DNA of 64,000 nt from Branchiostoma floridae (Eukaryota > Chordata > Leptocardii > Amphioxiformes > Branchiostomatidae), in NCBI RefSeq assembly GCF_000003815.2, contig NC_049984.1:22083569-22147568 (forward strand), written 5' to 3'. Below are positions 1 through 64,000 of this stretch, piece by piece. Position 1 is the stretch's first letter; each line of letters starts with the position of its first letter. The position numbers were made by a program, and so were the translations under genes. The notes beneath the pieces are model-generated. The model was not told where the DNA came from. It ran no database searches and worked only from the letters and a program-made list of their open reading frames with translations.

Positions 1-696
1 TTTTGGGTGATTACCTGGGCGTATGGTTCATACCCCGGAGCTAAATTCTTGATTTGTAAACGGGGCTTTACGACTAGACAATGTGGAAAACAATTGCTTG
101 ATGTCCTAATTGTTATACCTCTACACTATTACGTTGAAATACAACTTTAGTGAAAAAATAGCTACTGCTTCATTCCTGCATTATCCTTAGCTATATCGAA
201 CTTCAGGATGAAATCAATCTTACAGTTCCAATAAACAGCACTAGAGGATTCAAACCAGTATACAAAAGCGAAAACTTACGTCACAGTACAATAGTCACTA
301 GGGGGTACAGTATAAAACTTTGTTTACACCTATTCGCATACCATAGCAATGAGCAAGAAGCTTCTTTAGAAAGGTAACGATTTCCTCTAAAGTCACTTGT
401 TGGAGCAATCCTTCCAAATTAATTTTAGATTTCAGGGTGTGAAAAACACAAAGAACTAAAACCACACCTGCCGCTAAGGTCCAGGTCTCAATGGTAGGAA
501 ACCTCCTCACCTTACTGCATTGTGTACCTAGCTGACAGAGGCACACACCACACGCCCCAGAGCGCATGACAGCCTACATTTACCAAAAGCCCAAACTCAA
601 CACGGAAAGCTCGCATTAGGTACCGTGCGTGCTCGGAATCCCCTTTCCATTCCGCTTGAAATCAGCCAGAACACTCACAACGTTAGAGCAGTGGTA
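1..696. other. Non-coding stretch, nothing recognised
   Basis: AT-rich sequence with only short chance open frames on either strand. I see no splice-bounded coding blocks, repeats or motifs that I can support. Confidence 0.5.
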
Positions 697-1176
697 CAAA
701 CTATGCGAAAACGCAAGAATATTATGAAATTCACGCGAATCACTATGATATACACACGAACCTTATGAGATTTGTACGAACCTTATGCGAAATTGCCCAA
801 CCACTGCCTGGTTCACGTGACAGACGGAGCGGGATTTTCATGATGGCGGCTTCGATCGGCGGCGACGGAAAATACGATGTAAGACGCCGAAATGAAGCAA
901 AAACAGTAGCTCACAGGCTATCAAATACGTCTTTGTGACGGTAAATGCCCATTCCATGCCGTGAAATATAAATATCACGGGTAGAAACGCTCGAAATCAT
1001 GCCTCCTCCCGGCCGCCGTTTTTGCATGAGGTTCGTGCAAATCTCATTATGTTCGTGTATATAACATAGTGATTCGTGTGCATTTCACAATATTCGTGCG
1101 TTTTCGCATAGTGATTCGTGCGTATCACATAATATTCGCACGAATTTCATAGGGTTCGTGCAAATGCTTAGGCGCC
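697..1176. mobile_element. Foldback element built from short repeats
   Basis: The left arm (about 697-800) and the right arm (about 1022-1176) are imperfect reverse complements. Both arms are made of a roughly 20-bp motif of the form CACGAATCACTATG followed by variable bases, repeated four to six times per arm. The centre (about 800-1020) is unique and contains a GC-rich stretch with GATGGCGGC. No transposase is encoded. The structure suits a non-autonomous foldback or MITE-like element whose arms grew by short-repeat amplification. Exact ends and target-site duplications were not identified. Confidence 0.7.
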
Positions 1177-2078
1177 CCTGATTATGTAGGTCTGAGGTCT
1201 TGCTGCACCACATGCTGTTTGTTGTTTCCATCCATGTAATGTGGTCAAATCATGACGCTGTAAACCCTCCGAGGGTAACGCGTTCTTTGGTGACCTGCAG
1301 TTAGACTGTCTTGCATTTTGTTTGTTTTATTGGGATCTGCATTAGTGGTATCCCCAATATGGTATCACTATTCTTCCTTGAGTCAGAAACAATTCATATA
1401 TAACAAAAACAAAGCATAAGCAACCAAACTTATACAATTGGTAAACTGAAAAGTAACAAAATCAATCGAGGTAAATTAGAGTGAAGGTGGGAGATCAGAG
1501 GTCAAATTAAAATGTTAGTAACCATTATCTAACTTTTGTATGCAGAGGATGAATAAAAATAATGATTAACAAAACATAATTCATTTAAGCAAACTGAATA
1601 TGCATTATGTAGATGAGTACAAAATAAAGAAGTAGCAATACGGATTGATATAATGTAATAAACTACGTAACTGACGATGTGATAACAGTAGCAACAAAAT
1701 AAACCGTGACTAATGTATTTACAAAAGAGCAGCTACTATTGAATAAAAGAAATGTAATAGAAAAGAATGGCCTTATCTTTACCTTCTTGACTTGCGGTCC
1801 TTGTGACCTGCGGCTCGACTGTCTTGCAGTACTAACTGACTTTGTTGTACGAATTCCACGCTGATGACCCTTAGAATTAGGTCAGGGCTTTTTTTCCTTT
1901 AACAGCACCCCCACCTGCAAGATATGGTCGGCATATCAAAAGAACTCTCCCCAACACCGTCGCCAAACAAAGTCCTCACCCCACCCAGGTGTAAACATTG
2001 GTACAGAAATGTATAAATTGCTATGGAAGTGGTCACATGTATCGATGTAGGTTACACATCTAGGTAATAAGATACGCG
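1177..2078. other. Non-coding AT-rich spacer
   Basis: No coding signal seen. A degenerate direct repeat of about 27 bp, ending in GACTGTCTTGCA, occurs near 1288 and again near 1803. Its meaning is unknown. Confidence 0.4.
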
Positions 2079-2150
2079 AAAAAGTAGTTACTTAAGCAAC
2101 TGGATATGGTTTTTGAACCATATCTAGTTGCTTCAGTAACTACTTTTTGG
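2079..2150. repeat. Long perfect-type hairpin
   Basis: Two arms of about 33 bp (AAAAAGTAGTTACTTAAGC onward, and its near-exact reverse complement ending GTAACTACTTTTT) are separated by a 4-nt loop. The hairpin stands alone in non-coding DNA. It may be a short palindromic TE or the end of a larger repeat. Confidence 0.8.
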
Positions 2151-4574
2151 TCACAATTGGTCACATGGTTCAGGATGGGTTAATACCTAAAGGGGTTCCA
2201 TTACAAGCGAAGCACTCCAACTAACGAGGTCGGCGTTTAAAAAGTATGTAGGGCGTGCGAGGAAAGAATATTTGAACTGGATAATGAGACTACGCTCAGG
2301 AACAGCGCAAACACTTCTGGTTGGTAATGTTACACCTGGCACTTAATCTGCTGGGCAATGTTGTCGAAACGATTTAGATCCCATACATAAATACAGCCAA
2401 ATAGAGACCGTTCCCTTGTTCATTTATCTATAATAGTGCTTGTTACCTGAAGTAAAAAAAATCAGGATACGTTAAAAAGAAAAATAAAGTTTGGAGGTGT
2501 GGAAGGATTCATTTTCATAGTAACATAGATGTTTATGTTGGGATGGATTATTTTTTCTAGGTCACCCATGATAGGTGATCCTTGTGCAGGGCCGGAGAAG
2601 ATCCTGACTTTTAATGCTTCCGTAAGCATGATTGATAATAATCATCAGCAAAAATGACATATTCTTCGGTAAACTCGGCTTAAGTACTGTCCTCTCCATG
2701 CATAAAACATCATAATCATCATCGGCAATCGGTAGGTCTGTAAAATGTTAAAAATACACACATACAAACAAACATAAAGACAGTGAGAAGTAAGCGTACC
2801 AGATAAGCTTCAGTCATCTCTAAACAAAATAATAGTCTGAATAAGTAATTATTACTGATATATCAATAACAGTGATAATGCTAGAAAGCTGAGATCGCTA
2901 TGCCCTGCAGAAATACGGACGCCGAGGTCAGAAAGCTAAAGCGACGTCTAGGTCAATGCGCTTGGTGTTCGTCCTACGCAATATATTGTTAAAAAAACAC
3001 CCGTGTATGGAAGTCCCCATCTGGGTTATTTTCTAGCAGATAACTTTCGTTTAAGTGCAATATTCTTGTAAAAGCAACAGTGCAATACACGCCAAGATTG
3101 TTATATAACCTTGTGCAATACTACATGTATCAAAAAGTCCGATAAACACATTAAGTTTTACCTTGCGCCCTCCAGAATTTTTACTATTCTGATTAAGGGG
3201 TCGGTCTAGGTTTCTTCTTCTTTTAAAGTCATCTTGTATGTTGATTTTAAATGTGTTGCGTTTACATGTGAAGAAAGATTATGTCAACCCCCATCAGCAT
3301 TCTAGAAGTTGATCGGAAAACTATTTTGGTACCATTTTGCCAAGGCAAGACATTCTTTTGGATTGATATTTGCCCTACGGAAGAAGACTAGTCACAACAA
3401 TAAAGATTATTACATTGATTATAAAATCAAGTACCGCGAAAAGAAACAACCAGCATCATTGCGCAACTGAGTGCAGACGACATGCCAAACTACATACGAA
3501 TGCGGCAAATGGAACATAGAGATACAGATGCAAATGTACAGATCAAAATACTCTGTTGAGTGAGGTTAGCCTCCGGTCACAGAGTAACAACAAGACTCGA
3601 GTATGCTGACATTAGTCTTGGCTGACCCTACCGTACCTGATCAAATGGTTCTGGAATCTGTCCAGAATCAACCAGGATAATCGTTGTCCACTTCGGGCTA
3701 TATCCTTCGTGCGAAAGTCGCTTCTCCGAGAACTATCTTTACCGTCACTGCAGTACGGAAGCGAGTTCCACACTTCTGTAACCATGTACAAACTGATGAA
3801 TGGACGCTGTCATACACATCTGTAAAGTCTACTCCTCAAGCACGGGCGCCGGTCATCGAATCCCGCTACACCCTAATTCACAGTGAACATTTGACTAACC
3901 CCTGCATGCAAGACTACCCCTGCTATGCATTGCTTGTATAACATAGTACGCAAAGCTCCAGTACGTGAAAACAAACTCCATTACCTGTAAGTGCACATTG
4001 TTTATTGTATATTGTGCAGTTACCAAGGCTAGCACTTAATAATTGCCTCCAACTAATTATGTAGCCCCGTTTGTATTTCTTTTTATACAACAGAAAAAAT
4101 CACAGCATATCACGTCTCAATGAAAGTAGAATTCATCAAAAAAGTGAAAGTTTAGTTCACTGAAGAGTTAATCGTCCACTTATCACAAAAGAGAAGTACC
4201 CTATGAACAGTATACATAAATCCATTTTACATGGGAAGTGCCCACTTCTCTTTTCAGTATGACAAACAATGGATCATGGTTTAACGTCCAGTCCTAAGCA
4301 CTGCGTGCAAATCGGGTAAAGCGACACAGCCGGGATTCGGACCCCTGGAGCTATTTGTTAAAGAGGTAGAGATGGAAACGCACTGGAAACATCATAAAAA
4401 TTTCGAGAGCCATTACTTACCTTAAAGAACGAAGTTGTTTTTTTTCTCGTCAGACTTGAGTCCATTGTTTGTGTGACCACCCACCCCCTGGACCCTAGGG
4501 TGGCAAGTGCATATCGTCATCACCGGAAGTACTGTTTTACGTAATCCGGAAATACGTCAAGGTGAAAGAATTCA
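2151..4574. other. Non-coding stretch, nothing recognised
   Basis: Only short open frames (85 codons or fewer) with no recognisable motif and no convincing splice context. I found no tandem repeats or long inverted repeats by eye. Confidence 0.4.
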
Positions 4575-4640
4575 ATTCAATACACCTTTCTCACGCGGCG
4601 GCCATCATAGATTGAGGACGAGGTCAATGAAGCAAACAGA
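4575..4640 (+). repeat. Dispersed repeat, copy 1 (inverted partner at 10.9 kb)
   Basis: The segment contains CACCTTTCTCACGCGGCGGC and is matched over about 65 bp by the reverse complement of 10863-10930. The two copies face each other across 6.3 kb that includes the 2.3-kb tandem duplication. A GCGGCCAT core resembles a YY1-type site; that is a resemblance only. Confidence 0.7.
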
Positions 4641-6066
4641 CAGAACTTATTTCTAAAATCAGCTCCATTTAGTTTTCCCCAGACCACACCAATTTTCAAA
4701 ATATAAGATCAAATGATACATATTATAACTAGAAAGGTAATATTTGCAAGCAAATACAGAATGTTACCTTCACATGGTTTAGTCTAGCATTTCTACCTGG
4801 AAAGGTAAACTGATTAAGTTGCAGATGTTGACACAGGATAATTCAAGACATGCAAGAAGGTACAAATAAATTTTGATATTTTTTTATCTGTAACGTTATA
4901 ACACGTTACATCTTGAATAATGAACACAACGTCCAATATTGTTCCAAACAGGGTTTCACATCATCATCTCATCACAGCCCCATAGCTACAAGCCACAGGG
5001 ATAGTCTGTCTGTCCGAAAAGGTTCTCCATTTCTGATGGTCGTCAACAGGGTTTACTCGACGACGTTTAGGTGTCGTCTGCGGGAGCGTCAGGGCCTATG
5101 AATTTTTTTCGGCGTGGGGAGGTCCAAATTTCGGAGAGAGAGCCATGGAAAAAAACCTTGTTTCCTTCAACAATATGTTTTCAAATGTTAGAAAAAATAA
5201 AGCTTTGAATCACTTGGGAAATTCATAATCTCTGACTTGGTGCAGGACGCGCGCCGCGAAGTTCAGTTGATAACATAAGAATAAGTTCAATTTTGCGCTT
5301 GCCGTCATTGTTGACGAACAAACTCGGCGCGTAAGTATAGACAAATTTTGCAAACATCAGCGGATGTTTGCGGACGGTGCGAACGCCCGCCGGCGGCGAG
5401 AGAGAAGCGAGAAGCGACTGGTCGAACCTGGTCGACGCCCCTCCCCCTTCTGACGTTCTGTTCTGGTCAGTCGCATCGTGCTAGCGCCGATGTTTTTGTT
5501 GTCATTTTCCCGGCCCCGATTAACTGTCAGTTGTTGCTACCATAGAAGTAAAAAAAAAAAAAATCGAACGATATGTGAAATTAAATAAGGTACTTTCAAA
5601 ATAGCAATTAAGGTACTTTCAATATAGTCTCCGGTAAGCCGATCGGACCTCACATGCTTGCGCTCTATACGGGGGCAGGGCCCTACATGAAACGTGACAA
5701 ATAGGTTTGCTTTTGATTCTTTAATTGACTGCTTATGAAATATGGACCGAATCTACCGATGTCATCATGTTGCACCAAATGTGGGCTGACCGTCTATGAA
5801 AATTAAGATGCCAAAGATATTTCCCAAAAGGTAGGCAGAGATTTGTGGATGTTGGCGGTGTTTTTTTCGTAATGATTTTCTTAGTCGGACCATCGCAAAC
5901 AGTGCATTCAGCCCCTTTCCCCGTGAAAACATCAGCTAGATTGTGCTAGATACAGCCTCACATGAGACAAGAAGTACATACAGTCACAATTTTATTGTCA
6001 AATATTATAGAATTAAATTCTCGTTTCTGTCTACTTGAATTAGACTAACTTCTGAAGAGAGCAAAA
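4641..6066. other. Non-coding, with a CpG-rich patch at 5240-5530
   Basis: Most of this stretch is AT-rich and empty. A locally GC- and CpG-rich patch around 5240-5530 (runs such as GCGCGCCGCG and CGCCGGCGGCGAG) could be a promoter-like island or part of an old repeat. The 65-codon frame over it has no recognisable features and is not called as a gene. Confidence 0.4.
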
Positions 6067-6179
6067 ATAAAACAAGCGTACCAAGTTACGGCACACTGCG
6101 TAGCACAAAATCGGAAGGTAAATTCACGAAAACGTCTCACAGAGTTTGCCGCTTGTACTGCGCAGCGCGAAGGGTTCTC

Positions 6180-6305
6180 CTCAGCATGCTCAGTCACACT
6201 TTTACGTTTTCTATGAACCATATACCCAGTGTGAAATCGAAGGTTACACATATCCTGTTAATGTCACAGTAAGAGCGCAGCGCGATCGCCGTCTAGTGGA
6301 AAGGG
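6180..6305. repeat. Dispersed repeat segment, also at 8484-8609 and 24060-24195
   Basis: The block with CTCAGTCACAC near its start and CGCAGCGCGATCGCCGTCTA near its end is repeated inside the second duplication copy. A diverged version lies at 24060-24195. The duplicated unit therefore contains an older interspersed repeat. Confidence 0.7.
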
Positions 6306-7219
6306 GGCCTTACCAACTACTGTAAATCGCACAAATTCACAGAAACAGCTGGTTAGCGTAATCGCTAAAATTGCCACAAATATTCGTTCACGTCCCGCAG
6401 TTGCCGGACACTCTCAGAGCAGAAATTGATATGGCTACCCCTGCACACTGCAAGTGATCTTCACAGTACGCAGCACATGCTTCCTGTCACAGTCAATCTG
6501 TGTAAATTCATTCATATTTTGAACGGCTCAATCATTTTTGTCAGAGTCCGCAATTCATATTTCATAAATTTCATTTATTTTTAGCAAACAATTACGATTT
6601 ACGCTTGATGTACGTAGTTTGTTTATGCCCTCATTATCAATACGTGCCGCCCGGCACACTTCAAAACCCGTCCGCCTGTCAATCATGCAAACTGCAAGGG
6701 GTTAGGTTTCTGCTACACTAAACTTTCGCGTTGGCTTATGCTGATTTGTGCCTGGGGATTTGTGCTGTGCCGGCCACTCCCACCGTGTATAAAGCTGTAA
6801 GTAGATTAATTGTAATTCACCCAGACTTCGTTTCCGTGCTCCACTTGCTTGCTGGGGACCAACGCAGCGCTGTGGTAACTTACATGATGAACAACAAGGT
6901 GAACGGAATGACCGTGACCAAGGATATAACGTCCTTGTCGTGACCTAAGATGGGGAGGGCGTTCCACGCTGCAGTTAATCGTGTTTGTTCAGGTCAGTTT
7001 AATAGCGAAATAAACTCATCAAGTCCATCGTCTGTGTTTCACATACCTTTATGTCTCAGGCGTAAAACTTTGAGTTTGCATGACGATCGTTATGCATGTT
7101 TTTTTTATGTAACAGCCGGCAACACGCAGTGACCTTGCGTCTAACGTAGTCATGTGTTGTTGTTTTTTTGTTGACTCAAAAATCGGTTAACTACAACCGT
7201 GACACCGATCAGTGTTTCA

Positions 7220-7333
7220 CTTAGGCCCAGTTTAGACACATAACCCTTTTACCGACCTGTGTCGGTTAAGCGTCATATGACGGTTAACCGACACAGATCG
7301 GTCAAAGGGACCTGTGTCTAAATCGGACCTAAG
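7220..7333. mobile_element. 114-bp palindromic MITE-like element, copy a
   Basis: An almost complete inverted repeat: CTTAGGCCCAGTTTAGACAC at the left pairs with the right end GTCTAAATCGGACCTAAG. Further stems (ACCGACCTGTGTCGGTTAA and its complement) flank a short centre GCGTCATATGACGG. It can fold end to end, as expected of a MITE relic. It is carried within the tandem duplication. Confidence 0.75.
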
Positions 7334-8370
7334 ACGACAGCTCTATGTTATGAACTTGAAAAACGAACAGGTCTCGCTACATTTTTATGATTAACGTCAT
7401 ATGCCAGTTACTTATCATGTCAGGAGACATCCAAAGAAATCCCCACGTTACCACATACACGTAACGTTACCACAGTTGTCGGCCTGTCTGAGAAAGTTGC
7501 ACTAGTGCTCTGAATGCGTTTGTTCACCAAATTATCGCGTGTGTACGCACAAGTGCTGGCGTACTACACATCGAGTGTGTTCTCGATTCTACGTAATTCA
7601 AACACAGCATAGAATCTGAACAATGTTTGGATAGCTCAGAGTTAATCTGGCTTGTGCAGGTTACAAAACCTTTAGCTTAAACAAAATCAAGAAAAGTATC
7701 GAAACAAATACTTAGATTTGACTCGGTATATAGACCTTAACCGAGACACATTATACTTTGCATGGGGGCATTAAATTTCATTCTGCCTGCCCTCAATTTC
7801 ATTCTACCTTCCTTCCTTGAAGTTGATACTAGTATGCAAAAGGTGCCGATATTCGGCAAAATAAAGTCAAAGCTCTGTGAATTTCTTGATCTTTTATTAC
7901 TTCTTGGTAAAATGAATTCCACAAATCATTCAGAGGACGGCTTCTGCCTCAATTCAGGCCGTCCAAAGCAAGACGCATCATTTGACGGGCGGACACTTCC
8001 GTGTTGCGAAACGGCGGTCGTTGACCTCGTTCGAATACCATGTTCCATAACTCCCGGGCGGGTTCCATAGCTACCGGTCGTTGACCTCGGGTCCTTGGAA
8101 CGTAATTCTAACCTTCTATGGGGGCTCGAAAGTTCGATTTTGTGTTAAAATCGCTAGTTTTTTCACCCTTTTTTGCCCCATAAAATCATTGTTTGGTATC
8201 TTTGGGGGACCAAATGACCAAGGTGCAGTGTCTTATGTGCAGACCTACCAGCTTGCTGAATTTCGAGATATTCCAAGGTCTAGTTTCGGAGATATTCATG
8301 TTTTTTATTTGTGCGGAAAAGAAGAAGAAACAAAGCAAAAACAGTATGTACCTTCTGTGAAGGTAACATA

Positions 8371-10674
8371 ATAAAACAAGCGTACCAAGTTACGGCACAC
8401 TGCGTAGCACAAAATCGGAAGGTAAATTCACGAAAACGTCTCACAGAGTTTGCCGCTTGTACTGCGCAGCGCGAAGGGTTCTCCTCAGCATGCTCAGTCA
8501 CACTTTTACGTTTTCTATGAACCATATACCCAGTGTGAAATCGAAGGTTACACATATCCTGTTAATGTCACAGTAAGAGCGCAGCGCGATCGCCGTCTAG
8601 TGGAAAGGGGGCCTTACCAACTACTGTAAATCGCACAAATTCACAGAAACAGCTGGTTAGCGTAATCGCTAAAATTGCCACAAATATTCGTTCACGTCCC
8701 GCAGTTGCCGGACACTCTCAGAGCAGAAATTGATATGGCTACCCCTGCACACTGCAAGTGATCTTCACAGTACGCAGCACATGCTTCCTGTCACAGTCAA
8801 TCTGTGTAAATTCATTCATATTTTGAACGGCTCAATCATTTTTGTCAGAGTCCGCAATTCATATTTCATAAATTTCATTTATTTTTAGCAAACAATTACG
8901 ATTTACGCTTGATGTACGTAGTTTGTTTATGCCCTCATTATCAATACGTGCCGCCCGGCACACTTCAAAACCCGTCCGCCTGTCAATCATGCAAACTGCA
9001 AGGGGTTAGGTTTCTGCTACACTAAACTTTCGCGTTGGCTTATGCTGATTTGTGCCTGGGGATTTGTGCTGTGCCGGCCACTCCCACCGTGTATAAAGCT
9101 GTAAGTAGATTAATTGTAATTCACCCAGACTTCGTTTCCGTGCTCCACTTGCTTGCTGGGGACCAACGCAGCGCTGTGGTAACTTACATGATGAACAACA
9201 AGGTGAACGGAATGACCGTGACCAAGGATATAACGTCCTTGTCGTGACCTAAGATGGGGAGGGCGTTCCACGCTGCAGTTAATCGTGTTTGTTCAGGTCA
9301 GTTTAATAGCGAAATAAACTCATCAAGTCCACCGTCTGTGTTTCACATACCTTTATGTCTCAGGCGTAAAACTTTGAGTTTGCATGACGATCGTTATGCA
9401 TGTTTTTTTTATGTAACAGCCGGCAACACGCAGTGACCTTGCGTCTAACGTAGTCATGTGTTGTTGTTTTTTTGTTGACTCAAAAATCGGTTAACTACAA
9501 CCGTGACACCGATCAGTGTTTCACTTAGGCCCAGTTTAGACACATAACCCTTTTACCGACCTGTGTCGGTTAAGCGTCATATGACGGTTAACCGACACAG
9601 ATCGGTCAAAGGGACCTGTGTCTAAATCGGACCTAAGACGACAGCTCTATGTTATGAACTTGAAAAACGAACAGGTCTCGCTACATTTTTATGATTAACG
9701 TCATATGCCAGTTACTTATCATGTCAGGAGACATCCAAAGAAATCCCCACGTTACCACATACACGTAACGTTACCACAGTTGTCGGCCTGTCTGAGAAAG
9801 TTGCACTAGTGCTCTGAATGCGTTTGTTCACCAAATTATCGCGTGTGTACGCACAAGTGCTGGCGTACTACACATCGAGTGTGTTCTCGATTCTACGTAA
9901 TTCAAACACAGCATAGAATCTGAACAATGTTTGGATAGCTCAGAGTTAATCTGGCTTGTGCAGGTTACAAAACCTTTAGCTTAAACAAAATCAAGAAAAG
10001 TATCGAAACAAATACTTAGATTTGACTCGGTATATAGACCTTAACCGAGACACATTATACTTTGCATGGGGGCATTAAATTTCATTCTGCCTGCCCTCAA
10101 TTTCATTCTACCTTCCTTCCTTGAAGTTGATACTAGTATGCAAAAGGTGCCGATATTCGGCAAAATAAAGTCAAAGCTCTGTGAATTTCTTGATCTTTTA
10201 TTACTTCTTGGTAAAATGAATTCCACAAATCATTCAGAGGACGGCTTCTGCCTCAATTCAGGCCGTCCAAAGCAAGACGCATCATTTGACGGGCGGACAC
10301 TTCCGTGTTGCGAAACGGCGGTCGTTGACCTCGTTCGAATACCATGTTCCATAACTCCCGGGCGGGTTCCATAGCTACCGGTCGTTGACCTCGGGTCCTT
10401 GGAACGTAATTCTAACCTTCTATGGGGGCTCGAAAGTTCGATTTTGTGTTAAAATCGCTAGTTTTTTCACCCTTTTTTGCCCCATAAAATCATTGTTTGG
10501 TATCTTTGGGGGACCAAATGACCAAGGTGCAGTGTCTTATGTGCAGACCTACCAGCTTGCTGAATTTCGAGATATTCCAAGGTCTAGTTTCGGAGATATT
10601 CATGTTTTTTATTTGTGCGGAAAAGAAGAAGAAACAAAGCAAAAACAGTATGTACCTTCTGTGAAGGTAACATA
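8371..10674. repeat. 2,304-bp tandem duplication, second copy
   Basis: This copy directly abuts the first with no intervening base and ends at 10674, where unique sequence ACTAGTGTTATG begins. The first copy is preceded by different sequence (…GAGAGCAAAA). The structure is therefore a clean head-to-tail duplication and not an insertion with flanking duplications. Confidence 0.95.
9524..9637. mobile_element. 114-bp palindromic MITE-like element, copy b
   Basis: Duplicate of the element at 7220-7333, carried along in the second 2,304-bp unit. I see no sequence difference between the two. Confidence 0.75.
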
Positions 10675-13600
10675 ACTAGTGTTATGCAGTGAAATATGTA
10701 GGAATTTAGACTCGCGTACTGATCCCATATTCCGTTAAGAGATGCAAAATAAAAACATAATAATGCAAATATTTGACGGACATGCAGCCATTCTCTTACT
10801 GGTCATTTTTTTTTTTAATTTTCATGCTATCATTGGTTGAACTACTAATTATAATGGACAGTCTTTTGTTTGCCTCATTGCACTCGTTTTAGATCTATCA
10901 TGGCCGCCGCGTGAGAAAGGTGTATTGACAGTACACGTGTGAACAGGGAAACGAAGAATCCAACAGACCTGAACTTTTGAGTTTTAGAGGTTTTTCGATA
11001 TTCTTATGAGATTTGAATTTTCGTTTTAAAAAGCAATTGGGAATATGCAAGGGTTGATTCTTTTCTTTCATAGTATTTAGCATATCTTTAGAAAATGTAA
11101 TTGAAAAGCATGATTATCTTGAACCACACGCATGCAGCAAGAGAAAAAAGTTACCTTTTGTTTCCAGTACGAGTTCTTTAAGTCAGCAAAGAAATTCATT
11201 TGCACAGTAACGTTGAATACCTTGTACCCACCACATGACCCAAATTATTTGAATAATTATTGGACCCTCCAGACATACCACGTGTCATGGAAAGCTGATA
11301 CTACTGTTAGAGGCTCAACAGCAATAGCAGCGGCTTGTCTGTGTGGAGTCGTTTCGGTGGTTTTGTGTTGAATAGAGCACCATAACGATTGAAACAGACG
11401 AAGCCATTCATGCAATACTGTGCATACAAGAGACCTTACTCAATAAGCCGCTGATGACCGAGAATACCTGCTACAGCGACGAGCACTATTAGGCGCCTCA
11501 CACGTAAAGTTAGTATAGTAGACGCCAGTTAATTGCATGCACAACAGATTACTGCACACTTCTGTTGATTGCATGGGATCCCCAAATCCCAGACCCGTGC
11601 GGTGTAACTGGATAACTTCACATTATTGCACCAGCCGCCCAATTGCACGAAATATACTGGCCAATAGGGTGTGGAATTAAACGGCTCCTACTGTATTTAG
11701 AAAATGACAATGTTGCTGTGTTACGTTGTCTTTAATACTTACCTGATGTAAAAGTATTTATGTCACACCTGGGTTCGGAAGGGTACTTTTGGTCTAGTAT
11801 GTATTTTAGAGTATCTCACGGGGTTCGCGCAGGTAAGGCTGAACGAGCAGCTCTATTCACTATCAATACCAACACTTGGTTCACGACGTCACCTTCAAGA
11901 AATTGTTAGAGCTCCATGGAGGAGCTCCTCTTGTAAAGGACATACTGCGCAGGCAGGGATGAACGAGCAGCTTTTCACACTTTGAATAAAACTCATGGTT
12001 GTTCAATAATGCTCTGGAAGTCTTCGAAGGAGACTATCAATACAATTTTTTATTGAAACCTCTGAGATTAGATAGTTTGTGAAAATTATGACTCTAGCAG
12101 TGGACTACATGACTCGCTCTCCAAGAAGAGGTTGGTAGAGAACATCATGATCTTTTTCTCATGTGCCGGTAGGACCATATACTAGCGGGGAAAAGGGTCA
12201 TATGAGAGGAAGCTCACGTTTTTCTCCACGAACCTCTGCTTGGAAAGTTAACGTCCCATTCGGTCAGCTATTGCTTCCGGCTGTGGCAAAGCGGCGCTTT
12301 GGGAGTCCCGGGCGATTAGTATAGAGGTACGAACTTTAATAATTTTTTACAGGAATCGATGAACACTTTTCCGATCGCTTACTTTTTCTCGGTTCGATTT
12401 AGCGTCAATTCTCAGCATCACCATTATTTGTATTCAACTTTTTAACAAACTTTGTAATAAAAAAAATGGTATATTGCCCACAAAGATCCAGAAACACACA
12501 CCTTGCCCCTGAGAAAGTGATGACGCAACCGTTTTCCCACCGACACATGAGGAAAGGATCCTCGACTACCGCCTGTCAGGTTGTGAACGAGTGGTGGAAA
12601 ACGCCTAAGGCATCATGTCAAACCGGTGAAGGCGCATGCTGATCACAATGAGATGAGAGGTGGGGGTGGGGTGGTGGACGTGGCAAACACAGAATTATTT
12701 GCACATTACAAAAAAAAAAAAAAACATAAAGCAAACTAAAGGAAGCAAGAAAACGTGAAGGGGGGCGTGGATCGTCTCTAAATCACATGAACTAGATTTC
12801 TAGCGAGGTCAACGCCCATGAAGTCAGTTCTTTCAGATGCAGAGTAACTAATTAACACTTAACTGGTCGCACGCGAGAAATATTTCACACCTCTTGTCCA
12901 TCGATTACTGGCTGTTAGATAACGGCAATATATTGCAAAGGACATATTTTTGTGAGATGGTCCCTTCAAATGCTGGTTATATAGCATAGAAGGACGGACT
13001 GAAGACGACTTGAGTATATAGCGCACGACTTGAGTACAAGACAACTTACTACATCATCAGAGGCGGGCGTTTTTTTACCTTGTTTCAAGGTCCAAGTTGT
13101 GAGTTTTAGAACTACGTACTTTTTAAAAAAATGTTTTACAGAAATAACAACGATGCATAATATGACACGTGTCATGCAGAACTTTACAAGCACTAGCCAT
13201 CGTTGAATCTATGCAGTACATGTATATGCAAAGGACATTGTCAAAATTCCTTTTGATAGTTAGCTAGTGAAGTAGAGCATGAATAAATTATCGTGTTTAC
13301 AAAGTAAGGTGACGGGCGTATTCAAATGCTGGAAGTGGTTTTTTATCACATAAAAGCAACATTTCAAACATGTACAGGTCTTTGTCAAACCAAATGAAGC
13401 ATAATGTCCGTTTACTAGTATATGGTGTGGTTTACGCTGGCTGTATCACATGTAACAAAATTATTTTCGTGAATAGAACCTCTTTGACATAACGAAGCAT
13501 ATGCTGCGAGACATATCGCTGTGTAGTGTAACTTCGTGTAGTGTGCAACACACGTCACTGTTCTCAACTGAGTAGCCATATGGCTTGTACATGCTCTTCC

Positions 13601-14389
13601 TCCGTACAAATCATGATATAATTTACAACTCATTAAGTAATAAAGGTTGACTAGCTATGAAAATCATACATTAAGCAATAATATAACCCAGTGCAAGATA
13701 CCGATTAACAAAATGATAACTAATTGATGACTCATCAAATATCGGTAAAGAAAAAGGAGCATTACATCACAAGGTATGTAACAACTAAAAAAAGCAAGCA
13801 GAATGTAGAAATAGAAATTAATAAATAAGAGATTAATTAAATGATTAAACAATAGCCCTTGCCACATAATGTAAGACGGCGTTGGCTTTCATTTGATTGC
13901 AGGTGTATGTATACTACTAGAAGGTAAACACATTCAATGTGGTAAAATGAAACCAGTTTGTATAATCATGCAGCATGGACATTTTCTCACTGGTTTATTA
14001 ATACAGATGTATGAATATCTTGAAATGAAAAGTCATATGACTGCAATAATGTACAAAATCAAACTTAAGTAGTTTTAGTATCTTTCTTTTATTAACAAAT
14101 AGAAGATGACCTGTTGTCAAGATACAAAAATCGTTAAAACTCCTGATGACTGTGTCGCTGAGGAGAACTCTGGGTTTCTGCGAGCTTGAGATAACGCGAT
14201 ACAATAGCATAGTTCTCATCACAGAATTGTCTCCACAAGTGCTTGGGTAGGGTCTTCGGGGACAGGGACTGAACCCATGCATCTCACTCACCCAACCGGG
14301 TGAGATTTTCGCCAACCCTAGATTGAAATTGCGATGCCCGTGGCTGACTGGTCATTAGGAAATCCAGTATAGCTCACTTAACAGTGGAT
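10675..14389. other. Non-coding stretch with one dispersed repeat arm
   Basis: The inverted partner of the 4575-4640 repeat lies at 10863-10930. Apart from that I see only AT-rich DNA with short, featureless open frames. A poly-A run sits near 12710. No coding exons, hairpins or satellites could be supported. Confidence 0.4.
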
Positions 14390-15170
14390 GTTTTAACTTT
14401 CCCTTCCTTTCCTTTCCTTTGGTTGTTGGTAGGGGAAGTGATGATGGGGGTAGAGTCAGACGTAGAGCCGGTGTTGGAGCCTTTGCTACTGAGGCTGACC
14501 TGTCCGTGGGGGTGGATGCGGAGGCAGTAGTAGATGAGTCGAAAGGTGCTGCATCTTCATCATGAGATCCCGTTGAGTCAGCATGAGACGTTTACTGTTG
14601 ACGATGCACCTGTTGCAAAAATGCATCCCTTTGTGTTGATGCACATCTCATCGGAGTTTGATGAAAACACATAACTATGAGGCACCATAAGTATTGCTGT
14701 TGTGTGGCATGTGTCAGTGTCCCTGAAATCTGCTCTGCTTTATCATTGAACTCAGAGTGGGCTCCGAAGAAAAATCATCTCCTCCTCCTGTGACAAAAGT
14801 CAGGAATTTTGCTTTTGCCTCCAGCTCATAGTTGTCTCCGTGGCTGCAAGCTTCATCTCCAGAAGTTTTTAAAAATATTTTCCTAGGTCCCCAGACGACC
14901 TCTTCTTTTTCCACTTGCCTTCTTTCGGAGAGCCATGAACATGTACAAACAGTTCATCTTTAGTACTACCTTGTCTACCTCCCACACCACAGCACCTGTG
15001 TGTGGTAAAAACAAGTTGTCACACAAGTTGCTTTTGTCCTAGTAATTGGAATTATATTTCCGTGCCTCATACACCATACAGAGCATAAGGCAGTGAATGT
15101 CTCCCATTCCTTAGCCGTTTTGGCCGCGCAACTGTACACGCGGTGGTCGGTTGCTAGGGGCAACTTTCCA
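14390..15170 (-). pseudogene. Possible Myb/SANT-like DNA-binding protein fragment
   Basis: On the minus strand, 14914-14714 encodes a 66-residue frame with KAKFLTFVTGGGDDFSS. This resembles the K/F…TGGG…P segment that follows the helical domain in Myb/SANT-like (MSANTD or Harbinger-partner) proteins. Farther downstream on the same strand, about 14600-14400, another frame is rich in Ser, Thr, Pro and Lys, like the linker and tail of such proteins. The pieces are in different frames and I cannot join them with good splice sites, so this is at best a relic. The family assignment is tentative. Confidence 0.3.
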
Positions 15171-17767
15171 TTCTGAGGGAGGGTATCGGGTTACCGAACT
15201 CCCGCGCGGTCCCTCGGAGGGCTGACTAGAACATCTTCAAAAAGATCGTGATAGAAAAGCAACCCGCACATGTCTGGCTAGAATCGAAATAAAATTAGCA
15301 ATGTATATACCTCAAATCTTGCTTGTGCTGCACAATCTTGTCCGAATGTTTTCTGAAATGGTAGATTTAGATAGGGTGTTCGGTGGCCAAAATTGCGAAT
15401 GCGTATACCCTATTTGAACTGGTCCTAAATTTGACCGTTATGAGTGCTAACGTTGGTTCACCTTTATCCGTTAGGTAACATATGTTCGTTGTATATAAAG
15501 ATACTGCAGGGTACAGTATCTGGGGATCGTTAAGTCTATGGAAGGTAGTTTCACATTGCAATATTTTGAAAATGCTGACAATTGAAACCCACGTAGAACC
15601 GATAAACCCATTTTTTTTTAAACCAACGAATTTAGGTTATCCCACGGATTAAGGTGAGTTAGCGTTATATCCTGGAATATGAGAAACAGCAACGAGTGTA
15701 GTAAATTCAAGTGAACTTCGTAGAGACCGTGATGGTATTTTCAAAACCTTTACCTTAAAGTTTGTCGTTTTCCGGAAGAAGGAGTGAAATCTGCTGCGTT
15801 TGCTCGTCAAATGAATATTTTCGTTGATTATTTTATAGAAAGGTGTTCTGTAAAACCCTAAGCAAGCCTCGGAGCTTTATGCACGCTCTACCGAATATCC
15901 CCTTCAGACAGAATGTATGATTTCGCCGCTATAAAATAGCGCAAAGTAAACAGACGAGTTTCTAGCGCTTTAATGGATATTTAATCATTATAAGGCCATC
16001 ATGTGTTACATGTCATACGAAAATTGTACTTCTTAGGTGTATCTTGTGTGTATCTTTGCCCCTAATTAGGAGATTTGGGTTTTCAAAATGTCTACGCGGA
16101 TTGATACAAATAGCACGCTTCGGTTCTCCCAGGACTGTAACGCCAGTGAGGGAAGGTCATTTTGAAAAGTGGATGGGTGATATTTGTGTCTGGATAAGTT
16201 TTGTTTGGCCCTTGCCTCGACAACATTTGTAATTGTCGCGTTGTAAAGCTGCTGTGATGCTCAGTGCATTTCAGATACAGTAACTGCGTCAATTTTTGCA
16301 AATTAGTATGTGCAGCAGGCTATGCAGAAGTTGTTGCACTATTAATACTGTCTAACGTTTCTGGTAGATGTTGTTGTTGGTCTTATTTCATCATTAAAAT
16401 AAATGTTTTATTATGCAGATATAAACTATTAGACTGCTGCCGATCTGTAGCTTGTTAGTTAACAGGTGTGTATGCTAAGCTTGCTGATCTCTCGCCACTT
16501 GGCCAAACTAAACATAAGTGATGAATGAGAAGGATATATTTTGCTCTCAATTCGTTACTTATAGGTCATTTTACTCTCCACCAAGTTTGAGCTCAGAAGT
16601 CTTCACTTTTAATTACTAATTTTGCACATCCTTTTGTTCATCATGGGTGCCAATAGTGGCATGCTTCCAACAATGTCTACTCGCCTTCTTTCTTCTTGTA
16701 ATAAGCCATGTTTGGGTGCATTATTACCTGGATCTGGTCGAAGGATGCAGATTAAACTTATGAATGTTCCTGTAAGTATAAATATCTTCATAGTCCATAC
16801 CCCATTAGGCCCCTTTTCTGTTAATGCTATCGAAAATAACTTCATTTGCTAATGTTGCCAGAGAGCCAAAGTTGATAAAGATATGGCTGGCAAGGCACTT
16901 GAAAGATCTCTGGAAGGGTGGTGAATTTTGTCACACAAGATGTGATCCTCTTTGCTGGTTTCAATGACATTTTTTTATATTTGAAATATAACGCCCATTT
17001 TTGCAGTTAGTCTAAATAAATCTATGCTGTTTTTCATCTATAGCACCCCTCGAATCCTGCACCCCACATGTCTCAGCTTCTTTGCATAATCTGCTCTTGC
17101 GCTATTTTCAAAGTGTGGCATAAATTACGTATTTTGTAGTAATAATAGTTGTAGTATTAAGAAATGTGACTTTCTTGCTAACCTTTTATTTTGTAAGTTT
17201 TTTTTAATGACAAGCCCGACAAGTTATGAGGGTTAGTTACCAGATGTGGGAAAAAAGCATGTAGAAGAAACCATTGCTTTGAATAAGATGGCTACCTAGT
17301 ACCTAGTATGTTTGTCGCAGTTCGAATGCCATTTGCACAGAATTCTAACTGAACGTTTAAATGTATTGTGCTATGCCCAAAACGGTTTATATGGTGCTTT
17401 GGTATTTGGTAAACGAGTAGAAAAACTGCTGTGTATAATCCCCTAATACTTGTAGTACAAAGGCTATGAACACCGAGAGATGAAAATTTGAAATTGTACT
17501 GGACATTTGCAATCATGATGCACAATCTCATGCATTTCAGAGGCACTTCTGCACATTTTGTCAAACAAAGCCATATACCCATGTTAGAGCTTGGTTGTCA
17601 AACCAAAAGCTAGCTAGAAAAATTATGGCAGGTCATAATGGAATCAATTTATTAATGCCTGGTACAGAACAACGAGGAACCAATAATGCCGATTCTTCAA
17701 CTACCTAGACATATTGAAATCGCGTCCACCTGGCATTAATGGAATAAAGGACTTACAATTGATTTCA
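15171..17767. other. Non-coding stretch, nothing recognised
   Basis: AT-rich, with short overlapping frames on both strands only. The 76-78-codon frames at 16609-16852 mirror each other on opposite strands and show no domain. No repeats were recognised by eye. Confidence 0.4.
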
Positions 17768-18140
17768 CTACTTTGATGAGGCTGAAGACGATGTCGTCTG
17801 TACATGTCCTGCTAGCGGCTCTGCTATTGGAGGATGTGTACGCTGATCAGGTTCACACAGTGCTGTGTTGTTTGAGTTTGAAACTGTGTCACCTGCCTGT
17901 TCAGCAGCATCAGCCGTCTTGTCAAGAACTGCCTCTAGAGCATTCGCACATCCCTCTTTCTGTTGGTCTGTAGAGTTATGTGTGTAGTTTCTGATTGATG
18001 ATTCGTTCCTATGACCCGATAAGTTAATGGTAACTCGGGTTTTGAACCCAGCCACGTCCAGAACATGTATGGCTGTAACCCGAATGCTGTGGTTGGTGTA
18101 CACTCAAGTTGCTCGGTTCGGCTGCCTTTGAAATGCAGCC
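17768..18140 (-). pseudogene. Tyrosine-recombinase C-terminus (Crypton/DIRS-type relic)
   Basis: The minus-strand frame 18103-17768 starts with YTNHSIRVTAIHVL and then has SGHRNESSIRNY. These fit the conserved H-x-x-R box, the GH box and the nucleophile Tyr at the C-terminus of tyrosine recombinases of the Crypton/DIRS and DUF3504 type. The remaining 60 or so residues are a Ser/Thr/Ala-rich tail. Just upstream the frame is lost: a KAAEPSNL-like continuation lies one base out of frame at about 18140. No first-Arg region was found, so only a broken 3' end is present. It could instead be a decayed host gene derived from such an element. Confidence 0.6.
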
Positions 18141-18527
18141 AAGTTTGTTGTGTGCAGTAGCGACTGTAAAAACGTGTCATCATTGCCTTCTCCCTTAACA
18201 CTTATAACTCTACATGGCAAAAGTCTGTTGGTACGATCGGACTTATGTATTCTTGTATCCTGTGTATCTCCTTCTTTGAAACTGCCGATAATAAAGTTTA
18301 CCTTGGCATCAAAGTTGACTTGCTACTTGTTTGCAGCCTTGAGGCGTTTGCCCCCAGCTACCTTTCTGACTTTGCTGTGCGATGTATAAGTTTTAATTGG
18401 AATGGTCCCATCATTGTTCCACCACAGCGTGTATTGGCCAACAGTATTTTTTCCCTTCCCATGGTCACAATGCCATGGTCTTTATTTACACAAAATACAT
18501 ATTTACAAAACTAACAAAGTACAATAC

Positions 18528-19190
18528 TTACTGCAATGTATCTAATAGACAAAGAAGATCTCCCCACTTTCTTCTCGCATTTCTGGGTGATATGTTTTGT
18601 TCTATTTCTAGAATACAAGTAAAGTCTTTTAGAAAAACAGAGAGCGGATCAATTTGTTTGTAACAGTCCTTATCTTTATAATGACACCAGGTTTTGAATA
18701 TTGAGTACTGTGCTATGGCTATTGTATGGTTAGCTGCACGTTCTTGTTGCAGGTTCTGTGGAAGGCCATAGACCAATGTTTCAAAATTAATATCTTGAAT
18801 GTTAACTATAATGCATAATAATTGTTTTTAGAAGTTGTCAAGTCTGTTACAGTAGAAGAACATGTGTTTTTCATCTTCTAGTTCAAAGCAGATTTGGCAA
18901 AGTGGCGACTGTATAATTTTCCACTTGAATAAATTTTTGTTATTTGGGAGAATTCTGTCCAGGAACTTAAAAATGAATTCGGATAATTTTCTCTCTGCAG
19001 TTATACCGATGATTCTGTCCTTCCAAGGAACCTTACAGGGTCCTTCAATGGGTTAAAATGGATTCGAACGAAGGCTGCATCTGCTTCTGCAACTAGCCTT
19101 TCGTACTTAATGGAACCCTTCCTGTAGAGGTCTTTATCCATGGCTAGTTGATTCTGGAGGGCGGACAGCTTCTCTGATGACCGGGTCCGG
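18528..19190 (-). pseudogene. L1-like LINE ORF2 C-terminal fragment
   Basis: Reading the minus strand from about 19190 down, frames with several shifts and stops give KLSEFIFKFLDRILP, then a zinc-knuckle-like SPLCQICFELEDEKHMFFYC. The 83-codon frame 18776-18528 follows with QYSIFKTWCHYKDKD. The order matches the zf-RVT region and extreme C-terminus of L1/Tx1-type LINE ORF2 proteins. The stop between HMFFYCNRLDNF and the last block, plus frame changes, mark it as dead. No reverse-transcriptase catalytic motif is left. Confidence 0.6.
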
Positions 19191-19812
19191 TTGTCTCAAC
19201 TCGCGGACTGTGTTTCATATATTGAGCCACCTGCACACTCACCTTCACGGGTCTGCATGCAATATTAGTTCAATAGCTTATTCAGAAAATCAGTACAAAA
19301 CAAGCTGAATAACACTGATTTGTACAAATGTTGTATAGAAATTACAGAAAAAATTAACAATTACAATACCTGACAAAGAAATACCAAACAAAGTTATCCG
19401 AAAATGCCATTCAATGAACACCAAAGTAAGGACGGGAACGTCCAAATAGTATTACTAAGAGGACTTGTTGTAAAGGCGTATGGCCTGGTGCAAGAACGAG
19501 TTTTACAGTCTTTGTGTACGGGCAGCTGGTACCGTAAGTGCTGTGCCGTTTCTTAAGTTAAAGTCCTCCCAGTAGCCGTTGTCCTTGCCGGTGGCACCAA
19601 TATTGTGAAAATCTTAACGCGTACTGTTTGTCGTTGACCTGCTCGAAACAGTAGTAATAGCAAATATTGAGCCATGATTGCTGGGGACAAAATAATAGAT
19701 CCAACCGTTTTTCTGACCGTGGAATAATATGGGGTTCAAACAGCCAGAACAAGTCACTTTTTGCCACTGTGGATGTTACCGGTATATGCACGACTGGTTC
19801 GATGTTGTGGCC
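19191..19812. other. Non-coding stretch, nothing recognised
   Basis: Short open frames only; no repeats or domains seen. Confidence 0.35.
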
Positions 19813-19972
19813 TGCATGAATAGTATGGATGAATTTTTTTTATTTATTTTTTATTTCAGGCACTACAGGCTCATATCTGTCCATGCAATTGCTGCATGAA
19901 TAGTATGGATGAATTTTTTTTATTTATTTTTTATTTCAGGCACTACAGGCTCATATCAGTACATACAATTAA
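19813..19972. repeat. Two-copy 80-bp tandem repeat
   Basis: The sequence starting TGCATGAATAGTATGGATG and running through a T-rich tract to CAGGCACTACAGGCTCATAT occurs twice, head to tail, with a period of 80 bp. The copies differ at a few bases near their ends. Confidence 0.9.
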
Positions 19973-20924
19973 AAACCAGGAGAGTTGAGGAGGCGAGTGA
20001 CAGCGCGATTCGACCTCTGCTTGGAGAGTACCTTCTACGGGCATCAGAGGTGTAAACTCCCATTAGGCTGGCACTATGCAAACAAGATTCTGAAGGCGTT
20101 ATTGTAAGCCGTTTTACGTGATTATGAGTAAAGTCACCTTATCTTCTATCAAAGATAAATTTATGAATGTGTGTGCATGATCAGTGCCACAGACCTTCAG
20201 AATGGCATTGAACTAAATTCAGCGTCTAGAAGCGCACTTTACTGGATTGTTACTAACAGGTTCAAGCATGCCATGTATACCTACAAATATTTGCTCATCT
20301 CTAGTCACTGGATGTTGACAAATCCCCAAAGCATTACTCTTACTCATGTCCCCCATTCATGTCAAATCAATTCAATCAATCAACGAACTGAATTAGCGTG
20401 ACAGGTTTCATGTAACATCGAGACATGATCAGAAAAAGTCGCTAACTCACAATATTTAAGATCGAGGGTGTTAAAAACATAACGGATGAGATTATTGACA
20501 TATGGAAAAAATGGTCCCTACAAATAGTTAGCCGGTAATGCAGCTTAACACTTAGATCTGATAAAAAAATGAAGGCATTCTTATGTGCCAAACCTTTTTA
20601 TACGCATGTACGAGTCAGTTTTGGGGCTCCCATAATAATCTATATAATCAAAACAGTGTGGTTTGGTTTATCTTGGATCTGCTGTATGTATCTAATGTTA
20701 AAAATCACGGAAGAAAAAGGACATGGATAATACTACTGACACTCAGCTCAGATGAAATGTGACTATTACACTCAATGTGAGACTCTCACTTTATTACATT
20801 GACACTCTCAGCTTTGGGAAACGGTAACAGAATACATCCGGAAATCACCGCCAGAACGACGCCGTGGTATCTAATCGTTTCTAGGTTTTGGATTGGACCG
20901 CCTTTGCGTTAAAAAAGTAGTTCA
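19973..20924. other. Non-coding stretch, nothing recognised
   Basis: No coding or repeat structure that I can support. Confidence 0.35.
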
Positions 20925-20926
20925 TA

Positions 20927-21504
20927 CGAGGGGCGTGCAATTAGTAATGGTCCTGACCCATTTCCCATAGCAGGAGATTAATGAAACTTGGCACAGTTAT
21001 TAGTCTTTCTCTTCATAGGAATCACCCAGAGTTATGCATTTCTCCCATCGTTTGATGCAGCTCTGGACACCGATTTTGTAGGACACCCCAGGTTGGTCCT
21101 CCAACTGATGCCTCATCAATGGCACAAGAGGGACGACCAGGTCTGGGAGCTGTTTCCACAGACTTCCAGCCACGTTTGAATTCAGGATGCCAGCGTTTTA
21201 CAAGGTCATATGATGGGGCATCATCACCATAAGTTTCATTTATTTCATCAAAAGTCTTCTTTGGTGTGCGTCCTTTCAAATACAAAAACCGGATCACTGC
21301 GCGACACTCAACTGGTTCCATTTCACACCTGGTCCATTTCGCACCTGACTAAGTTCAAACACCAGTAAATCAGAAACCACAATTAGTTCAGAGCTGTCTT
21401 TTGCAACATAACCCATAGAGATATGAATTATTACACATACAAAATTTCATTTAGATCAGACAACTGGAAGTGGGTCAGGACCATTACTTATTGCACGCCC
21501 CTCG
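20927..21504 (-). mobile_element. Complete internally deleted mariner element (578 bp)
   Basis: Terminal inverted repeats of about 36 bp (left CGAGGGGCGTGCAATTAGTA…, right …TTATTGCACGCCCCTCG) are flanked on both sides by TA (20925-20926 and 21505-21506). This is the target duplication expected of Tc1/mariner elements. Inside, the minus strand (21321 downward) encodes the N-terminal Mos1-type helix-turn-helix region: MEPVECRAVIRFLYLKGRTP, later YDLVKRWHPEFKRGWKS and PRPGRPS. A shifted frame near 21090-21005 gives the transposase C-terminal end, KRWEKCITLGDSYEEKD. The catalytic core is missing, so the element is a deletion derivative that could only move with help in trans. Confidence 0.93.
21022..21321 (-). 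pseudogene. Truncated mariner transposase, HTH domain fused to C-terminus
   Basis: A 99-codon frame within the mariner element. Residues 1 to about 70 are the paired-type DNA-binding region of mariner transposases (HTH_48/Mos1 type), with the GRP-containing linker PRPGRPS. After about residue 72 the frame reads out of phase into sequence that, shifted, is the normal transposase C-terminus. The DD(34)D catalytic domain is absent. The product would bind inverted repeats at most, and it is likely not made. Confidence 0.85.
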
Positions 21505-21506
21505 TA

Positions 21507-22045
21507 TTCCTTCCCGTTGTCTAAGTTTACTGTGGCGTAATCCATCCATGACCTCTTCGAATAGCTCTTTTGTTTCCTGGTCGTTAGAGAGGCAGTTAGA
21601 AATAAAAGGTACGCCGCCATTCCTTCGTTACTTCAGGTCATTGCCAGATAGAGTCATCGAAACCCACGTTTTGCATAGCTATAGAATGTCCTCGGTAATT
21701 GTTGTGTAACTTGATTGTAGTGACCTTGCTTCGAACGATGCCATTTTCAATGCTCAAACTTCCTCAGTGACGCAAAAAATCGGTTACTGTTCACAATCCC
21801 GCGTTTCATCCAGACGACAGCTCCGTGCATCAACTTTTCATCACGGTTTTATTTCTTCATTAGGCCACAGCAAGTAAATTATATGGATGACTTCCTTCAT
21901 AGACTCCAAATTTAGTGAGAAATAAGGCGGGGAAAAAAAAAGCAAATTTCAAATTTTTAGATCATAAACTATTTATTAAATTGCAACAAAATAATCGAGG
22001 CGATAAAAGATATCACAAGCAACAGATCTTTTATTTATCATATGT
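21507..22045. other. Non-coding stretch, nothing recognised
   Basis: Nothing beyond short frames is visible. Confidence 0.35.
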
Positions 22046-22250
22046 GATTGAACACAAACTGTCAATTAACTAGAACAAATCCAGAAAAAAAAATCTTGTC
22101 ATCATATCTCGGGAAGTAACTATACTACTAGATATTCATGTGTGATACAGACACAGACGGTCAATTAACTAGAACAAATCCTGAAAAAAGCTTGTCGCAA
22201 CTATACTGGATATTCATGTTTGATGGAACACAGACTGTCAATTTTAGGAT
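22046..22250. repeat. Degenerate tandem repeat
   Basis: The phrase CAATTAACTAGAACAAATCC recurs at about 22060 and 22160, and a third partial unit (CACAGACTGTCAATTTT) begins near 22229. Periods are about 99 and 77 bp. The units also share ATATTCATGT. Confidence 0.7.
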
Positions 22251-22520
22251 TTCTATACACTTGACTGTAATCCTTCTGTTGTACAAAGCTCCAAGGGCCT
22301 CGGGCAATTAAATGTATGTGTGCCAGAACAGGCCAAAGTGCATTCCGCATGGCAACAACATTTTTTTCAAATGATTGTATCAAAGTTTTTATGCGACATA
22401 AAAAGATTGGTGTCGTCTGCAAATAGTAAAGCGAAAAATTTGATATCATGGGAAGGTCGTTTACATAAATCAAAATGTTCACTCTGTTAACATGAAAGCT
22501 CATCTGTATTGGTATAATCC
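22251..22520 (-). pseudogene. LINE reverse-transcriptase core remnant
   Basis: Minus strand: LIYVNDLPMIS in one frame, then after a frameshift KFFALLFADDTNLFMSHK. The YVNDLP and FADDTNLF pair corresponds to the region around the catalytic DD motif of CR1/Jockey-type LINE reverse transcriptases. Nothing of the element remains recognisable on either side, so it is a short, frame-shifted relic. Confidence 0.75.
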
Positions 22521-22584
22521 ACAATCCAGTTTTTACCCCGTCTCTGTTAAGTGTCAGCTGGTGTGCTCTTATGTAGATGGCCTC

Positions 22585-22960
22585 TGTTACTCCCCTCGAG
22601 AAGAATTCGATATTTGATGCATCCTATATCGCTCCACCACCACCTCGGCAATCTGCAGAGGGTTGAGTTCCTCTAATGCTCCATCGTTGTTCCCTCTCAT
22701 GTACGCATACAGGACAGGTGGGGCACATGTAGAATAGTCATTTACTATGGGGCTGCAGTTTCTGAAAATACACGAGGTCACTTGTTCTTTTACTTATTAG
22801 TCACTATGGTAAGTTGTCAACACCTATACCACTCAGGACTGTCTCCAGCTTTCAAATTTGTTACTGCTTGGTGGCCCATGTTATTTTCTTATTGTAAAAT
22901 CTGACATTTTCAATTCAAAAAAATTTTGATGTCAAAATTTTTTATACAAGAATTGCGAAG
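22585..22960 (-). pseudogene. 3'-terminal exon region of a repeated gene family, copy 1
   Basis: The minus strand encodes GALEELNPLQIAEVVVERYR. The same block, with its upstream intron-like sequence, recurs on the plus strand at about 45175-45490 (intact) and about 55020-55240 (degenerate). Upstream similarity includes the phrases ACATGGGC and GTGACCTCGTG. This copy ends in unrelated sequence after ERYRM and lacks the last mini-exon. In copy 3 the block lies just downstream of a DUF6589-like domain, which suggests the family but does not prove it. Confidence 0.6.
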
Positions 22961-23114
22961 CCACAACTTGTAAGTCTACCTTGTGGTCACCATTTTCATA
23001 GAGTTCCTCAATCGGTCCACCCTTTACGTGCACTTCTACCACCTTGAGTTCAAGGCCACCAGGGGTGTTGAAGATGGGGACAAACCGGACACTGTAGTCA
23101 GGGAAGCAAGAATT

Positions 23115-23835
23115 ATGGTCAAGTCAAATCAAAGTTTATTGCACGACGATTGCATCATGTATGACAATAACACGAATTACTAACAACTACATGTACAAAA
23201 TATCTAAACCAGTGATTAAAAATGAAAACTAAACACGTAAGCTTACTTATTTGATTCAGCTTGGGGGGACGTCCTGGAGGAAGTCGGCCAGGGTGTTGTC
23301 TGCTGTTCTTGACAAATGGTCCTCTTGGGAGGAAGTCAGGCTAACGCCCTTCACAGTACCTACATAGAGGGAAAGTACATTAATTACTGAGTACAGATAT
23401 CACGCACAGCTACCTTAAAATCAACCCTATTGCGTATAATCGCTACACAATATGTACACATAGAAAATCACATAGCATGTTGTAGTACATGTATTGACAT
23501 TTGTTAACAGAGAATGGATCTCCGAGGCTTTGGCTTTGAAGTAGGATAGTGTGGGGGCTGTTTGGGTTTCGAGTGAAAGATTGTTCCATAAAAGAGTGGC
23601 TCTGTGGAAGAAGGTTTTCTGGGTTCGTGAACTTTTGGGAATTGGTATTGACAGGTTGTTTCCGTTTCTAAGAGGGTATCTAGATTGAATGGCTGATGAC
23701 CTGGTAGTGGGTACGGGGTTGCAGAGTTGGGGTGGGCAGTGTCCATTCCTCAGTTTGTAGAGGGCAATCAGAGTGTGGAATTTGCGGTGGAAAATGAGCG
23801 CTGGAAGACCTAGGTGGGCGTAGACGGTACACTAG
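23115..23835 (-). pseudogene. CR1/Jockey-type LINE, 5'-truncated 3' end
   Basis: The minus strand from about 23835 encodes an open stretch: HRKFHTLIALYKLRNGHCPP, then RSSAIQSRYPLRNGN, then TQKTFFHRATLLWNNL. This is the typical C-terminal end of CR1/L2/Jockey-superfamily reverse-transcriptase proteins, with R…F.(H/P)R…LWN. The frame ends near 23490. A 3' UTR follows down to about 23115 and closes with GTGCAATAAACTTTGATTTG, the AATAAA-plus-TTTGA tail characteristic of such LINEs. The shadow frame 23746-23504 is a different phase and is not real. Confidence 0.8.
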
Positions 23836-23983
23836 GAAGGGTAAGGAAATCCGTGAATGTTATATTTTAAGGGACGATCTTCGTGTAGCAATCTGCTGTC
23901 AAACTGTCAGATAAAATTTCATGCGCTTAAAAAGATCGTCCTTATACCTCATTTTCACCAGGGCTGCGACCTAAAATTTGACA

Positions 23984-24010
23984 CATTTATATATATATAT
24001 ATATATATTT
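23984..24010. repeat. (TA)n microsatellite
   Basis: About 12 TA dinucleotides in a row. Confidence 0.9.
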
Positions 24011-24059
24011 ACATATACAACGTATTGCATAGAAAAGAAACGAATCTTTTTACACTCTG

Positions 24060-24195
24060 TGTGTTTTGTTGTATTCTCAGTCACACTTATACGTTTTGTA
24101 TGGTATACTCAATGTGAAAGCTAATGTTACGCATATCATATTTAGGTCGCAGCGAGAACGCAGCGCAATCGCCGTCTATAGTTGAAAGGGGATCT
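24060..24195. repeat. Diverged copy of the 6.2-kb dispersed repeat
   Basis: The sequence runs from CTCAGTCACAC to CGCAGCGCAATCGCCGTCTA and aligns with 6180-6305 and 8484-8609 with several substitutions and small gaps. The same order of landmarks supports common origin. Confidence 0.7.
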
Positions 24196-24594
24196 AAGCA
24201 ACGGAGTTGCTAAAAATATAAGGATCGCAGAATAGCTGCTGTGATTAAGTGGACTCCTCGAGTGGCTGTCGAGTGGCAGTTATTATCATGACACACCCAA
24301 GTCTTAATAATAAAAATAAAAAATGCCCAATCACTCTCTCTTAGACTTGTTGGTTACCCTCGGCCTCCTATTTTTTTATTTGAACAGAAATGAGACAAGA
24401 GCCATATGCCTGATGCTTGCTTCAAGCCAATTTTATTAAAAACCATTCACATACAATGAAGTCTTCAAGCACATATTGGGGTTTAAATATCATGATGATA
24501 TATTCTTATTGTTGGGATAGTCTGCCAGACATTACGTATACTAACGTATTCTACGGATGCAGTAATATACAAATCATATCAAATGATGATGTTG

Positions 24595-25190
24595 TCAGCA
24601 GCAAATTGGAGGACTTCGGTTGTGATATGTGTGGAGTGCGAGCAGGAGTACGGGCCTCTCTTGTGAGGAGAATCTGTTGAAACCAGACTTCAGCCAAATC
24701 AGGAATACGAGGCCTTCAATGAAACCTGATGCTGTCGACGCGTAGGGTGCGTTTGGGGGGCCGTCCAACTTGTACGCAGAACTTGGGAAGTTCTTGGAAA
24801 ATATCATAAGAGTCGGAATGGTGTTACTAACGGCTGACGAACATTCGAGGACTGTAATATGGTCACGTGAGCCAGGGCGGACAGATGAGGCGGCTCCAGA
24901 CATCGACTTAAATGTGACGATCTTCTTCTTTTGCGGATCAAGACTGACGCCGGTTTCATCAGCATTGTCTGTACGATTTGGGGCCTTTGCCAGGCCATAC
25001 TTCTCGAGAACATTCCTGTACTGAGTAAAAAAAATCGTTGACTGTGCCTTCGTCGATGGTGTCCTTCCGTGCAGGGCCAAGGGGATCAGGCTTCTCGATT
25101 ACCATGCCTTGTCTTTTCTTGAAGCTTAACCACCAGTAGTTAGATGGGCCTTTCTTTAGGTCGAATTTTGGCTCGACGCCTCAGAATACT
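24595..25190 (-). pseudogene. Pogo/Tigger-type transposase fragment (DDE domain)
   Basis: Reading the minus strand from 25190: KKGPSNYWWLSFKKRQGMV leads in. After a frameshift near 25080 the 161-codon frame gives NVLEKYGLAKAPNR, then the DETGVSLDP motif (catalytic Asp region of DDE_1/pogo-Tigger-CENPB transposases), then RDHITVLECSSAVSNTIP and ALHTYHNRS. The expected DGHxSH-like second catalytic region appears degraded to LALHTYHNRS. The frame closes near 24600, where LADNIII-like sequence is out of phase. The N-terminal DNA-binding half and the last third are missing. Confidence 0.75.
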
Positions 25191-26217
25191 GCACGGTCCA
25201 GGTCCAGGTCCAGAGGATCAGGTTCAGGTTCCGACTTGAATCTGAAACTAATTGTTCTTGAATGGGTAATACTCAAAGCTATGGTCCATTTCGCAACAAA
25301 GAAATCTGTTCTAAAGGTGAAGTATTCTATTTTCATGTTAACAATTCCAACTTCCTCTGACCATTTTTGACTGTAAAAACGTGATAAGAATGACTATTTT
25401 GAAGATTTTCAACTATCGTACAACACAAATTTTGCTTACCTTGAATTTTCAGTCGCACTTACGTCGACCATCTTCAGGAGTGATGATTCAGCTACTCTAA
25501 TCACGTAGCTTAGACACACGTGATTCGAGTAACGAATCATAGATGCCTGGCAGGCGGTATCGGCCCCCGTCTCTGTTGAGTGTCAGTCATTTTTTACCCA
25601 TCTTGCTTATTTGTTTAAGCTCTTTCTCAGTCAGCTGAAGAGATGTCTTTCATAAAATTTACATTCTTTTGCCTAATTTTCCAAAGGAATGTTAAATATA
25701 AAAATATGTGCTATGTGCCTGTGTTCTGGCACATGTTGTAATTTGGTAATTAATGGAGTTACCACCTTCTTTCATTCTTTCTCTATCTCTCTATCTATAT
25801 AAAATATATACTGCATACATTTTCTGCGCAGCCATCCCAACCCAACCAATGTGGATCGGAAATGAAAGCCAAAACGGCATCATGTGACTTCGTTTACAAT
25901 ACATTACTTTATCCACCAATGGAGTACATCTAGTACTACTCTCTTTCTCTATGTATGTTATATATTATTGCTTCTCTTTTTTTTTTATCCTGGACCCCTT
26001 ACCTAGCCAGATCTTGTGAGTTCTTTTATATTACATTTTGAGATATGGCTTCTACAAGAGATTTTGTGGCATTCACAACACCAGTAGAGCGACTGGCACG
26101 GGCATGTCCAGTATCAGGGTGAAGTGCACGAAGTTGTACAACCGTTTCCCACTGGCTTTGAGGCTATATCGGGAGTCACAGATGACGTCAAAACATTTAT
26201 TGGATGACGTAATCTAA
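25191..26217. other. Non-coding, with short simple repeats
   Basis: A small GGTCCAGGTCCAGG…GGTTCAGG repeat lies near 25195-25235 and a pyrimidine/TA-rich tract at 25775-25815. Nothing coding was recognised. Confidence 0.4.
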
Positions 26218-26550
26218 CTAAGTTGTCCTAAGTTGTGCAAAGTTACGTGACGTCATCTAACTTCGGAGAGCGGGCAGGGTAGGTCAACAAGTGTGCGAAG
26301 TTGTCCTAAGTTGTGCAAAGTGACGTGACGTCATCTAACTTTGGACAGTGGGCAGGGTAGGTCAACAAGTGTGCGAAGTTGTCCTAAGTTGTGCAAAGTT
26401 ACGTGGCGTCATCTAACTTTGGACAGTGGGCAGGGTAGGTCAACAAGTGTGCGAAGTTGTCCTAAGTTGTGCAAAGTTACGTGACGTCATCTAACTTTGG
26501 ACAGTGGGCAGGGTAGGTAAACAAGTGTGCGAAGTTGTCCTAAGTTAATT
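26218..26550. repeat. 78-bp minisatellite, about 4.3 units
   Basis: Unit starts (GCGAAGTTGTCC) fall at 26295, 26373, 26451 and 26529, an exact 78-bp period, with a partial first unit from 26218. Each full unit has GTTGTCCTAAGTTGTGCAAA, then ACGTGACGTCATCTAACT and GGGCAGGGTAGGTCAACAAG. All but one retain the palindrome TGACGTCA (one has TGGCGTCA). Divergence is highest in the first unit. Confidence 0.95.
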
Positions 26551-26881
26551 AATACATAGTAAAAACTTATATATGTGCAAATAAGATACACACTACTCAC
26601 GCATATATATGAATAAAATATAGATGCACATTAATCAGCACAAAATCAATGTCCATGCATTGTAAAAAAATTCATTTCTTTCAAGTCTTTTATTTCTCCT
26701 CTTAACGTTCGTTTTAACAATGCACACAAAATAATTTAAGTTCACTCGTAATGTCATATTTCCCTTTTTTACGTCACTGCTAAATACAAGTACCTGAAAA
26801 CATCTCCCCTATCTACTTATAAACTACATGTATTGCAGTCATCTTTCACTACTTTGTATCATAAGAAGTAGTAGTTGTTAT
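26551..26881. other. AT-rich intergenic sequence
   Basis: No structure seen between the minisatellite and the poly(A) site of the DUF3987-like gene. Confidence 0.4.
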
Positions 26882-26887
26882 TTTATT
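26882..26887 (-). terminator. Poly(A) signal of the DUF3987-like gene
   Basis: AATAAA on the minus strand, about 100 bases past the TAA stop at 26989-26991. This is a normal spacing for a 3' UTR end. Confidence 0.6.
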
Positions 26888-26988
26888 CCTTGTAATTTAA
26901 CAATTAATTTAAGTACTTCCACCATTTAGTACATAAGTATGCCATTTTCTGCCTGCACGGCCACACCCCTTTTACATAGAAGGACTGT

Positions 26989-27148
26989 TTAAATTGATCT
27001 CCTTTTATTGGTTGTCAGAGCAAAGTCGTTGTCATCACCGGCATCATATAGTGGAGACAGCAGCGTTGAAGCGGTGCACAGCTTCCTTTTCTCTCCCCCG
27101 ATCACATCGTTTGCCTCAATGGACTTATTCATGTCTTCTTCTGCTTCG
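26989..27148 (-). CDS. DUF3987-like terminal exon E
   Basis: The acceptor …AACACAG is followed by C, which completes AGC with exon D. The frame then runs 52 codons (EAEEDMNKSIEANDVIGGEK… ending NKRRSI) to TAA at 26989-26991. The exact phase fit and the downstream AATAAA support it. Confidence 0.6.
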
Positions 27149-29680
27149 CTGTGTTTTAATTAAAAAGAAATTGTCACTCACTAATGCCAACGTTAATTGT
27201 TGTCGTCGCTATTTATCGTTTCACGATTCATTTACAAGACACACTTAATCATCTCATCAATGCTATCTTTTCGAAGACAACGCTAACACTAAACAAAACA
27301 AAAGCAAATAATAAAATCAGGTAAACAACATTAAGTAGCTGGACATTTTAACTACTTTATATTAAGAACAGCGTATAATAAATAACCCTTATGGAAACAG
27401 ATATCGACGCAAAAATGATCAACATCATCGCAATTCTGTATACATTAAAAATCAATTTTCCGCTTACCTATCGACGAGAGTGTCAGCAAACTCCTTGATG
27501 TTGACCCCATGCTGAGCCAAGGCCACTATTGCTGCAGTTTTGTCAGCGTCGGGCATTCCGAGAATGTTATTTTTTACGAAGTAGACTCTCAGAACAAAGA
27601 TGAATTTAAAAGAAGAATCATCATTTTTGAGTACATAATAATAGTCGAATACTGAATTGTTCCTATGTGTTACATTTAACCGAAACATTTACTTACAATT
27701 AACCTCATAGACAAAAAGCTTCTATAAACTCTCTATTTAAAATTCTATATTCATTTAATTTAGAAGTGCAGATAAATTAGGAATATTCATGAAATAAGTA
27801 AGTAAATACAAATGATGTAAAATGAACGTAGACAATGATTCAATGACAAAGGTATGTAATGATAGCATGTTCGTTTGACCTAATTAACCTTCATTACCAA
27901 AACTGTTTGGTTTTTCCGTTTGTGTTATTTACATAGTTCAGAAGCGCAAAAAAAAAGATTACTGTTTAACTCCTCACCTGTCCTCCGCGGTGAGAAAGGG
28001 TCTTCACCTGTCCAAGATGTTGATCTTGCATTGCAAGCATGGTGTCAGCAACTTCCTTCTTCCCTCTGGTCTTGAAAACGCGTTTCGTCAGAAGATTTTT
28101 TACTGACAGGACTCGTCCTGGAACCAATAAAATGCTCCCCGATAGCGTCTGACCCCCGAAGTTGGTGGTTCGCCGAGACGTTGAAGCCGACCCAAGGTGT
28201 GGCACGTCAGTTGTAGAAGCGGGCTTGCTTGGCACGTCAGTTGCGGAGTTGTCGACTGTCCCGGCATCCTCATTATGTCTTCGGCCGTGCAGAAGGCCGG
28301 TTTGATGTATGCTATAAGTCACAACGGCCACCGCAGCAGAGACGATTCGTTCTGGGATTACCGTAGGAAGACTAAGCCCGGTTTCTAAAGAGCTGGAAAC
28401 CTTGTCCGGCTTCTCAACGGCGTGAAACAAAAGCCAAAGCGCTGCGGTGACTCGCAGGATCTGTCCTTTCCCCTTACTGAATAGGGCTGGAAAAAAAAAA
28501 CAAAGCACGCCAATTGTACAATTCCAGAAAGATAAAAAGAAGATAAGCACAAATAAAACGTAGCAAAGTTATTCCTGTTCAAACAATAATGTCCACAATC
28601 ATTTTTAACAAAGTAGATGTCAGTTCTCGTGACATTTCAAACACCTGTTATAGAATACATGTTCTTAAACATGTTAACATTGCAACCAGCTAAATTAAAG
28701 CGTACAAAAGAATTCTGCATTGATCAAAATATGTGATCATTTCACTAATTCTGATGCATTCTTCTCAAATGTACTTTTACATGTGTATCAAAGAGCTGTC
28801 CTCACAACACATCAAGCTGTCCTCGAGCATCATCTTCCTGATATTCTCTTGGAAGGTGGCATATGTTCTCTCCAGGGCAGACTCTGGGCCTTCTTCCACC
28901 TCAAACATCGTCACATCGCCCTCCGCGCTATCCGCTGTCTTCTAATTATCCCGTTTGTGCTCGATGACAGCAAACAATGCACCAACTAATGAAAGACAAC
29001 ATTGTATATACATTCACATATCTAAAGATTCAGCCATTTATCCAGTAAATGGAGGTGCACATACTATATTCCAATGATAGTGAAATATTCTATTTAACAG
29101 GCTCAGAATTCAACAACAACAGTTTCTAAATAGACTGAGGTATTCTCAGAGAAACGTTTAAAACACCTGTAATGGAACTCCTGTTCCATGTTCGAACACC
29201 AGTTCTAAAACATGTTGACATTATTACCAGCTGCAATAAAACACTTAAACACATTTTGTACATAGATTGAAAATAGGCTGACAAATAACTACCTTGCTCC
29301 GTTTGATGAAGCCAATCAGCATTATAACCTAATACTAGTGCCTGTTTTTGCCTCCCTACCATTTTGTGTAAATACATATGGTGAAGTTCAAATAAAATAA
29401 AATAAAATAAAATACAAGAAGTCTACTGCAAAGACAAAAGACTCACCAAGGAGCATCCTAAACTCCTCATACACTTCCTTCCGCCCATCCTGCCCGGCAT
29501 TGAGCTTCAGAGATTGGTACGTTCCCAGTACTGGCTTAGGTATAGCCAATAAGAATCGCGAAGACAGCCCTCGCTCAATGTTAGAGTGCTGGCTCATCAC
29601 GCCATACATCACGTCGGGTTGACAGAAACCCAGCAGGTTTAGTGCAGTCCTGTCCATTTCAAAATTTGCGATCCCCATCA
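26989..29680 (-). CDS. DUF3987-like gene, 3' half (five exons)
   Basis: Exons on the minus strand, in order: 29680-29447, 28934-28806, 28486-28008 (or 27978), 27511-27468 (start uncertain) and 27148-26989, with TAA at the end. With these sites all junctions keep one frame. The key blocks are LNLLGFCQPDVMYGVMSQHS, then NIERGLSSRFLLAIPKPV, then SKGKGQILRVTAALWLLFHA. They match my recollection of the C-terminal half of DUF3987 proteins, whose function is unknown; some members look phage- or primase-related. The C-terminal tail is acidic and Lys-rich. The 5' half, with the expected nucleotide-binding region, is not visible upstream, where the KDZ gene begins on the other strand. It is either truncated or continues in distant exons. 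The exons carry no internal stops. Confidence 0.65.
27468..27586 (-). CDS. DUF3987-like exon D, 5' boundary unclear
   Basis: It ends IKEFADTLVD plus two bases before a strong GTAAGC donor. The phase of exon C is met if the acceptor is TTGGCTCAG at 27512, giving 44 bp. The open, coding-looking sequence farther upstream (ILGMPDADKTAAIVALAQ) would then be intronic. If it is coding, an unseen exon must restore the phase. Confidence 0.45.
27978..28486 (-). CDS. DUF3987-like exon C with two in-frame donors
   Basis: The acceptor is a long pyrimidine tract ending TTTTTTTTTTCCAG. The exon encodes SLFSKGKGQILRVTAALWLL and then a Ser/Thr-rich linker, ending in KKEVADTMLAMQDQHLGQ. Two donors of the form CAG|GTGA lie 30 bp apart (after 28008 and after 27978). 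Both are phase 0, so alternative splicing would only add ten residues (VKTLSHRGGQ). Confidence 0.65.
28806..28934 (-). CDS. DUF3987-like exon B
   Basis: Stop-free 42 codons, rich in Glu (TMFEVEEGPESALERTYATF). The donor GTGAGG is good. The acceptor ACAG has a poor pyrimidine tract, but it is the only AG I found that keeps the frame: an in-frame TAG lies just before it, and the exon-A phase fits exactly. Confidence 0.55.
29388..29416. repeat. (AAAAT)n microsatellite
   Basis: Five to six AATAAA-type pentamer repeats in an intron of the DUF3987-like gene. Confidence 0.85.
29447..29680 (-). CDS. DUF3987-like exon A
   Basis: The acceptor is a T-rich tract ending GAATAG; the donor is GTGAGT. It starts with 2 nt of a split codon and ends with 1 nt, giving 77 full codons. 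It holds the most diagnostic blocks of the gene (LNLLGFCQPDV and GLSSRFLLAIPKPV). Confidence 0.7.
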
Positions 29681-30016
29681 CTATTCAAAGATAAAAAAAA
29701 TAAAAGTAATTTGAAGTCAGGCCATTTAATTAAATGTATTTATATATTTTACGAACATCGTATTTAATGGTTAAGATTTGAAAAAGACAATTACATATTA
29801 CAAACTTGATTCTTTTTCAAGTACAATAAAAAATTCATTTCAAAGCAGATATTCTGATCTCGTAAACCATTCAGCGCTTGACTATTCGACTCTGTCAAAG
29901 CGTTCTCAGGTATCAATATAACAAGAAAATTTGTGAAAAGTTGAAAATCACACATGTCGATAATGTTTAAATCAAATGAAAAGGAAAATATTTTAGACAG
30001 TAACGTCTTTGCAAAG

Positions 30017-30389
30017 AGAGACTGCAAGTAGCAGCAGACAGGGCGTCAGAAGTGGTGATGTACAACATGACCTACGGCACGTTGTTTGGGATGAAGTATG
30101 CCAAGATTTGCTCCAGAAAATGTCACTTTGTACAGCACTATGGCTATTACACAATTGACGGAAATAAGTTTTACGATGATGACTGGGCCGACATTGAGTA
30201 TTTATTATCATCATGCAACACTGCCGTCCAAATCAAGATGTTACAGGATTTCGACGTAGAGCTTCTGATTGGAATCCTTAGCTACGATCAGAAGGCAGAC
30301 ATCTACAACTATGTACACAAGTACAACCAGTCAGGAAAAAACATCAGAGGAAAGGAACGCGGCGCCAGGAAAGAAGACAATGACAACAG
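30017..30389 (+). CDS. KDZ gene exon 1: CxC5-like domain
   Basis: It carries VVMYNMTYGTLFGMKYAKIC, then CHFVQHYGYYTIDGNKFYDD, then QDFDVELLIGILSYDQKADI. The C…C…Y.YYT/DG pattern followed by a long helical part fits CxC5 modules. The start is uncertain: TAA at 30001-30003 closes the frame, and AG at 30015-30016 is the nearest usable acceptor. The donor is CAG|GTATTT. Confidence 0.65.
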
Positions 30390-33300
30390 GTATTTTTTTT
30401 ATGAAAGATTATTACTCATGTGAATTTTGAATGTAACGTCTTGTACCCTTAAAAATATTTGATCAATACATTAACTTTAGTGATCAAAAGTTGTTTGTTC
30501 GCGAAGGAGTAGCCTTTTTTTCACGTTTAGTTATTGTTGTTTTATTAGTGTTCAAGCATTTGGTTCATACCTGTTGAATGAAACAAAATTAAGTTAATTT
30601 TTTGTCAAAAACAAAGTCTAAAAATTAGCCGGTTTCAAACTGTTAGACTGAAAAACGACACCGTTCGAAGAACGCATTCCGGTTTCGAATTACAAAAACA
30701 CCTGAGTTAGTGACGTAAACGTCCGTTGGTGACGTCTAAGAAGATGAGAACCTTAGAAAAAAGGTTCTATAAATGACAGATGAAACATTTGAACGCAACA
30801 CTGAGAAGTTGTAAACGTGCTGTGTAGTATATGCATCGCCAGAGTCATGCTAGGCGACATCTTCCTAGGAATACGCGTGTTGTCCGGCGTCTCTTATCTA
30901 TCAAAAGTTTGATTCCTATTAGAGCGCCTAACGCGTCCCGAATAATTGACAGACAAGGACAACATTTTTATTTTATTTGAATGATTAGTACTTATGTAAA
31001 TTTTGAATGTAACGTAGTGTAGCCTTAAAAATATCAGATTGATTCATTAACTATGTCCAGTATCATTGAATGAATCAAAGAAACAAAATTAAGTTGTTTT
31101 TTTCGTAAATAAATTTAAGTTCTATAAAACAAAATTTAGAAATCATGTTTTCTGTTTCCTCTCCTTCAAAGAGGCTGTCCTCAATATTTCAAAATGTATG
31201 GATAACTACATCACGTCACACTCCTTACGACTTAGATTTTTTTTAAGTTATAAAAAGATATAGCTGTCCTACTTTATAAGAATGGGATTTTAGTGTAACA
31301 GGTAAGATTGCGATTTCTATTTATTCACTAGTTCATAGGTGCACTTTTGCAGGATGCGACAGCTGTATTGTGTTGGACGGAAATGCCAAAAACCACCGGC
31401 AGGTGTGTAGTGTGAAGGACGCGTCGGTACAGTTCCCTTTACTTCCAGGGTCAGTGAAAACAGGTTTGTATGCGCTCAAAACTTGTAATACCTTTTGCTT
31501 TTCTAACCCCTTTTTTAGATTGTTTTCCATATACAAACCTAAGAAATCTAGCTCAATGATGATAACGCATGTGAAGGGTGTAGCAAGATTTGTTGCTGGC
31601 TTAGATTTATGACCCCTTTTCAATATGGCGGCAAGCAGATTGTCGGCCGCTAGGAGCGCGATTTAAGTCATGATAATTAAGCACGGTGGTGAGACAAAGA
31701 ACACTTTCTTTGTTACATTTTTATGACACATTTACTTACAATAAGATTTCTTTATTATTTCTCTCAGGGTGTACAAATACACCAGCAAAGGGTTCGCGTT
31801 TCTGCGAAAAGTGCAGGGAATTCGCTTGTGATCCCAAAGGAAAGACAGAGGAGGCAGTTGCAGAGCTGAAAGTTGAAGCAAATCTCGCCGACGATCCGTA
31901 TCTAATTGAAGAGATCTTAGACAAGAAAAGTTTTCGGACAACAACACTTTACAAGGTAATTAGCTGCTATTAAATGCATAGTTGTGTTCTCATTGATAGT
32001 ACAATAACGCATTAACATCATTGATGTAAACAAAGCTAGTCATCACATATTTTATCCACCATTAAATGTACTGTAGGTCCGAAGATTTCAAGATAAAGAA
32101 GAGGTATGGGAAAGGGAAGACTGTGTTCCAAAGAGGATGATATCCAAGTTCGAAAGAGGCCTGCAGCGGCAGCTACAACCACGTGTTCTGGTGGATCACT
32201 CTTTTGGCGTTTTGACAAACCATGTACAACTATCAGAAGACACGGCGGATGACAATCCCAAAAGGCGCAAAGGAGGGTCGGATCTATTCCAAACTAGGTA
32301 CGTTTATGAAGAGCGAGTTGACTGAAATCCTTGATTATACATTTTGAAACAGCAGCCACTAGCAAATATATTCAAATCATATCTTAATGCTTATTATAAA
32401 CATATAAAACAACTATCCGTATTGCATGTGTTTTATTCTATCTTTTTTTTTCTCGTCAGTGGATTTGCTGTAGAGAAAGACGGGGATTTAACTGTCAAGG
32501 ACGATGATGGAGAGAGAGGTATAAAATGCAACACGCAGAAGGACAAAAGTGGAGTTCGCCTGAATGCCATCTCTGCAGGTTAGTTAAGAAACAAGTGCTT
32601 TTAAAAAAAGCTGGCGTTTCGTCTACGTTTATGAGTGTGACCTGTCTTTTTCTTGAAGTAAAATCTGATAGAAAAAGTCACTCAAGGGCTGTTGCGTCTA
32701 TAAGAAAAATTGTTATTTTGGAAAGGAGTACTGTTTAATAGCGGGTCTTGGCTTACAACTTTATTTTAAAATGTACAATAAGTTCATTATAAAATCTACC
32801 AATATACTCAGGTAGTCCTCATGAAGTCCTGTTCATAAGACAAAGGCCTTGCATATGTGAAATGAATACTAAAATAAATTAAAAAATGATATATAAAAAT
32901 ATAATATCAATAAATAAATAGAATATTTATATATTATCTTCAATATTTAAAAAGAAAAAAACACCCACTCTCGGTTTCGAACCAGGGAATTGTACCGAGT
33001 ATGCAAATAAGACTGTACTATGGATGCAAACTATGGAAACTAATGGCAGAGAGTGAGTGAAACAAATATAGTCAACATACATTGTATATGTACAACTTGA
33101 ATGTATTCAATATCATGTGAATCTTGAGAAACGTATGCTCTTGTAAGTCAGGAGTTGCAGTGACCATATATTAAAGTTACACATAAATTAATGGGACAAA
33201 GGACAGTGTGTGATTGTACATGTATGCTTTTATTTTGATCAAATTCTATGAAGTGAGAAACATGGCCTTCACATTGTCTAGAATGAAAAGGGGAACTTAG

Positions 33301-36300
33301 TTCTACGTTGCAGGGCAAAAATTGTGAAGTTGCGATACACATGATCTCATTTTCAGCACAACTATCATTGAGTAGTCCACAAATGATGTAAGTTAGAAAT
33401 TGCTCAATACAATATGATTCTCTACTGTGTTGTATATATAACGTTAAAGACAGATATGGTTGATGTGAAAACGAGATATTTAAGTAAAATGTGAGGTAAT
33501 GTGGTGACTAGAGTGTGTAATGTTGAGTGGGTGAGTGGGTACCGCATGCACGGGTGGGGTCCGGATACTGCGGTCAGCTGAGTGGGTACCGCATGCACGG
33601 GTGGGGCCCGGATACTGCGGTCAGCTGACCGCATGCACGGGTGGGGTCCGGATACTGCAGTCAGCTGAGTGGGTACCGCATGCACGGGTGGGGCCCGGAT
33701 ACTGCGGTCAGCTGACCGCATGCACGGGTGGGGTCCGGATACTGCGGTCAGCTGAGTGGGTACCGCATGCACGGGTGGGGTCCGAATACTGCGGTCAGCT
33801 GAGTTGGTACCGCATGCACGGGTGGGGTCCGGATACTGCGGTCAGCTGAGTGGGTACCGCATGCACGGGTGGGGTCCAGATACTGCGGTCAGCTGAATGG
33901 GTACCGCATGCACGGGTGGGGTCCGGATACTGCAGTCAGCTGAGTGGGTACCGCATGCACGGGTGGGGCCCGGATACTGCGGTCAGCTGACCGCATGCAC
34001 GGGTGGGGTCCGGATACTGCAGTCAGCTGAGTGTGTACCGCATGCACGGGTGGGGCCCGGATACTGCGGTCAGCTGAGTGGGTACCGCATGCACGGGTGG
34101 ATTTCGATGAACTGCAGTCAGCTGAGTGGGTACCGCATACACGGGTGGGGTCCGGATACTGCGGTCAGCTGAGTGGGTACCGCATGCACGGGTGGGGTCC
34201 GGATACTGCGGTCAGCTGAGTTGGTACCGCATGCACGGGTGGGGTCCGGATACTGCGGTCAGCTGAGTGGGTACCGCATGCACGGGTGGGGTCCAGATAC
34301 TGCGGTCAGCTGAATGGGTACCGCATGCACGGGTGGGGTCCGGATACTGCGGTCAGCTGAGTGGGTACCGCATGCACGGCTGGGGTCCAGATACTTCGGT
34401 CAGCTGAGTGGGTAATACTAGCTACATCCAGCGCTCATATTCTTGATCTATGTACAGCCCTGAGGCTAAAAATAAACAAAAAATGAGAACTTAAGTTCAC
34501 ATACAATATGTCAACACAATTTGTATAAATTCCTCTACTATATTGGAATAAAAGGACATTAAAGAGTGCGGCCTCACTGACTGGACCCGCTGGACAGAGC
34601 CGCTTGGAGGCGCTGTGTGAGGACTGGCCGACTGCTGCCAACCCCTGCGTCAGGGAACCCCGCATACTGGATACTACTACAACTACAACTACTACAACAA
34701 CTACTACTACTACTACATATACACATATATATTCAATATAACCAGCATAGCAGTATCACTTACAATTCCTTAAATATAAATAAATGCTTTCAGCAGTTCA
34801 GTAGTGGTTTGATAAATTACTGTACACATGGGGAAAAGAAGTCCCAACCTGTCTGAATGGATCTACTTTACTAAACTAAAGGAATAAAGGAATGATTCAG
34901 AAGGGATCTGGCAGAACTTAAGTGCATGAAGAAACAACAATACGCCCCCCTCCCCCAGTAATTTGTTACAAAACATTCAACAGGCTAAAGTAACATGACG
35001 CAAGTTTACTCCGTTTCGCCAATTATATACCCAGACTGAGAGCATTTGTACCGGCCCCCGGGCTTTAATACCCTCCGTTGGCCTCGACAAACTACCCCGC
35101 CCCACTTCGAACGTCTCTAGCCCGGCGAGCGGACCTTGTGGGCTAGCGGAGAGAGGGGCAGGGACCGCAGGGTAGATTGTCGGGCCAGCGGGAGGGTAGG
35201 CCCGGGGGCAAAGCTCGGAGCGCGGGTCGGTACAACTGCTCTAGATGCCGGGTTTATATGCACTGACTATGATAATCGGTAACTCGAACCAAGGAGGTTT
35301 AACCTCCTTGCACGAACGAGTTATTTTTGTAATACCACCGACGTCCAGGGTAGATAATTCTCGATCTACATTTACCTGAAGACACATACAGATGGACTAG
35401 TGTTACCTATACGCAACTATAAGGCATATAAGATTAAATATTTATTTCCTACCTCTGAGCGTTCGTTTCAAAATGGTGGACTAAACTGGAGTGAATGGCA
35501 TTCTGTCTCCTTCTGTAGTGGTACACCAAACGCGAATAACCAATTAAAATAGCGCCAAATGAAATAGATAAGCTTAAAATCCCTTAATCTTATTGAATAG
35601 AAATAATAGCCTAAGATTAGATTACATTATGAAATATGTTAGAAATCTACCTATGAAAGTCTAATGTGTCTTCAGCTTTTTCCATCAGAAAAAGAACAGT
35701 TGTAGCAGTTGCATGCGGTTGCATGTGTATCCTGCAAATCGGGCTACCTGGCTTTTCTTGCTCCCTTGCCATATAAGGCAAAGCCTGAACATGAAATTTT
35801 GCAGGTCTTGCCATATAAGGCAATGGTTGAACAAACATAGAAGGTCTTCATGCTGTGCGACACAGTGTTGAACCAAACCAAACAGCATGCACTGACTGAA
35901 GGTAAAACCCATCACATTGCGTTTCGTCCCTGAAGGCAACAAAACGCAAAAAAGTCAATGTAGTTATGGCAAACGCTGCTAAACTTATAAAATGAGAAAC
36001 CTTTCTATTGATACATTTGAAATTCAATATATATATAACTATACGCATGTAAAATGAAATATTTTTGCAAGAGTCAAATAAAGGTTTTTAATCGCATGTT
36101 TTAAAGATATCATTTTATGTCATTCCTTTCTGAATGTTCTCTAATTCACTCATTTCAGGTGTACTGGCATTCATTAAGCCATGTAACATTATTCTTGGAC
36201 TCCACGAGCTATACTTGGCGGAGTCCAAGTCTCAGGTTTATGGCCATCTCCACAGTCTGTTGTCGAGATCAGAAATGGGAAAAACTGGTTAGTGCACAAA

Positions 36301-37176
36301 TTTCATGCTATTCAAACATCCTTAAATCCCAGGTCTAATTTACAGTTTACCGTTAATGGTATTTTTCAAGATCAGATGAAGCTTGAAATTAGTTAGCAAT
36401 ATGATGTTTTAAGTATATATTTTTTTCTTTATAGCAAGTCTAAACAGTTAATCAGTCAAGCAAACATCATTATTGTAGTGTGATATAACATATTCTTTTT
36501 TTCATATAATCAATAACCATTTCAGAATACATCATCTACGATGACGCTTGCCATCTACGAAAATTTGCACGGAACCCGGCAAGGGCAGACGCAACAGAAA
36601 CAACAAGACGTCTCGCCAACATGGAAATGCTGGTGGACCGAATGCACATGAGGGGGCATGTCGACCCATGGTGTAAGAAGCATTGTGGAACCTGGAGATT
36701 CGAGGACTTAGATTTGGTAAAGTAATTCTTTTATCTAAAGGCAGTAATTGTAGAAACAATAAACAAACTTATATAACGTTTTGTTTTTTCTATTTATTTC
36801 CATTTTCCTACTTTGCGCTGTGCCAAAAAAATTGTACAGTTTAAATTCTAATCTGTTACAAGTTTTAGTAACTATTGCATTGTAAATTTTTGTAAATCAA
36901 AAGAAAAGGTCATGATTTGACAAACATTAATAATCATTTTTTTTATTTCTTAGTTCATTGAGTAAAAAAACGATAAGCTATAATGTATTTGTCCTCTTTA
37001 ATTCACAGGTCAACACAGAAGTATGCGAGCAAGTCTTCAGCTGGCTGTCAAGGTTTAACCGGATGACGAAGCACATGAACCAGCATCGTTTTATGTTTTT
37101 CTTACTTTATATTTCCCACTTACATAATGTACGTGAAGAACTGAAGCTCTCGAGTGCCGGACTGCTGGTAATTTAG
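30017..37176 (+). CDS. CxC5-CxC6-KDZ transposase-like gene (eight exons)
   Basis: Exons: 30017-30389, 31363-31463, 31768-31955, 32077-32297, 32460-32578, 36159-36287, 36526-36716 and 37009-37176. With these sites every junction is in phase, giving about 497 codons ending TAG. Order of domains: a CxC5-like region (CSRKCHFVQHYGYYTI), a CxC6-like zinc region (VLDGNAKNHRQVC, then CTNTPAKGSRFCEKC), and a KDZ core (YIIYDDACHLRKFARNP, VDRMHMRGHVDPWCKKHC, VNTEVCEQVFSWLSRFNRMT). These features characterise KDZ DNA transposases best known from fungi. Lack of stops and good splice sites argue for recent activity or domestication. The N-terminus upstream of CxC5 is missing. A donor-like GTAATT six bases before the stop allows a longer C-terminus. 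Confidence 0.72.
31363..31463 (+). CDS. KDZ gene exon 2: CxC6 first half
   Basis: It encodes CIVLDGNAKNHRQVC and then PLLPGSVKTG. Two acceptors lie close together, TTTTGCAG at 31352 and GCGACAG at 31362. Only the second matches the phase of exon 1. The first would add Cys-Asp but breaks the frame unless another exon lies upstream. Confidence 0.65.
31768..31955 (+). CDS. KDZ gene exon 3: CxC6 second half
   Basis: The acceptor is TTATTTCTCTCAG and the donor AAG|GTAATT. The exon begins GCTNTPAKGSRFCEKCREFA, the Cys-rich end of the CxC6 module, followed by an acidic helical segment. Confidence 0.75.
32077..32297 (+). CDS. KDZ gene exon 4
   Basis: Charged region starting VRRFQDKEEVWEREDC and ending PKRRKGGSDLFQT, with a possible nuclear-localisation stretch PKRRKG. 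The donor is GTACGT. No catalytic residues were assigned. Confidence 0.65.
32460..32578 (+). CDS. KDZ gene exon 5
   Basis: It starts GFAVEKDGDLTVKDDDGERG and continues IKCNTQKDKSGVRLNAISAG. The C.T.K…R…GG/AG pattern just before the next block fits the start of the KDZ nuclease fold. The donor is GTTAGT. The following intron is 3,580 bp and contains the minisatellite and foldback. Confidence 0.65.
33534..34415. repeat. 47/40-bp minisatellite, about 19 units, inside the KDZ intron
   Basis: The unit is ACCGCATGCACGGGTGGGGT + CCGGATACTGCGGTCAGCTG + AGTGGGT (47 bp). Three units lack the 7 bases GTGGGTA (40 bp). Unit starts are at 33541, 33588, 33628, 33675, 33715, 33762 and so on to 34366. Because 47 + 40 = 87 is a multiple of three, alternating units stay open in frame on both strands. 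This explains the 60-116-codon frames here, which are not genes. The array is GC-rich against an AT-rich intron. Confidence 0.97.
34671..34716. repeat. (ACT)n microsatellite
   Basis: Imperfect ACT/ACA triplet run, about 15 units. Confidence 0.9.
35045..35235. mobile_element. GC-rich foldback element in KDZ intron
   Basis: The left arm (TTTGTACCGGCCCCCGGGCT onward) pairs imperfectly with the right arm, which ends CGGGTCGGTACAA. Shared internal steps include TACCCTCC…GTTGGCC…GACAA…CTACCC and their complements. It is strongly GC-rich compared with its surroundings. Likely a MITE; no target-site duplication identified. Confidence 0.75.
35281..35322. repeat. Short hairpin
   Basis: AACTCGAACCAAGGAGGTT and its near complement AACCTCCTTGCACGAACGAGTT meet over about a 2-nt loop. 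It lies 45 bp from the foldback element, as if both belong to one composite insertion. Confidence 0.75.
36159..36287 (+). CDS. KDZ gene exon 6
   Basis: VLAFIKPCNIILGLHELYLA followed by ESKSQVYGHLHSLLSR: the KPC…ELY…ES.SQV signature of the KDZ core. The acceptor CATTTCAG and donor GTTAGT are good, and the phase matches on both sides. Confidence 0.7.
36526..36716 (+). CDS. KDZ gene exon 7: core with YDDACH
   Basis: YIIYDDACHLRKFARNP contains the likely catalytic Asp region. VDRMHMRGHVDPWCKKHC gives the His/Cys cluster typical of KDZ enzymes (VD.(F/M)H..(N/G)H.D..C…C). The donor is GTAAAG, phase 0. Confidence 0.75.
37009..37176 (+). CDS. KDZ gene exon 8: NTE…EQ helix
   Basis: VNTEVCEQVFSWLSRFNRMT followed by HRFMFFLLYISHLHN corresponds to the C-terminal N(S/T)(S/E)..EQ.(N/F)SW…FF motif, which should supply the last acidic catalytic residue. 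TAG closes the frame at 37174-37176. Confidence 0.75.
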   Translation, partial: VNTEVCEQVFSWLSRFNRMTKHMNQHRFMFFLLYISHLHNVREELKLSSAGLLVI

Positions 37177-38494
37177 AAAAATAACGATTCCAAATCAAAG
37201 TATTTTCTCTTGTTCTCTTATATTCTCTAGAATGTAATAGTGATGTCATAGCACGGTAAAGCATATTTGATTGTATTCTAAGAAGCCGAAGAAGTTGAAA
37301 AGAGGGTAAAAATGTTCAGAACGTGTATCAATTTTCTAAATCAAGTAATTCAAAGTAAACTCGGCATAAAAAGTTTATGATATTAACTTAAGTTGATCGT
37401 AATTCTGTTGTTTCTGCGTTAATTTCAATGTATGATATATCTATAGAAAGCTTATATGATTTTCTTTCCAGTTGTATGAAAATCATCACCATTGTTAACT
37501 AAAAAAAACGCACTAGGCCTGCTTACTTGATTGGGTCACGAAAAAAAAGTGCGAAAATTTCCCCGTTTCTGTTCTACACTGTATCGAGCCGGGTTGTTAT
37601 TGCCGCAGGTTTGAATGATTCAATCAATCCATTTATCACGTATCTTTTGGTATACAGAACACTCAAGTTTATTTCTATCATACCTGAGTAGAGTATTTTT
37701 CTATTGTTAATTTATGAAACAGGCACCAGGCCTGCTTACGTACGTGCTTACGTAGTCACAAAAATAAAGTTCCGTAATTACGCTACTCAAGACAAACACT
37801 ACATTCAACTCATTTCCTTACGTCGGTATTGACTTGTGAATGTTGACAAGTTAAATAAACAGGGCATGTCAATCAAAGTCATTGTTACTCTTTATTCAGG
37901 CAAACGATTTGAACCAATGTGTTTAACCGAGTGCTAGCCAAAAGCCATATGAAGGCTATTTTGTTCTAAGCAAAAAAAAGTTTAAAAAAATTATTTACTG
38001 AACATGCACGCTTACCATCTATGTAATTAAGAGGAATGATGAAAGCGTACTTTTTGAAACAACTGTTATCACCTTTGGTGGATTTGCGATGACAATTTCA
38101 AGACATTTTGGACGTCTTACCTTCTGCTTATATGTGGACGAATCTCATTTGCATAGAGATGACGAAATATAGTCATAAGCCAATCGGCCTTCTGATTTGG
38201 GGGAACACATGAGCAGCTTCAGCCAATCAAAAATCTGGGCGTCAAATTCAATATATTCCCTTCGTCGTATAGATCTACAGGGGGTACCTCAAATTGACAA
38301 TGCATGGCAACGCCATTGACGGATGAGTTCCAAGGTGAGTTCTTGCTGAGTTTTTGCATTGTAATCACGGTATTTTACTCACGGTATCAGCTTCTTCAAA
38401 CCATTAACTACACGACGCCAATTGCAAATTAATCCATGTAATAGTAGTACAACTAGTAAGTGAAATGAAGACTCACTCGCCCGATCAAGTAACA
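37177..38494. other. Downstream of KDZ gene, nothing recognised
   Basis: AT-rich sequence. The related phrases ACGCACTAGGCCTGCTTAC (37509) and GGCACCAGGCCTGCTTACG (37723) recur about 215 bp apart and suggest a degenerate duplication. No exons identified. Confidence 0.35.
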
Positions 38495-38889
38495 NNNNNN
38501 NNNNNNNNNNNNNNNNNNNNNNNNNNNNNNNNNNNNNNNNNNNNNNNNNNNNNNNNNNNNNNNNNNNNNNNNNNNNNNNNNNNNNNNNNNNNNNNNNNNN
38601 NNNNNNNNNNNNNNNNNNNNNNNNNNNNNNNNNNNNNNNNNNNNNNNNNNNNNNNNNNNNNNNNNNNNNNNNNNNNNNNNNNNNNNNNNNNNNNNNNNNN
38701 NNNNNNNNNNNNNNNNNNNNNNNNNNNNNNNNNNNNNNNNNNNNNNNNNNNNNNNNNNNNNNNNNNNNNNNNNNNNNNNNNNNNNNNNNNNNNNNNNNNN
38801 NNNNNNNNNNNNNNNNNNNNNNNNNNNNNNNNNNNNNNNNNNNNNNNNNNNNNNNNNNNNNNNNNNNNNNNNNNNNNNNNNNNNNNNNN
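38495..38889. other. Assembly gap (395 N)
   Basis: Run of N between the KDZ gene and the small-exon locus. Exons joining the two could be hidden here. Confidence 0.99.
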
Positions 38890-39005
38890 CATCTTGTTTT
38901 TTTTTTACTCATCTTATTCTTTTGCACTATCTCATTTTATTCTGCATAGGATGCCATCCATAAAATTTACATGCTTTATACAAGTGCTTATCCCATATGT
39001 TACAG

Positions 39006-39324
39006 TTCTGGTGAAGAAATGGAAGAGGAAATTACGCCAGACGAGTCTGAAATTCAGAGGAAAGAGGAGAAGAAAAATTAAGTAAAGGAAGAGGAGAAGA
39101 AAGAAAAACAAAAGAAAATGAGCCTCGAACAGTAAGTTGATATTTCACATTATCAGGAATTGTTATCAATATCGCAATAATGCAATTTCTTGCATTATGG
39201 AAACATACACATCTACCACATGCCTTTCTGAGTAGAAATAAAGGCACAAAGACCGAAAGTAAGTATTGATTGATTTATCAGTACAATATGACATGATGTA
39301 GTAACTTATATAAGCATGCAATTA

Positions 39325-39362
<38 letters not shown>

Positions 39363-40107
39363 CTTTCCAAATGTCATGGCAGAACTGATTGGCTGAAGAA
39401 TAATGCTGAATATCCGTAAGTATTATATTATGTAATATTCTAAGATCCCAGGCATATTTAGTACACCTAAGACATAAATTGGACTTTTCATCGCATATCC
39501 ATACTTTGCTTCCCGTGTTGGCCTCTGATGATGATGTCCTCGCCTGAACTGATTCATACTGTGTTTGTTTTTATGTGAACTATTAGCGCCATTGTAACTA
39601 CATGATCAAAATTTTCCAGTGAGCACAAGTACCAGAAACACGAAGTGAAGTAAGTTGGTTTGACAGAACTAACAAGGTTATAACAATAATCAAAATTCTT
39701 TTTTAGACGTAAGTCATTGTTGAAATATGATTTGGTTTGCTTCCATTGTCAATTTTGATTAGAATAGACATTTCACAACGACTCACAAAATGTTCCTTGC
39801 TTTCTCTGATGTTTCCTATTCTGTGCTTTTACAGGCGCTGCTATCGCTGCAATTCTGCGACAAGTAAGTCTAAATGCAACCCTTCTCATTTCATTTTTAT
39901 GTTATTCAATTATTTTCTATTCACACCAAATTGCATGCATAATTTTCTGTGTAACATTTGCTAACTAATCAAGCAACTAATTACTAATAATAAGCTATTG
40001 TAGGTGAGTCCACTATCATGGACATCTCATTTTCTTTTACAGTCGTCGTTGAGGTCGTGGTGGGAGGGGGGGGATGGAAGATGGGGTCGGGGGAGGAGGG
40101 CAAGAGG
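39006..40107 (+). CDS. Five-exon locus with micro-exons, unknown gene
   Basis: Exons: about 39006-39131, 39383-39415 (33 bp), 39620-39649 (30 bp), 39835-39863 (29 bp) and 40043-40107. The first four donors are GTAAGT(T/A/T/C), all strong. Acceptors are TTACAG, ATGGCAG, TTTTCCAG, CTTTTACAG and CTTTTACAG. The four junctions are all in phase: MSLEQTDWLKNNAEYPEHKY, then QKHEVKRCYRCNSATIVVEV. The first exon's frame is acidic/Lys-rich (SGEEMEEEITPDESEIQRKE) but has TAA at 39079-39081. Translation may start at the ATG at 39118, the upstream frame may end another transcript, or this is a pseudogene. I do not recognise the protein. RCYRC is a possible half zinc knuckle. Confidence 0.5.
39328..39361. 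repeat. (TA)n microsatellite
   Basis: About 16 TA repeats in the first intron of the micro-exon locus. Confidence 0.9.
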
Positions 40108-40198
40108 GTATTTCAGTTTTTCTTTAATTAGTTTCCTTTCTTTGTTCTAAACAAGTTGTACTACATTAGGTTTCTTTCTGCGCAATCAATCAGTGTGC

Positions 40199-40298
40199 NN
40201 NNNNNNNNNNNNNNNNNNNNNNNNNNNNNNNNNNNNNNNNNNNNNNNNNNNNNNNNNNNNNNNNNNNNNNNNNNNNNNNNNNNNNNNNNNNNNNNNNN
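40199..40298. other. Assembly gap (100 N)
   Basis: Exactly 100 N, the usual placeholder for a gap of unknown size. It directly follows the last micro-exon's intron and may hide the rest of that gene. Confidence 0.99.
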
Positions 40299-40337
40299 TA
40301 GCTACATGTTTAACTTACATATACTGGGTTTTACCTT

Positions 40338-40420
40338 TTAGGTACAGGTGCAGGTACCGGACATGTACCTAAACCCTTGGTACCTGTACCTGTACCTGAA
40401 ATTTGTTTAGGTACACAGCC
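40338..40420. repeat. GGTACC/AGGTAC palindromic simple repeat
   Basis: AGGTACAGGTGCAGGTACC faces TTGGTACCTGTACCTGTACC across a short spacer. This is a low-complexity inverted repeat. Confidence 0.8.
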
Positions 40421-41799
40421 CTAGTATCCAGGTTTAGATAAAGCCCTTTTTAACCAAACCCCAGGCAGGCAGGCACATTATCATCCATTCAGTAGACGTG
40501 GAGAAATCAGAAAGAGAATTAAACCGTAATATCTTCTTTTATTTTCTTAAGTGCCAACACATATCCATTTCATTATTTAAAACACATTAATATTATCATC
40601 TGCATTGAAAAAGATCAGATGGCTTCTGTAACAGGATCTGACTGTGTCCAAAGAAAAACTATATATAAGCCATGTGTACATGTAGAAATTACATCATCAA
40701 AAGTTTGACTCATGGCTTTACTGATATAACAGCCTACTACCCAGTGACTAAGTTTGTTGGTTAGATTATTCCCATCCCTCTAGAATATCAACCTTACACA
40801 TTTAACCTGCAAGTACAGTACAGACTTAGCTATTCTATATTTGAAGGGGAACAATATTTCACACACTATTTTATTTAGATCATACTAAATGTACATGGTA
40901 TCATACAATACAATTGTTTATCTTAATTACTGATCATTTGTATGATCCCTATCCCTTTCATAAACTAGTTACCAAAGTCAAGTCTCCTGAAAAAACGGTC
41001 GTAATGGCAAGGTGGTCGCTGAGAAGAGGTGGTCGCTTTGGCAGGTTTGACTGTATATACAAATTCTAAACATTGGTTACTGATTCCGCCAGGGATTGAT
41101 CAACCAGCATTTCATTTGGCTTTCTTGATTTCTTTGTTTCTTATCAAGCAGGACACATCAAGGCCCGGGGTTCACTTTGAAAGTTGTGGTTCTAGTTGCT
41201 GCTTTTATTAATTTATTGATCTAATTTTATGTATCTGTCAAGAGTGTGATGTGTCACAATTTGGTGATACGGGTCGACGCGACAATATACTTGTGTGGTA
41301 GATCTGGAAAAGTTCAACCACGATATTGTAATTGAATGCAAAACATTAGCGGTGGTCTTGAGTTAACGTTGATACCGCTACTGCAAATACCATAAACCTT
41401 CTCCTCTTCATACGTAAACTGTATGTTGCCGGTGGGGTCGATGCTGTTAAGGTGGTCTGTGATTAAGGAGGCCATCTGGATAAGAAAGTCAACCCCAGTG
41501 ATGAACCGGGACGAGGGGGGATACAAACTAAGCCACGTTTGGGATTGTTTTCTCACCCCAAAAGCGCCACCTACATCGGCTACATATAGCGGTGAGAAGC
41601 AGAACTTCACTTAGAAGCTCTGACGAAGGTGTCTGAGAGACATCGAAACGTAAGCTATGTAAGTACCCATTGGTTGTGTACAAAGAATTTCTCCTTTATC
41701 CTATATTCTACCAACCTGATGAAACTATTTTCGGATGTAATAGCATATTATATGTTAAAAAAAAACAATAACTTTATACAGCAGTTGCTGTTGAGTTTT
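40421..41799. other. Non-coding stretch, nothing recognised
   Basis: No coding blocks identified. The mirrored frames at 41314-41614 on both strands lack recognisable features. Confidence 0.35.
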
Positions 41800-42632
41800 G
41801 TATTTATCACCACCTATACATGTACCTTGGACAAAGATGCCACAAACATTTTTCGCTTGAAGCTCGGTCGCTGTAAGGGGGCAAAATTTGTAGTCGTTGA
41901 AGAATTTTCTGTGTTTAAAGTCAAAGCACTAGAGAAGTCCAGGACATTTGCTCAAATACAAATGCTAACACTGGCCTAACATTTCGCAATAAGTTCTTCT
42001 TCTCTGAGTCTGACAAAACCAATGCCACCGTATCAGCCAGGCACATCTACCGAAGTGTAAATAGTGAGTTCCAGAGAACCTTCAGTGTCTCATTTGGTGC
42101 CTCTCTTGCTAAAAATGTGGAGACCGGCGTAGAAGTAAAGAAAATAAGAACTGAGAAACACAGAGAAAAAGGGATGTATTGGAAAAAAAATGTACACGAG
42201 ACCAAGAAGCGCAATGGGCCAACAAGAATGTGGCAAATCATATATCTACAAGAGAAAGCTATAAGAAATGACAAGAGAGGCGCATGACCCAGTATTACGA
42301 AATGCGTGAGAATATCACTCAAAGGTTGAGTGTAAGAAAGGTGCAAGAGAAAGCTGGGCAGAGGAAGCCAAAATAACATTCACCTCACTTAGACAGAGAT
42401 GGATTGTTGAACCATGTGAGGTCCTTCCCAAGTGGTGGTAAAGTAATTTGGCACTTGTTCCTGAAGTACCTGTTCCTTTGTAGGGTAGCTGGTGGCAGTG
42501 GGCTAAATTACTGTTATATGTTACCCAGTTTAATAATGTTTCTTCTACTTCTCTTGTTAGCAATAGTTTATAAACTATTTCTAATGTTTGGATATATAAC
42601 GTTATCATTAAAAGTTAATTTTGATGCGTTCT

Positions 42633-43031
42633 TCCGAATGATAAACTCTGTACACTTTGTAACTCCAACCGTATAGAGAATGAAGTCCATTTTATATTAG
42701 AGTGTTCTTTATACAATGACATGCGCAACTCTTTTATCAGTGCTATCAATGTAGATACACGATGTAAATAGTTAACCAACGACAACCTGTTTGTACATAC
42801 GATGACAACCACAGACAACTTTGTACAACACAAACTCTGTGACTTTATATACACATGTTTTAAGAAAAGGAAAGAGTCATGTAAACGTTAGATATAGTGA
42901 TAGCATAGTTGCAGATGTATTGTTTATTGAATTATAATACTACATCTAATAGTACTTAGTCTTTAGTATCCCATCATGGGATTTGCTGCATTTAGCTCAC
43001 ATGGGCAGGAACATGCAAATAAAGATCAATC
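42633..43031 (+). mobile_element. 5'-truncated LINE 3' end nested in X copy 1
   Basis: Absent from X2 (about 51727) and X3 (about 59594), where GTGTTATTCTGCTTGCG or its variant is uninterrupted. The insert encodes CTLCNSNRIENEVHFILECS then LYNDMRNSFISAI, the Cys/His knuckle at the C-terminus of LINE reverse transcriptases. It ends in a 3' UTR …GCAAATAAAGATCAATC. A short TTCT-like duplication may flank it. Confidence 0.75.
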
Positions 43032-43425
43032 ATTCTGCTTGCGTTATTTTTCACAATATTGCGTTTAACAATTCAAGATCGATCACTTGATAAGCAAACA
43101 TCTACAATATTTAGCCTAGTATCTAACATAATCCAGATTTACATAAAATACATCGCGTACTAGTATTTAACAAAGCAATCTATTTGTCCATTAATGTTAG
43201 GGACATCCCTCAGATAGGACATTACTATTTAAAGGAGGTCCCCTGTTTGAGAAGAATTGCACCTTGAGCAAGTTAAAGAATCCATAACACATAAATCAGT
43301 CAGGGTGCATATTTTACTCTTCGAATTCAGTATAATCCTGGTGTGATACAACTTGAGGCGGTTTACCTGGTCTGCAAAACAATCAACTCCACTGAAGTAC
43401 AAATGCTTGCGAACCGTAGCTATTA

Positions 43426-43717
43426 CGGTTGATGCTAATTTACGGACAAGAACATGTGGGCGAGACCAAACAAACGTTGGCCAATAGACTGAACGGCCAT
43501 CGCTCATCCATCAACACGAAGAAGGGTAATCCGGTCTCGGCCCACTTCAACCTCACAGAACACAGTAGTACAGACCTTGAAGTCCTTGGCAAAACTAGGC
43601 TACACAGGAAACGACATCCAGAGGGCCTGAACCAGGAGTCCTTAGTTTGAAGAGCAGCATCTCGTCGTGACCATCACCCAATGAATACTGTTGCTGCTAT
43701 TTCACAGACAAGAATAT
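43426..43717 (+). pseudogene. Penelope-like GIY-YIG endonuclease fragment in X copy 1
   Basis: It encodes HVGETKQTLANRLNGHRSSI followed by NTKKGNPVSAHFNLTEHS, then a shortened tail HPEGLNQESL. The VGET…R…HRS(S/D)I pattern is that of GIY-YIG nuclease domains of Penelope-like retroelements. The segment is bordered by a degenerate 30-bp direct repeat (43426-43455 and 43688-43717, consensus CTGTTGATGCTATTTCACAG…). It lacks the reverse transcriptase. It has lost about 80 bp relative to the copy at 60.0 kb. Confidence 0.72.
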
Positions 43718-44640
43718 CAAATGAGAACAATTAAAGTACAGGTGAAATCTAAGAACATCACACACTATTAGCGCGGAACCGAAGGTCATAGTTAGCGCTC
43801 CTGTCGAGATAATTCACATTTTATACCTGGGAGAAGATGAAATTACTCCAAGACAAGTTCTCTGGTTGGCAAATCAAACATACCTCAACAGCATGTTAGT
43901 CAGGGAAATGACTGGCACTAGAACCAAAACAATCACTATGCGGAAAATGTATGGCCAATACTGGTAGTCAGTAACAGTTCATACCCTCATTATGTAGGGA
44001 GTCACAAACCTCCGATCTGTCAATACAGAAAACCAAGAAAGAATGTTCAGTGTCTTCAAAGGTATCCTCTGCCAGACAACGTCTAGAAGGTAAAATGAGG
44101 TCACTGGAATAGCAATCATGAGGTTTAATGCTGAAAAAATGCATAAAAAAAGTTTTGTGCAATTGTCCCTCCCACTAACACCCTGATCCCATGGCGGTTC
44201 GCTTTGCGAGCACACTATCAGCCTCACCATGAGCGAGTTGCTGGTTACACTAGAAGGCGCGTGGTGGACCGAATATGGCATCATGTTCCTTGATGGCACG
44301 TCCAAACAGATTGTACAGGAGCCTCAATTCCACCTTTTTCCAGGTCCAAGAGATCGCATAACATTTGGGGGATTTGGCGCGTTTCGCATTTCCCGTTTTT
44401 TTAACGTGAGGGTTTGCTCGGGAAGCTATTATTATCGTTTCCCCGAAGCACACTCTTTCAAAGATGTACGGTCGTTTAAGATAGGACAGTAAGCGAGGAA
44501 GAAATTACACTCATTTACACCATAGGTATCAGTAAACCGTATTCTTGCATCATTGGAGGCGCCGACGAAAGCGAAACTGAGCTTTCACACGAAGAGCTGT
44601 TAGGCTTCAAGAAGTTACAAAAGAACGCTCGCAAGTTATG

Positions 44641-45174
44641 ACCGAATGCCCGTGGGAAGTTAGAGCCAAAGAAAGGGGCAGTTATGATAAGCTTATTTTA
44701 GTACTCCAGTATCTTATGGCTCTTTGAGATGCCTACATCTGAAAAGGAAAAAAAAAAACTATTATCGTAGAGTTGTTTCTTGGTCCTAGAATAGAAATAA
44801 GCCCCTGTCTGAGATTGTCCATGGTGCACCTAATAGATTTGACCCAGCTAGGTCAGTTTCTGGAGCTGCCTCGTGCTTTATGTGGTGCTGATGGGGTCCC
44901 TCACAACTGGAGCAACTAGTTCTTTTTTCCAATCTAGATACCCTATAGCTAGTGCTTTCACTAAACTATACTCAGTTAGCTTTTACATCCAGTGCTGTTT
45001 TGGAAGGCATGATTTTGATCAACACAGCTCCCTTGGGTCAGCATAAAACTTATTTTGAGTATTCACATTTTTTTTTGTTTCTCAAATTAGTTTTGCCTTT
45101 ACTCCAGTCGAAGAACTCGAAGTAGATTGAAAATTCCCAATTTTGATATGATAATTTTTTTGACATCAAACTAA
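44641..45174. other. Spacer after element X copy 1
   Basis: Non-coding; nothing recognised. Confidence 0.35.
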
Positions 45175-45400
45175 TAAAAATGTATGTTGAATTTGAATTG
45201 TCAGATTTAACGATGAAAATTAACATGGGCTCCCAAAAAGTAACAAAATTGAAATCTGGAGACAGTGCTGACTGGCATAGGGGTTGACAGTTTGCCACAG
45301 CGACTGTAGTAGAACAAGTGACGTCATGTTTTTCCAGAAAAGGCAGCCCCAAAGTATAAAAATATGTGACTACTCTACATGTACCTCACCTTTCCTGTAG

Positions 45401-45748
45401 GTGTTCATGAGAAAGAACGGCACGTTAGAGGAGCTCAACCCTGTGCAGATTGCCGAAGTGGTGGTGGAGAGGTACAAGATGGTAGGTACAACTAAGGAAG
45501 ATCGTAGACACTCTTTCCTATGCAGGAAATAATGCCCGTTTCTTTGATTTGTTACTTTGTTTCGTAGTGCTTACTTCCTTGACTGTTGCAGATAATCAAC
45601 TACCGAAATTAGCTAGTAAAATAAATTAATGAAATTCCCTTGTATTCCCATAACACTTATGATTTTCTCAATTTGCATAATTATGTAATACATTTAATAA
45701 GTATATTTTCTTATCTTACAGACTGAGGAGAAGAGGCTGATAAAGTGA
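45401..45748 (+). CDS. 3'-terminal exons of a repeated gene family, copy 2 (intact)
   Basis: Exon 45401-45481 (81 bp, acceptor TTTCCTGTAG, donor GTAGGT) encodes VFMRKNGTLEELNPVQIAEV then VVERYKM. Exon 45722-45748 (acceptor TTATCTTACAG) encodes TEEKRLIK and TGA. AATAAA follows at 45765-45770. Phases agree (0/0). Copies at 22.6 kb (minus strand) and 55.0 kb (plus strand) are degenerate, so this is the best-preserved version. The 5' part of the gene is not visible. In the 55-kb copy it lies next to a DUF6589-like region, so it may be that gene's end. Confidence 0.55.
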
Positions 45749-45764
45749 TTGTAAAAGTGAATGT

Positions 45765-45770
45765 AATAAA
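45765..45770 (+). terminator. Poly(A) signal of copy 2
   Basis: AATAAA 17 bases after the TGA, in a context (GAATGTAATAAAGT) also kept at 55542-55553 in copy 3. Confidence 0.6.
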
Positions 45771-45789
45771 GTCACATTTCATTGTGGCT

Positions 45790-47741
45790 GATGAGTGCCA
45801 GTGCTTTTATGTTGCCCATGTCCTTTTTTTCCTTGGTTTTTATCATTAAATGAATAAAACAGATCGAGAATAAACCTAACTGACTTAATAGTGATCTCAG
45901 AAACATACCATCTTAGTCTGCAAGATCGCTTATTGGGTTACCGTTAAATCCCTTAAAGACTGAAGAAATTGAACCAAAGACTGTATCATTCATTAAGTCT
46001 GCAAAATCTCTTAAGCATATAGCCAATTTTTTTAAGTTCACTGTGCCTTGGAAATAAAATTGTCAAGGTATCCAAACGAGTGTCCACAGAATGGAGCAAT
46101 GGACTATTTTCTCTCGCGGAGAAGCGCATAGAACTCTTGACGTGGCTTTTCGGTTGTTCTGTCCAATTTGTGAAAATAATGCACATTAAATTTTTTCCTT
46201 CACTTCAAGGTTTCAGAAATGTCCGCCTAGGCATGAAGCCACAGGTTGAGAGTATCGGGTTATACTAGGGTTCCCCGCACCCGCCAGCCAGTCACCAACC
46301 AAGGGGCAATAAAACAGATTAAAAAGGGACTCGTCCAACTGAAAGGAAATTCACGCTTAAGTCTCAGAATACGTCAGCATCTATTTTTGCTGGATTTGGC
46401 GTAAATTTGCGCAGGGGCGTGGAGGACATCGAAGAAAAGAAATACCAAACTTAAATCCTTCTGGAATCTTTCCGTAAGCAAAATTAAAATAAGAAAGGAA
46501 AGCCGATTGATGAGTACAAAACCTCATGGTATAACAATGTATGAAAGTGAAGAGGGTATATGCCACAAAGGGGAACGTAGATGTTTTTCGACATGGAATG
46601 ATTGCACTGCAAATGTCTGTATGTATCTGCATGTGTTACGTTGTCATGTGTGTACTTTTATATATGTCCAGGAAGGCTAGCATTGTACAATATTTTTTGT
46701 ATCACTGCTAATGGACAAATAAAGCCTCTCTCTTTCTCTTAAGTTAAAACTACAAGAAAGGAAAACACTTGCAAGGTAGGATGAATGACATCACCAAGAA
46801 ATCTGAGATGTCTAGTGAAGCAGTGAAACAAGCTCTTTGAAGTAATGGGTGTTTCTGTCACGCCGTAAATACAGTATTCAGTGCAATACAATAACATCAC
46901 GGTTCGACAAAGAAGCTTGACTCCCGCGAAATGATAAGATTGATGAAATAGATGTCAGGTTCTTTAGGCAGCTTAACCATTAGGATACGATTCTTTTCCC
47001 CAATCTTTTGTAATTGATGTTTGTATTGGAATCGTTTGCAAGCTTGGCCTAGTTTTATTATTGTTTTTCAGTTAAGATTGTATTGAAGGTATTATTTTGC
47101 CTTTTCTTTTTAACGTTATTCATTGTCAATATTGTTTACCAGCTGAGTGACCTCTTGGAGAGTAAGGTTGTTCTATACCACAGAATTGTGCGATAAATAG
47201 AGGCTTATACCCAACCTAGATTTAAATTTTATCATTTTGAATGCTCCGAAAGTCATTGCCTACGTACCCCTCAATACAACCTTGATATTGCCTTTCTCTA
47301 CGCATAAGCAATGACAATGATACAAGTGGAAGTAACAAACCTGAAAACATCTAATGTCAGGTTGAAGTGCTGCCACCAATCAGTGGTTAGTACTATCACT
47401 AAAGTAAGGCTATTTGTTTTGATATCAGAAAGAATGAAAATTTTAAGATGACTGAAAGAGGGTAATAAGAAATTACTTAAGTATTTGACATTGTGCTATA
47501 TGACGTCGATCGTTCGAGATGCCAGCCAAAATTAAAACGAGTCAAGTCATACCTGCATGTATGCATTGGGTAGCGAGAGAAGAAAGCCATGACTATGCTC
47601 AGTGTCGCAATAGTAAGATTAGATTACATGTCAGTGGGAGTTATCAACTATATGCACCGTGGCCCCCTTCGCGCGGTCGTTTTTAACACAGTGTGCCAAA
47701 CGCATCGGGTCTTCCCGAGGTCGGCAAAGTTGGTGGATGGC
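45790..47741. other. Non-coding; possible LINE-like 3' tail at 46690-46740
   Basis: CTAATGGACAAATAAAGCCT followed by a CTCTCTTTCTCTT tract looks like a retroelement 3' end, but no coding part was recognised upstream. Otherwise nothing supported. Confidence 0.3.
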
Positions 47742-48130
47742 GTTATATAACGTCGCAGGAGCCCTTCCACCCTCACCAAGTCAGTAGCCAAAATGGCGTG
47801 TGCAGATCGTGGCACGGCGCGCGCACAGGGCGATCTCGACCAGACTTTGGTCTGTAAGCATGTAAGGTGTGTTATATAACGTCGCAGGGGGCACTTCCAC
47901 CCTCACCAAGTCAGTAGCCAAAATGGCGTGTGCAGATCGTGGCACGGCGCGCGCACAGGGCGATCTCGACCAGACTTTGGTCTGTAAGCATGTAAGGTGT
48001 GTTATATAACGTCGCAGGGGGCACTTCCACCCTCACCAAGTCAGTAGCCAAAATGGCGTGTGCAGATCGTGGCACGGCGCGCGCACAGGGCGATCTCGAC
48101 CAGACTTTGGTCTGTAAGCATGTAAGGTGT
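47742..48130. repeat. Three-unit 130-bp tandem repeat
   Basis: Units begin GTTATATAACGTCGCAGG at 47742, 47871 and 48001 (periods 129 and 130) and end TGTAAGCATGTAAGGTGT. The first differs only slightly (GAGCCC for GGGCAC). Each unit has CCAAAATGGCGTGTGCAGAT and GGCACGGCGCGCGCACAGGG. No open frame runs through. A recent local expansion of a possible promoter-like segment. Confidence 0.95.
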
Positions 48131-48418
48131 GCATATTACTGTCAATATACATATGCTTAAGTGTGCCCAATTGTTAATTGTTTGTGAGTTACAGATCTGA
48201 AGTTTATCCCAAGACGGCAACACTCAACTGCTGAAAAAAGATGGCCACAAGAACAAAAAAAAAAAACCTGCCTATATTACACCTATGTTACTGCGTGCAA
48301 TTGAGTGAGCAACAGCGTTGAGTTCCTCTACTTCCGTGCCAAGTACGAAATGTAACAAAGTTACATTTTTCAAATTAAGATACATGCAACAGATCCAGGA
48401 CAAAGCTAACGTAAGCCA

Positions 48419-48889
48419 GGCTGTATGACTGGCTGACCATTTGTGGGGTTGAATCATGTATACCACAAGGCTGTGTCTCGGGGGTGAGAATGCTTTGATA
48501 GATTCCTTGACACTCTCAGTGCACCTGTGCATTGTACAAAGGTAGACAACATAGACTGCGTGGAGATCAGCAGGGTAATAATGAAGTTAATATGGGTAAA
48601 AGGGAAGGTGCCCGTCGCTCTACTGGTGTTGTGAATGCCACAAAATCTATTGTAGTACATAATATTATGCTGATAATGCTTCTCCACAGCACACCCAGGT
48701 ATTGGGGGTTGGCATGAAGAGTCTGGCAAAAGATCTCCAGCAGCAATATAGTAATGAAACTACAAGGCACAGCAAATGTCCTGGTCGTCGAAATTTTAAA
48801 AAAGTCATTGCGTCGAGTTGTTCTGGCTAAGGTGAGGCAGTGTTTACGAGATGCAGCGTCCATCTACAGCCAGGTGGAAACGAATGAAG
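48419..48889 (+). repeat. Repeat R, copy 1 (partner at 55.7 kb)
   Basis: It aligns in order with 55682-56297: GGCTGTATGACTGGCT, then CACTGGTGTTGTGAATGCC-like blocks, then CAGGTATTGGGGGTTGGCAT, then CAGGTGGAAACGAATGAAGA. Local frames read STGVVNATKS and VGMKSLA(K/N)DLQQ(H/Y), conserved between copies, so the repeat was probably coding. A partial internal echo (GTGGAGAT.GGCAGC…) follows at 48970-49060. Protein family unknown. Confidence 0.65.
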
Positions 48890-49229
48890 AAGACCATCCA
48901 TCTTGTCAGGAGATTCATTGATACCCATGTAGGACCAGTGCATTCAACAGAGATAGATAGACTAGAATTCGTGGAGATTGGCAGCCGGGTAATGATGAGC
49001 TTAATGTGGGTAAAAGGGCAGGTTATCGTGCTCGTGTCTGTGACCGTCTTTTATAAATGCCACCAAATCACTCAAGTTCAAACCACCGGTTCTCTCCGTT
49101 TGAATAAAGTTAGTTGAGTTCTAGTACTCGTCGTGTACCGCCGTGTATATCCTTGTTTTTATACCTATGGTATTGCTTCTGTTTTGTGTCACATTTTTTA
49201 ACTTCGGAAAAACACATTGTTGTCGAGGG

Positions 49230-49370
49230 GGAGTGGTCCTAAACTGCAAGCGACGGCGGCGTTCAATGCCAAAGGGATTCGGAAGCTGTGCCGCATTTGT
49301 GGAGCGTCGGTGCAGAGAACTGCGGGAGGAGACTGAATTACAAGCTCCTATCATGTAAATACTTCTCACT
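49230..49370 (+). pseudogene. CxxC zinc-finger-like exon remnant, copy 1
   Basis: The frame reading IRKLCRICGASVQRTAG matches LRKLCPVCGFSLQSAA at about 58770-58820; the DNA is similar for about 75 bp. A third, shorter match, GKLCPICDF, lies at about 59298-59328. The repeated KLC.(V/I)C block is probably the N-terminal zinc-binding exon of one of the repeated elements here. This copy has stops just downstream. Confidence 0.5.
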
Positions 49371-49444
49371 TGTAACGCTAGACGATGAGCAGCTGGTAGT
49401 GTTTACTTTCAAAAATAACGCGTTCAGCTTCTCTTTAAGTACTC

Positions 49445-50013
49445 GTTTCCTGTCCAACGATTCAGAGAAACGCTGGGAAGGAACAGTTTGAAGCATCGTA
49501 GAAATTGGTCACCAGTTCTTATTGGTTACGTTCTTGTTGGGTTTACCTCACTTGGGCCCAAACTTCAAACCATGATTTTTCTTCTGTATTATTATTAGAT
49601 AGGTAAGGTTGGGGTTTAATGATTACTTGGGATTCCAAAGAAAACATTGAAAAGGTTCAGAAGACGTGGAGTTCTAGTAATCAGCTTTTCCTATTAAGTA
49701 CTAAGTACTCGTCTCCTGCCCAACGTTTCAGAGCAACGTGGGAAAGAACAGTTTGAAGCATCATGAAAATTGGTTACAAGTTATTACGGGTTCCATGTTT
49801 GAAAGAATAGAGTTTGAAGATAATAGTTTACCTTCCTTTCAGTCCCTTTGGTTACGTTCTTGTTGGGTTTACCTCACTTTGGCCCAGCCTTCAGACCATG
49901 ATTTTAGATAGGTAGGGTTGGGAAATAGATAATCATGGTAATTATTTAATGCTAATGATTACTTGGGATTCCCAAGAAAACATTGAAAAGGTTCAGAAGA
50001 CGTCGAGTTCTTA
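49445..50013. repeat. Diverged tandem duplication of about 260 bp
   Basis: 49445-49680 and 49707-50013 share the order CAGTTTGAAGCATC, then GGTTACGTTCTTGTTGGGTT, then GATTACTTGGGATTCC, then GAAAAGGTTCAGAAGACGT. They differ by small insertions. Non-coding. Confidence 0.85.
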
Positions 50014-50929
50014 ACCAGGGGGTGTTAACGTAAAAGTGGGTGCTCTAGTAAAAGATGTGTCTCAAGAAAAGACATGTATGGGGTCCGTGATGTAGGTGTT
50101 TAGATTGTTCAAATTCCATATATATTGTATTGAGTAAAATCAGGTAGGTCAGGACAGAAACAGATACTGGTAGCAGTACTAGTAGCAGTAGTGATGATCA
50201 AGACTATGTAAAAAAAAAAATCTTATAGATGATTTATATTGTGGTAATCTGTCTTTATTAGATCATATTTCTGATTCAAACTTTTCTGAGGTAGAGTAAG
50301 GATAATAGTGAAATACGTCTATCCATTGGTATAGGTGGAGGGAAGCTGGCATTTTCTGTTCTCCTTCACCCCTATTCTTACTTCTCTCATTTTTCCTTCC
50401 TGCTAGGTTTAGACATCTGCCCCTGTAGGTAGGATAGTGGCGGCTGACCCCTGCAAAGGTCACACTTTAACGTCAACATGGGGTACATCACAGAGATCCC
50501 CGAGTTGACGGGAAAGGCGTGGTACGGGTGCAGGCTGCAGATTCTGACTTTTATTTCCTTACTCCAGCTGTCCCTCACCTATGTGTTAGATTATGAGTCT
50601 CCGTCTGTACCTTTTAGGTGTTTGCTAAACTTATAATCTTAAATGTTATATATAATAAATTTTAAATTTTGAATAACCCATATATATTTCATATATGATA
50701 TGATATGATTTGACCCTGAAATTAGTCTATAAAACATGTAATATAAAAAAAGAATATAATATATGAATCCTAACATGAATCTACAATAAACTATTCTTGA
50801 TATTGTGTAACATAGCATTGCAAAAACAAAGCATTTTCATTTGTACAAACGAAGGTATTTTCCCGCTTCTTGTCCGTTTATATGTGGGTTTGGACGAGTG
50901 GCTTTGAGTCAGATTTTCAGGGACAAAAT
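50014..50929. other. Non-coding stretch, nothing recognised
   Basis: AT-rich DNA. A 50-codon plus-strand frame from 50478 (MGYITEIPELTGKAWYG) has no supporting splice sites or homology that I can name. Confidence 0.3.
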
Positions 50930-52690
50930 GTAAAACAAAAAAATTACAGGTACTTTGGTCATTTTTCGATCGAAGCTTCGAGATCGGCCTCTATGAAGGA
51001 GCAAAGTTTGCACGCTTTCAAGAATTGTCAGGAGTGTTTAAAGTCAAAGAGCACTCCATGACATTTGGTCGAATACAAATGCTAACACTGCCTTACAGTT
51101 GGCAATAAGTTCCTCTCCTCTGAGTCTGACAAAACCAATGCCACCAGATCAACCAGGCAGATATATCAAAGTGTAGATAGTGAGTTCCAGAAAACCTTCA
51201 GTGTGTCATTAGGTGCCTCTCTTACTAAAGTTGTGGAGGCTGACTTAGAATTAAGGAAAACAAGAACGGAGAAACAAGGAGAAAAAAGGATATCTTGAGA
51301 AAATGCACACGGAGCTATGATGCGCAATGGGCCAACACGGGTGTGGCAAACCTTTTATCTACAAGAGAAAGCTACAAGAAACGACAAGAGAGGCGAATGA
51401 CCCAGTATTACGAACCGTAAGAAAGGTGCAAGAGAAAGCTGGGCTGAGGAAGTCGAAACAGCATACACCTGACTGGAGGCACATGTCCTTTGACAAAGAT
51501 GGCTTGTTGGACCTTGTGAGGTCCTTGCAAAGTGGTAGAAAGGTAATTGGTTGCCTGTTTCTGAAGTACCTGTTCTTTTGTAGGGTAGCTGACAGCAGTG
51601 GGCTAAATCAGTGTCATATGTTACCAAGTTTAACAGTGCTGCTTATAATACATACTTCTCTTATTCGCAATGATTTATAAACTGTTTCTAATATTCGGAT
51701 ATATCATTAAAAGTTGATTTTAATGTGTTATTCTGCTTGCGTTATTTTTCGCAATGTTGCGATTAACACTTTAAGATCATCACTTGATAAGTAAACATCT
51801 ACAATATTTAACCTAGTATTTAACATGATCCAGATTTACATAAAACACAATGAGTATTCAACAAAGCAATCTATCTGTCCATTTATGTTAGGGACATCCC
51901 TCAGATAGGACATAACTATTAAATGGAGGTCCCCTGTTGGAGAAGAATTACACCTTGACCACGTTAAAGAATCCATCACACATGTCAAAAAGAGTAACGC
52001 ACCATCCTGCTGAGTGTACAGCAAATAAATCAGTCAGAATGCATATTTTACTCTTCAGTATAATTCTGGTGTGTTACAACTTGAGGTGGTTTACCTGGCA
52101 TGCAGAACAACTCCACTGAAACGCAAATACTTGCAAACTGTAGCTGTTACTGTTGATGCTATTTCACAGACAATAATATCAAATGAGAACAATTAAAATT
52201 AGAGGTGAAATCAAAGAACATCACACACTATTAGCGCGGAACCGAGGGTCATAGTGCTCCTGTCGAGATAATTCACATTTTATACCTAGTAGAATATGAA
52301 CGTACTCCACGTATCTCCACAGAATGTTAGTCAGGGACGTGACTGGCACTACAACCAAAACACTATGCGTAAAATGTATGGCCAATACTGGCATTCACTA
52401 ACAGTTTATATCCCGATCATGTACGGAGTCACAAACCTCCCAACCTGTCAATGCAGAAAACCAAGAAAGACTTTTCAGTGTCTTCAAAGGTATCCTCTGC
52501 CAGACAACGTCTAGAAGGTAAAATGAGGTCACTGGAATAGCAAAATAGCAATCGTGAGGTTTAATGCCGAACAAATGCATGAAACAGGAGGCATGGGCAA
52601 AGAGGAGAGGGAAGAAGTTGCGTGCATTTGTCCCTCCCAAAAACACCCTGATCCCCTGGCGGTTCGTGATTCATCTAGAGTCCAACCTCA
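50930..52690 (+). mobile_element. Element X, copy 2 (without nested insertions)
   Basis: Collinear with X1 and X3. It is the only copy without the GIY-YIG segment, and like X3 it lacks the LINE insert. The best-preserved block is 51327-51540: FIYKRKLQETTREANDPVLR, then KVQEKAGLRKSKQHTPDWRH, then MSFDKDGLLDLVRSLQSGRK followed by a GTAATT donor-like site. Farther on, NAENQER stands where X1 has NTENQER. Stops and shifts elsewhere make it non-functional. Confidence 0.65.
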
Positions 52691-53007
52691 CTGCATGAAG
52701 TTGACCTATTCAAAATTGCAAAAGAATTAAATCCTGTTTGGAATTTAATTGTTGTGCTGACCATATGAAATTTCTGATTTTGACAGTTTGGACATGATAG
52801 GACAAGGCTATGAGGCAATATCCTAGAGAATTTGTCCACGTGACCAGGCATGCGCAGTGCGGCCGTAGAGACTCGGAGGAGAGACAGATTGATAGAGACT
52901 CTCGCTCACTCAAACAGCATCAGCATCGGTTAATTCTGACAGAATTGTTCGGAATTTGCCTTGTTTTCATCGCATCAAGCGTATCTCACATCTTTTTTCC
53001 CGTGGCG

Positions 53008-53325
53008 ATGCCCAGACTAAAGAGGAAGGCTTCGATTCCAGTCAGATATCAGGAGTACGACCCTTTCGCTACTGTTAGTACCGTGCCGCCGAGGGCAACT
53101 TCTACACCGCAACGAATCTCTTTGGAAGGTTTCTTCGAACAACGATCTAAACACCTCATCCGGGAATTGGACGAGCTGCAGCTAGACGTAGCTCATCTGC
53201 AGAGCGGTAGGGGAGCCCTAGGGATCACTCGCCCAGCCATGCCCCCTCCCAAGTTTCCCGCCTTTCGACCCAACCGCCTTCTACATAATAAACATTGTAA
53301 TAAACATTGCTTTTGGATTTATTAA
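53008..53325 (+). CDS. Short ORF with possible coiled segment, unknown
   Basis: 105 codons from an ATG in fair context (GTGGCGATGC). It begins MPRLKRKASIPVRYQEYDPF, contains ELDELQLDVAHLQSG (heptad-like) and a Pro-rich stretch PAMPPPKFPAFRP, and stops at TAA. A GGTAGGGG donor-like site falls right after HLQSG, so it may instead be a first exon ending near 53201. It could be a gag-like ORF1 or the start of an unknown gene. I do not recognise it. Confidence 0.35.
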   Translation: MPRLKRKASIPVRYQEYDPFATVSTVPPRATSTPQRISLEGFFEQRSKHLIRELDELQLDVAHLQSGRGALGITRPAMPPPKFPAFRPNRLLHNKHCNKHCFWIY

Positions 53326-53426
53326 GTGATGAGATAAGCCATAGTACAGCAAAATAATTTTAGACGAATTTTAAGTACTATACATTTTCCTCATTCTTCA
53401 TTTGTCACAGGTGGCCAATGAAACTG

Positions 53427-53775
53427 TTAGGCCACACCAATTTAATTTCTTGGTTCACGGATTCGCTCGCTCCTATTTTTTGGAAAAAAAATTACCACTC
53501 AGCAAATTTTCACCATTAATGAAACCATTCACCAACTTTCTGGTGTAGCAAACATAAAAACTGACACTACTTTTGTAATTTTCAATGAACAGGTGCTGTT
53601 ACTGTACAGTAAGTGTTTTTGTACTTTTTTCAAGCTGAAAACGTTTTGTTATGTTTTGGATTAGCCGTTACCTTTACCCCAAACATTTTACAATTTTTAT
53701 TTTTATTTCGCCCTCTCCCTCCATATTTTTTATGAAAAAATCCGTGCATCCAAGAAATTAAATTGGTGTGGCCTT
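53427..53775. mobile_element. MITE with 33-bp inverted termini
   Basis: The left end AGGCCACACCAATTTAATTT(CTTGG…CACGGA) pairs with the right end TCCGTGCATCC…AAATTGGTGTGGCCTT. Inner parts (TCGCTCC…TATTTTTTGGAAAA against TTTTTATGAAAAAATC and the GAGGG… complement) pair loosely. The right end abuts an N-gap that starts at 53776, which suggests that the repeat stopped the assembly. Confidence 0.85.
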
Positions 53776-54102
53776 NNNNNNNNNNNNNNNNNNNNNNNNN
53801 NNNNNNNNNNNNNNNNNNNNNNNNNNNNNNNNNNNNNNNNNNNNNNNNNNNNNNNNNNNNNNNNNNNNNNNNNNNNNNNNNNNNNNNNNNNNNNNNNNNN
53901 NNNNNNNNNNNNNNNNNNNNNNNNNNNNNNNNNNNNNNNNNNNNNNNNNNNNNNNNNNNNNNNNNNNNNNNNNNNNNNNNNNNNNNNNNNNNNNNNNNNN
54001 NNNNNNNNNNNNNNNNNNNNNNNNNNNNNNNNNNNNNNNNNNNNNNNNNNNNNNNNNNNNNNNNNNNNNNNNNNNNNNNNNNNNNNNNNNNNNNNNNNNN
54101 NN
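53776..54102. other. Assembly gap (327 N)
   Basis: Run of N starting immediately at the MITE terminus. Confidence 0.99.
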
Positions 54103-54185
54103 CAAGATTCTTTTAAGTAGCCTCCATAGACAACATCAATAGTAGTAACCCCCATGCAGCAGTAACAGGTAGTCCCGTGGTTTGA

Positions 54186-54960
54186 ATGGCACTTCAATCA
54201 AACTGTCCAACCCAAACCTCAATATCTTCTATTCATAGTTCCCTTACTTTGGAACAGTTTGGCTTATCTGAAGATGCAATCAAATCATCACATACCATCA
54301 ACTCTGAAGTGTTCATTTATTTTCATTTTTATATATCATTTTCATTTATTTCCGATTCGAAAGATATTGCAATGGAGATTGTTTCTAGGAAATGACCCTG
54401 TCACAGAAAAGTCAAATATTTCATACTTGTCGATAATGAATGAAAATGTTGACTGTAAAGAGACTATGTTAAAAGCCATTAATTTCTTTTGCACTTCATT
54501 CAATGTTGGGAATGAGGTTGAATATCTGGTTGTAGTTGGAGATGCAAAAACATTTGATCATCTTGTTAAAGTGAAGAATGAGGATGGCCATACTTTTAAC
54601 AGGTTGATTATCTTTCCAGGTGATTGGCACACTGAAAATTACCGGCATGCGTTGATCAAAGTGTATTGGGAGGGCCGATTAAAACAGGTGACCTTTGGTA
54701 GAATAAAGGGACACTTTATTTTCCATAAGCTTGTGCAAACATTCTAAAAGAACCCATATTTTAGTTTATGCATGGGGGCATTTTATAGATGCGAAATTGA
54801 ATCATCCCTTGAATGTCGATGATGTCTATCTAATCGACATAAATCAAAGTGCTCAAACGATTGATAATATCCTCGATAAAGTACAAAAAATTCTGGAGTC
54901 TGGACCAAACTTTAATGAACCAAGGGCGAAAGTCTTTGATAACTTTTTATGAACCCAAAA
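54186..54960 (+). pseudogene. DUF6589-like domain relic
   Basis: The frame 54259-54747 contains NFFCTSFNVGNEVEYLVVVG, then DAKTFDHLVKVKNEDGH, then LIIFPGDWHTENYRHALIKV. The (V)GD.KT.DH…PGDWH…K pattern is what I know from metazoan proteins annotated DUF6589; function is unknown, but they are often multi-copy. A second frame from about 54860 (NILDKVQKILESGPNFNEPR) continues after a shift. Farther downstream are stop-ridden LECYRSPAWYRGG and the repeated 3' exon block. It is a decayed gene or TE ORF. Confidence 0.55.
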
Positions 54961-54979
54961 TTACAAACTATAGTATTTC

Positions 54980-55560
54980 TAAATCTGAAAAGGATAGAAA
55001 GTTAGTCTTAGAATGTTATCGCAGTCCTGCCTGGTATAGGGGTGGACAATGTACCACAGTGGCTAATAAGTAATACAGGTGACCTCATGTATTTCCAAAA
55101 AATACAGTCCAACAGTATAGAAATACATGACTATTCTACATATTCTGTAGGTATATATGAGAAGGGATGGTGGAGCAGTATAGGAACGTAACCCTCTGCA
55201 GATTGCAGAGGTGGTGGTGGTGGAGAGATAAAGATGTTACGTATACAAAACCAAGGAAGATCGTAGACTCTCTTTCCTAAGCAGGAAAAGATGACAGTTT
55301 CTTTTATTTTTTCTATTTGTTTGATAGTGCTTACTTTCACTTTTGACTGCAGCAGATTAACTACCGAAATTGAATACTAAATAAATAAATTGATAAAACG
55401 TATTCCTTCAAAGAAAGTATTAACAGTTAAACAAGACAGTTGTATTAATGGCAATACTTGTCATGATTTTGTCATTTTTCATACTTGTGTAATACATTTA
55501 ATAACTATTTTTTTCTTATCTAGAAGAGGCTATGATAATTGAATGTAATAAAGTTACATC
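54980..55560 (+). pseudogene. 3'-terminal exon region, copy 3 (degenerate)
   Basis: It aligns with 45175-45770 and the reverse of 22585-22960: CCTGGTATAGGGGTGGACAA, the block CCCTCTGCAGATTGCAGAGG, and a GAATGTAATAAAGT 3' end at about 55540. The coding frame is broken by TAGGAACG and an extra GGT triplet. Because it follows the DUF6589-like relic directly, it is the main evidence tying the 3' exons to that family. Confidence 0.6.
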
Positions 55561-55681
55561 TCATTGGAGCTGATGAGTGTCAGTACTTGGATGTCCTTTA
55601 ATTTTCTTTAGTGGTTTTTAAAACACTCACACACACTCACTATCCGGTTTAAAGTTATCTCATTATGAAATCTAAGTAGCA

Positions 55682-56297
55682 GGCTGTATGACTGGCTAAC
55701 CATTTGTGGCGTTGAATCTTGTATACCACGAGGCTGTGTCTCGGGGGTGAGAATGCTTTGTGCACCTGTGCATTGTGCAGAAATAGACAATAGTGTCAGA
55801 TATAGTGTCAGATTTGGACCTGCGCAAATGTGGTAATTAGCTACGCCGTGACCTCCGCACTAACGTGACCTAGCCTAGTGAAGTCTAACACGGCCGAGAG
55901 GTGTGGACAGGCGTAGTTCCTAGTGTTACATTTTATCGCAGATAAGTTAGACTGCATGGAGATCAGCAGCCAGCAGGGTAATAATAAAGTTGATAATGGA
56001 TGAAGGGGCAGGTGCCCGTGCTCGTCGCTCTACTGGTGTTGTGAATGCCACAAAATCTCTTGTAGAAGCCAAGATAGTACATGTACTGATAATACAGCGC
56101 ACGCAGGTATTGGGGGTTGGTATGAAGAGTCTGGCAAACGATCTCCAGCAGCACTATAGTAATGAAACTACAAGGCAAGCAAATATCCTACTCGTCTAAA
56201 AAAAACAGGCATTCCGTCGAGTTACTCTGGCTAAGGTGAGCCAGTGTATGCGAGATGCAGCGGCCATCTACAGCCAGGTGGAAACGAATGAAGAATG
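55682..56297 (+). repeat. Repeat R, copy 2
   Basis: Partner of 48419-48889. It has a 150-bp insertion-like segment at about 55780-55940 (GTGTCAGATATAGTGTCAG…) relative to copy 1. Local frame: RRSTGVVNATKSLVEAKIV, then GVGMKSLANDLQQHYSNET. Confidence 0.65.
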
Positions 56298-56356
56298 ATC
56301 GCATGAGAATGAGGTATTCTAGCCTAAAGAACGGGGAGGCGGATTAGGCTGACCTT

Positions 56357-57030
56357 GGTTGGAACGTACATGTAGACCACATTGTCAAACAAGGCAACCG
56401 AAAGCTATTTATGCTTAAACAACTCAACCAGTTCGATCTGTCTAGGGATGACATACTTACCTGCTACAAAACATTCGTCCGTCCAAGCTGTGAGTATGCA
56501 GCGCCTGCCTGGCATCCTGGACTAACTGCTAGACAGCGACGAAGGATCGAATTCATCCAGAAACGCGCATGTCGGATAATACTCCGCTCTGCCTACACTT
56601 CATACCCAGAGGCGTGCCGGATTCTGAACTTGTCTACACTAGATCAGAGGAGAGACCACCTCTGCCTGCAGTTCGCCCAGAAACTCCTCCAGTCACCGGA
56701 CTTCCGTCACTGGCTACCACAAACCCGGGGGGCTATCACTGGGAGAGCCACAAGGGCCAGCAACCAACTAGACACTGTCAAACCCAGAACTGAGCGCTAC
56801 AAAAAAAGTGCAATCCCATATATGATATGCCTGCTGAACAAAAATAATGGAAATTAATGTTAACAATGCAACTGTATATTATCTACTGTATATATGTAAC
56901 TTTTTTGTTTAATGATTTTATTGTATTTGTAGCACAGAGGTGCTGTACAGCAAGGCCGTAATTCAACCTCTGGTTGCCAGTGTCTTGTTTTTATTCTGAA
57001 TAAACCATTTGATTGATTGATTGATTGATT
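56357..57030 (+). pseudogene. CR1/Jockey-type LINE, 5'-truncated 3' end
   Basis: An open frame from about 56357 (LGWNVHVDHIVKQGNRKLFM, then DDILTCYKTFVRPSCEYAA, then RRIEFIQKRACRIIL) to TAA at 56855-56857, about 166 codons. This is the thumb and C-terminus of a LINE reverse transcriptase (Y…VRP..EYA.P.W…IQKRA.R.I). The 3' UTR ends AATAAACCATTTGATTGATTGATT, a (GATT)n tail typical of these LINEs. The catalytic FADD region is absent because of 5' truncation on insertion. Upstream of 56357 the sequence is unrelated. Confidence 0.85.
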
Positions 57031-57533
57031 AGAGCGGCCAGACGGAGAAGCTGTTCCTGGAGCCTGGATGAGATACACAGTGCGCGGGGAAGGGGGTGAG
57101 GCAAACACAGAAGGGAAACAACTGAGAGTCTATCTCAAATAGTACTACAGAGAGATCTGTGGGGTCCTTGCCGTGGCAGCATCACATGATGTAAGCCGTC
57201 GTTGAAGTTCATTTGGATGCAGGTATACGTATACGTGTCTCACAGCAGAGACGTTGACTGCATTAGATGGGTATATGAGTGCATATGCATGGGTATATGA
57301 GTGCAGGGTGGACTAGATCGTGTAAACATCAGACTGTACTTTTCCAGTAACTTCATTTTTCATGCTACCAAGTACATCGCCAAAACAATGTTTAAGTTCC
57401 ATCACATCATCATAAATTATCACTCATGGCACCCGATTGTGTCCATGTTTTTTCCTTTGACATCCTCTCACCTTCAGGCACGCTGTGGTGGTGTAGGGGC
57501 CTCAGTTCATAAATTTTCACTTATGACACCTGA
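57031..57533. other. Spacer, nothing firm
   Basis: Contains a repeated phrase GGGTATATGAGTGCA at 57269 and 57291. Possibly the degraded 5' part of the DIRS-like element below. Confidence 0.35.
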
Positions 57534-57539
57534 TTGATG

Positions 57540-58256
57540 ACTCCGGGCAAATACAGGTTGATTCATGATTTGTCGTATCCAAGAGGTTGGTCTGTGAATG
57601 ACGGTATTCCCCCTGAATTAGCAACAGTATCATATGCCAACATTGATACAGCTATTCGGAATATTAAGGCTTTACGACCAGGATGTTACTTGGCAAAAAC
57701 AGACATTCAATCGCCCTTTCGCATTATTCCTGTACACCCAACCGATCACCATTTGGTAGGTTTCTTTTTCCAGGGCAGCTATTATTATGACCGTTGCTTA
57801 CCCATGGGCAGTTCCACTTCCTGCTCCATCTTTGAGGCTGTTAGTACCGCATTAGAGTGGATAGCAGTAAACAAACTAAACATCCGCTACCCTACCCACA
57901 TCTTAGATGATTTTCTCTTCGCTAATAACACCTATTCATCATGCGAACGAGACCTTTTGGCATTCAGCGACATGTGCGAAAACGTAGGTGTCCCTCTTGC
58001 GGAGGACAAAACACATCTCCCAAACACAATCATGACTTTTCTAGGTATAGAATTCTATCCTATCGTACTAGCGCTGCACATATGGGGACATGCTTGGACC
58101 AATCGGTCCATCCTCCTTCATACAGACAATCAGGCTTTAGTACACATCATCAATAGACAAACGTCCTGGAATCCATTGATCTTGCCCCTGGTTAGGAAGT
58201 TTGTACTGATCAGTCTCCGTAAGAATATATTTTGCAAGGCTGTCCAAAGGTATTAA
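57540..58256 (+). pseudogene. DIRS-like reverse transcriptase with internal deletion
   Basis: GKYRLIHDLSYPRGWSVND opens the RT domain. KTDIQSPFRIIPVHP is motif A (Asp), CLPMGSSTSCSIFE motif B, and THILDDFLF motif C with the DD pair, then LGIEF. These fit DIRS/Ngaro tyrosine-recombinase retrotransposons. Immediately after LGIEF comes PIVLALHIWGHAWTNRSILL then HTDNQALVHIINRQTS, part of the RNase H region. The roughly 150-200 residues that normally intervene are missing, yet the frame stays open. Gag and recombinase ORFs are absent. Ser stands where Ala is usual in motif A (QSPF for QSAF). Confidence 0.85.
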
Positions 58257-58690
58257 AAATGTCATACTATTATTGTACTTTCTTCTGCAGGAGTTGAGTG
58301 CCAAGACGGCAGAGGCAGCACAGAATGGCAGTGGAAAGACAGTGGTCATCTACGTCCCAGTCTTTCGTGTGTTTCATGTCTCTGCAATAAGGTTCTACTG
58401 ACTTGTGTAATTTTCTTTTGTTACTCACAAGTTGATTTATTCCTTCGATATTTATTGGATCTTTGAGACCATTACATACGATTTTTTTACAATTAAACGG
58501 GAATTTGCCGACATCATACGATGCCGTTACTTTCGTTCACATTAACCGACTACGTTATGTGTATGTACGTACCGCTCCCAGGGATCGTGCTTTTATTTCG
58601 TCCTGCAGGTTTTTCGGTAAATTTCTTCAGTTTGCTAACGTTATAGGTCTGTTTTGAGTAACAATTCTTTTACGTCAAAAACCAATACTG
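58257..58690. other. Spacer, nothing firm
   Basis: A short open block near 58285 (QELSAKTAEAAQNGSGKTVV), preceded by a CTTCTGCAG acceptor-like site, could be an exon scrap. No family recognised. Confidence 0.3.
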
Positions 58691-58754
58691 ATTGAGGAGG
58701 GCACGCTGCCGGGGGCAACCCGGAAGTGACCATGTCACAGGTAGGACTGGCTCG

Positions 58755-59056
58755 GCCTGTCCAGCAACTGCGGAAACTCTGTCCTGTTTGTGGTTTTTCG
58801 CTCCAGTCTGCTGCCGAGTGGAAGCTAATTACAGGCTCCTGGATTGTTACTGTATAAGTTCTGCAATGGAATCAACTTCCAGAAATAAGTTTGATATACT
58901 TTTATTGCGCATTATTATACTTTTGTATGAGAAGAGAGGGTACAGGAATCTGATGCATGCAGATTCATCCATGGAAATACTACCATGGAAAGTGCTTGTC
59001 GGGAAGCAGAGCAAACTGACTTCTATCGGCAGAATGATGGAGAAGTACAGTTGACA
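58755..59056 (+). pseudogene. CxxC zinc-finger-like exon remnant, copy 2, and following ORF
   Basis: LRKLCPVCGFSLQSAAEWK matches the block at 49.3 kb. A second open frame runs from about 58863 (MESTSRNKFDILLLRIIILL) through KRGYRNLMHADSSMEILPWK and VLVGKQSKLTSIGRMMEKYS to TGA at 59052-59054. It looks coding but is unassigned. Both lie just ahead of element X copy 3 and may be its 5' end. Confidence 0.4.
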
Positions 59057-60010
59057 TATGTTTGATACTGTATGCAAAGCTCTTAATTTTTTTGCCAATC
59101 TAATAGTGATCATAATGTCAGCATTAATTTAAAAATGGTCAGCAATTGTAATACCTCATTTAATTTCTGTTATTTCTCAGTATATATAGAATACAACAAT
59201 ACGTCTGTATTGCGTCAAGTAAGAGCACGCAAAGAGTTCATCTCTAGTTTTCGAATGGTAGAAAGTCATTTTACCCCACAAGGTTACCCTACAAGGTTTG
59301 GAAAACTCTGTCCTATTTGTGATTTTTGAAAACAGCATTCGCCACACTGGACGCGCCTGACCCTTGACAGAAATGGCTTGTTGAACCATGTGAAGGCCTT
59401 GCCAAGTATTAGTAAGGTAATTAAATACCTGTTCTTGAAGTACCGGTTCCTTTGTAGGGTAGCTGGCAGCAGTGCGTTAAATCGGTGTCATATGTTATGC
59501 AGTTTAACAGTGTTGCTTCTATTTGTCTTGTTCGCAATGATTCATAAACTTTTTGCAATGTTTAGATATAACTTTATCATCAAAGGTCCTTTTAATGTGT
59601 TTTTCTGCTTGCGTTATTTTTCGCAATGTCGCGTTGAACACTTTAAGATCGATCACTTGCTAAGCAAACATCTACAATATTTAGCCCAGTATTTTCCAGA
59701 TTTACATAAGATACATCGCGTATTCAACAAAGTAATCTATTTGTCAATTAATGTTAGGTACATCCCTCAGATAGGACATTGCTAAGAAATGTAGGTCCCC
59801 TGTTTGAGAAGAATTACACCTTGTGAATCCATCACACATGTCAAAGGAGTAACACACCATTCTGCTGAGTCTAGAGCAAATAAATCAGAATGCATATTTT
59901 ACGCTTCAGTATAATTCTCGTGTGTTACAACTTAAGGTGGTTTACCTGTTATGCAGAACAAAAAAAAAAAACTCCACTGAAATACAAATGCTTGCAAACG
60001 GTACCTATTA

Positions 60011-60383
60011 CTGTTGATGCTATATCACAGACAAGAATATGTGGGCGAGACCGAACAAACGTTGGCCAATAGACTGAACGGCCATCGCTCATCCATCAAC
60101 ACGAAGAAGGATACTCCGGTCTCAGCCCACTTCAACCTCACAGACAACAGCTTTGCAGACCTTGAAGTCCTTCGCATCGAAAAACTAGGCTACACAGGAA
60201 ACGAAGACACCACAAGACAACGCCGCTTACAACGGGGATCCTACTGGATTCACCAATTCAGGACACTACATCCAGAGGGCCTGAACCAGGAGTCCTTAGA
60301 GATCACAAGGGTTTGAAGAGCAGCATCTCGTCGTTACCGTTACCCAATGAACACTGTTGATGCTATTTCACAGACAAGAATAT
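60011..60383 (+). pseudogene. Penelope-like GIY-YIG fragment in X copy 3
   Basis: A 100-codon open frame: YHRQEYVGETEQTLANRLNG, then HRSSINTKKDTPVSAHFNLT, then HPEGLNQESLEITRV. It is the fullest GIY-YIG block in the window. It is flanked by a 30-bp direct repeat CTGTTGATGCTATTTCACAG + ACAAGAATAT (60011-60040 and 60354-60383, one mismatch). X2 has this sequence only once and no insert. Confidence 0.75.
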
Positions 60384-60981
60384 CAAATGAGAACAATTAA
60401 AAGTAGAGGTGACATCACACACTATTAGCGCGGAACCGAAGGTCATAGCGCTCTTATCGAGACAAGTCACATTTTATACCTGGGAGAAGATGAACTTACT
60501 TCAAGACAAGTCCTCTGGTTGGAAAATCAAACATACCTGAACAGCATGTCAGTCAGGGAAGTGATTGGCACTACAACGGAAACAATCACTGTGCGCAAAA
60601 TGTATGGCCAATACTGGCATTCACTAACAGTTTACACACCCATCATATATGTCACAAACCTCCGATCTGTCAATGCAGAAAACTAAGAAAGAATGTTCAG
60701 TGTCTTCAAAGGTATCCTCTGCCAGACAACGTCTAGAAGGTAAAATGAGGTCACTGGAATAGCAATAATGAGCTTTAATGCTGAGCAAATGCATGAAACA
60801 GGAGGCATGGCCAAAGAGGAGAGGGAAGAAGTTGTGTGCAATTGTCCCTCCCACAAACACCCTGATCCCATGGCGGTTCGCATTGCGAACACACTATCAG
60901 CCTCATCATGAGCGAGTTGCTGATTAAAATAGAAGGTGCGTGGTGGAACAAATATGGCAACATGTTCCTCGATGGCACGTC

Positions 60982-61137
60982 NNNNNNNNNNNNNNNNNNN
61001 NNNNNNNNNNNNNNNNNNNNNNNNNNNNNNNNNNNNNNNNNNNNNNNNNNNNNNNNNNNNNNNNNNNNNNNNNNNNNNNNNNNNNNNNNNNNNNNNNNNN
61101 NNNNNNNNNNNNNNNNNNNNNNNNNNNNNNNNNNNNN
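60982..61137. other. Assembly gap (156 N)
   Basis: Run of N within element X copy 3. X1 has about 37 bp between the equivalent flanks, so the gap may hold an additional insertion. Confidence 0.99.
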
Positions 61138-61270
61138 GCCGGGCTCGGGGATATTCCTGCGTATTATCTTTTTCCAGGTCCAAGAGATCGCATATCATTT
61201 GAGGGATTTGGTGCGTTTCGCATTTCCCATTGCTCGGGATGCTATTATTCATTTCACTGCACAAAAACAA

Positions 61271-62880
61271 GAATTTCTGTCAATTTCTGGTTTCTTATAC
61301 TACCGTGGAACTTAACATGTCCGGGTCGTATAAAGGAATTTCGAGCCACGGTGTGTCCGGTGCCGAATATCCCCAATCATTGCCGGACACGGCCATGTCC
61401 GGTAGTTCGCGGTCCCCGCACACTGCGTGTCTTGAGAAGTGGTTGAGTGAATGGGTAGTGTGTAATCAAGTGATAATTGCTATCAATGCTTTTTAAAAGA
61501 AAATGGTACTTAAAACAGTATAAAAGTATCCCTGGAATAAAGAAACGAAAAACTTTTATCTCTGTATCTTATTTCTTGCATTAACAACGCTAATGATTCT
61601 GATAAAATGTTAACGTGTGTATATTCAACTTACGGTACCGCAGAGTGACTTTAGAAATTTCAAAGTTTGCTCATGCTGCATGAATTTTAAGATATTACAG
61701 TGCAACAAAATGTTTGACAGTTGAACATGTCTAATTCATAACATTCTGTTCCGTTTGCTTATTTACTGGTCGTGCGGGAAAAGGCGCGTTACTGGTTCTA
61801 TAAGCACGCACGTTCCAATTCTGTGAATAATGTCCGATACGGCAGTAGCATCTTACAGCAAATTTGAAAGTTTGTTCAACTTTTGGGATTGAGATACCCA
61901 TGGATTAAAATCTACACGCTACAGCATTTTAGAAAGAAACAGACGTTGATAAACTGCTATATCCCCTGAACGCACCCCTCCCTCCAATACACATGCAATG
62001 TTTTGTTCTGAAAACATGGCGTCGGTATACGTACGCGACACGCCTGTCTCACTGGCTACAAAAATACCGCCACCCCCCAAAAAGGAAAAATGCATGCATA
62101 TATATTGAAACTAAATGTAAGGGTTGATGTTATGGCACCATTCTGATTGTATAGCTATCCGGCCAGACACAGGGTGATTATTCTATTCTACCAATTTCTA
62201 CCAAAGCCTATGAAGCTTAGAAAAACATAAGAACTTCTGTGATAGGTTTACTTATGATATATAAAGATACACGACAAGCCCATGTTAGTGAACTAGAAAA
62301 TAAGACATACAATAAGTATTTAACAAAGGTTTTCAAGATAAACAAATGAGATTAAAAGGAGCCTATGGGAAGTTAATAACTATGCACGTCGGGTCCCTTA
62401 GCATGATTCGTAACGTTTTTATGCTTTGTGATAATGCCAGTTGGACCAAGGAGGTTATAGTTCAATATTGTTGTAGGATAGAGTAAAAAGGTTACGTTTA
62501 TTATCAAAGTGATGTCTGAAACCGTAAACAATTACAGCTGCACTTTGCCACCCAGTACCATGTGGGTATTGTTTGACTGCCTGTATTGTTTGAGACTCTG
62601 TGAATTGCGACCATGTGACAAAAATCTAAATTCAGCTACAATAGTCTTTCCGACGTACTTTGTCTGTCTACATGCAAATACGCATAAAACGCAGCCAATT
62701 GTATTCCACATAGCAGTTGGGTAGACCAATCAGCACAAGTGTTGCGACTTTCAAATCTTTCAATCCCATCTTTCAGTTGGCATTCGGAGATGGCCTTGTT
62801 TCTGTAAGGTAGTGCTTTCACCCAGCTCCTATCCCGATAGCAAAATATTTGTTTGCGCGCCAGACGGCCTCATGGCCCGT
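61271..62880. other. Mostly non-coding, CCGG-rich patch at 61318-61430
   Basis: Several GTCCGG and CCGGACA motifs cluster at 61318-61405 in both orientations, and a similar set appears at 63680-63780. Otherwise AT-rich with no recognised coding sequence. Confidence 0.35.
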
Positions 62881-63849
62881 GAACAATGAGAGCTTGGAAA
62901 TACTCTACGTCAAGACCGGACACTATCTTGCTGTGGAATTGCATTCAACTACCAAAGCCATGGGACCTAGTTCTGTTTAAAAGGGTAACAACCGGTGCAC
63001 CGATCGCGAAGAGCCCTGGAGCTGTTGTTTTGTGTGGTTTGAGTTTCAGCAAGAAAGGTCTTTGTCACGCGAGAAGGGCTTAGCTGCTGCCGTTTCACGA
63101 TGGACTGAATACTACCGTTATGCGAACTTTACAAGCCCGTGTTCCTGACTAGCATCGGTTTGTGTAGAAGACCGCCTGGACAACAGAATTTGTGAGAGCA
63201 GGAATGCAGAAATCGAGAGATCTACAGGAGTTTATGTCAACAAATTGGAAGCGACTATACAGCTAGTTGGGCGACTGCTTATGAAAATAGTGAAGACCCG
63301 GATGCTAGTGACCTATGGCAGCAGACCGACATATATTTGAAAGCGAAAAGAGCGACGGAGCCCACCAGGAGCGGTCCAAAATAGTTTTAAAAAAAAAAGT
63401 TAATTCACATTTTGAAAGAATAAAGGAAACTTATACAAGGTACATGGGTAGGGGAGGTGGAAGGGTAAATCCTAGGTCGGCAGGGGTGGTAAAAGAAAAC
63501 AACACTGTATTTAATAACAAAGGGCGTAATGAACGCGCTTTAGTCGAGGTAGATAATTAGGTGATAATTGCCCGGTAATTTATACAAAGAGCATCCGTGC
63601 GGCGTGGCACAAGTCTCAGGTGTCCGGGTATATAGAGAAGTATTACGGCTAAATGTGCGGTCAATCACGGGTCATAGACACGTACCGGACACGAAATGGT
63701 TCGTTTCCGTGCATCCTCGGGTGTGCCTGTTGCCCGGACAGGCATCATGTCTTGTTCGATACGTACCGTGAATGTCCGACCATTTCGAGTTTCTGGGTGC
63801 ATGTCCAGGAGTTTCTAGCCCGTATATTCAACTTTTCATGCAGTGTTTC
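62881..63849 (+). other. Unassigned region with an 81-codon charged ORF
   Basis: 63315-63560 encodes MAADRHIFESEKSDGAHQER, then KETYTRYMGRGGGRVNPRS, ending ERALVEVDN. It is hydrophilic and Lys/Arg-rich. I recognise neither it nor the frames around it, and no splice-supported gene model emerges. It lies just before element X copy 4 and could be an upstream part of it. Confidence 0.25.
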
Positions 63850-64000
63850 CCACTCAATAAGCCCGACAAGCACACTGGTTCGAAGATGTAAGGTCGTTTA
63901 GATAGGACAACGAGTGAGGAAGAACTCACACTCATTTTTTTACACCAGGAAACCGTATTCTTGCATCATTGGAGGCGCCGACGGAAGGGACACAGAGCTT
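63850..64000 (+). mobile_element. Element X, copy 4 (start only, runs off the window)
   Basis: Matches 44447-44590 of X1: AAGCACACT.G(T)TC.AAGATGTA, then GGTCGTTTA.GATAGGACA, then TTCTTGCATCATTGGAGGCG. It begins within the 3' part of the element, so it is either 5'-truncated or part of a longer unit whose order differs. Confidence 0.7.

Follow-up and report, generated by a model that had tools for sequence, protein, structure and literature searches.

A spliced KDZ-superfamily transposase gene in the lancelet Branchiostoma floridae, very probably part of a diverged multi-copy DNA transposon lineage

The genome of the lancelet Branchiostoma floridae carries a multi-exon gene which very probably encodes the transposase of an individual KDZ-superfamily DNA transposon copy, one that belongs to a diverged lineage with multiple members. 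The gene lies on the plus strand at 30016-37176 of the 64,000-nucleotide stretch analysed here, referred to as the window (C6:22083569-22147568 of the 513,431,437-base assembly). It is attributed to a transposon rather than to a tamed host gene because related copies, several of them broken, occur elsewhere in the genome. The window copy itself is probably no longer able to mobilise itself, since neither its 5' end nor its right terminus was found in the window.

Eight exons make up the KDZ gene, and the single stop-free frame reported by the first-pass annotation held up: all seven introns are of the GT-AG type, every junction is in phase, and the joined exons contain no internal stop. The length given earlier, about 497 codons, was too low, the count being 504 codons followed by a stop. 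Mononucleotide shuffles of the exons contained 29.6 stops on average, with none of 2000 stop-free, and 13-23 stops interrupt each of the five alternative frames of the joined exons. GC content amounts to 43-51% in the exons and 24-37% in six introns; the remaining one, intron 5, is 3580 bp long and contains a 47-bp minisatellite (Table 1). Phases were read by hand and set the start of exon 2 at 31339, an acceptor preceding 31353 being rejected as out of phase. Exon 1 begins at about 30016 without a clear acceptor, so that its 5' limit is uncertain, and its earliest in-frame ATG is located at 30058. The exon chain is confirmed as a real gene structure.

Table 1. Positions of the KDZ gene, the DUF3987-like gene and other features in the window
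Feature	Position	Strand	Basis
Transposon-type matches (Mos1-type HTH, reverse transcriptase, tyrosine recombinase, GIY-YIG), taken together	21025-21348 (-), 57534-58253 (+), 17771-18103 (-), 59981-60313 (+)		Pfam
Candidate left terminus, GGGCATGTCCAG...GTGCACGAAGTTGTAC	26100..26140	+	likeness to GAGGTATGTCCAG...ATGTACGAAGTT by eye, without a statistic
78-bp tandem repeat, like the subterminal repeat of relatives	26220..26546	.	tandem repeat and similarity
DUF3987-like gene, last exon	27966..28486	-	in phase with the two upstream exons, by hand
DUF3987-like gene, middle exon	28806..28934	-	joined model
DUF3987-like gene, first exon found	29447..29680	-	Pfam E 3.7e-6 alone, just under cut-off
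KDZ exon 1, CxC5-like module	30016..30389	+	CxC5 profile, below cut-off
KDZ exon 2, with a cluster of cysteines and the candidate for the first catalytic Asp (CIVLDGNAKNHR; Asp 31376-31378)	31339..31463	+	join; C13 match
KDZ exon 3 (CTNTPAKGSRFCEKC)	31768..31955	+	join; C13 match
KDZ exon 4	32077..32297	+	join; C13 match
KDZ exon 5	32460..32578	+	join; C13 match
47-bp minisatellite inside KDZ intron 5	33532..34414	.	tandem repeat
KDZ exon 6	36159..36287	+	join; KDZ profile; C13 match
KDZ exon 7 (YDDACH, second Asp candidate 36540-36542; VDRMHMRGH)	36526..36716	+	join; KDZ profile; C13
KDZ exon 8 (NTEVCEQ, catalytic Glu candidate 37027-37029) and stop codon	37009..37176	+	join; KDZ profile; C13

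The earlier assignment to the KDZ family was borne out by the joined frame, which passes the cut-off of the Pfam KDZ profile (PF18758; 32.5 bits where 26.6 is required, E 9.4e-8; positions 74-209 of the 217 in the profile) with a match extending from the end of exon 5 through exons 6-8. When the eight exons were searched singly, KDZ was touched by exon 8 alone (E 0.061), and a hand-typed reversal of the joined protein matched nothing. That the exons come together by chance and represent no gene is extremely improbable: the weak acceptor of exon 1 is the sole point in its favour, against which stand the KDZ score, reached by the joined exons alone, and a collinear copy on C13. The order CxC5-CxC6-KDZ read from the motifs survived in part. 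CxC5 (PF18718) was matched by exon 1 alone at 22.0 bits (cut-off 26.9, E 1.9e-4, profile positions 26-116 of 117) and in the joined frame at 17.2 bits (cut-off 26.9); the exon 1 module is probably CxC5, but being below the cut-off it is described as resembling the family rather than as an assigned member. The CxC6 profile had no match up to E 10 in the joined frame or in single exons. Among nine CxxC stretches inspected by eye on the plus strand of 20001-30100, none was convincing as an upstream exon carrying the first 25 or so CxC5 residues, so that, lacking this N-terminal CxC5 segment, the gene as seen is 5'-incomplete. The description of the gene as undamaged was accordingly too strong, given the incomplete 5' end and the missing convincing right terminus.

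Asp138, Asp391 and Glu456, numbered in the 5'-incomplete joined frame, are likely to form the metal-binding triad, a judgement based on the KDZ profile match and on the alignment to the L016 KDZ protein of the same genome. The motifs YDDACH and NTEVCEQ fall within the profile match; the candidate first Asp, in VLDGNAKN, comes from a single pairwise global alignment to the L016 protein (CVVCDGTCIGFRK). By BLASTP the two proteins are 30.5% identical over 95 columns (E 7e-10), and the L016 protein reaches 30.1 bits against the KDZ profile. As an observation in its own right, L016:4449-5753 is an open frame of 434 residues belonging to a second animal KDZ type. A search of solved structures gave a best E of 0.65, Rfam and tRNA searches returned no matches, and no relative was confirmed in the viral contig and genome contig collections searched.

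A protein search of the 513-Mb genome returned at least 36 matches, of which eight are the window exons and at least 28 lie outside the KDZ gene, on C1, C4, C6 (at a second place), C8, C12, C13, C15, C17, C18, C19 and C165. Twelve sequences from these places were compared: C13, C18, C165 and nine short loci. In the C13 copy, exons 2-8 are collinear with the window gene at 51-78% amino-acid identity, a piece of exon 1 containing a stop is present, and splice-like signals occur at several corresponding places. Five of the eight relatives compared carry in-frame stops in their aligned codons (one in C13, four in L022, and two each in C18, L025 and L036), and C165, L032 and L033 carry none, but their coverage is 55-73 codons each. 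A different KDZ element, represented by L012 (C15) and L017 (C14), has about 4.8 kb in common between its two copies, including the KDZ stretch, at 94-98% identity; KDZ elements have therefore multiplied recently in the lancelet genome.

Comparison with the relatives bears directly on whether the gene has been domesticated, that is, whether a KDZ-derived host gene was kept for binding DNA or as a nuclease, its frame surviving while its termini were lost. The window copy is stop-free and has its candidate triad, whereas several relatives are broken, which also fits a retained host gene. Against C18, L022 and L025 it has a dN/dS of 0.03-0.07 at nearly saturated synonymous sites (the ratio is undefined for the remaining five relatives). 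Identity at codon positions 1, 2 and 3 is 76/93, 86/92 and 53/93 against L022, the C12 copy, and 98/115, 103/117 and 71/117 against the C18 copy, a pattern showing past selection on the protein. Low dN/dS of this kind would, however, likewise be expected when lineages of a still active transposon are compared, and alone it does not show domestication. Between 36200 and 37298, ungapped intron identity (203/248 with L022, 113/145 with C18) exceeds identity at third codon positions, an excess that may stem partly from gap placement in AT-rich sequence. Domestication is also suggested by the lack of a convincing right terminus in the window, and is opposed by the incomplete CxC5 module, by a transposon-like left end 3.9 kb upstream of the gene, and by the surrounding transposon debris (a Mos1 HTH and a reverse transcriptase over their cut-offs, and a weak tyrosine recombinase). 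Taken together, we consider domestication improbable. The choice originally offered, between a domesticated gene and an active, unusual transposon, thus leans towards the transposon, the copies being dispersed and partly decayed, with common termini and, in derivatives, 8-bp duplications.

The termini are best seen in related copies. A sharply defined left terminus, GAGGTATGTCCAG...ATGTACGAAGTT, is shared among them, its beginning GAGGTATGTCCAG being exact at five loci with unrelated flanks (C13, C165, L032, L033 and L038) and present with two changes at L041. Four of these loci, L032, L033, L041 and C165, are short derivatives of about 1.4-2.2 kb, consisting of the left end, exon 8, which is the sole KDZ exon detectable in them, and the right end, with repeats between. 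Their right end, CTGGACATGTATG (...TTTCTGGACATGTATG), repeats the left end in inverted and imperfect form, with agreement at 15-18 of 25 positions without gaps. Flanking direct repeats of 8 bp, GTTATTTG and AAATTTTT, are found in two of the four, L032 and C165, and such a duplication is absent from the flanks of L033 and L041. Exon 8 of C165, L032 and L041 is 67-71% identical to the window gene in amino acids, and the four derivatives represent a related lineage, separate from the exact subfamily of the window copy. The counterpart of NTEVCEQ reads DTDACKQ or DTDVCKQ in C165, L032 and L033, the stretch in L041 being unreadable; the likely catalytic Glu would thus be lost in three of the four, those that can be read, which fits non-autonomous elements. 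In C13 the common sequence ends about 40 bp past the last exon.

For the window copy, the left end would lie at about 26100, and it is placed there because of three observations. The 78-bp tandem repeat is similar to left subterminal sequence in L033 and C13 over 35-43 bp at 81-90% (best E 2e-8 and 9e-7, respectively), the adjoining sequence resembles by eye the left end of the relatives, and homology to a dispersed repeat breaks off at 26099 in comparison with the copy at 48655-48608 (46/48) and at 26104 in comparison with that at 56102-56013 (82% over 90 columns). The continuation of this interrupted repeat was present in the window at its source alone. With up to two mismatches, GAGGTATGTCCAG is absent from the window, and TATGTCCAGAAA shows no excess over chance, the place at 26100 not being among its matches. 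CTGGACATGCCC, again with up to two mismatches, has eight matches in the window against 3.1 expected, one of them the left end itself; the lone match to the right of the gene, at 37998-38009 on the plus strand with two mismatches, was rejected as an unconvincing right end on its sequence. The subterminal motif had no match on the plus strand of the window, and a search for terminal inverted repeats in the 20 kb to the left and 23 kb to the right of the KDZ gene returned dispersed repeats alone. The best inverted pair, 22620-22959 and 45481-45134 (74%), was discarded as a dispersed repeat because it recurs a third time at 55 kb. Within the window, the KDZ copy shows no convincing right terminus, hence no target-site duplication is demonstrable. 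The search for other copies with terminal repeats suggested by the first-pass annotation yielded dispersed copies and inverted ends in four derivatives, and no convincing right end for the window copy.

These features also bear on a reading that overlaps with the preferred one, in which the window holds a recently dead, 5'-truncated copy that gives rise to no functional protein and has its frame open merely by youth. The first 25 or so CxC5 residues and a good acceptor for exon 1 are missing, five of the eight compared relatives are broken, and the time for decay after insertion may have been short; on the other side, none of the seven splice junctions is damaged and the 504 codons run uninterrupted where shuffles lead one to expect about 30 stops. 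We give this reading substantial weight, somewhat below an even chance. If the KDZ gene is, as preferred, that of a transposon, its protein would by homology be a DDE-type transposase whose cysteine-rich modules probably bind the subterminal repeats of the element, or chromatin. Transposition would proceed by cut-and-paste, both ends being bound and the element being excised and reinserted elsewhere with an 8-bp stagger. We infer the catalytic roles and the DNA binding in this scheme, as well as the non-autonomy of the derivatives.

Between the putative left end and the KDZ gene, and head-to-head with the latter, lies a fragment of a DUF3987-like gene. The joined protein reaches 36.2 bits (cut-off 27, E 5.2e-9) over profile positions 191-357 of 364, the N-terminal half (positions 1-190) being absent. 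DUF3987 is a domain which we take to be helicase/primase-like. The exons could have come as cargo, belong to a nested element or be part of some older sequence, and it is rather unlikely that the window transposon, with its left end at 26100, captured the gene as cargo. A tblastn search with DUF3987, with E up to 1, had no match in C13, C18, C165 and the nine loci, of which C13 and C165 alone include much flank, and the C13 copy speaks against DUF3987 as a constant partner of KDZ. A genome search with the Pfam DUF3987 profile gave no match at E 0.001 from two candidates, this search being insensitive in that it also missed the window exons.

The window is rich in transposon-derived sequence besides the KDZ gene. 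A Mos1-type HTH and a reverse transcriptase score over their cut-offs, and tyrosine-recombinase and GIY-YIG matches are weak. At 54166-54744 on the plus strand, a DUF6589-like stretch below the cut-off (E 5e-5) contains VVGDAKTF and FPGDWH and is possibly another RNase H-type transposase. A direct duplication at 6066-10673, 2304 bp from start to start, includes 300 bp of 100% identity together with two reading frames, at 7741 and 10045, that do not differ, and may be either real or an assembly artefact. A dispersed repeat is present as three copies in pieces, at 42000-44300, 51100-52700 and 59400-61000.

Elements of this general kind have been described in animals. Multi-exon Zisupton/KDZ elements with 18 and 31 exons, with the lancelet B. 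floridae, a sea star and a mussel among the best matches, are reported in the available part of PMC9297572, and KDZ domains are enriched in Crassostrea gigas according to an excerpt of PMC10546077. Multi-exon animal Zisupton/KDZ transposons with 18-31 exons thus being published (PMC9297572, in part), the earlier word unusual was an overstatement. The lancelet lineage resembles fish Zisupton and the Pristionchus elements in its KDZ domain, its multiple exons and copies, and its terminal inverted repeats, seen here in derivatives. Its 8-bp duplications, in two of the four related derivatives, are like those of Zisupton and a Dileera element in the accessible text of PMC12730594, where Kyakuja has 7-bp duplications. 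Differences are nonetheless apparent. Pristionchus proteins comprise 1166-1367 residues, as against at least 504 residues in the eight exons found here, and the partial source records that target-site duplications were not detected for them; fish Zisupton bears CxC7 (PMC12062965, excerpt), the window gene a CxC5-like module. The same excerpt (PMC12062965) cites, as a hypothesis, recognition of DNA or chromatin by such zinc modules. Like the window gene, the active fungal elements KDZ1-3 of Cryptococcus have a zinc module of the CxC class in their KDZ transposase, and they make duplications of 8 bp (KDZ1) or 4-8 bp (KDZ2/3); they differ in having CxC1, inverted repeats of 139-241 bp and lengths of 9-11 kb, whereas the inverted ends of the lancelet derivatives are short and imperfect (PMC12810828, as far as available). 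The CxC5/CxC6 proteins of Pleurotus likewise have a CxC5 module in multi-copy, transposon-like sequence, but the accessible portion of that work reports no KDZ transposon near them (PMC7641404), whereas in the window gene a CxC5-like module and a KDZ core share one frame. Among the matches listed from the open-access literature, there was no lancelet CxC5-KDZ element and no KDZ element with DUF3987.

With multi-exon animal KDZ elements having lancelet matches already published, the window copy adds a member. It documents a KDZ lineage in an animal, with a transposase encoded by eight exons and with related derivatives that show termini, 8-bp duplications (two of four) and loss of the likely catalytic Glu (the three that can be read). 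The CxC5-like module and KDZ core in a single reading frame provide a link unseen in the Pleurotus work, as far as its excerpt goes (PMC7641404). Should the DUF3987 gene be cargo, it would be new gene content for the KDZ superfamily within the literature searched, and its presence in an animal KDZ element would hint at replication-linked or helicase-assisted transposition. The lineage also serves as a warning that a transposase gene in an animal may be rich in introns and free of stops without having been domesticated.
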